This document shows positions 1 to 64,000 of a stretch of DNA of 64,000 nt, piece by piece; position 1 is the first letter of the stretch, and every line of letters starts with the position of its first letter. This stretch comes from Actinomycetes bacterium (GTDB lineage Bacteria > Actinomycetota > Actinomycetes > Nanopelagicales > Nanopelagicaceae). The stretch spans positions 1,240,001-1,304,000 of the forward strand of contig OX376642.1 in the NCBI GenBank assembly GCA_947383695.1. The letters run 5' to 3'. The notes below the pieces were generated by a model. That model did no database searches. It had not been told where the DNA came from and worked only from the letters and a program-made list of their open reading frames with translations. The position numbers and the translations under genes were made by a program.

Positions 1-566
1 AGCTCTGAAGTTTCTCCAAAGAAAACAGATCCGCCAGCTTCGACCCAACGATCAACAGCTTGTGATGTAGTTGGGCAAGAACCTAGACCAGATGTTGTAT
101 CTGACTCACCACACTTAACAGACATGATCATGTCGCCCATTTCAGCCTCTGTGCGAACAAGACCTGATGCATCTTGTAGGAACATCGCTGCTACGCGGCT
201 AGCTTCTTGAATAACTTGTAGGTCACCCTTGCCTTCAATTGAAAATGCTGCGACTGGCTTTCCAGTCTTTGCAATTCCATCAGCAACACGTTGTGTCCAC
301 TTTGGTTCGATACCAATAACAACAACCGCTGCAACGTTAGCGTTAACGCCAGTTCCAATAAGTGTGTCAAAAGTTAGTTGTAGATCTTCACCAAATTGCA
401 GGCGACCAAATGCGTGAGGTAGTGCCATTGTTCCCGGAATAACCTTTGCAACAGCTTCTGCAGCTGCATTGGAAAGATCATCAAGAGGCAAAATAATTAC
501 GTGATTGCGGATACCCATAGCGCCGTTTTCGCGGCGGTACCCCATTAAGCGCGGCTTGCTTCCCAT
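1..566 (-). CDS. UxaA-family lyase, large subunit (SuyB-like), partial
   Basis: The first 188 residues are visible; the C-terminus lies beyond the left edge. The ATG at 566 has GAGGAG six bases upstream, and the gene overlaps the SAF-domain gene before it by 22 bases, as expected for two subunits of one enzyme. The family eliminates water or sulfite from 2-hydroxy acids. Visible motifs are GIRNHVIILPLDDLSNAA at residues 18-35 and KCGESDTTSGLG near residue 150. Classical altronate dehydratases usually have an RNYIG...VNCS segment at the first place, so I lean towards a SuyB-like sulfolactate sulfo-lyase or a related split enzyme. That comparison is from memory. Altronate or galactarate dehydratase remains possible because a uronate cluster follows. 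Confidence 0.8.
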   Translation of the reverse strand, partial: MGSKPRLMGYRRENGAMGIRNHVIILPLDDLSNAAAEAVAKVIPGTMALPHAFGRLQFGEDLQLTFDTLIGTGVNANVAAVVVIGIEPKWTQRVADGIAKTGKPVAAFSIEGKGDLQVIQEASRVAAMFLQDASGLVRTEAEMGDMIMSVKCGESDTTSGLGSCPTTSQAVDRWVEAGGSVFFGETSE

Positions 567-847
567 CGATAACTCCTCATGTTGTGTGTGTGAATGTAAT
601 CGCCCTTTTTGATGGCAGCTGATGCAAGTCCGACTTTGATGCCGTACTTAATGATTGCGTCGCCCTCAGCAAGATCTGTGAGTGCAAATTTGTGTCCTAG
701 TGGAATCGCGTGGTTAAGCACCGCGGTGCCCTCGGTTCCTTCCTTCACGGAACGACCGTGAAGAGTTCCTGGTTGCAGATCTTCCATCGCAACAGCGACA
801 TTGTCGCCATCGTGGTGGAGCAGATACTGCGGTGGAGTTATTGCCAT
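545..847 (-). CDS. UxaA-family SAF-domain small subunit (SuyA-like)
   Basis: This encodes a 100-residue SAF-domain protein, the size of the detached N-terminal half of altronate dehydratase or of SuyA. Residues such as HHDGDNVAVAMEDLQPGT, IPLGHKFALTDLAEGD and IKYGIKVG follow the family pattern, ending in HNMRSYRW. I chose the ATG at 847 rather than an in-frame ATG at 871 because AGAGAGG lies about 11 bases before it and the family normally begins just ahead of this point. It is the first gene of a two-gene unit reading leftwards. An 18-base motif at 882-899 lies between it and a likely -10 (TAGACT on the minus strand, 908-903), so repression there would control both subunits. Confidence 0.85.
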   Translation of the reverse strand: MAITPPQYLLHHDGDNVAVAMEDLQPGTLHGRSVKEGTEGTAVLNHAIPLGHKFALTDLAEGDAIIKYGIKVGLASAAIKKGDYIHTHNMRSYRWEASRA

Positions 848-881
848 ATCTACACAAGCCTCTCTTCGCATATAAATGGGT

Positions 882-899
882 AGTGGTCTGACCTCTTGC
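882..899. promoter_or_regulatory. putative FadR/GntR-type operator, copy 1
   Basis: AGTGGTCTGACCTCTTGC has the GGT-N3-ACC core of FadR-type operators. It matches the sites at 955-972 and 20888-20905 in nearly every position, including the conserved TSTTGS tail. It covers the expected transcription start of the leftward split UxaA unit. Confidence 0.6.
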
Positions 900-954
900 G
901 GGAGTCTAGGACAGTTGAGCGTGTTTCGTCTACCCCCCTGCCCAAATTTCTTGA

Positions 955-972
955 AGTGGTCTAACCTGTTGC
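955..972. promoter_or_regulatory. putative FadR/GntR-type operator, copy 2
   Basis: AGTGGTCTAACCTGTTGC differs from copy 1 in two of 18 positions. It overlaps the -10 element TAACCT (962-967) of the rightward Gfo/Idh gene and ends two bases before its ATG, so a bound protein would block the promoter. Confidence 0.6.
962..967 (+). promoter_or_regulatory. -10 element of a likely leaderless promoter (Gfo/Idh gene)
   Basis: TAACCT is followed by exactly six bases and the ATG at 974. This TAnnnT-N6-ATG spacing places the transcription start at the start codon. There is no Shine-Dalgarno sequence before this ATG. No clear -35 is visible. Confidence 0.5.
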
Positions 973-973
973 C

Positions 974-2077
974 ATGAAATCAGAGCTTCGGTACGGGATT
1001 ATCGGCGCGGGCAGCATGGGCCGCGAGCACATTGAGAACATCAAGGTCATGGGTGGAGCGACGGTCACAGCGATCAGCGACCCTCATACGCCATCTCAGG
1101 AGGCCGCCCTTGCGATGGCCCCAGGTGCCACAGTTTTCACCGATCATCGCGCTCTGCTGGAGTCAGGTTTGGTCGATGCCGTTGTTATCGCAACCCCTAA
1201 TGACACACATGCCGCGGTATTAAAGGATGTTCTGGAAAGTGATTTAGCGGTCTTTGTTGAAAAGCCACTTGCTACAACAGTTGAAGATTTGAAATCAATC
1301 CTTGCGTGGGATGAAAAGCGAAGCGCGATGACATGGATGGGTCTTGAGTACCGCTTCATGCCACCGGTTGCTGAAGCAATTGCTCGCGCCAAGGAAGGCG
1401 AAGCGGGAAAGATTCATCAAGTTTCAATCCGCGAACACCGCGAACCCTTTTACCCAAAGGTTGATAACTGGAATCGTTTTGCAGAGCGCACAGGTGGAAC
1501 CCTTGTTGAAAAGTGTTGCCACTACTTCAACTTGATGGACATCGTTGTTGGTGAACAACCTGTCCGAGTTTTTGCATCAGGTGGTCAAGCTGTTAATCAC
1601 TTAGATGAAAAGTACGATGGCACGCAAGCAGATATGTTGGACAACGCATATGTTGTTCTTGAGTATGCAAACGGTGCACGCGGAATGTTGGATCTGTGCA
1701 TGTTTGGCGAGGGATCATTTGATAAAGAGATCTTGACGATTGTTGGCGATGAAGGAAAGATCGAATCATTCCTGCCATCACAGGTACTACGTGCTTCACG
1801 TCGTGACTCAATTGGAAAGCTTTCAGGCTGGAAGACAGGTGCAGCACGAACTCCGGGTAGCGAACAAAAGATTATTCATAATTACGATGTGAAGTACATG
1901 GGTCACCACTACGGTGCCTCTTACATCGAACACACCAAGTTCCGTGATGCGATTCTTAACTCAACTCCAGCTGAAGTTACCCTGAAAGATGGTGTAACTA
2001 GCGTGGTTACTGGACTTGCTGCTCATAAGAGCATCAATGAAGGCCGAGTAGTTGAGATCAAAGAGCTCTGGGGTTAA
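974..2077 (+). CDS. Gfo/Idh/MocA-family NAD(P)-dependent oxidoreductase
   Basis: A 367-residue two-domain sugar oxidoreductase. The Rossmann motif GIIGAGSMGREH starts at about residue 8, the family EKP motif lies near residue 95 (VEKPLATT), and GGTLVEKCCHYFNLMD near residues 175-190 carries the usual active-site Lys/His region. The family oxidises or epimerises sugars; some members (GH188) are NAD-dependent sulfoquinovosidases working by transient C3 oxidation. It is divergent from the split UxaA genes and shares operator-like sites with them and with the YihT/YihV-like operon at 13.7-20.9 kb, which is why a sulfosugar role is worth considering. A uronate or inositol dehydrogenase is the conventional alternative. 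Its 3' end overlaps the convergent kdgK-like gene by four bases. Confidence 0.9.
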   Translation: MKSELRYGIIGAGSMGREHIENIKVMGGATVTAISDPHTPSQEAALAMAPGATVFTDHRALLESGLVDAVVIATPNDTHAAVLKDVLESDLAVFVEKPLATTVEDLKSILAWDEKRSAMTWMGLEYRFMPPVAEAIARAKEGEAGKIHQVSIREHREPFYPKVDNWNRFAERTGGTLVEKCCHYFNLMDIVVGEQPVRVFASGGQAVNHLDEKYDGTQADMLDNAYVVLEYANGARGMLDLCMFGEGSFDKEILTIVGDEGKIESFLPSQVLRASRRDSIGKLSGWKTGAARTPGSEQKIIHNYDVKYMGHHYGASYIEHTKFRDAILNSTPAEVTLKDGVTSVVTGLAAHKSINEGRVVEIKELWG

Positions 2078-3165
2078 CGCTCTACGCGAGCACTTCCACC
2101 ACGGGCTAACTTTTCAACCTCTGCCAAGGAAGCCATAGTCGTATCACCAGGGGTTGTCATAGCTAAAGCGCCATGGGCCACACCTAATTCGAGAGAATCT
2201 TGCAAAGAACGTCCATCTAGTAATCCAAATACCAAACCAGAAGCGAAACTATCACCACTTCCAACACGATCTAGAACTTCTACCTCTTTATACAATTTTG
2301 ATTGCAAGAGGCCAGTTTCCTTTGACCACGCGATTGCGCTCCAATCATTATTTGAAGCGGTGTGAACTTTTCTTAATGTCGTCGCGACTACTTCAAGATT
2401 TGGATATGTCTTCACTACCTCTTGCACCATCGCACCAAAGGCGCTGTGGTCTATCTCGGTAAAGTTTGATGATAATCCTTCTACTTTAAACCCCAGAGAC
2501 TCGGTGAAGTCCTCTTCATTGCCAATCATCACATCAACGTAGGGAGCTAACTTTCTATTTACTTCCTGTGCTTTTGCTTGCCCACCAATTGCACTCCATA
2601 AACTTGGTCGATAATTCAAGTCATAAGAAATCTTGGTTCCATTTTTCTTGGCACTTTTCATCGCAGCTTCAATTACTCCGGGCGTCGTTTCAGATAATCC
2701 TGCAAAAATTCCACCAGTATGGAACCAGCGGACGCCTTGTGAAAATATGGCATCCCAATCAATTGAATCTGCATGGAGTTGTGAAGCTGCAGTGTTTCCA
2801 CGATCTGAAATTCCTACAGCACCACGCAAACCAAATCCGCGTTCAGTAAAGTTCAGTCCATTACGCGTGGTTCGTCCAATTCCATCAAACTTTTTCCACT
2901 GAATAAACTGAGTATCTACGCCACCTTGCAAAATAAGATCTTCAACCAATCTACCAACTTCATTTTCTGCAAAGGCAGTTACAACCGCGGTGCGCAGACC
3001 AAAACAACGACGAAGACCTCGGGCGACGTTGTATTCGCCGCCGCCTTCCCATGCATCAAAGCTTCTTGTCGTCTTAATACGTCCTTGACCTGGATCAAGT
3101 CGTAACATGACTTCGCCTAATGAGATCTGATCAAATGCGCATTCATTGGTTGTCTTTATCTTCAT
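2074..3165 (-). CDS. kdgK: 2-keto-3-deoxygluconate kinase (PfkB family)
   Basis: A 363-residue ribokinase-family enzyme. It has the N-terminal LGEVMLRLDPG strand, GGGEYNVARGL substrate region and the C-terminal RVGSGDSFASG motif, a GAGD variant with the catalytic Asp. The likely reaction is KDG + ATP to KDPG, feeding the aldolase encoded just upstream. The ATG at 3165 forms an ATGA overlap with the eda stop codon and has GAGGTG eight bases before it; an in-frame start three codons earlier is less likely. It is the last gene of the kduI-kduD-esterase-eda-kdgK operon. The assignment to KDG rather than another keto-sugar rests on this context. Confidence 0.88.
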   Translation of the reverse strand: MKIKTTNECAFDQISLGEVMLRLDPGQGRIKTTRSFDAWEGGGEYNVARGLRRCFGLRTAVVTAFAENEVGRLVEDLILQGGVDTQFIQWKKFDGIGRTTRNGLNFTERGFGLRGAVGISDRGNTAASQLHADSIDWDAIFSQGVRWFHTGGIFAGLSETTPGVIEAAMKSAKKNGTKISYDLNYRPSLWSAIGGQAKAQEVNRKLAPYVDVMIGNEEDFTESLGFKVEGLSSNFTEIDHSAFGAMVQEVVKTYPNLEVVATTLRKVHTASNNDWSAIAWSKETGLLQSKLYKEVEVLDRVGSGDSFASGLVFGLLDGRSLQDSLELGVAHGALAMTTPGDTTMASLAEVEKLARGGSARVER

Positions 3166-3779
3166 GGCGCACACACCTCAACAGCTTCTTTGGTTAATGA
3201 AATAATCGTCTCAAAGTCTCCAGCATCAATGAGTTTCTGCGCAACCATCCAGGAACCCCCAACTGCAACTACTGAAGGTAACAACAGGTATTCCTTTGCA
3301 TTTGCCGCAGATATTCCACCAGTTGGCATGAAACTGATGCCAGGAAATGGAGCTGACATAGCTTTAAGCGCAGCTACCCCACCTAGGGTTTCTGCTGGAA
3401 AGAATTTAAGAGTAGCTATCCCTGCATTAATTGCCTGCAACATCTCGGTTGGAGTTGATACACCTGGGAAATATGGAATCCCCTGCTTTTCTGCCTCAAC
3501 TGCAACAGTTGGTGAAAATCCTGCAGAGACAGCAAACCGTGCACCAACATCTATTGCTTTCTTCAAATCTTCGCCGGTACGCAATGACCCAACACCTACA
3601 AGTAAGTCCTTATTACTTGCAGCAATTTTCAATGCTTCTAAACTGGCAGGTGTTCGCAAAGTTATTTCTGCAATAGGTAAACCACCGGCAACTAATGCTG
3701 ATGCCAAGTCTGCTGCTTTAGTGGCGTCACTGATTGCGACAACAGGAACAATCCTTAAGCTCTTAATCAGTTCAATCAT
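3162..3779 (-). CDS. eda: KDPG/KHG aldolase
   Basis: A 205-residue class I aldolase of the Eda family, which splits 2-keto-3-deoxy-6-phosphogluconate into pyruvate and glyceraldehyde 3-phosphate. The family motifs are in order: AEITLRT with the catalytic Glu and Arg near residue 40, GVGSLRT near 63 (GAGT in the best-known members), the Schiff-base Lys in LKFFPAE near residue 125, and FMPTGGI near 150. The start overlaps the stop of the esterase gene (ATGA) and the stop overlaps kdgK. It completes the pathway from unsaturated uronates to central metabolism. Confidence 0.95.
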   Translation of the reverse strand: MIELIKSLRIVPVVAISDATKAADLASALVAGGLPIAEITLRTPASLEALKIAASNKDLLVGVGSLRTGEDLKKAIDVGARFAVSAGFSPTVAVEAEKQGIPYFPGVSTPTEMLQAINAGIATLKFFPAETLGGVAALKAMSAPFPGISFMPTGGISAANAKEYLLLPSVVAVGGSWMVAQKLIDAGDFETIISLTKEAVEVCAP

Positions 3780-5008
3780 TGTGTGATCCTAAAGTGCCGT
3801 GAGGCGAATCGAAGAAACTGTTGCCAATCATAGGTGGTCACATCATGTTTACCGGTACGTAAGTGATACCCAATAAATTCACCTACAGGCTGGTTTACAG
3901 GTGGCCATTGCGCAACACCTAAACCTGGTTTTCCAAAAAGCGCATAAACGGGTTCGGCATTCTTTCCCGCCAAGAATTCTCCTTTGGGGTCTGCCCAAAC
4001 ATCCTCTTGCGCGGTTGCTATATAAAGAGGTCTCGGTGCAATAAGTGCGGCTAATTGATGCATGTCTACAGGTAGCGTTTCGGGCGAAGCATTAAACCTC
4101 TTGTAATTACCGCAAAACCAATGTGGGAAGTTTTCATTGATTGAACGTATTGATTCACCAAAATCACGTCGTGCCAGTGAGATTCCACCTGCCCCTGAAT
4201 TGTTTGAAACAACTAAGGCAAATCTCTCATCCAGCGCCCCAGCCCATAGCGCTGCTTTACCCAATCGGGAATGTCCAATGAGGGCAACTCTTTCTGAATC
4301 AACTGCAGGATTTGTAACTAGATAATCAAGAGCTCGACTAAGTCCCCAAGACCAAGCAGAGATTGCACCCCAATCATCATCTTCAAATTCTGAGGATTCA
4401 CCCCCTGGTGATAGCGCTGCTCGGACGCCATTTTTCCAACCATCAGGATGATCTGCTTCTACATCCCCATAGTAAAAAGTTGCAACTCCAAAGCCTTTTT
4501 CAATTATCAATTCCAGTGGCCATCGTGTTGCTTCAAACCCTCTTGAAAACTCTGTCGCACGGTTGTTAACTACGCTTTTCTCGTCCACAGTGTTTCTCAT
4601 CCACTGAGTAGTTATTGAAATGCTTCCATCCTGATCTACTGCATGATTTCCGTTGAAATTGCTCCCTAGAAATATTGGAACAGGCGTTAAAGCTGACTTT
4701 GGAATATAGAGCGCTAAGTTAATTCGTATTTTTTTATCATTAGCGACGCAGTTGATTGCAATTTCGTGTCGTATTGCACTGCCACCGAGAGCCGCTTGAT
4801 TTACTGAAATTTCTTCAAATGTAATGGGCAATTGTACTAATGGAAATTTTCCGTAAACGTACGTTGCGAATAAATCTAGAATCTCTGGCCTGCGTTTGGT
4901 TGTCCAAATGGAGCTATCAAGTACTTCTGTTCCATCTTCGCACTGCAAAAGTTCTGGAAGAGGGTGATTGCCTACTTTGCTTTCGTCGTAATTGGCCGAT
5001 TCATTCAT
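3776..5008 (-). CDS. CE15-like glucuronoyl esterase / alpha-beta hydrolase
   Basis: A 410-residue alpha/beta hydrolase with the CE15 layout. The nucleophile elbow is GHSRLGKAA (GCSRxGK in most CE15 enzymes), followed by SNNSGAGG, FPHWFCGNY, LIAPRPLYI and a C-terminal GKHDVTTYDWQ that could supply the catalytic His. CE15 enzymes cleave esters of glucuronic acid. There is no signal peptide, so it would act on imported oligosaccharides in the cytoplasm, matching the GH105 enzyme of the same locus. The ATG at 5008 overlaps the kduD stop (ATGA); an upstream in-frame ATG at 5116 lies inside kduD and is rejected. The exact ester is unknown. Confidence 0.78.
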   Translation of the reverse strand: MNESANYDESKVGNHPLPELLQCEDGTEVLDSSIWTTKRRPEILDLFATYVYGKFPLVQLPITFEEISVNQAALGGSAIRHEIAINCVANDKKIRINLALYIPKSALTPVPIFLGSNFNGNHAVDQDGSISITTQWMRNTVDEKSVVNNRATEFSRGFEATRWPLELIIEKGFGVATFYYGDVEADHPDGWKNGVRAALSPGGESSEFEDDDWGAISAWSWGLSRALDYLVTNPAVDSERVALIGHSRLGKAALWAGALDERFALVVSNNSGAGGISLARRDFGESIRSINENFPHWFCGNYKRFNASPETLPVDMHQLAALIAPRPLYIATAQEDVWADPKGEFLAGKNAEPVYALFGKPGLGVAQWPPVNQPVGEFIGYHLRTGKHDVTTYDWQQFLRFASRHFRITQ

Positions 5009-5772
5009 CGACCCATCCAACCGCCATCTACTGTGATTATTTCTCCATTTATATAAGAGGCTGCAGGTGAAGCCAAAAATACTGCCACCGCTGCCAAATC
5101 TTCTGGTGTCCCCCAACGTCCTATTGGAATGCGTGCCAAGATCGAAGTATTTCTATCAACATCATTACGAAGTGCTTGAGTATTGTCAGTTGAAATATAT
5201 CCAGGTGCAATGGCGTTAACTGTTACACCCTTAGCACCCCATTCATTTGCTAACGCCTTTGTAACTCCGGCAACAGCGTGCTTACTTGCTGTATAGGCAG
5301 GGACATTAATTCCACCTTGGAATGAAAGGAGTGAAGCAATATTGATGATTCTTCCATGCCCTTTAGCCAGCATTGACTTGGCACATAATTGTGAAATTTG
5401 AAAGACGGAATTGAGATTGGTATCAATAATTCGATCCCAATCCTCTAATGAAGTTTCGATTGCTGGAGCTCTTGAAATAGAGCCAGCATTGTTAACTACA
5501 ATTTCTACATTGAGTTGATCAATGCTCTTGAATGCATCAGAAATTCGAGCCCTAGATTCAACATCTACAACTAAAGTTTCAGTACTTCGTCCTAAGTTTT
5601 CGATTGCGACGCGTGTGGCTGATAGTGAATCGTGAGAGCGCCCGACTAAAACAACATTGGCACCCGCCTGCGCCATAGCGATAGCAATGCTCGCACCTAT
5701 TCCTTTGCTCGCGCCAGTAACTAAGGCCTTCTTACCATTTAGTGAGAATTGCGATTCAAGCCAGTTTGTCAT
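5005..5772 (-). CDS. kduD: SDR oxidoreductase, 2-dehydro-3-deoxy-D-gluconate 5-dehydrogenase
   Basis: A 255-residue short-chain dehydrogenase. The cofactor motif TGASKGIG is at residues 19-26, NNAG near 93, and the catalytic YTASK near 160 with the Ser about 14 residues earlier. It is placed directly after KduI with a TAATG one-base overlap. This is the usual kduI-kduD pairing, in which KduD reduces the isomerised diketo-uronate to 2-keto-3-deoxygluconate. The next genes (esterase, aldolase, kinase) are all ATGA-coupled. Gluconate 5-dehydrogenase is the main alternative from sequence alone; the context favours KduD. Confidence 0.88.
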   Translation of the reverse strand: MTNWLESQFSLNGKKALVTGASKGIGASIAIAMAQAGANVVLVGRSHDSLSATRVAIENLGRSTETLVVDVESRARISDAFKSIDQLNVEIVVNNAGSISRAPAIETSLEDWDRIIDTNLNSVFQISQLCAKSMLAKGHGRIINIASLLSFQGGINVPAYTASKHAVAGVTKALANEWGAKGVTVNAIAPGYISTDNTQALRNDVDRNTSILARIPIGRWGTPEDLAAVAVFLASPAASYINGEIITVDGGWMGR

Positions 5773-6587
5773 TATTTAAGATTCTTGGTTTCAACTAAGT
5801 TGAAGTCTGAATAAGTGATGTTCTCACCAGCTGTCGACCAAACAAACTTATAGTTTGTTGTTCCAGCTCCGGTATGAATAGACCAAGCAGGACTGATAAC
5901 CGCTTCTTTATTGCTTAAGACAAAATTGCGTGATTGGTCTGGTTTTCCAAATAGGTGAATTACTTTCTCATTTGCATCTAAATCAAAGTACAAATAAGCC
6001 TCAGTTCTGCGCTCATGCACGTGACAAGGCATCGTGTTCCAAACGCTGCCCTCGTGGATTGTCGTAATACCCATGGCCATCGAAGATGATGCAACGCCCT
6101 GATCATGGATGTACTTTCTTAAAGTACGTTCACTAGCAAACTTCTTGTCACCAATAACAACGGCATCGGATTTTTCTTTTGTAATCAAGGTGGTTGGATA
6201 GTCGGCATGACACATGCTGGAGGTAAAGTAAATTTCAGCGGTTCCGGAAATTTCAATCTTTCTAGTTCCACGACCAAGATAGAGAATGTCTTCAGCACTT
6301 AACGAATACTTGGCACCATCTGCGACAACTTCAGCGCTTCCTGATAAACACACCAGACCTAATTCACGTCTTTCAAGCAAATACTCTGCACTTAATCCAC
6401 TTGGAGCTTCTAATGTAACTGTGCCACCTTGCAACGATGACCCACCGATCAAAATACGGTCATGATGAGAAAGCACATAAGTAACTACATTTTTCTGAAA
6501 AAGATTTGAGATAACTAATTTCTCTCGCAAGCTGTCTGAACTTTTACTCTGAACATCTTCGGGTGTGATTGGTGTGCGAATTTCCAT
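5772..6587 (-). CDS. kduI: 4-deoxy-L-threo-5-hexosulose-uronate ketol-isomerase
   Basis: A 271-residue cupin-type isomerase close to E. coli KduI along its whole length: LERRELG, NTMPCHVHERR, AVISPAWSIHTGAGT. The zinc ligands are visible as the two His and the Glu around CHVHERRTE and the later His in SIHTG. It isomerises the unsaturated-uronate product released by GH105 or pectate lyases. I chose the ATG at 6587 because it aligns with the E. coli N-terminus and because a TATAAT on the minus strand (6616-6611) puts transcription near 6604, too late to include the ATG at 6605. It heads the five-gene leftward operon. Confidence 0.95.
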   Translation of the reverse strand: MEIRTPITPEDVQSKSSDSLREKLVISNLFQKNVVTYVLSHHDRILIGGSSLQGGTVTLEAPSGLSAEYLLERRELGLVCLSGSAEVVADGAKYSLSAEDILYLGRGTRKIEISGTAEIYFTSSMCHADYPTTLITKEKSDAVVIGDKKFASERTLRKYIHDQGVASSSMAMGITTIHEGSVWNTMPCHVHERRTEAYLYFDLDANEKVIHLFGKPDQSRNFVLSNKEAVISPAWSIHTGAGTTNYKFVWSTAGENITYSDFNLVETKNLK

Positions 6588-6610
6588 GCCAAAAGTGTAT
6601 GGCAATCTCG

Positions 6611-6616
6611 ATTATA
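6611..6616 (-). promoter_or_regulatory. -10 element of the kduI operon
   Basis: Reading leftwards the sequence is a perfect TATAAT. It would start transcription near 6604, about 17 bases before the kduI ATG. No convincing -35 is visible, which fits an activator-dependent or weak promoter. Confidence 0.45.
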
Positions 6617-6660
6617 AATAAATGTTATATAGAGACACGCATTCAAAGCCTTTTGACTAC

Positions 6661-6676
6661 TATGGCTATTGCCATA
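6661..6676. repeat. inverted repeat in the kduI / ABC importer divergent promoter
   Basis: TATGGC-TATT-GCCATA is a perfect inverted repeat with six-base arms. It sits roughly midway between the divergent kduI and binding-protein genes and is a plausible operator for a regulator encoded elsewhere. Confidence 0.5.
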
Positions 6677-6708
6677 ATCGCCTTATTCCCCTTGAATTAA
6701 GTCACTTG

Positions 6709-6727
6709 TGTCGATGAAAAATCGACA
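6709..6727. repeat. inverted repeat upstream of the importer binding protein
   Basis: TGTCGAT-GAAAA-ATCGACA has perfect seven-base arms. It lies just upstream of a candidate -10 (TACTAT, 6733-6738), a position suited to repression of the rightward importer operon. It is unrelated in sequence to the repeat at 6661-6676 and to the GGTnnnACC sites. Confidence 0.5.
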
Positions 6728-6756
6728 CGACCTACTATGAGAGGTAATAGAAATCA

Positions 6757-8076
6757 ATGAAGATTAAGAAGCTTCGTTCAAAGATCGCAATTGCAGCATC
6801 TCTCGCGTTATCGGCAGGCCTTGTTGCAACAGGTCTTCCTTCAGCGCAAGCAGCTGGATTGCAACCAACTGCAGCACAACTAGCTGCATGGAAGGGTAAG
6901 GAAATTACTTACTACTTCTATAACGACAGCCAGGCAGAACTTGACACAACTAAGTCACAAATTGCTGACTTTGAGAAGTTAACTGGCGCAAAAGTTAAGC
7001 TTGATGTAATTCCTTACACAAGCTTGGACACACAGCTACAGGCTCGTTTGGCTGCAGGCAATGCTCCAGATGTTGCACGTCTGAATAACCCAGGTCTTTA
7101 CATCAAGGACTCTCTAGATCTAGAGAAGTACTTGGGACGTAAATATGCTGCTGAATTCCTAAAGGGTTCAACTCTTCAGGTTACACACCCAACAACTAAG
7201 AAGTTAATCGGTGTTCCATACGACCTTACAGTGAACGGTCCATTTATTAACGTTGACATGTTCAAGAAGGCCGGAGTTGCTGTTCCTACTTCATGGAACT
7301 GGACAGAACTAGTTGCAGCAGGTAAGAAAGTTCAAAAGGCAACTGGATCTGAATACGCCTTTGCAATTGATAAGTCTGGGCACCGCGTTTCTACAGCCAT
7401 GAGCCACTTCGGTGCATATATGGTTGATAAGAACCAAAGAAACGTTCTTCCAACTTCAAAGTTCCGTGCAGAAAAAGCTATCAAGATCATTACTGATCTT
7501 TACAAGGCAGATCAAGCACCTCGCGACCTATGGATAGGTACAGGAACAAAGTACTCATCACCAACAGCTATCTTCTTAGCGCAACAGACTCCAATTTTCT
7601 TCTCAGGTAACTGGCAGGTCGCAGCACTTGCTAAGGATGCAAAATTTGACTTTGCGGCAGTTCCAAATCCTAAGGAGCTCAATGGTGGAGGATGGCCTGG
7701 CGGTAAATTCTTAGTTGCGTTTAATGCAAGTAAGACGCCTGACTTGGCAGCATACTTCTTGTACTTCTTGGCTGATACAGCACAAATGGAGCAGATGGAT
7801 AAGAACGCATTCTGGCTGCCAACACGTGCTGACCTTGTTGCACAAGGCGTTAAGTACGCAACACGTACAGCAGATATGGGTGTCTTCCAAGCAGATGCTG
7901 CAAAGACACCAGCTGCTGCTTATGGAATCCAGTCAGTACCAACTCTTACTGGAAATATCTATAACAAGTTGCGCGATTTGATGACTGAAGTTATTGCAGG
8001 AAAGATCACTGCAAAGCAAGCAGTTCAGACTCAGATCGACTTCATTGATGCTCAGCTCGCAACACTCAGGAAGTAA
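6757..8076 (+). CDS. carbohydrate ABC transporter substrate-binding protein
   Basis: A 439-residue family 1 extracellular solute-binding protein. It has a basic N-terminus and a Sec signal peptide ending in SAQAAG near residue 33; there is no lipobox. The body has the usual EITYYFYNDSQAELDTTKSQ-type first strand and PDVARLNNPG region. GAGGT stands eleven bases before the ATG. It is the first gene of the rightward operon with two permeases, an unrecognised large protein and GH105, so it probably binds uronate-containing oligosaccharides. No ATPase gene is present, so a shared ATPase encoded elsewhere is inferred. Confidence 0.9.
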   Translation: MKIKKLRSKIAIAASLALSAGLVATGLPSAQAAGLQPTAAQLAAWKGKEITYYFYNDSQAELDTTKSQIADFEKLTGAKVKLDVIPYTSLDTQLQARLAAGNAPDVARLNNPGLYIKDSLDLEKYLGRKYAAEFLKGSTLQVTHPTTKKLIGVPYDLTVNGPFINVDMFKKAGVAVPTSWNWTELVAAGKKVQKATGSEYAFAIDKSGHRVSTAMSHFGAYMVDKNQRNVLPTSKFRAEKAIKIITDLYKADQAPRDLWIGTGTKYSSPTAIFLAQQTPIFFSGNWQVAALAKDAKFDFAAVPNPKELNGGGWPGGKFLVAFNASKTPDLAAYFLYFLADTAQMEQMDKNAFWLPTRADLVAQGVKYATRTADMGVFQADAAKTPAAAYGIQSVPTLTGNIYNKLRDLMTEVIAGKITAKQAVQTQIDFIDAQLATLRK

Positions 8077-8096
8077 TTGCATATAAACTACTTCTT

Positions 8097-9008
8097 GTGA
8101 TTAATTCAAGTAATGCGGCTAACCGCCGGCGTTCAGTTATTAACTGGCGCCGGCGGTTAATGCCGTACCTGTTTGTTGCACCAAACATGTTGATTTTCAT
8201 AACCTTTATTATCTGGCCAGCAATACGTGGTTTTCAGATTTCTTTCTACGACAGTATCGATGGACGCACATTTACCCCGGTTGGCACCGGCAATTACAAA
8301 GCGATCTTTGGTGATCCCACCGTTGCAGAGGTTGCGAAAAACACCGCCATCTATGTCGTGTTTTACGTAATTATTTCAACTTTACTTTCAATCGCCTTTG
8401 CACTGATTGTTAATGAACAAAAATTCGCAAAAGGATTCTTCAGAGCAATTCTCTTTTTACCGGTAATGCTTTCTCCAATTGTCGTCGGACTTATTTGGAA
8501 TGATGTACTCGATCGCAAAGTTGGCCCACTTAACGCTTTATTGCAAGCTATAGGTGGCGGTAGTCCAGGATGGTTAGTTGAACCAAAACTTGGAATGATG
8601 GCTGTTATCTTTGTCGGTGTTTGGGTTCACTTAGGCTTTTACTCAATTATTTTGTTGGCCGGACTACAGGGAATTGATAGAAGCTTGTTAGAAGCCGCGG
8701 CTATGGATGGTGCGACACGCCCTCAGATTATTCGGACAATCATTCTTCCGCTACTAAAGCCAACAACATTAGTTATCTTGATTTTGGCGACTATTCATGG
8801 CTTCCAGTCTTTCGACTTTATTTATACATTGACTGGCGGTGGACCTTTAGGTGCCACAACTTTAATTGTTCAATACATTTACGATCGTGCTTTCCAAACG
8901 CCGATCCAGTATGGACTTGGTAGCGCAGCGGGAGTGATTTTGTTCATGATCATATTTGCCTTTACAGCGCTTAACTTCCTACTCGGAAAGAAGCGTGAGG
9001 CAATATGA
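8097..9008 (+). CDS. carbohydrate ABC transporter permease (MalF/UgpA type)
   Basis: A 303-residue membrane permease with about six hydrophobic segments and the EAA loop ATPase-contact motif EAAAMDGATRPQIIRTIILP near residues 200-220. GTG at 8097 is the only accepted start codon upstream of the conserved MPYLFVAPNM stretch and gives a normal basic cytoplasmic tail (NRRRSVINWRRR). It has no good Shine-Dalgarno sequence; ATG at 8160 is possible but would leave almost no tail. The first codons form a very stable hairpin (8120-8159), which may lower permease output relative to the binding protein. The gene is ATGA-coupled to the next permease. Confidence 0.9.
   Translation: MINSSNAANRRRSVINWRRRLMPYLFVAPNMLIFITFIIWPAIRGFQISFYDSIDGRTFTPVGTGNYKAIFGDPTVAEVAKNTAIYVVFYVIISTLLSIAFALIVNEQKFAKGFFRAILFLPVMLSPIVVGLIWNDVLDRKVGPLNALLQAIGGGSPGWLVEPKLGMMAVIFVGVWVHLGFYSIILLAGLQGIDRSLLEAAAMDGATRPQIIRTIILPLLKPTTLVILILATIHGFQSFDFIYTLTGGGPLGATTLIVQYIYDRAFQTPIQYGLGSAAGVILFMIIFAFTALNFLLGKKREAI
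8120..8159 (+). other. stable hairpin at the start of the permease gene
   Basis: TAACCGCCGGCG (8120-8131) pairs perfectly with CGCCGGCGGTTA (8148-8159). Inside it CAGTT (8134-8138) pairs with AACTG (8142-8146) around a three-base loop. There is no T-run, so it is not a simple terminator. It sits between the binding-protein and permease genes, where such structures often set unequal expression. Confidence 0.7.
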
Positions 9009-9880
9009 GCAAACTCCAAGAGCGGGCATCTGCAAATAAGTGGAGCTCTATGGGCGGCAAGAAGCCACCTTCAGTAGGAACCATTCTTAGAACAACTTTT
9101 CTTTTGGCAATGACTTTTGTCATTTTGGCTCCAGTTCTTTGGTTTGTACTTTCATCCTTTAAAGATGCAACAGACTTAGGCGCAAGACCACCAAAGATTT
9201 TGCCTACACGTTGGGCTTTTGAGAATTACACCGAAGCTTTCCAGATGTATAACTACACCCGCTACTTTATGAACAGCGTATTCGTGACCTCAGTTGCAAC
9301 GGTTCTTACATTGTTGATCAATTCTATGGCGGCTTATGCCTTTGCAAAGTACAACTTCAGAGGGCGTGATGGCCTGTTTGTCATGACGCTTGCAATGATC
9401 ATGATTCCATTGCAGGTTATTTTAATTCCAATTTATTTGGTCGTTTCATCTTTAGGACTAGTTAATACCTACTGGGGAATGATTATTCCTGCAGCTGCTA
9501 CCCCGACGGGTGTTTTCATCATTCGCCAGTACATGTTGACGATCCCTGATGAACTGATTGAGGCAGCTCGTATTGATGGCGCAGGCGAATTTAGAATCTT
9601 TGCACGAATCGTTTTGCCACTTTGTCGTCCAGCTTTAGCGGTGGTCGCAATCTTCTCAATTCTGTGGCGTTGGAACGATTTCCTATGGCCACTTTTGATT
9701 GCGCAAAAAGAAGAGCTCTACACACTTCCAGTTGCCTTGGCACTCTTAAATGGGCAGCTAGTGGTTCCTTACAACATTGTTTTGGCGATGTCAGTTATGT
9801 CAATCATTCCAGTCTTGTTTATGTTTGTTTTCATGCAACGTCAAATTGTCCAAGGAATTGCTCAGACTGGAATCAAGTAG
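9005..9880 (+). CDS. carbohydrate ABC transporter permease (MalG/UgpE type)
   Basis: A 291-residue inner permease partner of the preceding gene, with which it has an ATGA overlap. Six hydrophobic segments are apparent. The EAA motif reads EAARIDGAGEFRIFARIVLP near residues 185-205. The C-terminus FMQRQIVQGIAQTGIK is typical of the MalG subgroup. The following large gene begins about 46 bases after its stop. Confidence 0.93.
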   Translation: MSKLQERASANKWSSMGGKKPPSVGTILRTTFLLAMTFVILAPVLWFVLSSFKDATDLGARPPKILPTRWAFENYTEAFQMYNYTRYFMNSVFVTSVATVLTLLINSMAAYAFAKYNFRGRDGLFVMTLAMIMIPLQVILIPIYLVVSSLGLVNTYWGMIIPAAATPTGVFIIRQYMLTIPDELIEAARIDGAGEFRIFARIVLPLCRPALAVVAIFSILWRWNDFLWPLLIAQKEELYTLPVALALLNGQLVVPYNIVLAMSVMSIIPVLFMFVFMQRQIVQGIAQTGIK

Positions 9881-9926
9881 TTCACCAGTCTGGAGAATTT
9901 CCTCAACGAAGGAAGAGGTCAGAAAA

Positions 9927-12638
9927 ATTCCACGCTTCACAGATAACTTCAATCGCACGATTCATTTACTTGATAACAACGGTTTCATCCGCGATTGGCT
10001 AATAACTAAAGCTTGGATTACCCCTGCCGATGACTTAGGCAAATTACTCAAAGACTCAGGAGATCCCTTTGGAAAAGATGGTCGTTGGGTCTTAACAAAT
10101 GGTCCAGATATCGCGCCATTGAAAGCCAAGATCTATAAGAATCTACCTTTCACCACCAACCAAACGATGCCGGATGTAGTTGAAGGTGGCGCAGTTTCAT
10201 GGAAAGCGCCTGGAACCGGTCAGATCAACACAGACACATGGACTCGAATTCATACAGGTCATGATGGGTACGCGGACTGGAGTCACTTCTCATATACCCC
10301 TGAATACCGTCATTCATTAATGGCAACGCAATTAGAAATAGATCAACCTGAATGGCGAAACATTGTTGTCCAAAGTCAGGGCCCGGTTCAAGTTTGGCTC
10401 AATGGAGAGTTGGTACTGAGTACTGATTTATTTGGTTATATGCAACCACTCACTCATTCGATTAATACTCTGCTCCCTTCTGGAATTAGCACTTTAATCA
10501 TTTCTCAGTGGCAAATCTCTTTACGAGAAGTACGCCACGCTGTTCGTGTAAAGATTGAAGGATTACCAGTTCGTATTGTTATTCCATCTCAAGGTGCTGA
10601 TGAGTATGCCTCAGAAATTGCAGAGCGCGAACTTGAAAACATCGCTTTGGAGCGATGGGCTAGAACCACAGATACCGTTGAATTTAGAGGTTCTCCTGGG
10701 CTTCGCGTCCGAATTAAAGAGAGAAATACTCAGGGTGATGGCGTAGCCGTAACCTTCAAGCAAGGTAAAGCTAAGGTAAAAGTAAGTGAAATTCGAAGTG
10801 CAGCAAAGAAAGCTGAAAAGGCAACCGCGGCCATTGACGGTGATGTAACAGCAACTATGTTAGATACTGGAGAGATATTCCTAGAGCTTCGGTTGGATTC
10901 ACCCAACACACCTGTTTTTCGAACATTTAGAACTGCTTATGTCCCAGAACGTGTACGGACAACGGTTCCAAAGAGTTCTCCAAAGATTTGGCGCTCGGAG
11001 GTAGTTGATCACGTAGCAGACAGTTATGCGTCATCTGCTCGTGCGCTTGCACGCCTTGAAAAGAACTCAAAGTACGTTGTTACCGCGGAGGACTTAAAGC
11101 CTGCGCTATCAATGATCACATCACGAGCAGATTGTGCTGACTTTGAAGCTGTTGGCCTAGTTCATATCTTGAATAAATTCCCGGATAATCAATGGGAAAA
11201 GGGTCTTCGCGAAGAGGTAAAAGAGACACTTTTGAATTTCAAGTATTGGATTGAACATCCAGGACTTGACGCGATGTGTTACTTCACCGAAAATCACCAG
11301 TTTGTTTGGCACACAGCGGAGCATTTGATTGGTGATTTCTTTGCAAAAGAAACTTTTGCCAACGCAAAGATGTCCGGTACAGACCATTCTGAGCATGGTC
11401 GTGCCATGGCGCTAGATTGGTTAAAGCTAAAGCTTGAAGGCGGATTTAGTGAATACGACTCAAACGCTTACTTAGCGATCGATACCCTTGCCTTGGTTTC
11501 ACTGATCGAATACTCCCCCGACAAGGAGATTCGTCAGTTCTCAGAAGCGCTGCTCGACAAGTTGATGTTTTCATTAGCGAGTAACTCTTGGCGTGGTGTA
11601 CACGGTGCTGCACACGGTCGTAGCTATACAACAACATTGCGTTCATCTCGATTTGAAGAAACCGCTCCAATAATGTGGGCCTTGTGGGGAATGGGTGCAC
11701 TTAATTTAGCTGTACTTCCAGTAACTACTTTGATTACATCAAAGAAGTATGTGCTTCCGCCTATGATCGTAAAGGTGGCTCATTCGCTCAACAAAACTTG
11801 GCATGGTCGTCAGGTCTACCGCGGAAAGTACCGTTTCACCAGCGATTTACTTGAGCGGCCATATGCTTCTGATCTTCATGTATGGCGCACTACAGATGGA
11901 ATGCTTTCATCTGTTCAAGATTACAGAGCAGGTTTACCTGGATTACAAGAGCATGTATGGGGTGCAACCCTTTCGACTGAGGTACAGGTCTTTGCTAGTT
12001 ATCCCGCTGCCTTTAGTCATGCGACTTCGGTTCGACCAAATGCATGGGCAGGACACTTGGTTCTGCCACGTGTTCGACAATATGAGAATGTGATCCTTGC
12101 GATTTATGCGCTCAATGATCAGCTATATCCAGACTTTACGCACCTCTGGTTCCCAACACCGTGGATGGATGAGTTCACCCAAAAAGGTTCTTGGATCGCA
12201 GGTCGTGTAGGAAATGGTTATATCGCTGTTGCAACTCCTGGTGGATTTTCTCCACTTAAAAGCGGTGACACCGCCCATCAAGAATGGACACCAAAGGGCA
12301 ATGGAGCACTCTATGTTTCAATTCTCGGTGACAAGAAGAGTTACGGAGACTTTAAGAGTTTTGTACGTAAGTTATCTGAACCGAACTTTGATGAGAAGAA
12401 CTTATCCATTTCTTGGAAACACAAACATCGCTTTGAGTTGCATTGGACTGGACCGTTCCTTGTAGATGGATTAAGTGAGCAACTCGAGGGTGGTTTACCA
12501 GAATTAGCACCTCGACTTGATAATCCTGCCGTTGCACTTGAATCTACTGATTCAATCCTTGATGCAGAATTTGGTAAAGAAAAGCTTCGAATTGATGTTG
12601 TTAACGGAAAGCGACTTAATCCAAAGTCACAGGTGTAA
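9927..12638 (+). CDS. large cytoplasmic protein of unknown family, probably polysaccharide-active
   Basis: About 903 residues. I do not recognise a named family. The N-terminal ~200 residues look like a beta-sandwich carbohydrate-binding type region (VQVWLNGELVLSTDLFGY). Residues ~370-630 are helical and rich in WHTAEH, GFSEYDSNAYLA and HGRSYTT motifs, reminiscent of alpha/alpha-toroid glycan lyases and hydrolases. The C-terminal third is beta-rich. There is no signal peptide. No ATG, GTG or TTG in frame lies between the permease stop and the conserved region; ATT at 9927 follows AGGAAGAGG by eight bases and is my chosen start. The next in-frame ATG (10167) has no Shine-Dalgarno sequence. Between an importer and GH105, it probably works on imported uronate oligosaccharides. 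Confidence 0.75.
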   Translation: MPRFTDNFNRTIHLLDNNGFIRDWLITKAWITPADDLGKLLKDSGDPFGKDGRWVLTNGPDIAPLKAKIYKNLPFTTNQTMPDVVEGGAVSWKAPGTGQINTDTWTRIHTGHDGYADWSHFSYTPEYRHSLMATQLEIDQPEWRNIVVQSQGPVQVWLNGELVLSTDLFGYMQPLTHSINTLLPSGISTLIISQWQISLREVRHAVRVKIEGLPVRIVIPSQGADEYASEIAERELENIALERWARTTDTVEFRGSPGLRVRIKERNTQGDGVAVTFKQGKAKVKVSEIRSAAKKAEKATAAIDGDVTATMLDTGEIFLELRLDSPNTPVFRTFRTAYVPERVRTTVPKSSPKIWRSEVVDHVADSYASSARALARLEKNSKYVVTAEDLKPALSMITSRADCADFEAVGLVHILNKFPDNQWEKGLREEVKETLLNFKYWIEHPGLDAMCYFTENHQFVWHTAEHLIGDFFAKETFANAKMSGTDHSEHGRAMALDWLKLKLEGGFSEYDSNAYLAIDTLALVSLIEYSPDKEIRQFSEALLDKLMFSLASNSWRGVHGAAHGRSYTTTLRSSRFEETAPIMWALWGMGALNLAVLPVTTLITSKKYVLPPMIVKVAHSLNKTWHGRQVYRGKYRFTSDLLERPYASDLHVWRTTDGMLSSVQDYRAGLPGLQEHVWGATLSTEVQVFASYPAAFSHATSVRPNAWAGHLVLPRVRQYENVILAIYALNDQLYPDFTHLWFPTPWMDEFTQKGSWIAGRVGNGYIAVATPGGFSPLKSGDTAHQEWTPKGNGALYVSILGDKKSYGDFKSFVRKLSEPNFDEKNLSISWKHKHRFELHWTGPFLVDGLSEQLEGGLPELAPRLDNPAVALESTDSILDAEFGKEKLRIDVVNGKRLNPKSQV

Positions 12639-12640
12639 TT

Positions 12641-13741
12641 ATGGCTGGTGAAGATACAACTTCGAGCGCTCTTGAAGCGCCACCGTTAACTCCTATTTCT
12701 AAGGATTTATTGACTCCGAATTTCTTAAGAGAAACAGCTAGCCGCATCATCGATGCAACCTGGCAGGCTGGTCTGCCTCAATGGTCGTGGGGTGAAGGTG
12801 TCTATCTACTGTCTGAAGTTCGATATCACGAGACTGTGGAACAAGAGATCCCAACAAAATTGATTGACTGGTACGCAAACAGAGGAGTCCTCACCTCTGG
12901 GCACATCAATAATGTTGCACCCGGTGCTGCTGCTTCAAGAGTTCATGCACGTGGATTAATGGATGCATCTGAAACAAATATCTTGCTGGAAAAATGGGTA
13001 ATGGACCCGTCCTCTGCAACCAGAGCTGCAAATGGAGCTGTCGAGCACTGGCCTGGCGGGGTCTGGGCAGATACCTGTTACATGATGGGAACATTTCTTC
13101 TCAATCATGGCGTGGGGACGAAAAACCTTTCGTATATCGAATTCATTGGTGATCAATTAGTTGCGCATATTGAGCTATTACAAAATCCCACAACCAAACT
13201 CTTTGCTCATGGCTCGCACAGAGGTGAAACTCTGTGGAACTACTGGGGCCGCGGCAATGCATGGATGTCGCTGTCTGCTGTCGAGTTTCTCGATGCATGT
13301 GAGGCCTTAGGGATAAAACCCAAATCACATGATGTAGTACAGAAAGCGCTGAAAGATCAATTACTCGCCCTTATTCCGCTACTTCCAGATTATGGAATTT
13401 GGGATGTGCTTGTAGATCACCAAGTGGAGAACAAAGGTGTTCTTGAAACATCTGCGACTGCAGGATTTGGGTCAGCGATGATTCGTGCAATACGACACTT
13501 CCCTGAGTTAAAGAAAGAACTACATGCTGCAGGAACTACGGCAATTGCGGCCGCACTAACTTATGTTGATAGTTCGGGAGTTCTGACTCGCACAAGTGCG
13601 GGAACAGTTTTGCAGCTTATACCTTTTGGTTACAGTGTAATTCGAAGTGACCGTATGCAATTGTGGGGACAAGGTTTAGCTTTGAATGCTATTTCAGTAA
13701 TGCTCGAACCAAACAAGAATTTTGTTGCAATTAACAACTAG
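12641..13741 (+). CDS. GH105-family unsaturated glucuronyl/galacturonyl hydrolase
   Basis: A 366-residue alpha/alpha-barrel enzyme. Motifs of the YteR/YesR group are present: WSWGEGVYLL (residues 48-57), HWPGGVWADTCYMMG (136-150) with the likely catalytic Asp144, and YWGRGNAWMS (201-210). The family removes the 4,5-unsaturated uronic acid from the non-reducing end of oligosaccharides, giving the substrate of KduI. There is no signal peptide, so it acts after uptake. AGGTG precedes the ATG, which lies two bases after the previous stop. Its 3' end overlaps the convergent aldolase gene by four bases. Confidence 0.88.
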   Translation: MAGEDTTSSALEAPPLTPISKDLLTPNFLRETASRIIDATWQAGLPQWSWGEGVYLLSEVRYHETVEQEIPTKLIDWYANRGVLTSGHINNVAPGAAASRVHARGLMDASETNILLEKWVMDPSSATRAANGAVEHWPGGVWADTCYMMGTFLLNHGVGTKNLSYIEFIGDQLVAHIELLQNPTTKLFAHGSHRGETLWNYWGRGNAWMSLSAVEFLDACEALGIKPKSHDVVQKALKDQLLALIPLLPDYGIWDVLVDHQVENKGVLETSATAGFGSAMIRAIRHFPELKKELHAAGTTAIAAALTYVDSSGVLTRTSAGTVLQLIPFGYSVIRSDRMQLWGQGLALNAISVMLEPNKNFVAINN

Positions 13742-14622
13742 TTCCAACTAGTCCAAGGCTTTGCATGGGTATCAACGATTTCAGCCAGTTGTTCTAGGCG
13801 TGGAATAGAGATTTCACGAAGCGCCTTTGGAATATCTGGTGAGCTCACAATGTCAGCCCACACAGCGCGTCCTGCAAGGAATCCACTTGCTCCACCCATT
13901 GCACATGCCTTTACCGCATCATTAAAGAATGGTTGCTTGACGCCATTTGAAAGAACGACCCACGGAGAGCCAATCGCCTCTGAAATTCTGTCGGCGTTCT
14001 TAGTCACAAGGTTTAAATTCCCTTCACCATGGAATGGAACCTCTGCCTTGTAAAGATCTGGTTTCCACGCCGCAGCTTCACGTGCCGCGATGATCAACTC
14101 TTCTTCACGATTAAAACTACGAGAAGTATCTGTTGGAGGCTTTACGATGATTTCAATAATTGATGGCAAGCCAGAAATGTCGCACAACTTATTAAAATCT
14201 TCTACTAATTTTGCGCGCACATCAGGTGATTCATCATTGCGCCATAAAACAAGAAACTTAAGTCCAACGCTTCCAATATCTCGCATACGAATTGGATCAA
14301 CATCTGGATCAATTGCAGTATCTGTAGCGGCTCCACCTGGAGGACCTACTAATAAATCTGCTGCTGCGATTAGCCCACATCCACCTTGCAGCGCTTTCTG
14401 ATCAACAATTGCATCAATTCCAAACTCTTGATCAACTAAGAGTGCTGAAGCGTATGGTGATAGCTCGCGAGCAACATCAACTTTGAATTGAGTCAACTGT
14501 GAATCAGGTACTGGTGTGCTTTGATGAGCTGCAAACATTCCACGCAATGCTTCACGTTGATCAACTGCAACCATTGCTAGGGCTCCTGATGGGCGTGCCA
14601 AATTAGTTAAGGGTTTTCTCAT
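13738..14622 (-). CDS. class I aldolase, sulfofructose-phosphate aldolase (YihT)-like
   Basis: A 294-residue LacD/YihT-type aldolase. From recalled sequence it follows E. coli YihT closely: AVDQREALRGMFA (residues 19-31), LSPYASALLVDQEF (54-67), LVLWRNDESP, DLYKAEVP with the Schiff-base Lys192 (YihT Lys193), VVLSNGV with Ser225 (YihT Ser226) and GASGFLAGRAVW with Arg252 (YihT Arg253). YihT splits 6-deoxy-6-sulfofructose 1-phosphate into DHAP and sulfolactaldehyde. The similarity to LacD tagatose-bisphosphate aldolases is weaker and they are longer. It is the last gene of the operon, overlapping the kinase stop by one base (TGATG). The exact substrate is not proven. Confidence 0.82.
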   Translation of the reverse strand: MRKPLTNLARPSGALAMVAVDQREALRGMFAAHQSTPVPDSQLTQFKVDVARELSPYASALLVDQEFGIDAIVDQKALQGGCGLIAAADLLVGPPGGAATDTAIDPDVDPIRMRDIGSVGLKFLVLWRNDESPDVRAKLVEDFNKLCDISGLPSIIEIIVKPPTDTSRSFNREEELIIAAREAAAWKPDLYKAEVPFHGEGNLNLVTKNADRISEAIGSPWVVLSNGVKQPFFNDAVKACAMGGASGFLAGRAVWADIVSSPDIPKALREISIPRLEQLAEIVDTHAKPWTSWN

Positions 14623-15512
14623 CAGTGTGCCTCCAGGTATGCATCGAGTTCAGTTGTTGTTGGAATCATTGATTGACCATCCAGGCCGCGGCAAGAAAGT
14701 GCAGCAACCGCATTGGCGCGACGCAACGCTTCTTGTAATGAATGGCCCTGAATTAGTTGGGCTACAAGGGCTCCATGAAATACATCGCCAGCACCTAACG
14801 TGCTTGTTACTTCGACCTTAAATCCAGGTGCTGTAACAAGCCCAGTTTCAGGTGAAAAAGCTGCACTTCCTTCTGAGCCTTGAGTAGCTACAACGGTATT
14901 TCCAGCCTTCATTGAATCATTTTCTAGTGCCACAGCCAGATCAATGCCTGGATAACGAAGTGCCATTTGTCGATCAGTTGGAACAAACAAATCAACAACT
15001 ATCGGATCAAAATTTTCAACACCATAGCCTGCATCAAAAGAAATCTGAGCTCCTTTACCGCGAGCGATACCTAACTCATCTAAGCGTTTGATACCCACGT
15101 GATCGACATGTACCCATTGCGCATTTGCAATTAACTTCTTGGCTGCTTCGTTGATTGGTGCTTGAACAACAGGTTGGCGCGTGCTGATGGCACGGGCACT
15201 GTGTTCCTGTGAAGCAACAATCACACTTCCAGCTGTGGCGGTTGTTCCAATAGAGATACCCGAGGTATCAACGCCTTCTTGGGAAAATATTCGCAAAACT
15301 TCTTTACCATCTGCATCGTCGCCGATCGTTCCGACAATCGCGGTCTTAACGCCTAAACGACTCAACGCTACAGCTGCAACCGCTGCCGGACCACCGCCTG
15401 CACGTGAAATTTCATTGGCAAGGACACGTTCATCTTCTGATGGGTACTTATCGACTAGTGCAATTGTGTCGATCGTAATTACACCAACGCAAACCGCCTG
15501 AACAGAACTCAA
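14622..15512 (-). CDS. PfkB-family sugar kinase, YihV-like
   Basis: A 296-residue ribokinase-family kinase. GGGPAAVAAVALSRLG (residues 39-54) and TLGAGDVFHGAL (238-249, catalytic Asp243) closely follow E. coli YihV, the sulfofructose kinase. However, by hand alignment the residues I recall as contacting sulfonate in YihV (Lys27, Asn109, Arg138) correspond here to Arg29, Thr111 and Val139, so the substrate may be another ketose or the pocket is rebuilt. TTG at 15512 gives a TTGA overlap with the regulator gene. The aldolase follows immediately, implying that the kinase makes the 1-phosphate that the aldolase cleaves. Confidence 0.82.
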   Translation of the reverse strand: MSSVQAVCVGVITIDTIALVDKYPSEDERVLANEISRAGGGPAAVAAVALSRLGVKTAIVGTIGDDADGKEVLRIFSQEGVDTSGISIGTTATAGSVIVASQEHSARAISTRQPVVQAPINEAAKKLIANAQWVHVDHVGIKRLDELGIARGKGAQISFDAGYGVENFDPIVVDLFVPTDRQMALRYPGIDLAVALENDSMKAGNTVVATQGSEGSAAFSPETGLVTAPGFKVEVTSTLGAGDVFHGALVAQLIQGHSLQEALRRANAVAALSCRGLDGQSMIPTTTELDAYLEAH

Positions 15513-16222
15513 TTGCTATCTTTTTTCTTTGCATCTGCCAAAGCGGTAGCACGGGCTCCCGTTATGTGCTGCAGAGTCAACTTAGAGGCCAGCTCTCCAT
15601 CGCCATTTTCGATGGCAGCCAAAATCTCATTATGTTCATTGCGTGAAATTTCAGAACGTCCAGGCAACCGCAAGGTTGTCTCCATCGACATCTTCATTAC
15701 ATCTTGCAATACATTTAAAGTCTGGTTGATGAAACGGTTGCCCGCAATCCCGACAATTGTTAAGTGAAACTTTGCATCCAAAGACTGCAGTTGATCAAAA
15801 TCAATTGGCTCAATAGCTGTAATTGTGTCGATTTGATTCAAGGTAGCTCGCAGTAAACGAATATCCTCTTTTGTGGCCTTTTCTGCTGCCCACTTAGAGG
15901 CTGGAACTTCAAGAACTTCGCGGGCATCAAATAGTTCATTAAGTCCATGAGTTTTAGTCATCACCGATGCACGTAGCTCTTGAGCAACAACTGGTTCCTG
16001 AACAAAAGTTCCCTGACCATGTTTAATCTGAACTAATCCTTGTGCCTGCAAGATATGCAGAGCTTCTCGCAAACTTGGGCGGCTTACTTCGAGTAGATCA
16101 GCAAGCTGACGTTCTGGCGGCAACTTATCCCCCGGTAAGAGTTTCTGAAGTTCAATAAGCTCTATTAATTGGGTCGCTATTCTGGCGGCACGTTGAGGTG
16201 CTAGTGGCGCTACTGCACTCAT
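15509..16222 (-). CDS. FadR-type GntR-family transcriptional regulator
   Basis: A 237-residue regulator with an N-terminal winged helix (LPPERQLADLLEVSRPSL then HGQGTFV, residues ~30-72) and a C-terminal FCD ligand domain. The FCD metal ligands are visible as DAKFHLTI, NEHNEIL and LQHI. It probably senses a sugar or sugar acid and controls its own operon. FadR-type proteins bind GGT-N3-ACC cores, and such a site lies in front of this operon (20888-20905) and twice at 882-972. It sits two bases after the permease stop and overlaps the kinase by four. Confidence 0.92.
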   Translation of the reverse strand: MSAVAPLAPQRAARIATQLIELIELQKLLPGDKLPPERQLADLLEVSRPSLREALHILQAQGLVQIKHGQGTFVQEPVVAQELRASVMTKTHGLNELFDAREVLEVPASKWAAEKATKEDIRLLRATLNQIDTITAIEPIDFDQLQSLDAKFHLTIVGIAGNRFINQTLNVLQDVMKMSMETTLRLPGRSEISRNEHNEILAAIENGDGELASKLTLQHITGARATALADAKKKDSN

Positions 16223-16224
16223 TA

Positions 16225-17037
16225 CTACCCCTTTACCGCGCCGGCGGTTAATCCAGCGATGAATGAACGTTGCATGAACAGGTACATGATAACCATAGGA
16301 AGTGAAGCAACCATAACCGCAGTGAAAAGCATAGAGAAACTCACAAAGTACTCACCACGGTAAGCCAACATTGCAAGAGGCAAAGTTTTCTTCTCTGACT
16401 CCTGAATCAATAAAAGCGGCCACAATAGATCATTCCAGTTGATAACAAACAAGAAAATTGCGGTTGCACCCATCGCTGGCTTTGAGAGTGGAAGTGCGAT
16501 TGAACGATAAATTCGTAATGGTGATGCTCCATCAACCTCAGATGCCTCATACATTTCCTTTGAAACTTGCTTGAAAAATGCACTGAGAATAAAAATGGAA
16601 ATAGGAAGCGTTGTTGTCACATTAATCAAAATCAAACCGATGTATGAGTTGGTTAGACCTAAATCTCTAAAGATGTAATAGATCGGAACAAGATTAATCT
16701 GCGCAGGAATTGCTAGGCCCAGGGCAAATAGTCCAGCCAGCACCTTGCCCGAAACTGTGATCATTCTGGCGATGGCAAAAGATGCAAGACTTGCAAAAAT
16801 TAAAGTTAAAATAACTGATGAAACAGTGACTAAGACGCTGTTGCGAAAGCTGATATCCAGATCGCTGTCGCTCAAAAGACGGCTGTAGTTACCCAGACTC
16901 CAAGTCTCAGGCAACGATAGTGGCTTGTTGTAAACCTCGGCATCTGTCTTGAATGAGCCCAAAACTACAATCAATGAAGGCACAAGAATCATTGCAGCAA
17001 AGGTGACTAGAGCTATAACTCGAGATACTTTATACAT
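16225..17037 (-). CDS. carbohydrate ABC transporter permease (MalG type)
   Basis: A 270-residue permease with six predicted membrane spans. The EAA motif EASEVDGASPLRIYRSIALP lies near residues 170-190 and the C-terminus is the common RSFIAGLTAGAVKG. It follows the partner permease by twelve bases, with AAAGG before its ATG. It forms the importer of the isomerase-kinase-aldolase operon together with the upstream permease and binding protein. The ATPase must be supplied from elsewhere. Confidence 0.92.
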   Translation of the reverse strand: MYKVSRVIALVTFAAMILVPSLIVVLGSFKTDAEVYNKPLSLPETWSLGNYSRLLSDSDLDISFRNSVLVTVSSVILTLIFASLASFAIARMITVSGKVLAGLFALGLAIPAQINLVPIYYIFRDLGLTNSYIGLILINVTTTLPISIFILSAFFKQVSKEMYEASEVDGASPLRIYRSIALPLSKPAMGATAIFLFVINWNDLLWPLLLIQESEKKTLPLAMLAYRGEYFVSFSMLFTAVMVASLPMVIMYLFMQRSFIAGLTAGAVKG

Positions 17038-17049
17038 CTTGTGCCTTTC

Positions 17050-17898
17050 TCACTTTTCATACCTCTTGCCAAAAGTTTGGCGCTGTAGCCAGGTAATCAG
17101 AATCATTACGATGACCATAAAGATTGTCTGCGCAGCTGCATACCCCAACCGCAATTCATTGAACAGGGTTAGATAAATCAATGTGCTGAAAATGTTGGTT
17201 GAATTGTTTGGTCCAGCCGTTGAATTTGTCATAACCATGATCAAATCAAATGCTCGGAAAGATTGAATTGTTGTATAGGCCATTACGACTAATGTTGTTG
17301 GCATTGCCATCGGCCACGTTACATTTCTAAACTGCTTCCAACGTGAGGCGCCATCGACCTCGGCTGCTTCATACAACTCCTTTGGAATCTGCTGCAAGCC
17401 GGCGATATAAACGACCATCATCTGTCCTGTGTGGAACCAAACCTGAGTAAATGCGATGGCATACAAAGCACTTTTCTCATCACCTAGCCAGTTAAGGGCG
17501 AAAGAATTCAGCCCTAACTTATTAAAAAATAGATTCAAAGCTCCAAAATTTGGATCATAAAGAAATAGCCAAATCATTCCGACCGAGACTGAACTGAGAA
17601 TTGTCGGGAAGAAATATAAAGTTCTAAGTGCAATATTTACCTTTGAATTGTTTACTAGATAAACTGCAAACAGCAAGGCAAATATAGTTTGAAAAATCAC
17701 AACTAGAAAAGTGAACTCTAAATTGTTACCCAGAGTCTTATAAAAGAGGTCGTCATTAGTAAGTAGGTTTGTAAAATTTCTAAACCCAACAAACTCTGGC
17801 TCAGTTATTCCATCCCAGCGACGAGTGGCAAATTGTAAATTCTGCAAAGCTGGGTAGAGATAGAAGGCTAGAAACAAAAGTAGCGCCGGAAGCCCCAT
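17050..17898 (-). CDS. carbohydrate ABC transporter permease (MalF type)
   Basis: A permease of at least 282 residues, with EAAEVDGASRWKQFRNVTWP as EAA motif. The annotated ATG at 17898 has no Shine-Dalgarno sequence and leaves no cytoplasmic tail. The frame stays open upstream through a strong hairpin to near 18000 and would encode a basic tail (RKKRKKDSLTYYL) typical of this family, but no ATG, GTG or TTG occurs there. The true start is therefore unclear: an unusual codon may be used, or the 5' end may be altered. The pattern repeats that of the other MalF-type permease at 8097. Confidence 0.85.
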   Translation of the reverse strand: MGLPALLLFLAFYLYPALQNLQFATRRWDGITEPEFVGFRNFTNLLTNDDLFYKTLGNNLEFTFLVVIFQTIFALLFAVYLVNNSKVNIALRTLYFFPTILSSVSVGMIWLFLYDPNFGALNLFFNKLGLNSFALNWLGDEKSALYAIAFTQVWFHTGQMMVVYIAGLQQIPKELYEAAEVDGASRWKQFRNVTWPMAMPTTLVVMAYTTIQSFRAFDLIMVMTNSTAGPNNSTNIFSTLIYLTLFNELRLGYAAAQTIFMVIVMILITWLQRQTFGKRYEK

Positions 17899-17945
17899 TA
17901 AATAATAGGTTAGGGAATCCTTTTTTCTCTTCTTACGGGTACCCG

Positions 17946-17980
17946 AAAGACCGCTCCCACTTTGTGTGGGAGCGGTCTTT
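17946..17980 (-). terminator. intercistronic hairpin between binding protein and permease
   Basis: AAAGACCGCTCCCAC (17946-17960) pairs perfectly over 15 bases with GTGGGAGCGGTCTTT (17966-17980) around a five-base loop. In the leftward transcript the stem ends in UUU then CGGG, so it is at best a leaky terminator or an mRNA 3' end protector. That would leave more binding-protein than permease message. Confidence 0.75.
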
Positions 17981-17999
17981 GTTACGGATATCTTGTTAA

Positions 18000-19445
18000 T
18001 TACCCAGCCAGCTTTTGCTTAATCTGCTTAGAGAAGTCAGCAAGAACTTCATCGGTGTTTTTGCCACCAACGATCTGGATTAGCGCATCTTGAGTCAAGT
18101 CTGAAACAGCTGTGTTCAGAATCAAGAATCGAGGTGCGAGCATTGTGTTCTTTCCTTGGAAAGGCGATGTATTAAGCAGGTCTACGTTTGTGTATTCAAC
18201 ATCAAGAACGTTGACGTGCTGTGTAGTCGCATTTCCATAGATTGCTGCTACAGGACCTGTCGCTAAGTATGACAAGAACGAAAGTGCAATCTTCTGATTA
18301 GTGGATGATGACTTTGCGTTCACGCTTAGGTTGAATGTGTTGTTCATGATTCCTTCAGCAATTACCTTGCCATCTGTTAAAACCATGCTCATCAAGTTCA
18401 TCTTTCCACCAAGTTCTGGATTGAGTGCCTTTACAGCTCCCATTGAGAAAGTACCTGTTGGAAGAATTGGTGACTTACCTGTAGCAAATAGGTTAAGTGC
18501 AGATGCTTCTGTAACTCCAGTTGGGTTATCTGGGAAACATCCTGCTTGGCGTAGCTTGACGTAGATGTCAGCAACACCCTTGAACCAAGGTGAGGTTAGG
18601 TCAATCTTTCCAGAATTGAGATCTTCAAGGTTCTTTGAAAGATCTGCGTAACTTGCTGCAGAGTTCATCAAAGCAGAGTTTGAAATCTGGGCAGCTTGTC
18701 CACGAGTTGCTCCTGGCCATGCAAGAGGAACATATCCCTTGGCCTTTGCATCCTTACACCAAGCGGTCCATTGAGTTAGGTTCTTTGGAAAAGCCCACTT
18801 CTCTTTAGCCCAGATTTCAGTGTTATAGACAGGGTTGTTAAATAGGTAGTGGTAAGGAACACCTAGCACCTTGCCATCTACGGTACCCGCAGTAAGTCCC
18901 TTAGAAACAAGGTTCTGCTTAACGAAGCGTTGGTTTGAAATGTTTAGAGTTAAACCGCTGTTTACGAAATCATTGAAAATTGATCCGCGTGCAGTTGCAA
19001 ACAATGCAGCACGTGGATTTGCCAAGATTTGCACACGAGCAGTTGCGTTGTAATCAGTTGTAGTTTTGATTACCTGCGTAATTTTAGTACCTGGGTAGCG
19101 AGCTTCGTAGTTCGAAATAATCAACTCGAAGTGAGCCTTATCTTCTGGGCGGTAATGCCAGAATTCAATTGATCCCTTTGGAGGAGTTAAAGCTGCAACT
19201 GGGTTTGCATTTGTTGCGGCCAGACGTACACGCTGCCAAGTGAGCTTGCCACCTGAGCTAGCTGCACAAACGAGAGACTTAGAGCTTGTTCCTGTGCTTA
19301 CGCCTTCTGTTGTGCACTTCTTACCGAATGTTGGAACTTCGGCAGAGTTAGCAACTGCAAGTGGAGTGATAACAAGTGCCGCAGCAACTGTTGCAACTAC
19401 ACCAGCACGGAGTGAAGCAAAGGCTTTGTGTCCTTTAGTTTTCAT
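18000..19445 (-). CDS. carbohydrate ABC transporter substrate-binding protein
   Basis: A 481-residue family 1 solute-binding protein. The signal peptide ends in AVANSAEV near residue 36. Between it and the binding domain lies a small segment with Cys44, Cys60 and Trp70 (CTTEG...SLVCAASSGGKLTW), which is not part of the usual fold. The binding domain starts near GSIEFWHYRPEDKAHFE. The ATG at 19445 has AAGGAT seven bases upstream; an in-frame start at 19547 overlaps the isomerase gene and is rejected. It is the second gene of the isomerase operon. Its ligand would be the operon's sugar or its glycoside. Confidence 0.9.
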   Translation of the reverse strand: MKTKGHKAFASLRAGVVATVAAALVITPLAVANSAEVPTFGKKCTTEGVSTGTSSKSLVCAASSGGKLTWQRVRLAATNANPVAALTPPKGSIEFWHYRPEDKAHFELIISNYEARYPGTKITQVIKTTTDYNATARVQILANPRAALFATARGSIFNDFVNSGLTLNISNQRFVKQNLVSKGLTAGTVDGKVLGVPYHYLFNNPVYNTEIWAKEKWAFPKNLTQWTAWCKDAKAKGYVPLAWPGATRGQAAQISNSALMNSAASYADLSKNLEDLNSGKIDLTSPWFKGVADIYVKLRQAGCFPDNPTGVTEASALNLFATGKSPILPTGTFSMGAVKALNPELGGKMNLMSMVLTDGKVIAEGIMNNTFNLSVNAKSSSTNQKIALSFLSYLATGPVAAIYGNATTQHVNVLDVEYTNVDLLNTSPFQGKNTMLAPRFLILNTAVSDLTQDALIQIVGGKNTDEVLADFSKQIKQKLAG

Positions 19446-19477
19446 TTTTATCCTTGCTTTAGAGGGTTTGTTGTTGT

Positions 19478-20878
19478 TTACCATTCTGTGAGGGGTATCC
19501 CTAACATCTTTGCCATTTGGCGAATACCTGGTCGCACATCGATCCACGAGATGACCAAGTGGTGCGGGTATCCACCAGTGACTATTCCATTCACTAATGC
19601 AGCGGCATCAGGTTGAGTGATAACCGTTGCTGTATTGCCTTGGAAGTGATTGGGAGCTGGGATTGATTCCCCTCGGCTCACAACCATGCGTAAACCCGTG
19701 CTATTGCTCGGATCTACATCCCGATCAATGCGGAACAGTGTTACTGGTCCGGTCTTGAGCGGAAAATTGCCTGCAACGCCTAGTTTGCGATTGCAGTGGA
19801 TTGATTGCGTTGCATTCTTTGGATCAGCTGCAAGCTTTGTTGCTGCAGATCCGCAGTGCCACAAACGCACTAAACCTTGTGATGCATCTAGGTCGACGAT
19901 ATCTACAAGGTAGTTTTCATCAGAACCAAGTGCCTCGCACATCATCATTGTTACTGCGCCTAAAACATCCCGTTCGCAGGTAGTTACTGTGCCGCGGTCG
20001 GCAAGGCGTCCAAGTGATGAACAAATGCATGCGCCCATCTCAGTTGGGAACTCAGGCCAGCAGCGAATCGCGATTGCATCAAGTAGCTCATCTTCACGCC
20101 ACTTATCTAGAGCAACTTCTACGCCATAAACTTTCTTTGCCTCATCAACATTTACTGAAGCAAGTGATGGTTGTGCAGCAAGAGCACCTGCATACGCTAA
20201 TTCACGTGCTTCTTCTTTAACCTCTGAGATTTTTCCAAAGGCATCATCAATTGTGATCTGACGAATATCTAAACCAAATAGCGAACGGATTTGCTGTGCG
20301 TCATAAACACAAGGAGTAAAACCAATTGGTGCATCTCCAACTGCGCCGATCTTCTTACCCTTCATCCAATCAAAAGCTTTTTGTGCATCTGCTTCAGAAC
20401 CAAGTTCACCAGTTACATTCTTTGGAGTTGCTGCTTCAGGTAACTTTCCTGCGAGCGCATCTTTAATCGCTGCACGCACTTGTGGCTCGTCAGCGTTGCC
20501 GTGAATGTGGCGAATAGATTGACCAACATTCATCAACGCATGTGCTGCAAGATTTACACCGCACATTGAATTCAACTTCAATCGCTCCCCGACCTCACCA
20601 GGTTCGCGCATTGACCATCCAAGAACAGGTCCCTTAACTTTTCCAAGGAGTTCAACCGCTGGTGATGCATCTGAAAAAGAGGCCATAAATAAAATATGTA
20701 GGTCAGCATCTGGAAGTGTTACCGCTGCGACATCTTCAACTGTCATCACGAGATCTGCTGGACCCACAACCGCTGCCCCTAGCTCGGTAAGCAAAGCACG
20801 AGCGGAATCAAAGTTGGCTTGGGCACATGTGAGGTCGAAGGTAGGACGCGCTAGTGCGACGAGAGCAACGGTGCTCAT
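19478..20878 (-). CDS. L-fucose/arabinose isomerase-family sugar isomerase
   Basis: A 466-residue protein with the two-part fold of the fucose/arabinose isomerase superfamily. The C-terminal half has IRCWPEFPTEMGACICSSLG, TTCERDVLGAV, LWHCG, NFPLKTGPVTLFRID and GYPHHLVI, which include the Mn-binding Glu, Asp and His candidates. It should interconvert an aldose and a ketose, supplying the ketose to the kinase. The ATG at 20878 has a strong GGAGG four bases before it and is the first gene of the seven-gene operon. Fucose-isomerase-like enzymes replace YihS in some described sulfoquinovose pathways. L-fucose, L-rhamnose or another 6-deoxy sugar is an alternative substrate. Confidence 0.82.
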   Translation of the reverse strand: MSTVALVALARPTFDLTCAQANFDSARALLTELGAAVVGPADLVMTVEDVAAVTLPDADLHILFMASFSDASPAVELLGKVKGPVLGWSMREPGEVGERLKLNSMCGVNLAAHALMNVGQSIRHIHGNADEPQVRAAIKDALAGKLPEAATPKNVTGELGSEADAQKAFDWMKGKKIGAVGDAPIGFTPCVYDAQQIRSLFGLDIRQITIDDAFGKISEVKEEARELAYAGALAAQPSLASVNVDEAKKVYGVEVALDKWREDELLDAIAIRCWPEFPTEMGACICSSLGRLADRGTVTTCERDVLGAVTMMMCEALGSDENYLVDIVDLDASQGLVRLWHCGSAATKLAADPKNATQSIHCNRKLGVAGNFPLKTGPVTLFRIDRDVDPSNSTGLRMVVSRGESIPAPNHFQGNTATVITQPDAAALVNGIVTGGYPHHLVISWIDVRPGIRQMAKMLGIPLTEW

Positions 20879-20887
20879 TAAACCTCC

Positions 20888-20905
20888 AGTGGTAAGACCT
20901 CTTGG
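20888..20905. promoter_or_regulatory. putative FadR/GntR-type operator, copy 3
   Basis: AGTGGTAAGACCTCTTGG shares the GGT-N3-ACC core and flanks with the sites at 882-899 and 955-972. It abuts the isomerase Shine-Dalgarno sequence, downstream of a possible promoter (TTGACT at 20937-20932 on the minus strand), a roadblock position. The FadR-type regulator of this operon is the obvious candidate to bind it. Confidence 0.6.
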
Positions 20906-20984
20906 CAGAGCGTGCCACTGGATTAAGTGCGAGTCAATGCTAAAAGGGCATTTTTACGCGTCGTTATAAGACTGTGATGGGTGA

Positions 20985-22049
20985 TTATTTCTGCAGTAGA
21001 AAGGCTCTGGTCCGACCATTGACCTCAAAGCTGGGCCACTCTGGGTCCACTGAGAGCATTTTTACGCCTGAATCAGTGGCCACAATGGTGTCTTCAGCCT
21101 TCCACCCCTTGCCCGTTGGATTCCAGGCGATGGGTTGGTTGGCGGCAATCAAGCGGGTGCTGGTCTGGTTAGCTGGCCAATCTCGAGGCAAGAACCCTGA
21201 TGGACCGCCCTGGTGATGTTTGGTCCACTCATCGGCATCAAAGCCATTGGCTGGATATGCAGCAATGGCTGCGTTGATTGGATCTGAAAATGGTTTACCA
21301 ACAACGGTTGCATCCAACAAAGCTGCCTCAACTTTATAGATTGATGTGTAATCCGACACCATCTGATTGGTTACTTCACCAAAAGTAACGATTCGAGTCA
21401 CCGATGCGATGAGGCCTTTTCGCTTTGCACAAATTGATGCAGAGACTCGATTACCAACAACTGCATCCGTTGGTAATGGATGTCTAAATTTATGAACACG
21501 ATCTTGGCCGGCAACACCTAGGAACGCGATTTCAAGATCTGCTTGCCATAAAGAATGTGTTATCAAACCTGCAGCATCAATTTCGCGATCTGTACTTTCA
21601 ACCTGCTTCATTGCATTTCCTAATGCGACTGCAGCATCCACACAGATTTCTTTGAATCGCGCGAGATCAGATTCAATTAATGATGCGCGAATCATTTCGA
21701 CTTCAACGCCAAGATCAATTCGGTCAGCACCTGGTTGATCACTTCCTACCTTTGGTCCTGTCGGCAGAAGTGGATCACGACCTTCTGACCACTTAATTGT
21801 TTGGATCGTTACTTCACTAGGTAACTCTTCGGCAATCAAACGTGGTGCTTCTACAACATTAGTAATTGCAGTTGCGGAATCGTGGGTGATGATCAAATCA
21901 AAGCAGGCCATATCAATTGTTGTTGGAACATGTGCACGCCCTGCAATCGCCCAGGCTAAATTTGGATTACGGCGCAATACAAAGGCATCAAGGCCTTTGG
22001 CTTTCATAAGCTCGCGAAGCGGCTGAATTCGTTGATTAAATGCGCTCAT
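20985..22049 (-). CDS. M24 (creatinase/aminopeptidase P-like) family protein, degenerate active site
   Basis: A 354-residue pita-bread-fold protein with the creatinase-type N-terminal domain (LMKAKGLDAFVLRR). The C-terminal domain keeps HKFRHPLPTD and KHHQGGPSGFLPRD, then IAWNPTGKGWKAEDT. The usual paired Asp metal ligands are missing: the stretch where DxG...SDxTR is expected reads SICAKRKGLIASVTR. It belongs to an M24 subgroup with HHQGG and may not be a peptidase. It lies ten bases after the ABC ATPase gene and so is probably under the SAM-type riboswitch, suggesting a role in methionine or other sulfur-compound metabolism. Confidence 0.8.
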   Translation of the reverse strand: MSAFNQRIQPLRELMKAKGLDAFVLRRNPNLAWAIAGRAHVPTTIDMACFDLIITHDSATAITNVVEAPRLIAEELPSEVTIQTIKWSEGRDPLLPTGPKVGSDQPGADRIDLGVEVEMIRASLIESDLARFKEICVDAAVALGNAMKQVESTDREIDAAGLITHSLWQADLEIAFLGVAGQDRVHKFRHPLPTDAVVGNRVSASICAKRKGLIASVTRIVTFGEVTNQMVSDYTSIYKVEAALLDATVVGKPFSDPINAAIAAYPANGFDADEWTKHHQGGPSGFLPRDWPANQTSTRLIAANQPIAWNPTGKGWKAEDTIVATDSGVKMLSVDPEWPSFEVNGRTRAFLLQK

Positions 22050-22059
22050 ATCGCTGATG

Positions 22060-22806
22060 TTACAGGCGTCCTGCTTGGTGAACCCGCTTTAGGAACTCCT
22101 TAGTCTTTGGATTCTGCGGATTATGCAAGACCTGATCAGCTGTTCCACGCTCAACAATGTTTCCTGACTCAAGGAAACACACCTCATCTGCAACCTGCGT
22201 TGCAAAACCCATCTCGTGTGTTGCCAGAACCATCGTCATTCCATCGCTCTTGAGATCACGCACTGCACTGAGAACTTCATTCACCAAGACTGGATCTAGC
22301 GCTGATGTAACTTCATCAAGAAGAAGTAAACGTGGGCTCACTGCTAAAGATCTAATAATCGCAACGCGTTGCTGCTGACCACCACTGAGGCGATCTGGGT
22401 ACTGATCTGCTTTGTCAGCTAAATCAAAACGCTTCAATAGGTGCATCGCATGTGAGTTTGCTTCATCTTTGCTCTTGCCATGAACCTTTATAGGCGAAAG
22501 GGTGATGTTTTCCAGAACCGTCTTGTGTGGGAAAAGGTTAAATGACTGGAAAACCAATCCTAAACGGCGTCGTACATCATCAACATTGATCAGTGGATCT
22601 GAGATCTCTTCGCCATCTAAAAAGATTTGTCCATCATCAATTGACTCCAGCAAGTTAATGCAACGAAGCAAGGTTGATTTACCCGATCCAGATGCACCAA
22701 TCAAAACCGTTGCTGTGTGCTCTGGGACAGATAGCGAAAGATCCTTCAAAACAAGCTCAGATCCAAAGGATTTACGTACATTTACTAGCTCTAAAACATT
22801 ACTCAT
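22060..22806 (-). CDS. polar amino acid ABC transporter ATP-binding protein
   Basis: A 248-residue ATPase with Walker A GASGSGKST near residue 37, signature LSGGQQQR near 140, Walker B RLLLLDEVTSALDP near 160 and the switch His in ATHEMGFA. The GlnQ/HisP subgroup matches best. It energises uptake through the permease encoded just upstream, whose stop codon it overlaps by one base. The operon's riboswitch points to methionine or a methionine precursor as the cargo. Confidence 0.93.
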   Translation of the reverse strand: MSNVLELVNVRKSFGSELVLKDLSLSVPEHTATVLIGASGSGKSTLLRCINLLESIDDGQIFLDGEEISDPLINVDDVRRRLGLVFQSFNLFPHKTVLENITLSPIKVHGKSKDEANSHAMHLLKRFDLADKADQYPDRLSGGQQQRVAIIRSLAVSPRLLLLDEVTSALDPVLVNEVLSAVRDLKSDGMTMVLATHEMGFATQVADEVCFLESGNIVERGTADQVLHNPQNPKTKEFLKRVHQAGRL

Positions 22807-23672
22807 CAGATTGAACCTTCTGAGTTCTGAGCACTGGTGCGCTGTCTAATTGCTCTATCTGTGTAGCGGGTCATTGGAATAGTGATGAGTAAGAACAAGA
22901 TTGCGGCCACTACATAAGGGGTGTAATTAAAGGTTCGGCTGGCATTGATTTGCGCAGCACGTACCGCATCTGTAACTCCCAGAATTGAAACGAGGCCGGT
23001 ATCTTTCAGAAGCGAAACAAAGTCATTAAGTAGTGGTGGAACAACTCGGCGAATTGCTTGTGGCAAAACAACAAAGCGCATGGTCTGACCCGAAGTTAAA
23101 CCTAGAGATCTTGCTGCAGCTCGTTGACTTGGGTGAATCGACAAAATTCCGCTTCGAATTACCTCTGCAACGTATGCAGAGTAAGTAAGCACAACTGCAA
23201 CTGTTCCTAAGAAAATTACATTGCTAGAAACTCCACGTAAACCTAGTGCGGGGACTCCGAAGCCAACTAACAGGATGATCAAGATGAGTGGTGCGCCACG
23301 GAAGATATCAACGTAGGCGGTAGCTAAAAATCTAAATGGGGTAAGTGCAGGAGATTTGGTAGTTCGCAGTAGAGCTAGACCTAATGCGATAACTCCAATT
23401 GCTGCTCCCCCGATGAATGTGAGCTGCAGATTGATCCAAAGGCCTTTAATAACCGTTGGGAAAACCTCTTTGCCGTATTCGATATCAAAGAAGGTCGCCT
23501 TAACGGTTTCCCAACCTGGGCTTGTTACAAGAATTACAAGAAGAGTTCCCAAAACAAAAATGGAAGAAGCCGCAGCAATACCTGCTTGCTTGCGGCTTAT
23601 TGCACGCCGAGACTTCCGGCGTTGAATCTCACGTGAGCTTGGCGACCACGCAGAGCTTTGCTTCTCTGACAT
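22806..23672 (-). CDS. polar amino acid ABC transporter permease
   Basis: A 288-residue HisM/GlnP-type permease. A charged N-terminal tail precedes the first span, and the cytoplasmic coupling motif AARSLGLTSGQTMRFVVLPQ lies near residue 200. The ATG at 23672 is preferred over an in-frame TTG three codons earlier. It is flanked by the binding protein (27 bases or more upstream) and the ATPase. A single permease gene implies a homodimeric channel. Confidence 0.92.
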   Translation of the reverse strand: MSEKQSSAWSPSSREIQRRKSRRAISRKQAGIAAASSIFVLGTLLVILVTSPGWETVKATFFDIEYGKEVFPTVIKGLWINLQLTFIGGAAIGVIALGLALLRTTKSPALTPFRFLATAYVDIFRGAPLILIILLVGFGVPALGLRGVSSNVIFLGTVAVVLTYSAYVAEVIRSGILSIHPSQRAAARSLGLTSGQTMRFVVLPQAIRRVVPPLLNDFVSLLKDTGLVSILGVTDAVRAAQINASRTFNYTPYVVAAILFLLITIPMTRYTDRAIRQRTSAQNSEGSI

Positions 23673-23708
23673 GGTCGCCAAACTACCGCTTCTACTTCTT
23701 ATTCTCTA

Positions 23709-24554
23709 TTAAGGCTTCAATACAGGAGCGCCAGCATCAGTTGCTAGCCACTTATCTGTAATTGCTGCCAATGTGCCATCTGCAGTGATTGCATCAACCG
23801 CACCTGAAACACATGAAGTCAGCTTGCTTCCCTTTGAAAGCAAGAGACCGAACTGATCTCCTGAACCAGTTGATGGAAGCTGTCCAACGATTAGACCGTT
23901 AGGAACTTCAACTCCTGATAGGTAGAAAGCAGTTGGTAGATCCACTACTAGACCATCAATCTGCTTGTTCTTCAGTGCTGATACACCAGCTGCGTTGTCA
24001 TTGAATACCTGTGGTGTTACACCGATCTGGTTCTCAATAGCATCAAGTGAAGTTGTACCAACAGCTGCACCAAGCTTTGCACCCTTTAGGTCAGCGATTG
24101 ATGTCTTTCCATCGATCTTGCTTCCCTTGAATGAAACGATTGCTTGTGGAGCTGTGTAGTAAGGAGATGAGAAATCAACCGCTGCCTTGCGCTCTTCTGT
24201 AATTGAGAACTGCTGCAAGTTAAAGTCAAAGTTCTTCTCACCTGGTGTCACAGCTGAATCAAATGTTGTACGAACCCATGTGACATCTGCTGCATCAAAA
24301 CCAAGTTGCTTAGCAACTGCGTATGCAACCGCACCTTCAAAACCATTTCCAGTCTCTGGTGCATCATCAATGATCCATGGGTAGTAAGCAGGCTCGCCTG
24401 TTGCAATAGTTAGCTTGCCTTCAGTAACTGTTGCAAGATCAGCCTTTGCACATGATGCCGCCTCAGATGTTGCTGAATCTGATGATGAACATCCTGAAAG
24501 TGTTAGAGCGGCTGCAATTACAACAGCTGAAAAAATACCGAAACGCTTTTTCAA
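23709..24554 (-). CDS. amino-acid ABC transporter substrate-binding lipoprotein
   Basis: A 281-residue family 3 solute-binding protein. The signal peptide ends in the lipobox LTLSGCSSS, so it should be lipid-anchored at Cys22. Family motifs include GKLTIATGEPAYYPW, VDFSSPYYTAPQAI and a C-terminal ITDKWLATD. The start is TTG at 24554 with AGGAG six bases before it. It is the first gene after the SAM-IV-type riboswitch, so it probably binds methionine or a related sulfur compound; glutamine or cystine binding cannot be excluded by sequence. Confidence 0.92.
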   Translation of the reverse strand: MKKRFGIFSAVVIAAALTLSGCSSSDSATSEAASCAKADLATVTEGKLTIATGEPAYYPWIIDDAPETGNGFEGAVAYAVAKQLGFDAADVTWVRTTFDSAVTPGEKNFDFNLQQFSITEERKAAVDFSSPYYTAPQAIVSFKGSKIDGKTSIADLKGAKLGAAVGTTSLDAIENQIGVTPQVFNDNAAGVSALKNKQIDGLVVDLPTAFYLSGVEVPNGLIVGQLPSTGSGDQFGLLLSKGSKLTSCVSGAVDAITADGTLAAITDKWLATDAGAPVLKP

Positions 24555-24599
24555 CGTAATCTCCTAATGTGTCAGGGGATCATCACTAACCAAACTAAC

Positions 24600-24740
24600 G
24601 GGTTAAGTGCAGTTAGTTAGACCCACGCTTGCCGATGATGGTGTCTTTCGGCCTGGTCTTCACCCGGAGCACCCCGCCGCGGTGGAGGGTTGCCGTCCAG
24701 TTAGCCGGGGCTTGATGCTGGAACTCGTGACCACTGCAAA
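24600..24740 (-). promoter_or_regulatory. SAM-IV-type riboswitch
   Basis: Read leftwards, the sequence contains the actinobacterial SAM-IV core in order: P1 GGTC (24732-24729), CAAGCCCCGGCTAACTGG, GCAACCCTCC, GCGGGGTGC, CCGGGTGAAGACC closing P1 at 24658-24655, then a GCCGA...TCGGC hairpin as the downstream pseudoknot arm. The element binds S-adenosylmethionine and normally shuts off methionine acquisition or synthesis genes. It ends about 45-100 bases before the transporter's AGGAG, so translational or transcriptional control is possible. Exact ends are approximate. Confidence 0.85.
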
Positions 24741-24794
24741 TGTTATTGGTCGGTATCCGAGTTGTCGAAATGCAAATGAGAGGCAGAAAAGAAC

Positions 24795-24879
24795 TGGTGG
24801 CGGGTGAAGGATTTGAACCTTCGAAGGCAGAGCCGGGGGATTTACAGTCCCCTCCCATTGGCCGCTCGGGCAACCCGCC
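24795..24879 (-). tRNA. tRNA-Tyr (GTA)
   Basis: Reading leftwards from 24879: acceptor GGCGGGT pairs with ACCCGCC (discriminator A), the anticodon GTA is at 24845-24843 in the loop CTGTAAA, a long class II variable arm follows, and the T arm has GGTTCAAATCC. CCA is encoded. Length is 85 bases with CCA. It lies just upstream of the SAM-type riboswitch on the same strand. Confidence 0.95.
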
Positions 24880-24983
24880 AAGGTCGAACAAGTACTGCGG
24901 CAATTATGGATAGTGCGAGGGGAAAGGATACCTTAGGCAGGTACACGCACAAAATGCGTTTTTAGAGTGAAGGAGCCATCACC

Positions 24984-25475
24984 ATGGCAGCAGATGCAAG
25001 TTTCGACGTAACCTCCAAGATCGACCGTATGGAGCTCGATAACGCCATTAATCAGGCGGTCCGTGAGATCGAGACCCGCTTTGATTTCAAAAACACAGGT
25101 TCAAAGATTGAACTTGAAGGCGACAAGGTTTTGATTGAAGCAGATACTGAAGAGCGTGCAAAGGCTGCTTTAGATGTTGTGAAGGACAAGATGATCAAGC
25201 GCGGTGTTTCATTGAAGCACCTTGATGCTGGTGCTCCACAACTATCAGGAAAGATTTACAAGATTGCAGCACCTTTGAAGGAAGGCATCTCAACTGAGAA
25301 TGCTAAGAAGATTGCAAAGAAGATTCGCGATGAGGGTCCAAAGTCTGTAAAGACTCAGATCCAGGGCGATGAACTTCGAGTAACCTCAAAGAGCCGCGAT
25401 GATCTGCAGGAAACAATGGCCATGATCAAAGATGGTGGCTGGGATTTCGCAGTTCAATTTACGAACTTTAGATAA
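24984..25475 (+). CDS. yajQ: YajQ-family nucleotide-binding protein (UPF0234)
   Basis: A 163-residue protein of two ferredoxin-like domains. It follows YajQ end to end: [18 protein letters not shown] at the N-terminus, [13 protein letters not shown], and [20 protein letters not shown] towards the C-terminus. Family members bind nucleotides, including cyclic di-GMP in some bacteria; the role in actinobacteria is not settled. GAAGGAG precedes the ATG by eight bases. The stop codon is immediately followed by the TTG start of rarD. Confidence 0.95.
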
Positions 25476-26366
25476 TTGAGTAAAAACAAGCTCGGCCTTT
25501 TATTTGGTATCAGTGCATACTCTTTGTGGGGTGCATTCCCTTTGTACTGGCCGTTGCTTGAACCAGCCAATCCCCTAGAAATCGTTTCGCACCGCGCAGT
25601 GTGGACATTAGTTTTCTGTGTCATCGTCCTTGCCGCGACAAAAGCGTTGAAATCAACCTTAGTTACTTTAAAGAGACCGCTAGTTGCTGCAAAACTCTTT
25701 TTAACCTCCATCCTTATTTCGATTAACTGGCTGGTTTACATCTGGGCAACTAATAATGGCCATGTTGTCGAAGCCTCTTTGGGTTATTACATAAACCCTT
25801 TGATCATGATCGGCTTTGGTGTAATTCTGCTCAAAGAAAAGATGCGTCCACTTCAGTGGGCTGCGGTCAGTATTGCAACAATTGGTGTTTTGGTTTTAAC
25901 AATTGATTACGGTCGTTTGCCGTGGATCGCCTTAGCGTTAGCGATCTCGTGGGGAAGCTATGGATTGATCAAGAAGCAGCTAGGTCTTGGTGCGCTGGAA
26001 GGTCTTGCGATTGAAACCTCTATCTCGGCCTTCTTCTACCTGGGATACCTGGTTTATCTAGGAAATCAGGGCACTGGGCAGTTTGGACAACACTGGGGTT
26101 TAACCCTGTTGCTCATGAGCGCAGGTGCAATTACCGCAATTCCGTTGCTCTTGTTTAACGGTTCAACAACTCGATTGCCTTTTACGACTATTGGATTGCT
26201 GCAATACATCACACCAACATTGCAGTTTTCAGTTGGAGTCTGGATCCGTCATGAAGATATGCCAACTGCACGTTGGGTTGGATTCTTAATTATCTGGGTT
26301 TCACTGACAACCCTTGCAATTGATTTAGTTAAATCAGGCAGAACGGTCAATAACAGCATCGCATAG
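25476..26366 (+). CDS. rarD: RarD-type EamA/DMT-superfamily transporter
   Basis: A 296-residue ten-span drug/metabolite transporter. The hallmarks LFGISAYSLWGAFPLYWPLL at the N-terminus and VEASLGYYINPL in the fourth span are typical of RarD. The substrate is unknown. TTG at 25476 directly after the yajQ stop is the likely start, probably translated by coupling because no separate Shine-Dalgarno sequence is visible. Its last 33 bases overlap the convergent prenyltransferase gene. Confidence 0.92.
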   Translation: MSKNKLGLLFGISAYSLWGAFPLYWPLLEPANPLEIVSHRAVWTLVFCVIVLAATKALKSTLVTLKRPLVAAKLFLTSILISINWLVYIWATNNGHVVEASLGYYINPLIMIGFGVILLKEKMRPLQWAAVSIATIGVLVLTIDYGRLPWIALALAISWGSYGLIKKQLGLGALEGLAIETSISAFFYLGYLVYLGNQGTGQFGQHWGLTLLLMSAGAITAIPLLLFNGSTTRLPFTTIGLLQYITPTLQFSVGVWIRHEDMPTARWVGFLIIWVSLTTLAIDLVKSGRTVNNSIA

Positions 26367-27323
26367 CGACATCAATGCACCTGTTGCATCATTGATTGGC
26401 AGTGGGCCTAGTGCGCTGCGAGCCTCTTTTGCGATCATAAACAATTGCTCACGGGATTCATCAAGTGCTTTGTGATTGCGAAGTGCAACCAAAACCTGCT
26501 GCACCGTGGTTTCATCTTCAATCGGAGCGCTGAGCAGTCTCTTAAGATCAGCATCGGCTCGATCATTTGATTTCATGACATTCAAAGTTACAAGTGTTGG
26601 AACGCCTTCACGCAAATCTGTTCCCGGAGTCTTGCCTGATTGATTTGATTCACTAGCGATATCAATTACATCATCTGCTAATTGGAATGCAACGCCAATC
26701 TTTTCACCAAAGATTGTCACCGTGTCAGTAATTTCTACAGGTGCACCCGAAATCATTCCGCCATAACGTGCAGATGCAGCGATCAATGAACCGGTTTTAT
26801 CTGCAACAACCTTGAGGTAATGCTCTAGCGGATCTTGTCCAGGGTTAGGTCCCTGAGTTTCCATAATCTGTCCGATTACTAATCGCTCAAAGGTGCGCGC
26901 TTGTAAGCGAACAGCTGCTGGTCCAAGATCTGCCAATAGATCGGAAGACTTTGCGAAGAGAAAATCTCCGGTCAAGATTGCGATTGTGTTTCCCCAGCGC
27001 ATATTGGCGCTTTCAACTCCACGACGAAGTGGTGCTTCATCCATAACATCATCGTGATACAGCGTTGCTAGGTGTGTAATCTCGCAGGCAACTGCTGCGG
27101 CGATGACTCCTTGGCCAGATGGATCACCGTACTGAGCGGTTAAAAGGGTCAATAACGGGCGTAAACGCTTGCCTCCGGCCGCTACAAGGTGGTGTGCAGT
27201 CTCATCAACAAATGGGTACTCGCTACGAGTGTGACTACGAAGCAGAGATTCAACCTCTGCCATTCGGCTTATTAGGTGCGCCTCTAATGCTGGCGCAACA
27301 TTGGGAATGCCAAAGGTGGACAT
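26334..27323 (-). CDS. long-chain polyprenyl diphosphate synthase
   Basis: A 329-residue trans-isoprenyl diphosphate synthase with both Asp-rich motifs: HDDVMDEAPLRRG near residue 92 and ADDVIDIAS near 220. It should build the isoprenoid side chain of menaquinone, which MenA attaches. The ATG overlaps the nuoN stop (TAATG), making it the last gene of the nuo transcription unit. This links quinone supply to Complex I. Chain length cannot be judged from sequence by eye. Confidence 0.93.
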   Translation of the reverse strand: MSTFGIPNVAPALEAHLISRMAEVESLLRSHTRSEYPFVDETAHHLVAAGGKRLRPLLTLLTAQYGDPSGQGVIAAAVACEITHLATLYHDDVMDEAPLRRGVESANMRWGNTIAILTGDFLFAKSSDLLADLGPAAVRLQARTFERLVIGQIMETQGPNPGQDPLEHYLKVVADKTGSLIAASARYGGMISGAPVEITDTVTIFGEKIGVAFQLADDVIDIASESNQSGKTPGTDLREGVPTLVTLNVMKSNDRADADLKRLLSAPIEDETTVQQVLVALRNHKALDESREQLFMIAKEARSALGPLPINDATGALMSLCDAVIDRSA

Positions 27324-28840
27324 TAGCGAATGAAGATAGCTAAGTCGGTAATGAAATCAAGCACTGGTGCTGGATAGATTCCCAAAACCAATGTGATTAC
27401 CGCAGAGATAACAACAGTTGCGCGGGTAAGAATTGAAGGAATTTCCACCGCTGTTCCATCTTCAACCGCATCTGTGAAGAACATCAACACAATGACGCGA
27501 ATGTAGAAGAAGGCTGCAATCGCACTTGAGAGCACACCGGTGATAACAACCGCTGTTGCGCCATTTTCATATGCTGCAGAGAAGATTGAAAACTTTCCGA
27601 TGAAACCACTTGTTAGTGGGATTCCAGCAAAAGCCAATAGGAAGAGAGCAAAGGCAGAGGCTGCAAATGGTGAACGCTTTCCGAGACCTTTCCAACGATT
27701 GAGATCGGTAACTTCGCCAGATGAATCGCGAACTAATGTCACAACAGCAAAACCACCAACTGTTGCAACACCGTAAGCAAATAGGTAGAAGATCGTTGCA
27801 TCAAGACCAGCCTTATTAAGGGCGATAATTCCTGAGAGCAAGAAACCTGCATGGGCAATTGATGAGTACGCCAACATGCGCTTTACATCACGCTGCGAAA
27901 TAGCAACAAGAGATCCAAGCAACATGCTGATGATTGCAATCGCAGAGATGATTGGAGTCCATGACCATTCTGCGTTGGCAAATACTGTGTAAAAGATTCG
28001 AAGCATCGCACCAAAGGCTGCAACCTTCGTTGCCGCTGCCATAAAGGCTGTGATTGGAGTTGGTGCACCTTGGTACACATCTGGTGACCATGAGTGGAAT
28101 GGAACTGCGCCGACCTTGAAAAGCAATCCAATTGATAGGAATGCCATACCGATCAAAAGCAGAACATCATTTCCGCTGCCACCAATTACTGATTCACGGA
28201 TTCCTGCAAAGGTAATTGAGCCTGAGAAACCGTATAAATACGCTGCTCCGAAGAGGAAAAATGCTGAGGCAAATGAGCCCAATAGGAAGTACTTAAGCGC
28301 TGACTCTTGTGATGCCAAACGGCGACGACGAGAAAGTCCTGCCATCAAGTACAACGGCAATGAAAGCATTTCAAGTGCAACAAAGAGCATGATCAAATCA
28401 CTTGCGATTGGGAAGATCATCATTCCGGAAACAGCAAACAAGGTAAGTGGATAAACCTCTGTGACCTGGTTTCCAGCTTGTGCTGCTTCACGCTCTTCTG
28501 CAGATCCCGGAAGAGCTGCAGCAAGTGGTGTGAAATGCTCTGTATCGGCGATTAAGAAGATAGAAATAATCGCAATAACAAGAATTGATCCCTGCAGAAG
28601 AACCGCAGGACCATCGATTACAAGTGATCCCATCGCTGGAGTTAATGATTGCTCGCCACGAATTCGCCATACCTGGAACAAAGAAAGCATGAGCGTTCCA
28701 AGTGTCAGCGTCAACTGAACTACTGGACGCAGAGCCTTAGAGACAAATGCTTCTACAAGAACACCAATAAGTGCTCCACCAAGCAAAATCAAGATTGGTG
28801 AAAGTAATGTGTATGAAAGAACTGGTGCTGTAAATGTCAT
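27323..28840 (-). CDS. nuoN: NADH-quinone oxidoreductase subunit N
   Basis: A 505-residue antiporter-like membrane subunit of Complex I. The conserved proton-channel helices include YLMAGLSRRRRLASQESALKY near residue 165 and KVGAVPFHSWSPDVYQGAPT near 240. It is the last nuo gene, coupled to nuoM by TAATG. It helps pump protons while electrons pass from NADH to menaquinone. Confidence 0.96.
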   Translation of the reverse strand: MTFTAPVLSYTLLSPILILLGGALIGVLVEAFVSKALRPVVQLTLTLGTLMLSLFQVWRIRGEQSLTPAMGSLVIDGPAVLLQGSILVIAIISIFLIADTEHFTPLAAALPGSAEEREAAQAGNQVTEVYPLTLFAVSGMMIFPIASDLIMLFVALEMLSLPLYLMAGLSRRRRLASQESALKYFLLGSFASAFFLFGAAYLYGFSGSITFAGIRESVIGGSGNDVLLLIGMAFLSIGLLFKVGAVPFHSWSPDVYQGAPTPITAFMAAATKVAAFGAMLRIFYTVFANAEWSWTPIISAIAIISMLLGSLVAISQRDVKRMLAYSSIAHAGFLLSGIIALNKAGLDATIFYLFAYGVATVGGFAVVTLVRDSSGEVTDLNRWKGLGKRSPFAASAFALFLLAFAGIPLTSGFIGKFSIFSAAYENGATAVVITGVLSSAIAAFFYIRVIVLMFFTDAVEDGTAVEIPSILTRATVVISAVITLVLGIYPAPVLDFITDLAIFIR

Positions 28841-30348
28841 TACTTGTCCCCAATACTTGGTACAGGATCAGTGAATCCCATTTGTGAGATCACATGCTTA
28901 GCTGCAGGGTTGATTACATTCAGTAGTGGTGATGGGTAGAAACCCAAGACAACAATGATTGCAATTACCGGTGCGATTGCTAGCTTCTCGCGAAGGTTGA
29001 GATCCTTAAGGTTTTCATTACCTGCAGTTGTTGGACCATGCAACGCCTTTTGTACTGGAATCAAAATGTACAGCGCGGCCAAAACAATTCCGAAGGTCGC
29101 AATAATTGCATGCACTGGGTAACGAGTAAATGTTCCAACCAGAACAAGGAATTCGCTAACAAAGCTGGATAGTCCCGGAAGTGCCAGCGATGACATTCCT
29201 GCAATAAAGAAGCTCCATGCCATTACAGGAGTAACTCGTTGCAAGCCACCAAAGTCAGAGATCGTTGAAGATCCACGACGTGCGATCATCCAGCCAGCTA
29301 CTAGGAATAGCGCTGCGGTGGAGAATCCATGGTTAAACATGTACAAAGTTGCTCCGCTTTGAGCCTGGCTTGTCATCGCAAAGATGCCCATTGTGATGAA
29401 ACCGAAGTGAGAGATCGATGTGTAGGCAATCAATCGCTTAATGTCTTTCGCACCAATAGCAAGGAAAGCACCGTAAACAATTGAGATAACAGCCAAGATC
29501 ATAATCAAAGGTGTAAATGTCTTACTTGCCTCTGGGAACAAGGTGAGGCAGTAACGAATCATTCCAAATGTTCCGACCTTGTCGAGAACACCCAACAACA
29601 AAACAGATGTTCCTGGTGTTGCCGATTTTGCTGCATCTGGCAACCAGGTATGGAAAGGCCATACCGGAGCCTTGATTGCAAAGGCGATGAAGAAGCCAAG
29701 GAACAACAGGTTCTGAGTTGTGGAACTCATTTGAAGCTGTGAAAGCTTGTCGAGATCAAATGTGTGCCCGCCTTGTGCACCTGACATCACATACAAGGCG
29801 ATGATTGATGCAAGCATCAGCAATCCACCAAATAATGAGTACAACAGGAACTTAACAGCTGCTGCAGAACGTTCTCCTGTGCCGTATCCACCAATAAGGA
29901 AGTACACGGGGATCAACATCGCTTCGAAGATTACGTAGAACAAGAAGAGATCAGTTGCTGCAAATACACCGATCATCATTGTTTCAAGAACAAGGATCAG
30001 CACATAGAAAGTCTTAACGCTCCATCGTCCACCGTGTGCTTCATTCCATCCAGCAAGCACAACCACTGGTGCAAGGATTGTTGACATCAAAATCAAAACA
30101 AGCGCGATCGCATCGACACCTAGCGCAAAGTTAATTCCAAAGCTTGGAATCCATGCGTAACTTTCAACAAACTGCAGATCAACATTGTCTCGTTGGAATC
30201 CGACCGCCATTGCAATGGTTGCTGCCATTACAACAAGAGTTGTTGCTAGCGCTGCTTGCTTTGCAGCCTTTTCATTGCTCTTTGGTAGGGCAGAGATGAT
30301 TGCTGCACCCGCAAGAGGTAGAAGCATTAATAGTGATAACCACTTCAT
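28840..30348 (-). CDS. nuoM: NADH-quinone oxidoreductase subunit M
   Basis: A 502-residue antiporter-like subunit. LFYVIFEAMLIPVYFLIG near residue 125 carries the conserved Glu, and KAPVWPFHTWLPDAAKSAT near 215 the conserved Lys. The ATG at 30348 shares a base with the nuoL stop (TAATG); an in-frame ATG at 30366 lies inside nuoL and is less likely. Confidence 0.96.
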   Translation of the reverse strand: MKWLSLLMLLPLAGAAIISALPKSNEKAAKQAALATTLVVMAATIAMAVGFQRDNVDLQFVESYAWIPSFGINFALGVDAIALVLILMSTILAPVVVLAGWNEAHGGRWSVKTFYVLILVLETMMIGVFAATDLFLFYVIFEAMLIPVYFLIGGYGTGERSAAAVKFLLYSLFGGLLMLASIIALYVMSGAQGGHTFDLDKLSQLQMSSTTQNLLFLGFFIAFAIKAPVWPFHTWLPDAAKSATPGTSVLLLGVLDKVGTFGMIRYCLTLFPEASKTFTPLIMILAVISIVYGAFLAIGAKDIKRLIAYTSISHFGFITMGIFAMTSQAQSGATLYMFNHGFSTAALFLVAGWMIARRGSSTISDFGGLQRVTPVMAWSFFIAGMSSLALPGLSSFVSEFLVLVGTFTRYPVHAIIATFGIVLAALYILIPVQKALHGPTTAGNENLKDLNLREKLAIAPVIAIIVVLGFYPSPLLNVINPAAKHVISQMGFTDPVPSIGDK

Positions 30349-32240
30349 TACTGAACCACCACCCAAATAGCGCCGATTAACGCAATTGCGCCAACCAAAA
30401 TCATTGCTGCATAGCTGCGAACATAGCCATTTTGAAGGCCACGAAGCGCCGAACCTGAGCCCATAGCTACCTGACCGACGCCACGAACAGCACCATCGAT
30501 AACAGCATCATCTGCTGCAACCAAGGTTGTTGTTAACGCTTGGCCAGGACGCATGAATACAGCTTCATTGAAGCGATCCTGCATCAAATCTTGACGTGCA
30601 ATCTTGGTGAAGATTGAAACATTCTCAGGAGCAACTGATGAAACTTCCTGACGTGCATACTTAACAAAGGCGATCGCAACACCAATTGCCACCATTGTCA
30701 GCGCCATTGCAGATACAACGATCGGCTCAAACAAATGAGCCTCGTGCTCTGCGTGGTGATCAAACAGTGGGTGCAACCAGTTTTCTAAAGCATCTCCACG
30801 TGAAAGCAAGAAACCAGATGAAACTGATCCAATTGCAAGAACAGCCATTGGTAACCACATGAGCCATGGCGACTCGTGTGGATGGGCATCATCATCCCAA
30901 CGCTTTGTTCCGGTAAATGTAAGAATCATTACGCGAGTCATGTAGAAGGCGGTAATTGCTGCACCGATCAAAGTAGTTACACCAAGAATAATTCCCTTGG
31001 CTCCCCCAGCGTTAAACGCTGTTTCAATAATCATGTCCTTTGAATAGAAACCAGCAAATGGTGGAACACCCAAAATCGCAAGGTATCCAAGTCCAAATGT
31101 CACAAAGGTAATTGGCATGAACTTACGAAGCGCGCCGTACTTGCGCATATTTACTTCATCATTCATTCCGTGCATAACAGAACCTGCACCCAAGAACATT
31201 CCTGCCTTGAAGAAACCGTGTGTCAGTAAGTGCATGATTGCAAAGGCGTAACCAACTGGACCTAAGCCAGCTGCAAGAATCATGTAACCGATCTGCGACA
31301 TTGTTGAAGCAGCAAGTGCCTTCTTAATGTCATCTTTAGCGGTACCGATCAATGCACCAAACATCAAAGTAATTGCACCAACAATGACAACTAATAGCTG
31401 CGCGGTAGGTGCTGCATCAAATACAAAGTTAGAGCGAGTAATTAAGTACACGCCAGCGGTAACCATGGTTGCAGCGTGAATTAGTGCAGAAACTGGGGTT
31501 GGACCCGCCATCGCATCGCCCAACCATGCCTGCAATGGGAACTGAGCTGATTTACCAGCAGCAGCGACCAGAAGCATGATTCCCATACCTGTTAGCGCAG
31601 CTTCAGATGCATGGTGTGCATGCTCTTGAACGCCAGCAAATGAAACAGTGCCCATGGTTGCAAAGGCGATCATGATTGCAAATGACAATCCCATATCGCC
31701 GATACGGTTCATAACAAAAGCTTTTTTAGAAGCAGTTGCATATGCAGGCTTTTGATTCCAGAAACCAATAAGTAGGTAAGAAGCAAGACCCACGCCTTCC
31801 CAACCAACGTAAAGGTTGAGGTAGCTATCACCTAGAACCAAGAGCAACATCGCTGCGATGAAGAGGTTTAGGTAAGCAAAGAATCGACGACGATCTTTGT
31901 CATGAGACATGTATGAGATCGAATAAATGTGGATCAGTGTTCCAACACCTGTGATCAGAAGAACGAAGCAGATAGACAGCTGATCAAGTAGCAACCCTGC
32001 ATCAACCTTGAACTCTCCAACATTGATCCACTCAAACAACTTTTGACCGATGGGACGTTGTTCAGTTGGACGATCCAGCATCAACATCAGTTGATACAGA
32101 CCTACGCCAAATGAAGATGCTGACATCGCTGTACCTAGTAGGTGTCCCCACTTATCGGCGCGACGTCCAGCTAATAGAAGAATTGCGGCACCAGCCAATG
32201 GCAGTGCGATTAAGTAAACGAGCGAGGTTGAAGTAGTCAT
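30348..32240 (-). CDS. nuoL: NADH-quinone oxidoreductase subunit L
   Basis: A 630-residue antiporter-like subunit with the long C-terminal lateral helix region. [20 protein letters not shown] near residue 145 and [20 protein letters not shown] near 240 are the conserved channel motifs. It lies two bases after nuoK. The length is normal for actinobacteria. Confidence 0.96.
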
Positions 32241-32242
32241 CG

Positions 32243-32542
32243 TTATCGCTTCAACAAACTAGCATCATCAACAGATGCTGATCGGCGTGATCGATAGATC
32301 GTCACGATAATTGCTAGACCAACTACTACTTCACAAGCAGCAACGACCATGGTGAAGAAGGCCATGACTTGGCCATCTAGATCGCCGTTAATGCGAGAAA
32401 AAGTCACAAATGAAAGGTTTGCAGCGTTGAGCATGAGCTCAATGCACATGAAAACAACGATGGCATTGCGGCGAACAACAACGCCAACAGCTCCGATAGT
32501 AAAGAGGAGCGCTGAGATGTAAAGGTAATTAGCAGCGTTCAT
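32243..32542 (-). CDS. nuoK: NADH-quinone oxidoreductase subunit K
   Basis: A 99-residue three-span subunit of the quinone/proton module. [16 protein letters not shown] carries the conserved membrane Glu of the second helix and [12 protein letters not shown] the one in the third. The start overlaps the nuoJ stop (TAATG). Confidence 0.96.
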
Positions 32543-33333
32543 TACTTCTCCTCCTCAATCTGAGTATTAACTTCAGCTAAGTCGAAGCTCTTGTAATCCA
32601 ACATATCTCCACGAGCCTCAAGGCTTGCGTTAACCGATGTTGGAGCAGGAGTTCCATCTGGAAGAAGTGCTGGAACATCTACCGCGTTGTGACGGGCGTA
32701 AACACCTGGACCAGGAAGTCCTGCTGCGCTACCCAATGATTCACCGCGGAAACGATTGATTGATAGTTGACGCTGTGTTGGGCGAACAGTTGTGCGCTGG
32801 TGATGCGCAAGAACCATTGCACCCATTGCAGCGGTAATCAGCAGTGCTGACACAACCTCAAATGGGAAGACATAAGTAGAGAACAATTCCTTTGCAATTC
32901 CTTGAACATTGCCATCTGCATTAGCTGCAGACAAACCAATCGCTTGGCGACCCAAAGTCGCACGGCCTAGAAGTGAAACCATCAATCCACCAAAACCAAC
33001 CGCGGCGGTGATCGCAATTGGACGAAGACCGGCGATGGTTTCAGTTAATGAATCAGAGGAATCAACACCGACCAACATCAAAATAAAGAGGAAGAGCATC
33101 ATTACTGCTCCGGTGTAAACAACTACCTGAACAATTCCTAGGAACACCGCATCTTGCGCGATGTAGAAGATCGCTAAGACAACCATTACGAAGGCCATCA
33201 AGATCGCTGAGTGAACAGCTTTCTTAACAAGCAACATTCCAAGTGCGGCAACAACAGCCATCGGTCCAAGAATCCAAAACATAATTGCTTCAGGCTGTGC
33301 TGTCTGACCAACTTCAAGAGCTAGTTGCATCAT
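32542..33333 (-). CDS. nuoJ: NADH-quinone oxidoreductase subunit J
   Basis: A 263-residue membrane subunit. [20 protein letters not shown] near residue 65 is the NuoJ hallmark. The last ~90 residues form a hydrophilic extension that is common in actinobacterial NuoJ. The start is ATGA-coupled to nuoI. Confidence 0.95.
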
Positions 33334-33950
33334 GGTTGACCATCCGTTGCCTGTGATGGGTGCGCACCCTTCACATCACCGTTGTAATAGTTGGTATCAG
33401 TCATATCTGGATACATTGGGTGTGGAGGCATAAGCATTCCTTGGCGCAAAGGAGCCAGTAAATCCTGCTTTTCAAAGATCAGCTTTGCACGAGTGTCATC
33501 GGCCAGTTCATACTCATTTGTCATGGTTAATGCGCGAGTAGGGCAAGCTTCAATACACAATCCGCAGAAAACGCAGCGAAGGTAGTTAATTTGATACACC
33601 TTGCCGTAGCGCTCACCAGGAGACATACGGTTTTCTTCAGTGTTGCTTTCACCTTCTACATAAATTGCATCTGCAGGACATGCCCAAGCGCAGAGTTCGC
33701 AACCGATGCACTTTTCTAAACCATCTGGGTGACGATTAAGTTGGTGACGACCATGGAAACGCTCTTCAGTTGGTGCTTTAACTTCTGGATACTCAACGGT
33801 CAAAGGCTTCTTGAACATCGTTGAGAAGGTAACCCAAAATCCCTTCATGTGGCCCAAGAAGCCAACTGAAGGTGTTTGTTCTACTTCGTAAAATTCAACA
33901 TCGTTGATGCCAAGATCTTTTGGCTTTAACGGTTCGAGGTTTTCAGCCAC
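33330..33950 (-). CDS. nuoI: NADH-quinone oxidoreductase subunit I (2x[4Fe-4S])
   Basis: A 206-residue ferredoxin-like subunit that carries two [4Fe-4S] clusters in [12 protein letters not shown] and [13 protein letters not shown] place the start at GTG 33950 because GGAGG lies five bases upstream; an ATG at 33977 in the same frame, further inside nuoH, is possible. The gene overlaps the end of nuoH by eight bases. It relays electrons from NuoG towards NuoB. Confidence 0.93.
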
Positions 33951-35193
33951 GGTCGCCTCCTGTGTTTTTTGAGACATTAATAGTTGAAACCTCCATAGGT
34001 AATGAAGGAACAGCAAATGAAGGAGCCGCCTTGTTGTCGCCATCGGCCACAGCTGCTTGCTTTTTCTTCTTTGAGTTTTCAAATCCGATATTGACCGCCA
34101 TGATCAGAACCACCACGGTGCTTGCAAATGCGATTACTACTGAACGTGGTGCGCCCTGTAGTGAAAGAACGCGCAATGTTGCAACAACCAAGATCCAAAG
34201 AATTGAAATTGGAATCAAAACCTTCCAACCAAACTGCATGAACTGGTCGTAACGAAGACGTGGAAGTGTTCCGCGTAGCCAAACAAATACGAAGAAGAAG
34301 GTAATTACCTTGGCAAAGAACCAAACCGCGGTGAACCAGCCACCCAGCCAAGCTTCAGTAAAACCAAGCCCTGGAGGGGCTTTATAGCCACCGAGGAACA
34401 AGGTGGTTGCAAGAGCTGAAACCGCAACGATGTTGACGTACTCAGCAAGGAAGAACAAGGCGAACTTGAGTGATGAGTATTCAGTGTGGAAACCACCAAC
34501 CAGCTCGCCTTCAGCTTCTGCAAGGTCAAATGGTGCACGGTTTGTTTCACCAACCATTGAGATCGCATAGATCGCAAATGAAGGGAAGAGCACTACTGCG
34601 TACCACCATGAAGATTGAGCTGCAACGATGTCTGATGTTGACATCGAACCTGCGTAGATAAAGACGGCAACAAGTGAAAGTCCCATTGCAATTTCATATG
34701 AAATAACTTGTGCGCTTGAGCGCAGACCACCAAGCAGTGGATATGTAGATCCTGAAGACCAACCCGCTAAAACGATTCCGTAAACACCAACAGATGCGAT
34801 GGCAAGAATGTAAAGAACTCCCACTGGAAGGTCAGTTAATTGCATCGCAGTCTTCTGGCCAAACATTGTGACTTCACCGGTAATTGGGATAACCGCGAAT
34901 GACATGAACGCTGTTGTTGCACTGATGATTGGTGCTAAAACAAATACAACCTTGTCTGCAGCTGTAGGAATGATGTCTTCCTTGAGCGCTAACTTCACAC
35001 CATCTGCAAGAGCTTGAATCAAACCAAATGGACCAACACGGTTTGGTCCTGGACGCTGCTGCATGCGACCAACGATGCGACGCTCTGCCCAAACAGACAT
35101 CAAAGTTAGAAGCACGCAGATCACAAATACAAAAAGCGCTTTGACGGCGATGAGCCAGCCTGGATCTGCTCCAATGAGTTGTGCAGTTGTCAT
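33943..35193 (-). CDS. nuoH: NADH-quinone oxidoreductase subunit H
   Basis: A 416-residue membrane subunit lining the quinone chamber. [19 protein letters not shown] near residue 35 and [19 protein letters not shown] near residue 215 are diagnostic. The C-terminal ~50 residues are a hydrophilic tail ([12 protein letters not shown]) seen in actinobacterial NuoH. It is ATGA-coupled to nuoG. Confidence 0.96.
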
Positions 35194-37538
35194 GCCTTCA
35201 CCACCGTAACTACTGCGCCATGTGCGACGCCTAGGTTTACCAACAATTGAGAACCACGTGAATTTCGTGGTGCCCAGACAGCATCATCATGAATATTTTC
35301 AACAAGGGCTGAAAGGGTTACAGAGCCTTGCACAGTAGAGATTTTTAGCTGATCTCCATCGACAACGCCCATTGATTGAGCACGCTTTGGAGAGATAACC
35401 GCAACTGTTCTGCGAGCTGTTCCAGCTAAGTGCTCTTCGCCCTCTTGCAAAGTTCCAAGATCCAACAAGCGGCGCCATGAAGTAATCAGAGCTTGATCTC
35501 CATTGAGTGCAGGTTGTGCTTGTGCAGAAACCTTATTAAATGTTGCGCGTGCACCATCCCATGCACCAAGAGATGCAATCTCCTTAGCCGCTGCAGTTAC
35601 AGTTCCAAGGTTGAGTGAGATTCCCATTTCATCTGCGATCATAGAAAGAATTCTTAAATCGCTGCGATTAAGTGAATCAGCAACCGCCGCATCAAATGAG
35701 CGAGCTCGACCTTCCCAGTTAAGGAATGATCCAGATTTTTCTGTTACCGCTGCAACTGGCAGAACAACATTTGCGCGAGCTGTTACCGCACTTGGTGCGA
35801 TTTCAAGTGAGACAACAAATGCTTTCTCCATTGCAGAAAGTGCAGTTTGGCTATTGTCGCCATCGAGTGGATCTACTCCACCAACAACAAGTGCACCAAT
35901 CTGTCCTGCATGTACCGCATCAATAATCTGTGAGGTTGAACGACCAACTTCAGCTGGAATTGAATCTGTATTCCATACAGCTGCGATATCAACACGAGCT
36001 GCAGCATCTGTTACTGGACGACCACCTGGCAAAAGATTTCCAATTGCTCCAGCTTCGATCGCACCACGTTCACCAGCGCGACGTGGAATCCACGCAAGCT
36101 TGGCACCAGTTGAATCAGCAAGTGCTGCAACAGCGCTCAGTGATCCTGCGCTTTCTGCTGCGCGTTCTCCGACAAGGATTACCGACTTATCAGTCAACTT
36201 CTGTGCAGCAATTGCTGCAGCTTCTTGTCCTGGGGCAACCTTTACAAACTCAGCCTTGAGCTTGTCTACCGCAATAGATTCCTTAGAACCGATTGAAACA
36301 ACCTTCAAAGCACGCTTGCGGAACTGCTTATTGATACGTAGGAAAACAATTGGTGACTCTTCTTCTGGCTCAAAACCAACTAGAAGAACTTGATCAGCCT
36401 TATCAATATCACGGTAGGTAGTTGATGATCCAACAACACGTGATGCGATGAATTCACGTTCTTCATCTGATGACAGACGTGAGCGGAAATCAATGTCATT
36501 GGTACCTAATGCAACACGTGCAAACTTGCTGTATCCATATGCATCTTCAACAGTTGCACGACCACCAACAAGAACAGCAGCCTTTGCAGATTTAAGTCCT
36601 TCTGCAGCAACTGCTAGCGCCTCTGGCCATGATGCTTCAACAAGTACACCTGCTGCGTTACGGATCATCGGAACCTTAAGACGATCTACCGCTGTTACAT
36701 ACTTAAATGCCCAACGACCCTTATCGCAGTTCCACTCTTCGTTAACTGATGCATCTTCTCCAGCTAGGCGGCGCAGAGTCTTTCCGCGACGAACATCTGT
36801 GCGCATATCGCAACCAGATGCACAGTGCTCACATGCAGATGGAGTTGACACTAAATCAAATGGACGTGCGCGGAATCGGTATGCCGCACCAGTAAGTGCA
36901 CCTACTGGACAGATTTGAACTGTGTTTCCAGAGAAGTAAGACTCAAATGGTTGGTTCTCGTAAATACCAACTTGCTGCAATGCACCGCGCTCATTCAAAG
37001 TAATGAATGGATCGCTAGCAATCTGCTCAGAGAAACGAGTGCAACGAGCACAGAGAACGCAACGTTCGCGATCTAGAAGAACTTGTGAAGAGATATTGAT
37101 TGGCTTTTCAAATGTGCGTTTAACGCCTTCAAAACGTGAAGAGCCTTGCCCGTTGCTCATCGCCTGATTCTGAAGTGGGCACTCGCCACCCTTGTCACAC
37201 ACAGGGCAATCAAGTGGGTGATTTACAAGCAAAAGCTCCATCACTCCACGCTGTGCTTTTTCAGCGACAGGTGAGGTTAATTGGGTCTTTACGATCATTC
37301 CTGGCTCTACCGGAATTGTGCAAGAAGCTTGTGGCTTTGGAAATGCGCGACCGTTGATTTCAATGTCGACGAGACATTGACGACATGCGCCGACTGGATC
37401 TAGAAGTGGGTGATCGCAGAAACGTGGAATCTGAATTCCAAGTTGCTCTGCAGCACGAATAACAAGGGTTCCCTTTGGAACAGATACTTCAAACCCGTCG
37501 ATTACGACGGTGATCATCTCTGAAACTACAGTACTCAC
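35190..37538 (-). CDS. nuoG: NADH-quinone oxidoreductase subunit G
   Basis: A 782-residue iron-sulfur subunit. The N-terminal [2Fe-2S] Cys set is at [17 protein letters not shown] (residues 40-55), then [17 protein letters not shown], a [4Fe-4S] set [10 protein letters not shown] and a further [10 protein letters not shown]. The rest is a molybdopterin-oxidoreductase-like domain without obvious catalytic function. GTG at 37538 follows the nuoF stop directly. Confidence 0.95.
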
Positions 37539-38819
37539 TTATGCACCTGCCCCAACAAATAGTGTTGATGCAACTGGATCAAATGGGCATGCTCCATTTG
37601 TTAGATGTGCGATGTACTCGTCACGGAAATACTTGATTGAAGATGTAATTGGGCTAGTTGCTCCATCACCAAGTGCACAGAAAGAACGTCCCATGATGTT
37701 GTCACAAAGATCTAGCAACTTAGCAAGATCTGCTTCAGTTCCCTTACCTTCTTCAAGATCACGAAGGATCTGAACTAACCACCAAGTACCTTCACGGCAT
37801 GGTGTGCACTTTCCACATGATTCGTGCTTGTAGAACTCAGTCCAACGAAGTACTGCACGAACAACGCATGTTGTTTCATCAAAGATTTGTAGCGCTTTAG
37901 TTCCAAGCATGGAACCTGCAGCGGCAACACCTTCGTAATCCAAAGGAACATCAAGGTGTGCATCTGTAAATAGCGGTGTTGAAGATCCACCTGGTGTCCA
38001 GAACTTCAACTTATGTCCTGGGCGAACTCCACCTGCAAGCTCCAAAATCTCTCGCAATGTGATTCCAAGTGGTGCTTCAAACTGTCCAGGGTTAGCAACA
38101 TGTCCTGACAGCGAATACAGAGTTGTTCCCTTGCTCTTTTCAGTTCCCATTGATTGGTACCACTCGGCACCATTCATGACAATCGCAGGAACAGCTGAGA
38201 TTGATTCAACATTGTTTACAACTGTTGGACGTGCATAAAGGCCTGCAATTGCAGGGAAAGGAGGGCGTAAACGAGGCTGTCCGCGGAAACCTTCTAATGA
38301 ATCAAGAAGGGCGGTTTCTTCACCACAGATGTAAGCGCCTGCACCAACATGCAGAACTACATCGATTCCATTTCCAAGAATTCCTGCTGCATATGCATCG
38401 GCGATAGCTTGATTCATGCGACGAGCAACATGTGTTACTTCTCCGCGAATATAAATAAATGCATGCTTTGCACGGATTGCGTGACAGGCGATGATGCAAC
38501 CTTCAACAAGAACATGTGGGTTAGCCATAAGCAACGGCATATCTTTACAAGTGCCTGGCTCTGACTCATCTGCGTTAACAACTAAGTAGTGATCCTTGTT
38601 ATCGCCTTGTGGAATAAATCCCCACTTCATTCCTGTTGGGAAACCTGCTCCACCACGACCGCGAAGTCCTGAATCTTTAACAAGTTGAATAACCGCATCT
38701 GGATCCATTGCTAACGCTTTTTCAGCAGCCTTGTATCCACCATGACGCTTGTAACCTTCAAGAGTAAATGAGTCTTTTTCATCCCAGTGTGCGGATAAAA
38801 CCGGAGCTAGCTTTGTCAT
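37539..38819 (-). CDS. nuoF: NADH-quinone oxidoreductase subunit F (NADH/FMN site)
   Basis: A 426-residue flavoprotein that oxidises NADH. The FMN/NADH region GLRGRGGAGFPTGMKWGF is near residue 50, YICGEETALLDSLEG near 175, and the [4Fe-4S] ligands are in ESCGKCTPCREGT near 335. The start overlaps the nuoE stop (TAATG). Confidence 0.96.
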   Translation of the reverse strand: MTKLAPVLSAHWDEKDSFTLEGYKRHGGYKAAEKALAMDPDAVIQLVKDSGLRGRGGAGFPTGMKWGFIPQGDNKDHYLVVNADESEPGTCKDMPLLMANPHVLVEGCIIACHAIRAKHAFIYIRGEVTHVARRMNQAIADAYAAGILGNGIDVVLHVGAGAYICGEETALLDSLEGFRGQPRLRPPFPAIAGLYARPTVVNNVESISAVPAIVMNGAEWYQSMGTEKSKGTTLYSLSGHVANPGQFEAPLGITLREILELAGGVRPGHKLKFWTPGGSSTPLFTDAHLDVPLDYEGVAAAGSMLGTKALQIFDETTCVVRAVLRWTEFYKHESCGKCTPCREGTWWLVQILRDLEEGKGTEADLAKLLDLCDNIMGRSFCALGDGATSPITSSIKYFRDEYIAHLTNGACPFDPVASTLFVGAGA

Positions 38820-39445
38820 TACTTGCCCTCTTTCGAAAGTTTCAAACCAAGCAATGTTGGCTCTCCTGCTTGAACACCTTCGTGTGCAAGTCCATCATTT
38901 AATCCTGCAAGAACCGCAGAGGCTTCTTTGTATGTAACCAAACGATTAGGTCCACGAGTTGGTGGCTTTGGATTACCTGCGCGCATTGAATCGACTAGCT
39001 CTTTTGCAGACTCAACTGTCTGGTTGTCGTAAAACTCCCAGTTAGCCATAACAACAGGTGCGTAATCACATGCCGCGTTACATTCGATGTGTTCCAATGA
39101 AACTTTTCCATCAGCTGTAACTTCATCATTACCAATTCCAAGGTGATCCTTGAGTGAAGCAAAGATTGCATCTCCACCCATAATCGCGCACAAAGTATTT
39201 GTGCAAACTCCTACGTGGTATTCGCCTATCGGAGTTGGCTTGTACTGGGTGTAAAAGGTAGATACAGCGGTAACTTCAGCGGCTTCTAGCTGAAGCAGCT
39301 TCGCAATGACTTCGATTCCTTCATTGGTTACATACCCAGCCTTTGATTGAACAAAGTGAAGCAACGGCATGATTGCAGAACGAGAACGTGGATAACGCTT
39401 GATGATCGAATCCATGACTTGTAGATCTTCAGTTGAAAATGCCAT
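38819..39445 (-). CDS. nuoE: NADH-quinone oxidoreductase subunit E ([2Fe-2S])
   Basis: A 208-residue thioredoxin-fold subunit with four cluster Cys in GVCTNTLCAIMGG and ECNAACDYAPVV. It is the off-path electron store of the NADH module. TAATG-coupled to nuoD. Confidence 0.96.
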   Translation of the reverse strand: MAFSTEDLQVMDSIIKRYPRSRSAIMPLLHFVQSKAGYVTNEGIEVIAKLLQLEAAEVTAVSTFYTQYKPTPIGEYHVGVCTNTLCAIMGGDAIFASLKDHLGIGNDEVTADGKVSLEHIECNAACDYAPVVMANWEFYDNQTVESAKELVDSMRAGNPKPPTRGPNRLVTYKEASAVLAGLNDGLAHEGVQAGEPTLLGLKLSKEGK

Positions 39446-40782
39446 TAGCGATCAACACCTCCCATAACTGGATCAATCGAAGCAACTGCGCCAATAATGT
39501 CGGCGACCATTCCGCCTTCGCTCATTGCAGCTGTTGCTTGCAAATTATTAAATGATGGTTCACGGAAGTGAACGCGATATGGCTTGGTGCCACCATCTGA
39601 AACGATTGAAGCGCCTAGCTCTCCGCGAGGGGATTCGATTGCTACATATGCCTGACCGGCAGGAACATGGAAACCTTCTGTAACAAGTTTAAAGTGGTGG
39701 ATCAAAGACTCCATTGATGTGCCCATGATCTGGCGAATATGATCAAGTGAGTTACCAAGTCCATCGCCACCGAGAGCTAGCTGTGCAGGCCAAGCAATCT
39801 TCTTGTCAGCAACCATAACTGGAGCACCTTCAAGCTTTTCTAACTTGTCAACGCACTGTTCGATGATACGAAGTGATTGCTCTAATTCATTCATACGAAT
39901 TAAGAAGCGACCGTAAACATCGCATGTATCAGCTGTTACAACATCAAAGTTGTAGTTTTCATAACCGCAGTACGGTTGAAGCTTACGAAGATCCCATGGC
40001 AAACCAGTTGAACGAAGAACAGGTCCGGTGATTCCAAGAGTTGTACAACCTGCTAGATCTAGGTAACCAATCCCTTGTGTGCGCTTCATCCAAATTGAGT
40101 TACCAATAAGAAGGGTTGCATTTTCCTTAAAGTTCTTGCGCATCAACTTAACGCCTTCGCGAATCTTTGTTAACGCACCCTCTGGAAGATCCTGCTGGAC
40201 TCCACCTGGACGGATATACGCCATGTTCATGCGAAGTCCTGTGATCATTTCAAAGATCTCAAGCACTGTCTCGCGCTCACGGAAAGCAAAGAACATAGGG
40301 CTAATTGCACCTAATTCGAGGGCTCCTGTACCCAGCGCAACCATGTGTGAAGAAATACGGTTGAGCTCCATCATCATCACGCGAATGACACTTGCGCGCT
40401 CCGGAACATCATTTGTAATTCCCAAAAGCTTTTCAACAGCTAAGCAGTATGCGGTTTCATTGTGCAAAGGTCCTAGGTAATCCATTCGAGTAACAAATGT
40501 TGTTCCCTGAGTCCAACTGCGGTACTCCATGTTCTTTTCAATACCTGTGTGAAGGTATCCAATTCCTGCACGAGCTTCAGTGATTGTTTCGCCTTCTAGT
40601 TCTAGAACTAGGCGAAGTACACCGTGTGTTGATGGGTGCTGTGGACCCATGTTGACGACAACACGTTCTTCTTTAGTTGCACCAATATCTTGAACAAGTG
40701 CATCCCAGTCTCCACCTGTAACAGAGAAAACTTTTCCTTCTGTGGTTTCACGCGAAGGTGCGTATGGATCAAAAGTTGTCAC
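39445..40782 (-). CDS. nuoD: NADH-quinone oxidoreductase subunit D
   Basis: A 445-residue 49-kDa-type subunit forming the quinone site with NuoB. Hallmarks are [20 protein letters not shown] near residue 45, [13 protein letters not shown] near 82 and ESPRGELG near 385. GTG at 40782 overlaps the nuoC stop (GTGA). The C-terminus ends in the normal DPVMGGVDR. Confidence 0.97.
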
Positions 40783-41405
40783 TTGTAGCTCCTTCTTTCA
40801 CTAGGAGGTGGCGTCGTAGCGCCCTTGTACTCAACAGCGATTCCGCCCAATGAGTAATCCTTACGTTGTGGATGACCTTCCCAGTCATCTGGCATCAAGA
40901 TGCGCGTTAAACCTGGGTGACCATCAAAAATAATTCCGAACATGTCAAATGTTTCGCGTTCATGCCAGTTGTTACCAGCCCATACCTCTACAACAGATGG
41001 GATTTGCGCATCACCATCTGGAACAGAAACCTCTAAACGAATTCGCTGATTCTTTGTTAATGAAAGTAATGGATAGACAGCATGAAGTTCGCGACCTGTT
41101 TGTTCTGGGTAATGAACACCGTTTACGCCCATGCACATTTCGAACTTCAACTTATCTCGAAGAATCATCGCTACTTCAACTAACTTTTCACGCTTTACAT
41201 GAAGTGTTAATTCACCGCGATCGACAACAACGCGTTCAATTGCATCTGAAAAATCTGGATATGCGCGCTCGAGGTCATCGGCAATCTCATCAAAATATGA
41301 GCCGTATGGGCGCTCAGAAGAGCCAGAATTAACCGCTTGGCGAACTAATCCGCCATAGCCAGATGTATCTCCTGTGCCCTTTGCACCAAACATCCCGTCT
41401 GTCAT
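40779..41405 (-). CDS. nuoC: NADH-quinone oxidoreductase subunit C
   Basis: A 208-residue 30-kDa-type subunit. The signature [20 protein letters not shown] near residue 150 is followed by [19 protein letters not shown]-coupled to nuoB. Confidence 0.96.
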
Positions 41406-41959
41406 GCAAGCAAGCCCTTCATCTCGTGGGTTGGCTTTGCATTCATCGCTGCAAGTTCAACTTCCTTGATGATTTGGGCACGGTTTGCGCCAAGCTTTGT
41501 GTCATTGATTTGTTCCTGCAATTTGATGATCGCATCAAGCAACATTTCAGGGCGTGGTGGGCAACCGGGAAGGTAAATATCAACTGGAACAACGTGATCT
41601 ACACCTTGAACAATTGCGTAGTTATTAAACATTCCGCCTGAAGATGCACATGCACCCATTGCCAGAACCCACTTTGGTGCAGACATTTGATCGTAAATCT
41701 GACGCAATACTGGAGCCATCTTGTTTGATACACGACCAGCAACAATCATTAAATCTGCTTGGCGTGGGGATGCGCGGAAAACTTCACTACCGAAACGTGC
41801 AATGTCGTACTTGGCAGCTGAACCAACAGCCATCATTTCGATTGCACAACATGCAAGACCAAATGTTGCTGGCCACAATGAGTTTTTGCGCATGTAACCA
41901 GCAAGTTTTTCAACTGTGGTTAATAGAAAACCACTCGGGATTTTTTCTTCAAGACCCAT
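41402..41959 (-). CDS. nuoB: NADH-quinone oxidoreductase subunit B (cluster N2)
   Basis: A 185-residue subunit that holds the terminal [4Fe-4S] cluster: tandem Cys in [11 protein letters not shown] near residue 35, then [11 protein letters not shown] and [10 protein letters not shown]. It passes electrons to quinone. The start lies three bases after the nuoA stop. Confidence 0.97.
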
Positions 41960-41962
41960 TGT

Positions 41963-42334
41963 TTAGTCCCATTCCAATCCGCCGCGGCGCCATACATATG
42001 CATATGCAACAAAAACTGTTGCAATAAAGATTGCCATTTCAACCAAACCAAATAAACCAAGAGAATCAAATGCAACCGCCCATGGATATAAAAAGACGAT
42101 TTCAATATCAAAGATGATGAAGAGCATCGCAGTTAAGAAGTACTTAACTGGGAAACGACCGCCTTCAGCAGCTTGCGGTGATGGTTCGATTCCACACTCA
42201 TACGCATCTAACTTGGCGCGGTTGTAACGCTTTGGACCTGCGAGCGCGCCTGCCACTACTGAGAAAGCTGCGAAGCCAAAGCCGATCGCGCCTATCACCA
42301 AGATTGGGACGTATGGATTAGGTGTGGATATCAC
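41963..42334 (-). CDS. nuoA: NADH-quinone oxidoreductase subunit A
   Basis: A 123-residue three-span subunit; AKLDAYECGIEPSP and FDIEIVFLYPWAV are diagnostic. I chose GTG at 42334 because it gives the normal length and AGGAT lies seven to eight bases before it; a longer reading frame begins inside the neighbouring menG. The same upstream bases (TAGGAT) could also be a -10 of a nearly leaderless promoter. It is the first of fourteen nuo genes and probably the operon head. Confidence 0.93.
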   Translation of the reverse strand: MISTPNPYVPILVIGAIGFGFAAFSVVAGALAGPKRYNRAKLDAYECGIEPSPQAAEGGRFPVKYFLTAMLFIIFDIEIVFLYPWAVAFDSLGLFGLVEMAIFIATVFVAYAYVWRRGGLEWD

Positions 42335-42374
42335 GGTCGAAATCCTAAGGTCGAAAGGCGTATGCCTGTGACCG

Positions 42375-43067
42375 CTAGCCCTTAATCCCGCTGTGAACTG
42401 CAACAACACCAAAGGTCAGGTTTTTCCACGTAACCCCAGACCAGCCAGCCTTCTCCATTCGAGCCGCGAGCGCTACCTGATCTGGCCAGGCGCGGATCGA
42501 CTCAGCCAGGTAGATGTAGGCATCTGGATTGGAGCTGGTCTTTTTGGCGATAGCGGGCAGAAGCTTCATCAGGTATTCGGTATAAATGGTGCGAAACGGG
42601 CGCCAAGTTGGATGGCTGAACTCCACAACCACCATTCGACCCCCTGGCTTGGTGACCCGACGGGCCTCGGCCAGCGCTTTATCAAAATCTGCGGTGTTTC
42701 GAAGGCCGTAGGAGATGGTGACTACATCAAAGGTATCGGCCTCAAAGGGCAGGTTGAGCGCATCCGCCTTGGAAAAGTTCAGGTATGGACGGGCCTTTCG
42801 ACCCTGAGCCAGCATCCCCTCGCTGAAATCTGTGGCAAAGACGGTGGCCCCAGCCTTAAAAAGGGGCTCTGAAGAGGAGCCAGGTCCAGCGGCTAGATCC
42901 AAAATCACCATTCCGGGGGCTGGAGCGATGATCTTTGTCGCCGCCTTGCGCCAGGCCTTGGTGCGGCCCAAGCTCAAAAGATCATTAACAAGGTCGTATC
43001 GCTTGGCGACCCCATCAAACATTGCCGCGACCTCATCGGGATCTTTATTCAGATTAGCGCGGGACAT
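42375..43067 (-). CDS. menG: demethylmenaquinone methyltransferase
   Basis: A 230-residue SAM-dependent methyltransferase of the UbiE/MenG family, catalysing the last step of menaquinone synthesis. [15 protein letters not shown], the SAM loop [14 protein letters not shown], and [20 protein letters not shown] are family signatures. The ATG at 43067 has GGGAGAA about seven bases upstream and gives the usual N-terminus. It lies 40 bases ahead of nuoA on the same strand. Confidence 0.94.
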
Positions 43068-43126
43068 GCGCTTATTCTCCCTTGAAGTAGGCTCATCCAC
43101 AACTTAACTCCCCTGAAAGGGTGCGC

Positions 43127-43711
43127 ATGTCCTCTCCTGCTACCTCTCTTCGAAGCTCCTTGATGCCCCGCACTACGGCGCTCGCAAAGGCTGTCCTCGT
43201 TGTCAGCGGCGTCTTCGCCTTGGCGATTTTGGCGCAGATCGCGATTCCGGTTCCGGGCTCTCCAGTTCCAGTTACGGGACAAACTTTGGGAGTACTGCTG
43301 ATCGGTACCGCGTATGGATCAACTTTAGGAGTCACAACCTTTGCGCTTTATCTTTTAGCTGGCATTGCCGGTGCACCAGTATTTGCAAACAATGGATTTG
43401 GAATTGATCGCGTTATAGGAGCAACTGGTGGTTACTTAATCGGAATGCTTGTAGCTACATATGTTGTTGGACAGTTAGCTCGTCTACGTCTGGATCAAAA
43501 GTTTTTAACCGCTTTACCTTCGATGCTCATCGGAACAGTCATTACCTTTGGCTTCGGCTTAGTCTGGTTGCAGCAATACACAGGTAAGGATTGGGCTTGG
43601 ACAATAAATGCAGGATTGACTCCATTTATTGTTGGTGAAGTTTTGAAGATTGCAATCGCTGGAACTTCGCTTCCGATTATTTGGCGTTTAGTTAATCGTA
43701 AAAACGCGTAA
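43127..43711 (+). CDS. bioY: biotin ECF transporter S component BioY
   Basis: A 194-residue six-span membrane protein. Typical BioY features are QIAIPVPGSPVPVTGQTLGV near residue 40 and YLLAGIAGAPVFANNGFGID. It captures biotin; the ECF ATPases and T component are not in this window. GAAAGGG lies five bases before the ATG at 43127. It is divergent from menG and reads into menF. Confidence 0.94.
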   Translation: MSSPATSLRSSLMPRTTALAKAVLVVSGVFALAILAQIAIPVPGSPVPVTGQTLGVLLIGTAYGSTLGVTTFALYLLAGIAGAPVFANNGFGIDRVIGATGGYLIGMLVATYVVGQLARLRLDQKFLTALPSMLIGTVITFGFGLVWLQQYTGKDWAWTINAGLTPFIVGEVLKIAIAGTSLPIIWRLVNRKNA

Positions 43712-43714
43712 CCT

Positions 43715-44935
43715 ATGTCTGAATTAACCCCGGTAACAACTGTTCGCTTAGGCGAGCACTTGCCTCTTTTGGATTTGCTACCAGATTCACAACCACTTGC
43801 GTGGGTTCGTAGCGGAGAAGGCTTAGTCGGTTGGGGTACATACGCAACAACAACGGTAAGTGGGCCACATCGTTTTGCCGAAGCACGTCATTGGTGGCAA
43901 AAGCAGTTGGAAAAATTAGCGGTTAACAACACTGTCCATGGAAGCGGAACAGGACCAGTTTTGTTCTCATCTTTTTCCTTTTCACCTGAAGATGTTTCAG
44001 TTCTTGTCATTCCACAAGTTGTTGTTGGAAGTAAAGCTGGAAAATCATGGATGACATGGATCGGATCTGGAGCCCAACCAGTTTTAAACACGACAGCTGA
44101 ACAGTTCTCTAACGGTGAGATGAAGTGGAGCGAGGAACCACAAGCTGATGTGCAGTGGAAGCAACGGGTCTCAACCGCTGTTTCCCGCATTCAAAAGGGT
44201 GATTTAGACAAGGTTGTATTAGCCCGTGACATAACAGTTTCTTCAAATAAAGCAATTGATCCGCGGGTTATTTTGAACAAGCTTGCTGTTGAGTATCCAA
44301 CAACCTGGAAGTTTGCTAACTCAGGTTTAGTTGGTGCTACTCCAGAACTATTGCTTCGCCTATCAAGAGGCATGGTTACATCACGTGTTCTTGCCGGAAC
44401 AATTAGCAAGACCGGTGATGATGCGAAGGATCTTGCATTAGCGGGATCGCTTGCCCGTTCATCTAAGGATTTAGCAGAACATGAATACGCGGTGCGATCT
44501 GTTGCAGATGCGATCGAACCATTTTGTTCTTCAACGAATGTTCCTGATTCACCATTTGTGCTGCACTTGGCAAATGTTATGCACCTTGCAACCGATGTAA
44601 CTGGCGCACTTGTTGAAACACTTTCGCATGTTGATGCATTTACAATTTTGGAACAACTTCATCCTTCAGCTGCTGTTTGCGGAACACCACGACCTCAAGC
44701 TGCACAGTTAATCTCTGAAATCGAAGGAATGTCTCGTGGTCGCTATGCAGGTCCAGTTGGTTGGATAGATGCAGCCGGAGATGGCGAACTAGGGATTGCA
44801 TTACGGTGTGGGCAAATTAATGGAGACTCAATTCGTATCTTTGCTGGATGTGGAATCGTGGATGGTTCAGATCCTGAAATTGAACTTGCAGAAACATATG
44901 CAAAGTTTGCTCCTATGCGGAGCGCGCTTACATAG
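43715..44935 (+). CDS. menF: isochorismate synthase
   Basis: A 406-residue chorismate-binding enzyme that makes isochorismate for menaquinone. The C-terminal catalytic domain has KVVLARDI, ATPELLLRL, LAGTISKTGDD, EHEYAVRSV, LHPSAAVCGTPR and the terminal IFAGCGIVDGSDPEIELAET. The start follows the bioY stop by three bases. Its 3' end overlaps the convergent menD by eight bases. Confidence 0.93.
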   Translation: MSELTPVTTVRLGEHLPLLDLLPDSQPLAWVRSGEGLVGWGTYATTTVSGPHRFAEARHWWQKQLEKLAVNNTVHGSGTGPVLFSSFSFSPEDVSVLVIPQVVVGSKAGKSWMTWIGSGAQPVLNTTAEQFSNGEMKWSEEPQADVQWKQRVSTAVSRIQKGDLDKVVLARDITVSSNKAIDPRVILNKLAVEYPTTWKFANSGLVGATPELLLRLSRGMVTSRVLAGTISKTGDDAKDLALAGSLARSSKDLAEHEYAVRSVADAIEPFCSSTNVPDSPFVLHLANVMHLATDVTGALVETLSHVDAFTILEQLHPSAAVCGTPRPQAAQLISEIEGMSRGRYAGPVGWIDAAGDGELGIALRCGQINGDSIRIFAGCGIVDGSDPEIELAETYAKFAPMRSALT

Positions 44936-46502
44936 AGTTAAGAGAATCGTAAATAGCCTTTAGATTGTCTGCATTACTTTCACGATCTGGAACATCACAC
45001 ACAACAACGCTGATTCCTGTAACTGGAGCCTTAACTGCTGCCTCTAACTCTTTAAGGCTAGAGATCTGTTGAGCAGATACACCCATGGCCTTTGCGATTT
45101 CAGCTGGGTTGAGGCCATGTGGAGTTCCAAAGACTGTCTCGAAACCATGGGATCCACGTTGAGGCAGGGTTGAGAAAATCCCGCCACCATCATTGTTAAT
45201 CACTATAAATCGGCAGTTAATTGCCTCTTTATTGATCAAGCCAGTCAGGTCATACAAGAAAGAAAGATCGCCCAAAATCGCAATAGTTGCCTTGTGCGCA
45301 TAGGCGATACCAAGTGCTGTAGAGATATTTCCGTCAATGCCAGCTAAACCTCTGTTGGCATAGGTGTCCACACCTGCGCGCGGAAGTGCAAAACCTTCAA
45401 GATCTCGAATTGGTCGAGATGATGAAACAAACAGTGCGGTCTCGTTGGGAATTGCAGCCGCGATTGTTCGAGCAATAACCGCTTCATTCCAACCATCCAG
45501 CGAGGCAACCAACTTTTTTGTTCGTTCCGAAACTTTGTTCCAGGTTGAAATCCAATCATCAGATTGAATTACTCCCAGTAGATCTGGCAAAGACGTAAAG
45601 ATGCGATCTGCTTGGCGATCTGTGTCAACCGTTGCTGTCCGCGGATCTACAACATATTGAATTGGACTTGATTTAATAAATGCATTGATAGAACGTGAAA
45701 GAGTTGTTCGACCAATCACTAAAACTGATTGAGGAATCAATGTACTTCTGATCTCTTGTGAAGTTAAGAAGATAGATGCATGTGCAATCGCATCTGGAAA
45801 TGACAAGGGATCTTCTGCGATTACCGGCCAGCCAAGCACCTTTGTAAACTTGGTAATTTCTTCAACTGAAAGTCCTGCACGATCGTGTCCGATAACAACA
45901 ACACCACGGGCTCCGACTAAACGTAAGGTGCCAGGCTTGCTGCGATTTACAAAGCTCTTTGGTGCGACTTGAACCTCTGAAACCCAATCCGATGAATCAT
46001 CAGGCAGTAATGGTTCATCAAACTGCAGATTGAGATGAACAGGACCCATGCGCAAACTATCTAGTGGTAAATCCATCGGATAAACAGGACCATCAACATC
46101 TGCAAAGTAACGCACAGCTTTTCCAAAGATACGTGCCTGTTCAGTTGTTTGATTTGCTCCTGTTTTACGCAACATTGCTGGGCGATCTGCGGTTAAAAGC
46201 AGTAGCGGGGCGTTGGTGTGGTGGGCTTCAAGAACAGCTGGGTGATAGTTCGCCACCGCGGTTCCGCTTGTACAGACAACAGCTACCGGCTTACCTGTGG
46301 CCTTGATGATTCCCAATGCGAAAAATGCAGCGGTTCGCTCATCAATACGGACATGAACGGTAATCAACTTTCTTTCAGCAGCTGCAAAGAAGGCAAGTGA
46401 AAGAGGTGCGTTACGAGATCCAGGTGAAATAACTACATCGGTGATTCCAGATTCGATGATCTGGCGTACAACAACGCGGGCTAATGAGGTTGAATTGTTC
46501 AC
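44928..46502 (-). CDS. menD: SEPHCHC synthase (MenD)
   Basis: A 524-residue thiamine diphosphate enzyme that joins isochorismate and 2-oxoglutarate. DVVISPGSRNAPLSLAF near residue 22, the GTSGTAVANYHPAVLEA stretch, and the ThDP motif GDLSFLYDLTGL...NNDGGGIFSTLPQ near residue 410 are characteristic. GTG at 46502 makes a GTGA overlap with menC and gives the usual N-terminus; an ATG at 46544 lies within menC and is rejected. Confidence 0.95.
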   Translation of the reverse strand: MNNSTSLARVVVRQIIESGITDVVISPGSRNAPLSLAFFAAAERKLITVHVRIDERTAAFFALGIIKATGKPVAVVCTSGTAVANYHPAVLEAHHTNAPLLLLTADRPAMLRKTGANQTTEQARIFGKAVRYFADVDGPVYPMDLPLDSLRMGPVHLNLQFDEPLLPDDSSDWVSEVQVAPKSFVNRSKPGTLRLVGARGVVVIGHDRAGLSVEEITKFTKVLGWPVIAEDPLSFPDAIAHASIFLTSQEIRSTLIPQSVLVIGRTTLSRSINAFIKSSPIQYVVDPRTATVDTDRQADRIFTSLPDLLGVIQSDDWISTWNKVSERTKKLVASLDGWNEAVIARTIAAAIPNETALFVSSSRPIRDLEGFALPRAGVDTYANRGLAGIDGNISTALGIAYAHKATIAILGDLSFLYDLTGLINKEAINCRFIVINNDGGGIFSTLPQRGSHGFETVFGTPHGLNPAEIAKAMGVSAQQISSLKELEAAVKAPVTGISVVVCDVPDRESNADNLKAIYDSLNSM

Positions 46503-47428
46503 TTCAATAACTCCGCTGTTCTCATGATCCGATTCTTCCACCATTCGAACCGTTCTGCTGACACATCAAGACCATCTAACGCTGGTTCAAACTCGGTAAT
46601 TTGGATCATTCCGTCAACAATTGGCAAATGGGCTACATCGTGTGTCAAAAGTGAGCCTGTTCCCAGTCCGCAATCAAAGTTCAGCTCTTGAAAAGATGCA
46701 GCAAGGGTAAGTCCGTAATTAATACCGACAGCACTTTCAAGTGCACTTGATACAACAATCGGAAGTTTGTGATGCTCGGCTAGAGCATGTGCCCGCTTAA
46801 TTCCACCAAGTGGCTGTACTTTAAGCATTAAATAATCAACTGCACCGGTTAGATCAATATCAAATGGATCAATAGCTTTGCGCAAAATCTCATCTCCGAC
46901 AATTTTCACAGACGTTCTGCTCTTTAGTTCACGCAACTCTTCAATGGTTGCACAAGGCTGTTCGACATATTCAATCTCGCCAACTGAACTTAAAAACTCT
47001 TCTGCTTGTTCAACACTCCAAAGACCATTGACATCAATTCTGATCTTTGCGTGAGGTTGTAACTCGCGAATGGTATTTACTCGCGCTAAATCTGCAGCAA
47101 GGTCAATTCCAACCTTTACCTTGAAGGTTTTAACGCCCGGAAATGAATCAACAATTTTCTTTAATTGTGTCGTGTCATTAAGCGCCGGGATAGTTCCATT
47201 GACCGCAACCGATGTGCGAAATAGCTGCGGTCTAGGTGTTGTTGCAGCCTCGATGGCACTAGCCAGCCAATGTGATGCTTCTTCATCCCCGTACTCCACA
47301 AATGGAGAGAACTCCCCCCATCCATATTGGCCTTTAAACAATGCCACTTCACGAAGATTTATGCCACGAAAATTAGTTTTGGTGGGCAGCGCAATTACGC
47401 GCAGAGTTTCGAGAAGTTGTTGATCCAT
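46499..47428 (-). CDS. menC: o-succinylbenzoate synthase
   Basis: A 309-residue enolase-superfamily enzyme that dehydrates SHCHC. The catalytic Lys lies in KTFKVKVG, and the metal ligands are the Asp of RIDVNGLW, the Glu of EYVEQPC and the Asp of KIVGDE; the second Lys is in DYLMLKVQPLGG. GTGA-coupled to menD and three bases after menB. Confidence 0.93.
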   Translation of the reverse strand: MDQQLLETLRVIALPTKTNFRGINLREVALFKGQYGWGEFSPFVEYGDEEASHWLASAIEAATTPRPQLFRTSVAVNGTIPALNDTTQLKKIVDSFPGVKTFKVKVGIDLAADLARVNTIRELQPHAKIRIDVNGLWSVEQAEEFLSSVGEIEYVEQPCATIEELRELKSRTSVKIVGDEILRKAIDPFDIDLTGAVDYLMLKVQPLGGIKRAHALAEHHKLPIVVSSALESAVGINYGLTLAASFQELNFDCGLGTGSLLTHDVAHLPIVDGMIQITEFEPALDGLDVSAERFEWWKNRIMRTAELLK

Positions 47429-47431
47429 AAA

Positions 47432-48310
47432 TTATGGGCGCTTAGGGAATTTTCCAAAATCAGGCTTGCGCTTTTGTTGGTATGCATCGCGACCTTCTTG
47501 ACCTTCTTCAGTCATGTAAAACAGAAGTGTTGCATCGCCCGCAAGTTGTTGCACGCCAGCTAATCCATCAGTTGCTGCATTAAGGCTTGCCTTGAGCAAG
47601 CGCAACGCCATCGGTGAGTTACGAAGCATTTCGCGGCACCAAGAAACAGTTTCTGCTTCAAGTTCTGCAAGTGGGACAACGGTGTTCACCAATCCCATAT
47701 CTAAAGCTTCTTGTGCGTTGTACTCACGTGTCATAAACCAAATCTCACGTGCTTTCTTCTGTCCAACATGTGCAGCTAGCAAACCTGCGCCGTAGCCACC
47801 ATCAAATGAACCAACCATTGGACCTGTCTGACCAAACTTTGCATTGTCAGCTGCAATCGTTAAATCGCACACAACATGAAGAACATGTCCTCCACCGATT
47901 GCCCAACCAGCAACCATTGCAACGATTGGCTTAGGTGTACGACGGATTTGAACCTGAAGATCTAAAACATTGAGACGACCGATTCCTTTTTTCGCTAACT
48001 TATCTTCGCCCAAATAACCATCATCACCGCGAACACTGATGTCGCCGCCAGAACAAAAGGCTTCAGTACCTTCGCCTGTAAAGATGATGACGCCGACCTC
48101 TTCATTGTCACGTGCCAAGTTAAAGGCTTCGATTAACTCAATAATTGTTTGTGGACGGAAAGCGTTACGAACCTGTGGTCGATTAATAGTGATCTTGGCG
48201 ATTCCATCGCCCATTTGATATTTGATATCGATGAAATCTTCTCCACCAGGTGCGGTCACCCATTGTGGAATCTCACGGCTACCAAATTCGCGCTTGATCG
48301 GCTTGCTCAC
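47432..48310 (-). CDS. menB: 1,4-dihydroxy-2-naphthoyl-CoA synthase
   Basis: A 292-residue crotonase-fold enzyme. [31 protein letters not shown] and [19 protein letters not shown] match MenB, the last containing the Asp used in ring closure. GTG at 48310 has GGAGG four bases upstream. It heads the menB-menC-menD unit and is divergent from menE across about 41 bases, where TAGGCT/TAGCCT could serve as back-to-back -10 elements. Confidence 0.96.
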
Positions 48311-48351
48311 ATTTCCTCCATCGTCGTTGCTAGCGATAGCCTACGACGGCA

Positions 48352-49404
48352 ATGGATAACTCGTCACAACGAAAAATTCTGCGGGTCAGCCCTGCATGCG
48401 AACTTCCTCAATTAGCGAGGGACATCACAGCAGCTCTCGCAGGTAATGGACCCACCCTTGGATTTGGTGAGGTCATTTCAGAGTTTGCCCCAGCGCAGGC
48501 GGCGGTAGTTATTGGAACATCTGGAACAACAGGAACGCCTAAGGAAATATCTCTGTCATCCAACGCCCTGTTGTCATCTGCTCGTGCATCAAACACTTTT
48601 GTTGGAGCTAAATCTGGAGATACCTGGTCACTGCTTTTGCCGCTAACACATGTTGCAGCGGTGAATGTTTTTGTACGTGCATTTGAATTAGGAACTATTC
48701 CTGTAGATCTTCGTAATCACGTTGGCGAATACCCACGAGTTGATTTCACCGCAATTGTTCCAACCCAACTTTTTCGTGCTTTAAATGGTGATGATCACCT
48801 ACTAAAGCATTTGCAGGGTGCAAAGAGTGTGTTAGTTGGAGGCGCAGCCCTTTCTGTTGGTGTTCGTAATCAAGCAACAGCTGCAGGAATAAAGGTTGTT
48901 ACAACCTATGGAATGAGCGAAACATCTGGTGGTTGTGTTTACAACGGCGAAATTCTCGATGGCGTAGAGCTTGACGTTCGTGGCGGCTCTATCTTTATTC
49001 GCGGCAAGGTCCTGGCACTAAATCTCAATTTAAATGATGGCTGGTTTGAAACTAATGACTTAGGCGAAATCGTCGATGGCAAGGTTGTTGTAATTGGGCG
49101 ATCTGATGATGTGATTATCAGCGGTGGTGAGAACCTTTCTTTAAATACAATTGAAAGCATCCTGACTGAATTATTCCCAGCAATCCAGTGTGCAGCATTT
49201 TCTGTTGAAGACCCACAATGGGGGCAAAGTTTGCACATTGCAGTTGTTGGCGATGATGATCGTGACAGCATTGCAGCAGCACTTGAAAACAGAATCGGAA
49301 GCTTTGCAAAACCAAAGGGCATTCACTTCGTAGAGTCGCTACCATTGCTAGGTATTGGAAAAGTTGATCGAAAGAGATTGGCGCAAGGTATAACTCATGA
49401 ATAA
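48352..49404 (+). CDS. menE: o-succinylbenzoate-CoA ligase (short form)
   Basis: A 350-residue AMP-forming ligase. The P-loop IGTSGTTGTPKEISLS is near residue 53, TTYGMSETSGG near 183, TNDLGEIVDG near 225 and the C-terminal Lys in GIGKVDRKRL. It lacks about the first 100 residues of typical MenE, a reduction seen in actinobacteria. It activates o-succinylbenzoate for MenB. It overlaps menA by eight bases. Confidence 0.92.
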   Translation: MDNSSQRKILRVSPACELPQLARDITAALAGNGPTLGFGEVISEFAPAQAAVVIGTSGTTGTPKEISLSSNALLSSARASNTFVGAKSGDTWSLLLPLTHVAAVNVFVRAFELGTIPVDLRNHVGEYPRVDFTAIVPTQLFRALNGDDHLLKHLQGAKSVLVGGAALSVGVRNQATAAGIKVVTTYGMSETSGGCVYNGEILDGVELDVRGGSIFIRGKVLALNLNLNDGWFETNDLGEIVDGKVVVIGRSDDVIISGGENLSLNTIESILTELFPAIQCAAFSVEDPQWGQSLHIAVVGDDDRDSIAAALENRIGSFAKPKGIHFVESLPLLGIGKVDRKRLAQGITHE

Positions 49405-50245
49405 GTGGATACTCGGCGCCCGTCCGCGCACTCTTCCGGCAGCAATTGCACCAGTTGTTGTAGCTACCGCTTTAGTTGGTTCTGATTTCAATTGGTTCCG
49501 TGCAGCCCTTGCATTAAAGGTCGCTGTCTGGCTTCAAATTGGAGTGAACTTTGCCAATGATTACAGCGATGGCGTTAAGGGCACCGATGCAGATCGAGTG
49601 GGTCCTACCCGCTTAGTTGCAAGTGGAATGGCCACCGCTTCAGCGGTTAAAACCGCCGCCATTGTTTCCTTTGCGATCGCAAGCATCGCTGGTGCCTGGC
49701 TCGCACTCTTAACATCACCATGGTTAATCCTTATTGGAGTTATTTCAATCGCAGCAGCATGGGGATATACCGGTGGAAAGAATCCTTATGGTTACAAAGG
49801 TCTTGGAGAGTTATCTGTATTTCTCTTCTTCGGTGTTGTTGCAACTATGGGTACTTACTACGCACAGACTGAGAAAATTACCCTGCTAAGTTTTATTGTT
49901 TCAATTCCGATGGGCGCTCTTTCTTGCGCAATCCTGGCAATTAACAATTTACGAGATAGACCAAAAGATGCCTTGGTTGGAAAGTTAACTGTTGCGGTTC
50001 GCATCGGAGATCGCAACGCTCGATTGATGTATGCAGCGCTCTTGGCTCTTGCTCACCTTGCAGCAATTGCCACATTGATTCCAACAGCGCTACTTACAGT
50101 CCTTGCACTGCCAATGAGTATCGCGCTTTCAAGGCAAGTTTTAAGTGGTATTTCAGGTAAGGAGCTAATTCCAGTTCTAGGTAGAACTGGAAAGTTGCAG
50201 ATGGTTTTTTCTATATTGCTAGCTATTGGGTTAGGGATACACTAA
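49397..50245 (+). CDS. menA: 1,4-dihydroxy-2-naphthoate polyprenyltransferase
   Basis: A 282-residue UbiA-family membrane prenyltransferase. GARPRTLPAAIAPV at the N-terminus, the Asp-rich NFANDYSDGVKGTDADRVGP near residue 53 and NNLRDRPKDALVGKLT near 178 are diagnostic. It joins the polyprenyl chain to the naphthoate ring. The ATG lies in ATGA within the end of menE. Confidence 0.95.
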   Translation: MNKWILGARPRTLPAAIAPVVVATALVGSDFNWFRAALALKVAVWLQIGVNFANDYSDGVKGTDADRVGPTRLVASGMATASAVKTAAIVSFAIASIAGAWLALLTSPWLILIGVISIAAAWGYTGGKNPYGYKGLGELSVFLFFGVVATMGTYYAQTEKITLLSFIVSIPMGALSCAILAINNLRDRPKDALVGKLTVAVRIGDRNARLMYAALLALAHLAAIATLIPTALLTVLALPMSIALSRQVLSGISGKELIPVLGRTGKLQMVFSILLAIGLGIH

Positions 50246-50249
50246 GAAC

Positions 50250-50513
50250 ATGTCAAAGCTCATCCCATTAGTTCTGGTTTTTGGATTAACTATCTACGCA
50301 CTCATTGATTGTGCACGCACAGATGAGTCGCAGATCAAAAATCTTCCAAAGTGGGGATGGTTGTTGCTCATTATTATTTTGGGGCCACAAGCTGCTGCAA
50401 TCGGACCGATCGCTTACTTAATCGCTGGACGCAATAAGCGCAAAGGTGGAAGAGCGCCAAAGCGCCGCATCCTGCCACCTGATGATGATCCTGATTTCTT
50501 AGGCAAACTGTAA
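50250..50513 (+). CDS. small membrane protein, phospholipase D-nuclease N-terminal (PLDc_N) type
   Basis: An 87-residue protein with two membrane spans. TIYALIDCARTDESQIKNLP and KWGWLLLIIILGPQAAAIGP are the PLDc_N pattern, and the C-terminus is strongly basic. The function of stand-alone members is unknown. It lies four bases after menA and four bases before the end of convergent ccsB. Confidence 0.85.
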   Translation: MSKLIPLVLVFGLTIYALIDCARTDESQIKNLPKWGWLLLIIILGPQAAAIGPIAYLIAGRNKRKGGRAPKRRILPPDDDPDFLGKL

Positions 50514-50517
50514 AACT

Positions 50518-51408
50518 TTAAAGCCCTGAGTAGGTGTGCTTTCCAGTTCCCCAGATATTTACATAAATATAGTTAAACAAAAATGTGGAACCAGCGAAGA
50601 GGCATAACCATGCTGCTCGGCGACCACGCCATCCAATAGTTACGCGGGCGTGAAGATACGCCGCATATGCAACCCAGGTAATGAAGGCCCAGGTCTCTTT
50701 TGGATCCCAACCCCAGTAACGACCCCAGGCACTTTCGGCCCAAATCGCACCTGCGATAACTGAAAATGTCCACAATGGAAATACAAAGGCAACAAGTCGA
50801 TATGACAATTGATCAAGTGACTCTAAATCTGGCAAACGCTTTGCCCACTGTGTTCGTTCGCCCTTGCTCTCCATGCGATCTAAGTACAAGTAAGCAGCGG
50901 CAATAACATTTGAAAGCAAGAAGACTCCGCCAGAAATAATCGCTGTAGATACGTGAATCACAAGCCATTCAGACTTAAGTGCAGGAACTAATGGTGCACT
51001 TGGAACATACAACACAGTGATTGCTGTTCCAATTGTTAATAACACTGAGACTGAAACTAGAAGACCCAACCAACGAAGATCAAATTTACGAAGCGCTAGT
51101 AAATAGGCACCTGAAAATGCTAATGCTCCAGTAATAGAGAACTCATACATATTTCCCCATGGAACTCTTCCTGCAGAGATACCACGTGCAATAACTCCAG
51201 CGAAGAGTAGGAAGAAGCCTAGGATCATCATCGCCGTTGCAATTCGAGCAACCTTTTCAGTGCGCTTGTAATCTAAGGTTGAACTCTTGTCCGCTGGAAC
51301 CTTTACCGCCCAAGCGGTTTCAACGGCATGGGCTATAAATGAGATTGCATAGACAGCCATCGCTGAGTACACCAAGTAATTTGATGCATAAGCCCATGAA
51401 CGTGACAT
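50518..51408 (-). CDS. ccsB: cytochrome c biogenesis protein CcsB/CcsA (ResC)
   Basis: A 296-residue membrane haem-handling protein. The tryptophan-rich loop GRYWGWDPKETWAFITW near residue 225 is the WWD haem-binding signature, with flanking His residues (VIHVSTAII and YLHARVT). With ResB it exports and attaches haem to cytochrome c in System II. Last gene of the operon; equivalent to mycobacterial Rv0529. Confidence 0.94.
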   Translation of the reverse strand: MSRSWAYASNYLVYSAMAVYAISFIAHAVETAWAVKVPADKSSTLDYKRTEKVARIATAMMILGFFLLFAGVIARGISAGRVPWGNMYEFSITGALAFSGAYLLALRKFDLRWLGLLVSVSVLLTIGTAITVLYVPSAPLVPALKSEWLVIHVSTAIISGGVFLLSNVIAAAYLYLDRMESKGERTQWAKRLPDLESLDQLSYRLVAFVFPLWTFSVIAGAIWAESAWGRYWGWDPKETWAFITWVAYAAYLHARVTIGWRGRRAAWLCLFAGSTFLFNYIYVNIWGTGKHTYSGL

Positions 51409-52878
51409 CTATTTCTCTCCCTTTAACATCTTTACAAAACCTTGAATTTCAAGCTCGAGCCCTGGGGCTGCATTCTTAGCTAACCCTGCAACTTCTACAT
51501 CATCGCCCACACGAATCCAGATACGACGTCTGCGTGTAAACAATGAAGCGAGCAAGCCAAGGATCGCAACAATACCTCCAAGCAATGCAAGATGCTTTCC
51601 GGGATCTGCAACAAAGTTCAGGTTGACCCACTGAACATAACCTTCAAAAGTTATAGATCCACCCTCATAAACATAACTTTCACCGGGCTTTAACCCCTTT
51701 AAACCGATCTGCTTCATATCTGTTGTATCTATTCGATAAACAGATTGAGGAATTCCTGAGTCGAGACCTAAATCACCGCTCCAGACAGAAAGCAGTAACC
51801 GTGGGTTTAGCGCTTTAGGAAAAGCACTTGCTCCACCATTTGCACCATCACGAACATATGTAGGCAAGAAGGAACCCAAGAAACCAATTTGTGGATCAGC
51901 ATCTGGAACTTTGATTGCACCTATTGATCGAAGGTTTGCATCTTGTGGAAGAAAGGTCACTGGCCCTTGAAATGCGACATCGCCCTTTGAATCCCGAACT
52001 GTAACAACTGGCGCATATCCATTAGCTTGTAGATATACACGTGTAGTTCCAATAGTCATTGGACTATTAACTTTAATTGTTTTCTTCTCGATTGTGGTTG
52101 AACCATCTCGAAGTAATGAAACATCCAATGTGTAATCTTCAGGAGCGCTAGTTTCAACGTTGTATTGCGCAACAAACTTATCTACCGTCAACATAAATGA
52201 AGGGATGTTTGAATCTTTAAAGAGTTTTCCATAATTGAGGGTGTCATAACTTGTAGGTGTATTTACAAATCTCTCACCGACATTAACGATCGCTTCACCG
52301 CGCATACCAAAGAGAGAGCTGAAACTGATTCCTAGCAAAATTAAAATTAAAGCTAAGTGAAAAAAGAGGTTTCCTGTTTCACGAGTGAAGCCTTTTTCGG
52401 CCGAGATTGAACCGTCGACTTCTAGAACTCTAAATCGTTTTGCTTTAAACCACTTACGAGCAAGCTCTAACTCATCACCGTGCGCGCTCCATGACTGGTG
52501 ATGCTCTAAACGTGAGAGGTTCTTTGGTGTCGTTGGAGGCAGCGCACGCGCTGCTTTGAAATGTTCAAAGGTGCGAGGTAGAACGCAACCAATTAACGAG
52601 ATAAAGAGCAGAATGTAAATCGCACTAAACCAGGGCGAACCGTAGACATCAAATAAGTAGAAGCGATCCATCCAACGAGCTACATCTGGTGAATCCTTGA
52701 AATATTGGCTTACCTGAAGTGGGTTTTGAGTCCGCTGCGGAAATAAAGAGCCAGGGATAGCTGCAACGCCAACCATGAGCAACAGAATCAAAGCTGTTCG
52801 CATGCTGGTTAATTGCCTCCAGGCGTAACGAAGCAATCCGACGCTGTCGAGTTCTGGAATCTGTGTTTGCTGGCTCAT
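51409..52878 (-). CDS. resB: cytochrome c biogenesis protein ResB
   Basis: A 489-residue protein with three N-terminal spans, a large extracytoplasmic domain and a C-terminal span. GSLFPQRTQNPLQVSQYF near residue 45 and NLFFHLALILILLGISF near 170 are typical. It partners CcsB. The start overlaps the ccdA stop (TAATG). Confidence 0.93.
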   Translation of the reverse strand: MSQQTQIPELDSVGLLRYAWRQLTSMRTALILLLMVGVAAIPGSLFPQRTQNPLQVSQYFKDSPDVARWMDRFYLFDVYGSPWFSAIYILLFISLIGCVLPRTFEHFKAARALPPTTPKNLSRLEHHQSWSAHGDELELARKWFKAKRFRVLEVDGSISAEKGFTRETGNLFFHLALILILLGISFSSLFGMRGEAIVNVGERFVNTPTSYDTLNYGKLFKDSNIPSFMLTVDKFVAQYNVETSAPEDYTLDVSLLRDGSTTIEKKTIKVNSPMTIGTTRVYLQANGYAPVVTVRDSKGDVAFQGPVTFLPQDANLRSIGAIKVPDADPQIGFLGSFLPTYVRDGANGGASAFPKALNPRLLLSVWSGDLGLDSGIPQSVYRIDTTDMKQIGLKGLKPGESYVYEGGSITFEGYVQWVNLNFVADPGKHLALLGGIVAILGLLASLFTRRRRIWIRVGDDVEVAGLAKNAAPGLELEIQGFVKMLKGEK

Positions 52879-53603
52879 TAGATCACCGGAATGAAGTCAG
52901 AGATTAATGATCTAAGGGAGTTCATGATCTGACTCCAGAAACCCAATACTTGTAATACACCAATAGTGATTAAGAAAATTCCACCGATCTTAGAGACTAT
53001 GTCTCCACGACGATAAATGAATGAACGAAGCTTTGCAGATTTATCAAGTGACAATCCTGAAAGTATAAATGGCAATCCAAGACCTAGGCAGTAACCGAGG
53101 GAAAGGACTGCACCGCGCACCGCACTGGACTCTTGAAAGGCCAGGGTTTGAACTGCTGCAAGTGCCGGACCAATACATGGTGTCCATCCAATACCAAAGA
53201 GAATTCCTAACATCGGCGCTCCGAGTAATCCACCAGTTGTGCGCATCTTGGGGCGAATCGTTGGAGAGAAAGGAAAGCGACCATAAAAAATAAATCCAAG
53301 AAAAATTGTTAATACTCCCAGTATTCGAGAGATGATTTCCTCGTTAGCAGATAGCTGATTTCCTAATCCGCCAAACAAAGCACCGTATGAGATGAAAACT
53401 AAGCTAAAGCCAAGTACGAACAGTAAAGATCCCAGCAGTACCTTTCCGCGACTTACTGAAAATCCTGCAGCAAATGAAAGGTATCCCGGAACAAGAGGTA
53501 GAACACATGGTGAAAGAAATGAGATAACACCTGCGATAAAAGCAAATGGAAAAGCTGTGACTAGAAAGCCGGAAAAGATCTGTTCTACAAAGAAATCTCT
53601 CAT
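52878..53603 (-). CDS. ccdA: cytochrome c biogenesis protein CcdA
   Basis: A 241-residue six-span thiol transporter. The two redox Cys lie in LSPCVLPLVPGYLSF near residue 30 and GIGWTPCIGPALA near 140. It moves reducing power across the membrane to the thioredoxin-like protein encoded just upstream. ATGA-coupled to that gene. Confidence 0.95.
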   Translation of the reverse strand: MRDFFVEQIFSGFLVTAFPFAFIAGVISFLSPCVLPLVPGYLSFAAGFSVSRGKVLLGSLLFVLGFSLVFISYGALFGGLGNQLSANEEIISRILGVLTIFLGFIFYGRFPFSPTIRPKMRTTGGLLGAPMLGILFGIGWTPCIGPALAAVQTLAFQESSAVRGAVLSLGYCLGLGLPFILSGLSLDKSAKLRSFIYRRGDIVSKIGGIFLITIGVLQVLGFWSQIMNSLRSLISDFIPVI

Positions 53604-54136
53604 TCTGCCGATACCTTTTCGATCATTTCAGACAGTGAGGCAACGGTGACGGCACCGGAAATTCGTGCGGCTACGCGCCCTGTTTTATCCAAAATAACGG
53701 TTGTAGGGATTGCGTTTGCGGGTAATGAGCCTTTAAAACCAATAAGAATCGAGTCATCTATAACTGTTGGGTAAGGGATCTTAAATCTACGTTCAAAGGC
53801 TTCGGCATTTGCTGGATTATCACGGGTCAAAATTCCAATGAAGGCAACATCGGTGTACTTGTTTGCCAATGCAACCAAGGTTGGTGCCTCAGCACGACAT
53901 GGTGAACACCACGAAGCCCAGACATTAACTACTGCTACTCGATCCTTTTGATATGTGTAATTGGATCCTGACAAAGTCATTCCGGTAATTGCTGGTGCAA
54001 TCTTGCGATCTGAAACTTTGATGTAGGTGGTTGATCCATCACCAGATACAAAACTTTCTTCAGCACTTGAACTTCCCCCACCACCGCATGCAGTCAATAC
54101 AAATGCAAGTGCAACTAAAGCGGTGAGTTTTTTCAT
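53600..54136 (-). CDS. resA: ResA/TlpA-type thiol-disulfide lipoprotein
   Basis: A 178-residue thioredoxin-fold lipoprotein. The lipobox LTACGGGG places Cys17 as the anchor, and the active site WASWCSPCRAEAP is near residue 73. It keeps the haem-binding Cys of apocytochrome c reduced, fed by CcdA. The start overlaps the previous stop (TAATG). Equivalent to mycobacterial Rv0526. Confidence 0.94.
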   Translation of the reverse strand: MKKLTALVALAFVLTACGGGGSSSAEESFVSGDGSTTYIKVSDRKIAPAITGMTLSGSNYTYQKDRVAVVNVWASWCSPCRAEAPTLVALANKYTDVAFIGILTRDNPANAEAFERRFKIPYPTVIDDSILIGFKGSLPANAIPTTVILDKTGRVAARISGAVTVASLSEMIEKVSAE

Positions 54137-54759
54137 TACTTCTTCTCTGGCAGCAAGTGACGTGCGGGTTCGGAGTAAGTGAGTCCAGAAATCATTCCCT
54201 CGTCATCAAAGTGAATACTCGTCACCGATGCCAAGGAGCATTCGCGCTTTCGAGGATCATGGAGCATTGATCGGTTTTCGATCGCACTTCTTAAGATCCA
54301 AATTGGTAATTGATGCGAAACACATATTGCATCTTTTCCATTAGCTGCTTTGTTAGCTGCAAAGACAGCTGCGAGCATTCGGGTGATTTGTTCTTCGTAA
54401 GGCTCGCCCCATGATGGCTTCCATGGATTCCATAAGTGCTTCCATGCTGCTGGGTGGCGTAAAACCCCATCGCCAACGCCAAATGGTTTTCCTTCAAAAA
54501 TATTTGCCGCTTCAATCAGTCGTTCATCTGTAGTTATTGAAATGTTGTGAGCAGCAGCGATTGGTGCTGCGGTTTCTTGAGCGCGCTGCAGGGGTGAGAC
54601 ATGAAGAGCTCCGAGATCTAAGGATTTAGACCATTCGCCAATTGTTCTCGCCATTTCTTGTCCACGGTCAGACAATCTCCAGCCAGGCTGGCGTCCATAC
54701 AAAATCTTCTCAGGATTATGTACTTCTCCATGGCGCACTACATGCACTGTTGAACTCAT
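54136..54759 (-). CDS. histidine phosphatase family protein (phosphoglycerate mutase-like)
   Basis: A 207-residue histidine phosphatase. VRHGEVHNPE holds the phosphorylated His, and VSHQLPIW the second catalytic His. The substrate is unknown. It leads the cytochrome c maturation operon, as Rv0525 does in Mycobacterium. I place the start at ATG 54759, six bases after TATGCT on the minus strand, which indicates a leaderless message; the ATG at 54816 is upstream of that promoter. Confidence 0.9.
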   Translation of the reverse strand: MSSTVHVVRHGEVHNPEKILYGRQPGWRLSDRGQEMARTIGEWSKSLDLGALHVSPLQRAQETAAPIAAAHNISITTDERLIEAANIFEGKPFGVGDGVLRHPAAWKHLWNPWKPSWGEPYEEQITRMLAAVFAANKAANGKDAICVSHQLPIWILRSAIENRSMLHDPRKRECSLASVTSIHFDDEGMISGLTYSEPARHLLPEKK

Positions 54760-54765
54760 TGGGAA

Positions 54766-54771
54766 AGCATA
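54766..54771 (-). promoter_or_regulatory. -10 of a likely leaderless promoter (cytochrome c maturation operon)
   Basis: Leftwards, TATGCT is followed by six bases and the ATG at 54759. No Shine-Dalgarno sequence precedes that ATG. Confidence 0.5.
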
Positions 54772-54797
54772 AAGCGTCTGTAATGCTCTTCTATCGC

Positions 54798-54803
54798 TAG
54801 GGT
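54798..54803 (+). promoter_or_regulatory. -10 of a likely leaderless promoter (HAD phosphatase)
   Basis: TAGGGT is followed by six bases and the ATG at 54810. It is divergent from the similar element at 54766-54771, with 26 bases between the two hexamers. Confidence 0.5.
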
Positions 54804-54809
54804 AGTGAC

Positions 54810-55577
54810 ATGGCACTCACAAGCAAACGGGCTGCCTTCTTCGATGTAGATAACACGCTTATCCGCGGTTCAGTAATTTACTTCCTGGGCCGAGGTATGT
54901 ATCAGCGTGGTTACTTCACCAAGAAGGATATTTCACGGTTTGTCTTAGCCAACCTGAGATTTCGCTTAACGGGTAAGGAAAACAAAGAAGAGATCCAAAG
55001 ATTTCAAGATGCTGCTACAGACTTTATTGGTGGGCATAATGTCAAAGATATCGAAGCGATTGCTCAAGAGATTTACGACGAATACGTTTCGCCCGCAATG
55101 TGGCAAGGAACAATTGATATTGCGCAAGCATTAGTTGCCGAAGGCGTCGAAGTGTATTTAGTTACCGCCGCACCAGAAGATATGGCCGTTGTAATTGCAA
55201 ATCGATTGGGATTAACAGGCGCGCTAGGAAGTAAAGCTGAAATCAAAGATGGAACATACACAGGTCGAATGAATGGACCTTTGTTGCATGGAAAAGAAAA
55301 AGCGATCGCAGTAACAGAGCTGGCTGGTGAAAAAGGTTTTGACCTTAGTCAATGTTTAGCATTTTCCGATAGCAACAATGATTTACCGCTGTTGCAATGT
55401 GTTGGTCATCCATCGGCAATTAATCCCGATGCACTATTAGGTTTGCGAGCGATGGCTGAAGGTTGGCCAATTCATGATTTTAGAAAAGCTCGCTTCATCG
55501 GCAAGGCAATCTCCCCCATCGTTGTTCGCCTCGCCGCTCTAGGAACCTGGCTGACCCCGCGTAAACGAAGAGGCTGA
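54810..55577 (+). CDS. HAD-superfamily IB phosphatase (SerB-like)
   Basis: A 255-residue HAD hydrolase. Motif I FFDVDNTLIRGS (residues 10-21), motif II VYLVTAAPEDMA near 115 and motif III CLAFSDSNNDLPLL near 187 are intact. It resembles the SerB/phosphoserine-phosphatase-like group, but the substrate is not evident. The C-terminus is basic and may be membrane-associated (VVRLAALGTWLTPRKRR). Confidence 0.9.
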   Translation: MALTSKRAAFFDVDNTLIRGSVIYFLGRGMYQRGYFTKKDISRFVLANLRFRLTGKENKEEIQRFQDAATDFIGGHNVKDIEAIAQEIYDEYVSPAMWQGTIDIAQALVAEGVEVYLVTAAPEDMAVVIANRLGLTGALGSKAEIKDGTYTGRMNGPLLHGKEKAIAVTELAGEKGFDLSQCLAFSDSNNDLPLLQCVGHPSAINPDALLGLRAMAEGWPIHDFRKARFIGKAISPIVVRLAALGTWLTPRKRRG

Positions 55578-55617
55578 TTAACAAGAAGTTCCGATATGCC
55601 AGTAATGTAGGCAAGTT

Positions 55618-57813
55618 ATGGAAATGCGCTCCTTCTCCGACTACCTACGTAGTGTTGATGATGCTGCCTTCCTCAATCTTTTCAATGCACGCCCAGATTT
55701 GATCACTCCTGTTCCATCAGACATCGCATCCCTTGCTGTTCGTGCTTGTTCTGCACCAAGTCTTGCTCGGGCAATTGATTCACTTAATCAATGGCAGTTC
55801 CAGGTTTTAGAAGCTGCTGCATCAATTAATGAACCCTTTACTGAAAAAGAGGTTGTAGCGCTCACAGAAAAAGAGGCTAAAGCCGCACTTTCGCACTTAG
55901 TAATGATTGGTTTGATTTATCCATCAGAAGATGGAATGCGCTTGCCTACGCAGTTGCGCGAAGTAATTGGTGCAGAGCCTGCAGGACTTGGTCCGGCATC
56001 AATGGCGAAATTAAAGTTATCTGAACTCAAAGATGCTCCTGCTGATGCGCAAAAGGTTTTAGAACGACTTATGTGGGGACCTCCCCGCGGAAGTGTTGGA
56101 GATATTAAAAATCCAGGACCTGGTGTTGCTTGGCTTTTAGAAAAGAAGTTTCTTGTTCCACTTGATCAACGAACTGTGATTTTGACTCGTGAGGTTGCTA
56201 TTCAACTTCGCGGCGGCAAAATTCATAAAGAGCGATTTGTCAATGAGCCAAAGTTATCCGGAAGTAAGCGAGATGAGCGCCAAGTAAATCTTGCAGCCAT
56301 TGCAAATGTTTCCACGGTACTTCGCTGGGTTGAAGAGTTATTAAACTTTTGGGCTGATGAACCAGCGGATGCATTACGTGCGGGTGGATTAGGCGTAAGG
56401 GATCTAAAGGTTATTTCGACACATTTAGGTGTTGATGAATCATGTACAGCGTTTATTGCAGAACTTGCATACCTGGCATCACTTGTAAGTATTGATGGTG
56501 ATGAAAGAATCTTGCCAAGCAATAAGTTTGATATTTGGTTGATGCAAACTCCTGCTGATCGCTGGCAGATGTTGGCATCTCAATGGTTGATCACCTCTCG
56601 AGTTAGCGGATTAGTTGGTCGTGTAGAAGCAAAGAACGTCGCCGCCCTTGGCCCAGAGCTAGACCGTGTGAATGCAGCCCGCGTGCGTGCATTAACCCTT
56701 GATCTTTTGCGTGAAAATCCAAGAATTGCTCCTGAATGGAACAGCTTCAAAGAGCTTCTCTTATGGCGTGCACCAGTTCGTCGAAACTCATCTCTGCAAG
56801 AAGAGTTAGCAGAATGGACGCTGCGCGAGGCCGAGTGGCTTGGAATAACTGGGCAAGGGGCAATATCTAAGTTTGGTCTTGAGTTCCTTAATGGCGATGA
56901 TTTGAATTCCATTAATGAGGATCTTCCAAAGACCGTAAATCACATCTTGATTCAGAGCGATAACACTGCAATTGCACCTGGGCCTTTAGAGCATGAGATC
57001 TCACAAGCACTTGCAATGATGGCTGAGATTGAAAGTCGCGGTGGTGCAACTGTTTATCGCTTTACCGAAGCAACTATCCGTCGCGCTCTAGATCATGGCA
57101 AGACTGGTGATGAGATCAAAACCTTCTTGGCAAAAACATCTAAAACTCCAATGCCACAACCTCTGGAGTACTTGATCGCAGATGTTGCAAAGAAGCATGG
57201 AAAGTTGCGCGTTGGAAATACCTCCTCATTTATTCGTTGCGAAGACACCGCTTTAATCTCACAAATCATGAATGACAAGAAGTTAGAACTACTCTCTTTA
57301 CGCAGAATTGCACCTGAAGTTGTTATCTGCGATATGGATGCAACAGATGCGATGCGCGTATTGCGCGAAGCGGGATATTTACCAGCTGGTGAATCAGCAA
57401 ATGGCATGATCCTTACAGGTCCTAAATCAAACCGATCACTTGCAAAGCCAAGACCACCACGAATCATTGGCGAAATTGAGACTCCAACACCTGAAGTAAT
57501 TAGTGCAGCGATACGAGTATTACGAACAGGTGAGAAATCAACTCATCGTCAATCAAAGCTGCGTCAAGTTGCAAGTGAAGCGCTGGGTCAGCTACCTCGA
57601 ACAACAGCTAATGAAACTATGGAGATTCTCAATCAATTCATCATTGATGAAAAGACCCTTTCAATTGGCTATGCCGATAACAATGGTGGCGTTACGCATC
57701 GAATAATCGATCCAATCCGCATTAGCGCTGGGGCCTTAATTGCACGTGATCACGCTACTGGCGAGGTCCAATCCTTCAGAATTCCACGTATCACCGGCGT
57801 AGCACCGCTATAG
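55618..57813 (+). CDS. helicase-associated protein, Rv0862c-like (XPB/Ssl2-like N-terminal domain)
   Basis: A 731-residue protein matching the layout of the actinobacterial helicase-associated family typified by Rv0862c: helical N-terminus (YLRSVDDAAFLNLFNARPDL), a middle region containing NHILIQSDNTAIAPGPLEHE, and a C-terminal WYL-like beta domain (DEKTLSIGYADNNGG). It lacks helicase motifs. It lies one gene before XPB and probably works with it in DNA repair. TAATGT nine bases before the ATG suggests a very short leader. Confidence 0.85.
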   Translation: MEMRSFSDYLRSVDDAAFLNLFNARPDLITPVPSDIASLAVRACSAPSLARAIDSLNQWQFQVLEAAASINEPFTEKEVVALTEKEAKAALSHLVMIGLIYPSEDGMRLPTQLREVIGAEPAGLGPASMAKLKLSELKDAPADAQKVLERLMWGPPRGSVGDIKNPGPGVAWLLEKKFLVPLDQRTVILTREVAIQLRGGKIHKERFVNEPKLSGSKRDERQVNLAAIANVSTVLRWVEELLNFWADEPADALRAGGLGVRDLKVISTHLGVDESCTAFIAELAYLASLVSIDGDERILPSNKFDIWLMQTPADRWQMLASQWLITSRVSGLVGRVEAKNVAALGPELDRVNAARVRALTLDLLRENPRIAPEWNSFKELLLWRAPVRRNSSLQEELAEWTLREAEWLGITGQGAISKFGLEFLNGDDLNSINEDLPKTVNHILIQSDNTAIAPGPLEHEISQALAMMAEIESRGGATVYRFTEATIRRALDHGKTGDEIKTFLAKTSKTPMPQPLEYLIADVAKKHGKLRVGNTSSFIRCEDTALISQIMNDKKLELLSLRRIAPEVVICDMDATDAMRVLREAGYLPAGESANGMILTGPKSNRSLAKPRPPRIIGEIETPTPEVISAAIRVLRTGEKSTHRQSKLRQVASEALGQLPRTTANETMEILNQFIIDEKTLSIGYADNNGGVTHRIIDPIRISAGALIARDHATGEVQSFRIPRITGVAPL

Positions 57814-57816
57814 ACT
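57811..57816 (+). promoter_or_regulatory. -10 of a likely leaderless promoter (M20 peptidase)
   Basis: TAGACT is followed by six bases and the ATG at 57823. The element includes the stop codon of the previous gene. Confidence 0.45.
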
Positions 57817-57822
57817 TAACCC

Positions 57823-58884
57823 ATGTTGGCAGACCTAGAAGCCTTAGTTAAGTTGGAATCACCAACTGAAGACCTTCAGTCATGTCGCGATGTAATCGCA
57901 CTCGCTAATGAAATTGCTACCCGTGTTTTAGGTACACCTGCAGAGATCCGTGAAGTAAATGGTCGCCCTGTATTTTGGTGGGGATCTGCTAATCCTGATG
58001 TTGTAGTTCTTGCTCACTTAGATACCGTTTGGCCTAAGGGTTCATTTGAACCGTTGTGGCAGGTTGAAGGCACCGCTGCTCGTGGTCCCGGAATCTTTGA
58101 TATGAAAGCTGGATTTATTCAAGCGTTGTATGCGATGAAGGGAATCACCGGAAGTGCTGCGCTCATTGCAACAACTGATGAGGAAACTGGAAGCGCGACA
58201 AGCAAAGAGTTCATCAAAGAGATTTCTGCAAAGGTAAAAGCGGTTTTAGTTTTAGAAGCCACATTAAATGGAAAAGTAAAGACTGCTCGAAAGGGTACAG
58301 CGATGTACCAGGTAACGATTCATGGAAAAGCCTCACATGCTGGCCTTGAACCTGAAAAGGGTGTTAACGCAACAACTGAAATTGCTCATGCGGTTTTAGC
58401 GATTGCTGCCATGGAAAATGCAGAGCATGGAACCACAGTTGTTCCAACAACTTTGCACGCAGGAAATACAACAAACACCGTTCCTGATTTAGCTGTTCTT
58501 GATATTGATATCCGTTCTTACTCAATGGCAGATCTTCAACGGGTCGATGCTGCGATCAAGGCATTGAAGCCTGTTAATGCCGCTGCCCGTTATGAAATCA
58601 CTGGTGGCTTTAATCGTCCGCCATTGGAGACCTCTTCAACAATGGCTTTGTACGAGCGGGCCGAAAAGGTTGCACAACAACTAGGAATGCCACCGCTGGG
58701 ACATGCATCTGTTGGCGGAGCAAGTGATGGAAACTTTGCCGCAGCTGCAGGAGCACAGGTCCTTGACGGTCTTGGGGCTGTTGGAGATGGCGCTCACGCC
58801 GCGCATGAATGGGTAGACATCAGTACCCTTGAAGATCGCAGCAAGTTATTACACGCGCTAATAAAGGATTTACTTAATGAGTGA
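57823..58884 (+). CDS. M20-family metallopeptidase (carboxypeptidase G2-like)
   Basis: A 353-residue zinc peptidase. Ligands and catalytic residues are visible: VLAHLDTVWPKG (His, Asp), GPGIFDMKAGF (Asp), TTDEETGS (Glu pair), VLEATLNG and the C-terminal HAAHEWV (His). IHGKASHAGLEPEKG marks the dimerisation domain. Glutamate carboxypeptidase is the nearest group, but the substrate is unknown. It overlaps the XPB start by eight bases. Confidence 0.9.
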   Translation: MLADLEALVKLESPTEDLQSCRDVIALANEIATRVLGTPAEIREVNGRPVFWWGSANPDVVVLAHLDTVWPKGSFEPLWQVEGTAARGPGIFDMKAGFIQALYAMKGITGSAALIATTDEETGSATSKEFIKEISAKVKAVLVLEATLNGKVKTARKGTAMYQVTIHGKASHAGLEPEKGVNATTEIAHAVLAIAAMENAEHGTTVVPTTLHAGNTTNTVPDLAVLDIDIRSYSMADLQRVDAAIKALKPVNAAARYEITGGFNRPPLETSSTMALYERAEKVAQQLGMPPLGHASVGGASDGNFAAAAGAQVLDGLGAVGDGAHAAHEWVDISTLEDRSKLLHALIKDLLNE

Positions 58885-60526
58885 TGGTCCACTAATTGTT
58901 CAGAGCGATAAGACGCTTCTGCTCGATATCGACCATCCAATGTCAGTTGAATGTCGACGAGCAATTGCACCTTTTGCTGAATTAGAGCGCTCCCCTGAAC
59001 ACATTCACACATATCGTTTAACACCACTTGGTTTGTGGAATGCGCGCGCTGCAGGTCATGATGCTGAACAAGTCATCGATACCTTAATTAAGTATTCACG
59101 ATATGCAGTTCCACATTCAATCCTTATCGATGTCGCCGAGACAATGTCTCGTTACGGTCGCCTGCGACTCGAGATGGATCCTGTTCACGGATTGATTTTG
59201 GTAACAACTGATACCGCTGTTCTTGAAGAGGTAATTCGCGCAAAGAAGATCGCTCCATTGTTAGGTGCACGAATTGATGCCGAGACAATTACTGTGCTGC
59301 CAAGCCAGCGTGGACAGATTAAGCAATCACTTTTGCGTTTAGGGTGGCCAGCTGAGGATTTTGCAGGATATGTGGATGGACAGGCGCACGAGATCAACTT
59401 GTTGCAAAAGGATTGGAAGATCCGTCCATACCAAGAGTTAGCAGCTGAAGGTTTTTGGCATGGTGGTTCTGGTGTTGTTGTTCTTCCTTGTGGTGCGGGT
59501 AAAACCATTGTTGGTGCAGCGGCTATGGCACATGCCAAAGCAACCACACTTATTTTGGTGACTAACACAGTTGCTGCACGTCAATGGCGCGATGAACTAT
59601 TGAAGAGAACCTCGCTGAATGAGGATGAAATTGGCGAGTATTCAGGTGCAAAGAAAGAGATCCGCCCTGTAACTATTGCGACCTACCAAGTAATGACAAA
59701 GAAGAAGAATGGTGTTTATGCGCACCTAGATCTCTTTGATTCATATGACTGGGGCTTAATTATTTATGATGAAGTGCACCTTCTACCTGCACCAATCTTC
59801 CGCTTTACCGCTGATATTCAATCCCGTCGTCGCTTAGGACTAACCGCAACCTTGGTTCGTGAAGATGGAATGGAGGGTGAGGTCTTCTCACTCATCGGAC
59901 CTAAGCGTTTTGATGTTCCTTGGAAAGAGATTGAGGCACAGGGGTATATCGCTCCCGCTGAATGTATTGAGGTTCGAGTCAATCTGACTGAAACTGAACG
60001 TTTGGCCTATGCAACCGCTGAGCCAGAAAATCGTTACCGAAACTGTGCAACGACCCGTACCAAGCGAGATGTTGTTGAAGCATTAGTTGAAAAACATGTA
60101 GATGACCAGGTTTTAGTCATTGGCCAATACATCGACCAACTAGATGAACTATCTGAGGTTTTGGGTGCTCCGCTGATTAAGGGTGAAACACCAGTCAAAG
60201 AACGCGAAATTCTCTTTAATAAATTTAGATCAGGCGAAATTAAATGCCTAGTGGTTTCAAAGGTTGCTAACTTTTCAATTGATTTACCTGATGCAACTAT
60301 CGCAATTCAGGTATCTGGTGCATTTGGTAGCCGCCAAGAAGAAGCACAACGGTTGGGACGCATCCTTCGTCCAAAGTCAGATGGACGTGGAGCTAAGTTC
60401 TACTCTGTAATTTCTCGCGACACTATCGATCAAGATTTTGCTCAGAACCGCCAACGTTTCTTAGCTGAGCAGGGTTATTCCTACAAAATTATTGACGCTG
60501 ACGATGTTTTTCAAGGGAAGATCTAA
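58877..60526 (+). CDS. XPB/Ssl2-type DNA repair helicase
   Basis: A 549-residue SF2 helicase. An N-terminal damage-recognition-like domain precedes motif I VVLPCGAGKTIVGAA near residue 200, motif II IIYDEVHLLPAP near 297, motif III LGLTATLVREDG and motif VI EEAQRLGRILRPKSDG near 495. It corresponds to mycobacterial XPB (Rv0861c), an ATP-dependent 3'-5' helicase. Its 3' end overlaps the convergent glutaredoxin-like gene by 38 bases. Confidence 0.95.
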   Translation: MSDGPLIVQSDKTLLLDIDHPMSVECRRAIAPFAELERSPEHIHTYRLTPLGLWNARAAGHDAEQVIDTLIKYSRYAVPHSILIDVAETMSRYGRLRLEMDPVHGLILVTTDTAVLEEVIRAKKIAPLLGARIDAETITVLPSQRGQIKQSLLRLGWPAEDFAGYVDGQAHEINLLQKDWKIRPYQELAAEGFWHGGSGVVVLPCGAGKTIVGAAAMAHAKATTLILVTNTVAARQWRDELLKRTSLNEDEIGEYSGAKKEIRPVTIATYQVMTKKKNGVYAHLDLFDSYDWGLIIYDEVHLLPAPIFRFTADIQSRRRLGLTATLVREDGMEGEVFSLIGPKRFDVPWKEIEAQGYIAPAECIEVRVNLTETERLAYATAEPENRYRNCATTRTKRDVVEALVEKHVDDQVLVIGQYIDQLDELSEVLGAPLIKGETPVKEREILFNKFRSGEIKCLVVSKVANFSIDLPDATIAIQVSGAFGSRQEEAQRLGRILRPKSDGRGAKFYSVISRDTIDQDFAQNRQRFLAEQGYSYKIIDADDVFQGKI

Positions 60527-60740
60527 ACCGTTCTGGATCTACTCTCCAATAATCGTGGTGAGCTCCATCGATATGTGTGACTGGAATTTGTTCTCCATAC
60601 AATCGTTGTAACTCTTCATCACCATCGATGAATACTTCTTTGATTTCAAAATTCAACTCTTGCTTCAATGACTCTAAAACCTTTAATGCATCTTCACAAA
60701 GATGGCAACCAGTTCGGCTATAAATTGTCACGATGGTCAT
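60489..60740 (-). CDS. glutaredoxin-like (DUF836-type) protein
   Basis: An 83-residue thioredoxin-fold protein with the redox motif YSRTGCHLCEDALKVL near residue 8 and IPVTHIDG with the cis-Pro near 54. It is a small thiol oxidoreductase of unknown partner. AAAGGG lies about eight bases before the ATG. Confidence 0.9.
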   Translation of the reverse strand: MTIVTIYSRTGCHLCEDALKVLESLKQELNFEIKEVFIDGDEELQRLYGEQIPVTHIDGAHHDYWRVDPERFRSSLEKHRQRQ

Positions 60741-60822
60741 TTATTCGCCCTTTCTGCCTGTTAATTTGCATAGAGAATTGATATTTCCTACCCCTGACCT
60801 TAAACCACGCGCAGAGCCCTGA

Positions 60823-60828
60823 TAGCGT
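60823..60828 (+). promoter_or_regulatory. -10 of a likely leaderless promoter (secreted metalloprotease)
   Basis: TAGCGT is followed by six bases and the ATG at 60835. No Shine-Dalgarno sequence is present. Confidence 0.45.
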
Positions 60829-60834
60829 TTGGCC

Positions 60835-63210
60835 ATGATGCGCATCAAGAGAATGGGGCCTTTTGCCCTAGCTGGCGCATTAATTCTTGCGCTACTAACC
60901 GCTCCTGCTGCACCAGCTTTAACCTTTAAACAAATCCCTGCAACAACCTGGGGACATATTTACGCAGGCACCCAACCATCATCGACACAGAGCGCACCGA
61001 CTAAAAGTAAAAACCTTGAGATCAAATCTAAGTTTTCAGTTAAGTACAACAACTTTCCTGAGTGGGCAAAAAAAGAGGTTCAAGCATCTATTGATGTGTG
61101 GTCTGCAAACTTCAAATCTCCGGTTGTTGTCTCTGTTGATGCCTCATGGGGACGTTCAAGCTCATGGGGAGTTTTAGGTAGTGCTCGTCCCGGAAGTTTC
61201 TTCTCCGCTTTTTCAGGTGCACCAGATCCATCACTGTGGTACCCGTCGGCATTAGCAAATGCATTAGCGGGTAAGGATCTAGATAAAGCTAACCCTGAAA
61301 TCGTGATTCAGGTGAACTCAGCAGCTTCCTGGAATACACGTGGTGATGGTTTACCAACTGGAAATGAATATGACCTTCAATCTGTTTTCTTGCATGAGAT
61401 CGGTCATGGACTCGGATTCTTATCTAATGATGCATACGATCCTTTCTTTGGTTTAGGAAGTCTGGATCAACCAACTCCATTTGATGCTTATCTTCAGACA
61501 AGTGATGGCCGCCGTCTGGCAGATCTTCCAACACCTTCAAAGGAGTTAGGTCTTGCACTTACCTCTTCATTGGTGTGGTCAGGCGCAAACGCCATCAAAG
61601 TTAATGGCGGCGTTAAGCCAAAGATGTACACACCTTCTCGTTACGAGTCAGGTTCATCGACCTCTCACTTAGATGAAGCAACATTTTCAAAGGCGGGCAT
61701 TGATTCAGTAATGACTCCAAGTCTTGATCCAGGTGAGATATTTAAAGAGCCAGGGCCTTTGTTACTTGCGATGATGGAGGATCTACGCAGTAAGCCTCCT
61801 GCCGGTGTCGCTACAGATTTGCCGCAATCACCACGTAACGCTCAAGCTTTTACAGGTGATTCTTCTGCGCTGATCTCCTTTGATCCTCCTACAAACCTTC
61901 GTACCGCTCAGATCACTGAATACATAGTTAAGAATGTGAAGACAGGCTCCGAGAAAAAGACTCTTACTAGTCCCCTTTTGATTACAGGTTTAAAAAATGG
62001 AACCTCTTACACATTTAGCGTTGTCGCAAAAAATGCGTTGGGTGTTTCAGAAGCGGTTGTAACAAAGGCTGTTGTTCCTCAACCGGGCTGGAAGAGCACT
62101 GTTTTAGATAGCGCAGCTGATGGAAAAACAGTTGCAAGTACAACTTTTAATGGAAAGCCTGCAATCGCATACACCGATACCAAGAGCGGTGATCTAAAGC
62201 TTGCAACCTTTGATGGCAAGAGCTGGAAAAAGGTAACTGTCGATGGTGCTGGCGGATCTGGTGGCAGAACTACTGACAATATTGCTGGTGCTATCAGCAT
62301 GTGTGTTAATGGCAGCGGAGTAAAGCAAACACTGCATATTTTCTACAGCGATTCGACTGAAAAAGATCTTCGCTACGCAACCTACAACGGTAAAAGCTTT
62401 GCCTTTGAGACAGTTGATGGAAATGGTTCCTTTGTAAATGACTATGAGGATCCAATACGTGTGCGAACATCAAGTGATGTAAGCGTCGCAAACGCTTGTG
62501 TGGCATCAGCTAGCGCCGTTCAGGTCTTTTACCGCGATGAGAGCCAAGGTGTATTACTAGGTGCGGTTCGTACAAAGGGTGCTGCCTGGAAATATGAGTT
62601 AGTAGATGGTGATCGTAAAACTGATGGCCGCACTACGGGCGATGTTGGTTTCCATTTGCAGGCAATCTTTGATGGCTCTACAACATACGTTGCTTATGAC
62701 TCTGTTGTTTCAATGAACCAAAAGAAAGAAATCACCGCTGGGGCGATTCGAATTGCAACCCGAACTTCAGTTGAAGCAACGGCGTGGCAATATCAAACAC
62801 TTGATATTTCAACTGATGATGCGCTGATCTTTGGCTTTGATGTTGCATTAGCAAAGACAAGTTCAGGGGTGTTTGCCACCTGGCTTGCAGCTTCGGCTGC
62901 AACCGCCCCAAAGGCGAATCAAGTTCGTTGGGCATCATTAGATAACCCAACAAAGATCTACAAGGTAACTACTGAAAACTTTGGCACACCAGGTGAGTTC
63001 ATGACCACCGATGGAAAAACAATTATCTTTAACTGCCAAGAGAGATTATGTGCTCTAGATACAAGCAAGAAGGATCTTGGCCAATCTGCAATCCGCTTAG
63101 TTAGCAGCACCCAAGGCTCTGAACCTGCTCAGAGCGCTTGGGTGACTGTAAACAAAGTTAAATACTTGCTTGCCACTATTAATGGAAAGCTTGCACTTCT
63201 TAAACCGTAA
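60835..63210 (+). CDS. secreted metzincin-like zinc metalloprotease with FN3 and propeller-like repeats
   Basis: About 791 residues. The Sec signal peptide runs to about residue 28 (ALILALLTAPAAPALT). The zinc site is LHEIGHGLGFLSNDAYD near residue 185, a HExxHxxGF pattern with an Asn/Asp region instead of the classical third His. A fibronectin type III-like segment (residues ~335-415) is followed by repeats in which SGDLKLATFDGKSWKKV and KDLRYATYNGKSFAFE recur, as in beta-propellers. Substrate unknown; probably surface protein turnover or scavenging. I chose the ATG at 60835 over a TTG at 60829 because of its promoter spacing. Confidence 0.82.
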   Translation: MMRIKRMGPFALAGALILALLTAPAAPALTFKQIPATTWGHIYAGTQPSSTQSAPTKSKNLEIKSKFSVKYNNFPEWAKKEVQASIDVWSANFKSPVVVSVDASWGRSSSWGVLGSARPGSFFSAFSGAPDPSLWYPSALANALAGKDLDKANPEIVIQVNSAASWNTRGDGLPTGNEYDLQSVFLHEIGHGLGFLSNDAYDPFFGLGSLDQPTPFDAYLQTSDGRRLADLPTPSKELGLALTSSLVWSGANAIKVNGGVKPKMYTPSRYESGSSTSHLDEATFSKAGIDSVMTPSLDPGEIFKEPGPLLLAMMEDLRSKPPAGVATDLPQSPRNAQAFTGDSSALISFDPPTNLRTAQITEYIVKNVKTGSEKKTLTSPLLITGLKNGTSYTFSVVAKNALGVSEAVVTKAVVPQPGWKSTVLDSAADGKTVASTTFNGKPAIAYTDTKSGDLKLATFDGKSWKKVTVDGAGGSGGRTTDNIAGAISMCVNGSGVKQTLHIFYSDSTEKDLRYATYNGKSFAFETVDGNGSFVNDYEDPIRVRTSSDVSVANACVASASAVQVFYRDESQGVLLGAVRTKGAAWKYELVDGDRKTDGRTTGDVGFHLQAIFDGSTTYVAYDSVVSMNQKKEITAGAIRIATRTSVEATAWQYQTLDISTDDALIFGFDVALAKTSSGVFATWLAASAATAPKANQVRWASLDNPTKIYKVTTENFGTPGEFMTTDGKTIIFNCQERLCALDTSKKDLGQSAIRLVSSTQGSEPAQSAWVTVNKVKYLLATINGKLALLKP

Positions 63211-63214
63211 TTTT

Positions 63215-63313
63215 TTACTTAGCGTTACGGCGCTGAATGCGAGTCTTCTTGAGAAGCTTCTTGTGCTTCTTCTTCGCCATGCGCTTGCGTCGCTTTTTAA
63301 TTACGGAACCCAT
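63215..63313 (-). CDS. small ribosomal subunit protein bS22 (AURKAIP1/COX24-type)
   Basis: A 32-residue, extremely basic protein ([16 protein letters not shown], then [16 protein letters not shown]). It matches the tiny actinobacterial ribosomal protein described in mycobacteria. GAGAG precedes the ATG by about nine bases. It ends four bases from the convergent metalloprotease stop. Confidence 0.92.
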
Positions 63314-63363
63314 ATGTCACGCTCTCATTTCTAATGTACGCACTGTGTGTGCGGGGGTTTAGG

Positions 63364-64000
63364 TTACCGCGGAATGAGGGTAAAAATCGAAACAGATTCT
63401 GCGCTCGATGTGACCACTAAAACCCCTAACTCCTTCGAAACCAGGGCTCCCAGCACTTCCTTCTGCCCTATCGGTCCGCTATCGGCCGCAATGATGGCGC
63501 CCTTTGCGTCAAAGGTTAAAAGCAATGGTGTTGGTGCCTTTGGATTCCAATTGAGCTGAGGAGTTGCACCCGTTGAAATAAATGCTGCATATGTTGATCC
63601 GGCTGTCATTGCAGGACCGGTTGATGGAAATCGATAAGTCCAAGTTGGAGCAAATGTTGATGAGAACTTAGTAATTGCGGTTTCACTCTTAGCACCAACA
63701 ACAACTTCGCCACCTAATAGCAAGGTGGATGAGGCGCTATTCCAAATTCGCTTACCCTTTACAGCTGAACTTCGAACAACATTTGTAATCTTCATCGCCT
63801 TTGAAATTTTGATTAGAACGCCATCAGTTAAACCAGCAACTTTTTTACCAGCCAAAGTTTCGCTACTAGAACCAGCAACGGTGAAACTTCCATCACCATG
63901 GCGCACCACAGCATCGGCCGTTGTTGATACAGCACCAATTTGAAGAAGTTTTCCAAACACCCCAGCTTTATCGGTATTGACTAAAAAGCCTGCACTTCCT
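63364..64000 (-). CDS. hypothetical repeat protein, 3' part (beta-propeller-like), partial
   Basis: The last ~211 residues of a protein that continues past the right edge. The frame is open to position 64000, so the GTG at 63960 is not its start. The sequence is beta-strand rich with a repeated DGSFTVAGSS / SSTLLLGGEVVVGAKS rhythm, as in PQQ or propeller repeats, and ends in SVSIFTLIPR. I do not recognise the family. It is probably secreted, judged from composition only. Confidence 0.7.
   Translation of the reverse strand, partial: GSAGFLVNTDKAGVFGKLLQIGAVSTTADAVVRHGDGSFTVAGSSSETLAGKKVAGLTDGVLIKISKAMKITNVVRSSAVKGKRIWNSASSTLLLGGEVVVGAKSETAITKFSSTFAPTWTYRFPSTGPAMTAGSTYAAFISTGATPQLNWNPKAPTPLLLTFDAKGAIIAADSGPIGQKEVLGALVSKELGVLVVTSSAESVSIFTLIPR

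Follow-up and report, generated by a model that had tools for sequence, protein, structure and literature searches.

A predicted sulfoquinovose-to-sulfite gene cluster in a freshwater Nanopelagicales bacterium

A single cell of this bacterium probably makes full use of sulfoquinovose (SQ), taking up the sugar, cleaving it, and carrying the sulfonated half through sulfolactate to pyruvate and sulfite, as judged from the genes in the window (the whole 64,000-nucleotide stretch that was analyzed). An operon proposed here by an initial annotation is real: its seven genes lie tightly packed on the minus strand where they had been placed, in the order isomerase, transport, regulator, kinase, aldolase. 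The initial annotation ended its route at DHAP plus a three-carbon aldehyde; the route does reach that point, but the end point did not stand, as genes for sulfolactate use continue in the same cluster. SuyA, the start of SuyB, the GH188 gene and an M24-like gene all fall outside the span first described (Table 1).

Table 1 Features of the cluster in the window
Feature	Coordinates	Strand	Evidence
SuyB-like large subunit of (2R)-sulfolactate sulfo-lyase, 5' part	1..566	-	GD_AH_second and GD_AH_C
SuyA-like small subunit of sulfolactate sulfo-lyase (108 aa)	545..871	-	profile match; homolog in Rhodococcus koreensis
Predicted GH188-type NAD+-dependent sulfoquinovosidase	974..2077	+	8qc3 E=7.9e-103, 8qc2 E=1e-102
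Inserted uronate cassette	2074..13741		profile matches; outside SQ route
YihT-type class I sulfofructose-1-phosphate aldolase	13738..14622	-	7ag1 E=4.2e-74; LacD structures 1.8e-19 or weaker
Putative YihV-like sulfofructose kinase of the PfkB family	14622..15512	-	7ag6 E=4e-28; next ketohexokinase 2.6e-21
GntR/FCD (FadR-type) regulator	15509..16222	-	profile matches
ABC sugar importer permease 2	16225..17037	-	profile matches
ABC sugar importer permease 1	17050..17898	-	profile matches
Extracellular sugar-binding protein of importer	18000..19445	-	481 aa from ATG at 19445
Putative SqvD/SftI-like sulfoquinovose isomerase, AraA/FucI-type fold	19478..20878	-	NF048012 E=4.5e-79
M24 (pita-bread) fold protein	20985..22049	-	recurs in actinobacterial SQ clusters

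Predicted genes for sulfosugar uptake and splitting

The aldolase (PF01791, class I) carries Lys192, Ser225 and Arg252 at the positions of YihT Lys193, Ser226 and Arg253, just as first noted. Against the PDB it scores 241–252 bits with YihT chains and 73 with tagatose aldolases, and in a tree it groups with YihT, apart from LacD (support 98/96), so that the branching with tagatose, fucose or rhamnose pathways named at the outset as grounds for abandoning the proposal does not appear for this enzyme. Its score with the LacD model TIGR01232 is 63.3 bits, where the cut-off is 432.2. Tagatose/LacD and fucose readings are rejected on these scores and this separation, and the cluster has the YihT-type class I aldolase characteristic of sulfo-EMP. 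The kinase (PF00294, PfkB) was likewise described as YihV-like; a sulfofructose kinase is its best PDB match, and its tree, with support of 92/71 and long branches, is suggestive only.

The isomerase was described as a fucose-isomerase-family enzyme replacing YihS, and its SftI and Fucose_iso_C matches agree with a SqvD/SftI assignment, SftI and SqvD being on our reading one type. The SQ isomerase model NF048012 (SftI) is its sole NCBIfam match, at 266 bits, below the cut-off of 700. It stands in the place of a YihS-type isomerase (PF07221), for which loci L070–L110 gave no match.

Profile matches bear out two further substitutions: an ABC importer, with a binding protein and two permeases, for YihO, and a GntR/FCD regulator of FadR type for one of DeoR type. 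Matches of the binding protein in the PDB are weak; its listed open reading frame begins at 19547, and the ATG at 19445 is preferred as its start. The regulator is 43–47% identical to those beside SuyAB in Rhodococcus and Actinophytocola, a figure that carries no background control.

The M24-fold protein lacks four of the five pita-bread metal ligands, and so the full ligand set. Aligned by eye to prolidase, at the positions that we take to be its metal ligands, it keeps the last Glu (E319) and has S205, V217, G282 and N310 at the others. Among the matches listed for the open-licence literature, none links sulfoquinovose to creatinase, M24 or Xaa-Pro proteins. These clusters showed no match to YihR, and so the protein might, for example, interconvert SQ anomers.

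The predicted sulfoquinovosidase and the uronate insert

The product of 974–2077 is a predicted sulfoquinovosidase that belongs to the SQ cluster, judging by its residues and neighbors; the gene is convergent to the operon. Both of its best structural matches carry only the name oxidoreductase in the PDB list, and 8QC2 is the crystal structure of a GH188 enzyme (PMC11465081). Residues that contact SQ in GH188—K107, Y136, R166, K172, E189 and H193 in the available extract of PMC10755693—map to K97, Y126, R156, K162, E179 and H183 in an alignment made by eye, with the letters confirmed. The protein thus has the substrate residues and the sulfonate-site Arg and Lys (site residues R156/Y160/K162), with a counterpart of His321 placed without certainty; Tyr160 stands at the Leu170 position, a known variant. 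A GH31 sulfoquinovosidase is rejected, the genome having no PF01055 match.

An 11.7-kb uronate cassette parts the SQ block from GH188 and SuyAB. It encodes KDG kinase, KDPG aldolase, glucuronyl esterase, KduD, KduI, an ABC importer and GH88, together with an uncharacterized open reading frame at 9777–12638. In all 14 stretches that hold both flanking genes the cassette is absent between aldolase and GH188, which adjoin directly in 12 and lie one open reading frame apart in two; a part for GH88 and the uronate genes in SQ use is rejected because the insert is missing there. One other genome (G236) seems to share the cassette.

Sulfolactate genes and the aldehyde step

Downstream lie genes for SuyA, SuyB, SlcC-like, ComC-like and sulfate-exporter-like proteins, that is, split sulfo-lyase subunits beside both dehydrogenases and a sulfur exporter. 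SuyB runs past the window edge and has 388 aa in locus L053; it is 56–73% identical to plasmid genes that stand beside SuyA-like plus SlcC/ComC-like or sulfate-exporter genes, and the SuyA-like protein is 45% identical to the product of the gene preceding SuyB in Rhodococcus koreensis. The ComC-like protein scores under its model's cut-off, and the best model for the protein in the SlcC position is phosphoglycerate dehydrogenase. Given this block, sulfolactate should become pyruvate and sulfite in the same cell.

Neither a sulfolactaldehyde (SLA) reductase nor an SLA dehydrogenase was found in the cluster, and no aldehyde dehydrogenase match lies near it. A YihU-type reductase is rejected, the genome's best PF03446 match having E=4.9e-8. 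Comparison of six PF00171 matches yielded no clear candidate dehydrogenase; the one put forward is GabD, a core gene product encoded near position 1,365,700 of the genome. The GabD-like protein (L060) retains, as read by eye, the two Arg positions that have been suggested to bind the sulfonate (PMC10599462), which succinate-semialdehyde dehydrogenases may keep too, and its best PDB matches are mostly such enzymes. Because this GabD is core to the order, with 100 of the 108 high-quality genomes having it, it is not tied to SQ.

Distribution and co-inheritance

Co-inheritance was counted across 108 high-quality genomes of the order Nanopelagicales, with paralog rows dropped. The isomerase occurs in 32, along with SuyB (32/32, at 76% identity or more; 0/76 in the others) and GH188 (31/32). 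The remaining 76 genomes hold none of isomerase, SuyB, GH188 and aldolase. Every isomerase-bearing genome outside genus g8 has the aldolase (25/25); the g8 genomes, 20 of which hold cluster genes, yielded no YihT-type aldolase, and in g8 GH188 lies upstream of the isomerase in 3/3 stretches.

An isomerase of this type was found in 18 stretches of other genomes, and 14 of them keep the full order from isomerase to aldolase; two more, from g8, are complete except for the aldolase, and the last two end at a stretch or contig edge, so the order is not due to chance. Haloactinopolyspora (L114) and Actinophytocola (L137), in which kinase, aldolase, isomerase and importer adjoin SuyAB, a GabD-like gene, SlcC and ComC, independently support the predicted single-cell route.

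Proposed route and alternatives

Homology, gene order, co-inheritance and conserved residues are shown by the data, whereas we infer all reactions of the SQ route, their directions and substrates, and how they are controlled. The ABC importer would take in SQ or an SQ glycoside, from which GH188 would release SQ; the isomerase would convert SQ to sulfofructose, the kinase would form sulfofructose-1-phosphate, and the aldolase would split it to DHAP and SLA. An aldehyde dehydrogenase encoded elsewhere, for which GabD is the candidate, would oxidize SLA to sulfolactate, whose stereocenter the SlcC- and ComC-like dehydrogenases would invert before SuyAB splits it to pyruvate and sulfite. A YeiH-family exporter may let the sulfur out, and the FadR-type regulator, perhaps of the kind that governs sulfolactate genes, may control the operon. 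A broader version, in which some 30% of high-quality Nanopelagicales (32/108) are self-contained from SQ to sulfite, the M24-fold protein is an unrecognized catalytic step, and g8 splits the sulfosugar otherwise, is a tentative reading that we regard as rather doubtful.

The cluster might instead perform sulfoglycolysis only, with SLA oxidized or reduced and then excreted, SuyAB serving imported sulfolactate or DHPS, and the two blocks being neighbors because both handle organosulfonates. The missing SLA dehydrogenase is in keeping with this, as are Rhodococcus koreensis and Paracoccus versutus, whose stretches, as far as displayed, have SuyAB and no SQ genes, but SuyB tracks the isomerase across genomes, and in Planktophila-type clusters GH188 sits between the two halves with all other genes on one strand, so that we consider this account unlikely. 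The substrate could also be another 6-sulfonated hexose, such as sulfofucose via sulfotagatose, and isomerases with the AraA/FucI fold accept several sugars. Paracoccus runs a tandem from sulfofucose through sulfolactate to sulfite, and PF00294/PF01791 relatives might act on sulfotagatose (PMC12421959, available extract). The SQ-contacting residues retained by GH188, and the isomerase's match to an SQ isomerase and no other NCBIfam model, make SQ much the better choice and such a substrate very unlikely. Least credible of all, with hardly any weight, is an ordinary tagatose/fucose-type pathway for a 6-deoxyhexose or hexose; matches to LacD models, ribokinase and Fucose_iso_C would fit it at superfamily level, but the aldolase stands apart from LacD in tree and score, and GH188 and SuyB are inherited along with the operon.

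Relation to known pathways

A sulfo-EMP variant had been proposed initially, and the YihT-type aldolase, the SqvD/SftI-like isomerase and GH188 in one cluster accord with it. The aldolase type, and apparently the kinase type, is shared with sulfo-EMP (YihS, YihV, YihT) as known from E. coli and Arthrobacter, and Arthrobacter also combines GH188 with ABC import, according to the available parts of PMC10755693 and PMC8873060; here, however, a SqvD-like isomerase replaces YihS, sulfolactate cleavage is added, and no gene for the SLA step was found in the cluster. Sulfo-EMP2 (SqvD, SqiK, SqiA) has an isomerase of apparently the same family (PF02952 type, in the extract of PMC9594981), whereas the kinase here is of PfkB rather than PfkA type and the aldolase of class I rather than class II. 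SqiK (PF00365) and SqiA (PF01116) are not in the cluster, a lone PF01116 gene lying more than 90 kb away. Plain membership of either pathway is rejected, with no YihS and no SqiK/SqiA. Hybrids of the two gene sets are reported for Proteobacteria and Actinobacteria (PMC12890257, in part).

The sulfofucolytic-SuyAB tandem of Paracoccus wurundjeri likewise joins sulfosugar splitting to SlcC/ComC/SuyAB in one cell and, as far as the extract of PMC12421959 goes, also without a proven SLA dehydrogenase; its upstream half is Entner-Doudoroff on sulfofucose, whereas the one here is EMP-type and predicted for SQ. According to the same extract, sulfoglycolytic bacteria usually excrete C2–C3 sulfonates for others to cleave, and both halves in one bacterium are called unusual. 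If our reading is true, a task usually split between two kinds of bacteria would be done within one cell.

A published study has already presented the cluster from the acI strain IMCC26103, as a GH188 "Y160" cluster listed with SuyA/B, D-3-phosphoglycerate dehydrogenase, aldolase, kinase, regulator, ABC transporters, fucose isomerase and "SLA dehydrogenase" (PMC11465081). Lineage and gene set are the same, and locus L088 of that strain matches gene by gene, minus the uronate insert. Its route is left open there ("could represent new sulfoglycolytic pathways"), the isomerase is not named SqvD/SftI, and the M24 protein is not mentioned. No aldehyde dehydrogenase match was seen in L088, and we take the listed "SLA dehydrogenase" to be the Ldh2/ComC-like gene. 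Added here are the proposed route, the SqvD/SftI-like isomerase and co-inheritance, as well as the uronate cassette that splits the cluster, the swapped transporter and the M24-fold protein recurring in actinobacterial SQ clusters. A 2018 paper reportedly named "Candidatus Planktophila sulfonica", a name which hints that sulfonate genes had caught the attention of its authors, so some of these findings may have been described there.

Work with DNA-SIP on SQ degradation identified Novosphingobium and Agrobacterium as the main degraders in fresh water, and the words Planktophila and Nanopelagic- are absent from the main text of that study (PMC13372026). The host is a common kind of freshwater bacterium, and SQ is the sulfur sugar of plants and algae, with a yearly production of roughly 10 billion tons (PMC10755693, available extract).

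Gene content and enzyme assignment

The gene set discussed here has already been shown for the acI strain IMCC26103, where new sulfoglycolytic pathways were suggested (PMC11465081), and the tandem principle was given for sulfofucose in an excerpt of PMC12421959. What the present comparison of sequences adds is a putative route assignment, an isomerase family, a co-inheritance count, a list of missing steps and the M24-like gene. The source genome is a single contig of 1.43 Mb, of which the window covers 1,240,001-1,304,000, and gene positions bear out the operon order proposed in the initial annotation: isomerase, binding protein, two permeases, regulator, kinase and aldolase.

Coordinates of the features discussed
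Feature	Stretch	Position	Strand	Content or assignment
M24-like gene	window	20985-22049		
Isomerase	window	19478-20878	minus	SqvD/SftI-like
Importer genes	window	16225-19445	minus	
Aldolase	window	13738-14622	minus	YihT type
Uronate cassette	window	2074-13741		KDG kinase, KDPG aldolase, glucuronyl esterase, KduD, KduI, ABC importer, large ORF, GH88
Large ORF of cassette	window	9777-12638		no Pfam or NCBIfam match
Predicted GH188	window	974-2077		sulfoquinovosidase family
Genes after sulfolactate genes	L053, adjoining the window	12890-14817		CsoR-like regulator, CoA-disulfide-reductase-like protein with rhodanese domain
YihT-like paralog	L159, other Nanopelagicales	6556-7476		31-33% identical
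YihT-like paralog	L160, other Nanopelagicales	6790-7710		31-33% identical

The three predicted catalytic residues of the aldolase align with YihT as had been claimed, and sulfofructosephosphate aldolases (YihT) lead its PDB matches at 252 and 241 bits, with tagatose-bisphosphate aldolases at 73 bits. A tree of 33 rows separates a YihT group (27 rows, the window protein among them) at support 98/96 from two LacD proteins, three Nanopelagicales paralogs (31-33% identical) and a single Rhizobium plasmid row. The Rhizobium branch is very long, and support at the deeper forks is low (75/45). For the kinase, sulfofructose kinase is the top PDB match (E=4e-28), followed by ketohexokinase (2.6e-21). 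Its tree grouping with YihV is suggestive only, because the support of 92/71 falls under the starred level and the outgroup branches are long.

The isomerase sequence has no PDB match at E<=0.1. The NCBIfam sulfoquinovose isomerase model SftI covers it at near full length (E=4.5e-79), scoring 266 bits under a cut-off of 700; we read SftI and SqvD as one isomerase type. Its predicted structure (mean pLDDT 86.2) finds 41 matches at E<=0.001, all L-arabinose, D-arabinose or L-fucose isomerases, at moderate TM-scores (0.49-0.56 by query) and with whole-chain superposition failing, since the rmsd is above 23 Å. A second, weaker SftI-like family (20-21% identical; L051, L052) has an ABC ATP-binding gene close by and no sulfoquinovose (SQ) genes. 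By eye, the YihT-like paralogs of L159 and L160 neighbor FGGY-type sugar kinase-like and phosphofructokinase-like genes, and probably belong to a different sugar pathway.

Predicted sulfoquinovosidase and transport

The predicted sulfoquinovosidase gene matches 8qc3/8qc2 in the PDB at E about 1e-102; the GH188 crystal structure is named as 8QC2 in PMC11465081, and an excerpt of PMC10755693 describes GH188 as an NAD+-dependent sulfoquinovosidase family. Mapping by eye onto the 8qc3/8qc2 alignment, with letters confirmed in the window protein, suggests that the sulfonate contacts named in that excerpt are kept as R156 and K162; K97, Y126, E179 and H183 are likewise retained, and Y160 stands in place of Leu170. 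This is the residue of the published 'Y160' group (PMC11465081). The same Arg, Tyr and Lys occur in the GH188 proteins of 17 relatives, and three proteins from one Nanopelagicales genus (g8) have Y158.

An inserted 11.7-kb uronate cassette stands between aldolase and GH188; the SQ genes flanking it are convergent. Among the stretches compared that have this isomerase type, it is missing in all 14 carrying both genes, which are adjacent in 12 and separated by one 289-aa ORF in two. Genome G236 has about the same aldolase-GH188 distance, with cassette-like permeases (L073).

The importer genes look swapped, with a history different from the rest. Of the 31 loci that carry both aldolase and permease 1, the seven nearest to the window by aldolase (94-97%) show 62-68% identity in permease 1; in five loci with a less similar aldolase (89-91%), permease 1 reaches 89-90%. 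This pattern suggests that the transport module has been exchanged. The close permeases belong to P. lacus/IMCC26103-type genomes.

The proposed sulfolactate half

In L053 the operon continues on its strand, encoding SuyA and SuyB as well as a 2-hydroxyacid dehydrogenase, an Ldh2-family enzyme, a putative sulfate exporter of the YeiH family and a CsoR-like regulator. No SuyB model match was found among its proteins; the assignment follows from 56-73% identity to Paracoccus versutus and Rhodococcus koreensis genes that adjoin SuyA-like genes and have sulfate-exporter or SlcC/ComC-like neighbors. Among the 20 matches listed, identity falls from 56.0% to 38.5%. The dehydrogenase at the SlcC position has phosphoglycerate dehydrogenase as its top model, and the Ldh2-family enzyme L-sulfolactate dehydrogenase (198 bits, below the cut-off of 500). 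The CsoR-like regulator and rhodanese-domain protein possibly handle sulfite or persulfide.

No sulfolactaldehyde (SLA) dehydrogenase or YihU-type reductase was found linked to the cluster. An 'SLA dehydrogenase' is listed for IMCC26103 (PMC11465081); a tblastn comparison with L088, the locus concerned, gave no match to GabD-like proteins, and we think the Ldh2-family gene is meant. The best candidate for SLA oxidation would be a GabD that is core to the order; it is 35-38% identical to GabD-like proteins in the 80 aldolase loci (42% in L131, an enterobacterium). In each of 11 comparisons it is closer than any of four further ALDH proteins encoded in the genome, a ranking biased towards it because all 11 were retrieved with that GabD as query.

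Co-inheritance and related clusters

Separate searches for isomerase, aldolase, GH188 and SuyB covered 296 genomes from the order. Left out of the counts were 20 of 84 isomerase genomes (weaker match only), 4 of 49 aldolase genomes, 46 of 109 SuyB genomes and no GH188 genomes, those omitted for aldolase and SuyB holding only paralogs at about 31-35% identity. There remained 64 genomes with isomerase (five as short fragments), 45 with aldolase, 64 with GH188 and 63 with SuyB. In the high-quality set (108 genomes, >=90% complete, <=5% contaminated), 32 have the isomerase, accompanied by SuyB in 32, GH188 in 31 (G062 being the exception) and aldolase in 25. Agreement is looser in less complete genomes: seven have isomerase without SuyB, six the reverse.

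All seven high-quality isomerase genomes lacking the aldolase belong to g8. The YihT-type aldolase is absent from all 20 g8 genomes with cluster genes and from G282, as it is from the published Y158 cluster (PMC11465081); class II FBA, searched in four g8 genomes, was absent from three and a fragment only in the fourth. Such aldolase-free SQ clusters occur in L036, L037, L162 and L163 (g8 and G282). By eye, that of L037 lies inside a ribosomal protein region, flanked by map-like and rpsM-like genes.

The 80 aldolase loci comprise 41 Nanopelagicales-like, 26 gammaproteobacterial and 13 others. The 41 (L070-L110) hold the closest named relatives of the window aldolase at 74-97% identity. Records for Candidatus Planktophila, IMCC19121, IMCC26103 and 'Candidatus Nanopelagicaceae' are among them; a few named 'Bifidobacterium breve' or 'Streptomycetaceae' were taken as mislabels. 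The 13 others (L111-L117, L120, L121, L127, L129, L137, L145) were analyzed by tblastn, and a phylum sample added L170 and L171. YihT-type aldolase and SqvD-type isomerase occur together in 11 of these 15, the exceptions being L111, L113, L127 and L129; hybrid sulfo-EMP1/2 sets were previously reported in Actinobacteria in an excerpt of PMC12890257. Ten of the 11 hybrids have a GH31-like gene, 26-29% identical to YihQ and hence assigned at family level only, and tblastn found no kinase match in L117. L114 and L137 additionally carry genes for SuyAB, a GabD-like protein, SlcC and ComC, and so repeat the tandem principle with an aldehyde dehydrogenase of their own. A Cereibacter sphaeroides plasmid (L156) holds another candidate sulfosugar cluster, in which genes for an ABC importer, an SSADH-like protein, a YihT-like aldolase (44%) and a sugar kinase follow one another.

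The M24-like gene

The M24-like protein has a predicted prolidase/creatinase fold (pLDDT 92.7). Four of its five metal ligands are replaced; normal metallopeptidase function is unlikely. All 18 stretches with this isomerase type have a counterpart upstream of the isomerase gene, with GH188 intervening in three g8 stretches and two opposite-strand ORFs in L048. It adjoins the GH31-like gene in seven of the 11 hybrid clusters; none was found in the DNA covered for L114, L117, L137 and L145. Even sampling of the phylum (246 genomes) gave 18 genomes with an M24 match (E<=1e-30) and eight with an isomerase match (E<=1e-60). The same three genomes give the top three scores for both (M24 454-606 bits, next 278; isomerase 748-884, next 266), and in each the two genes lie less than 6 kb apart. 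Of the 15 lower-scoring M24 genomes, one (G447) has a lower isomerase match, on a separate contig.
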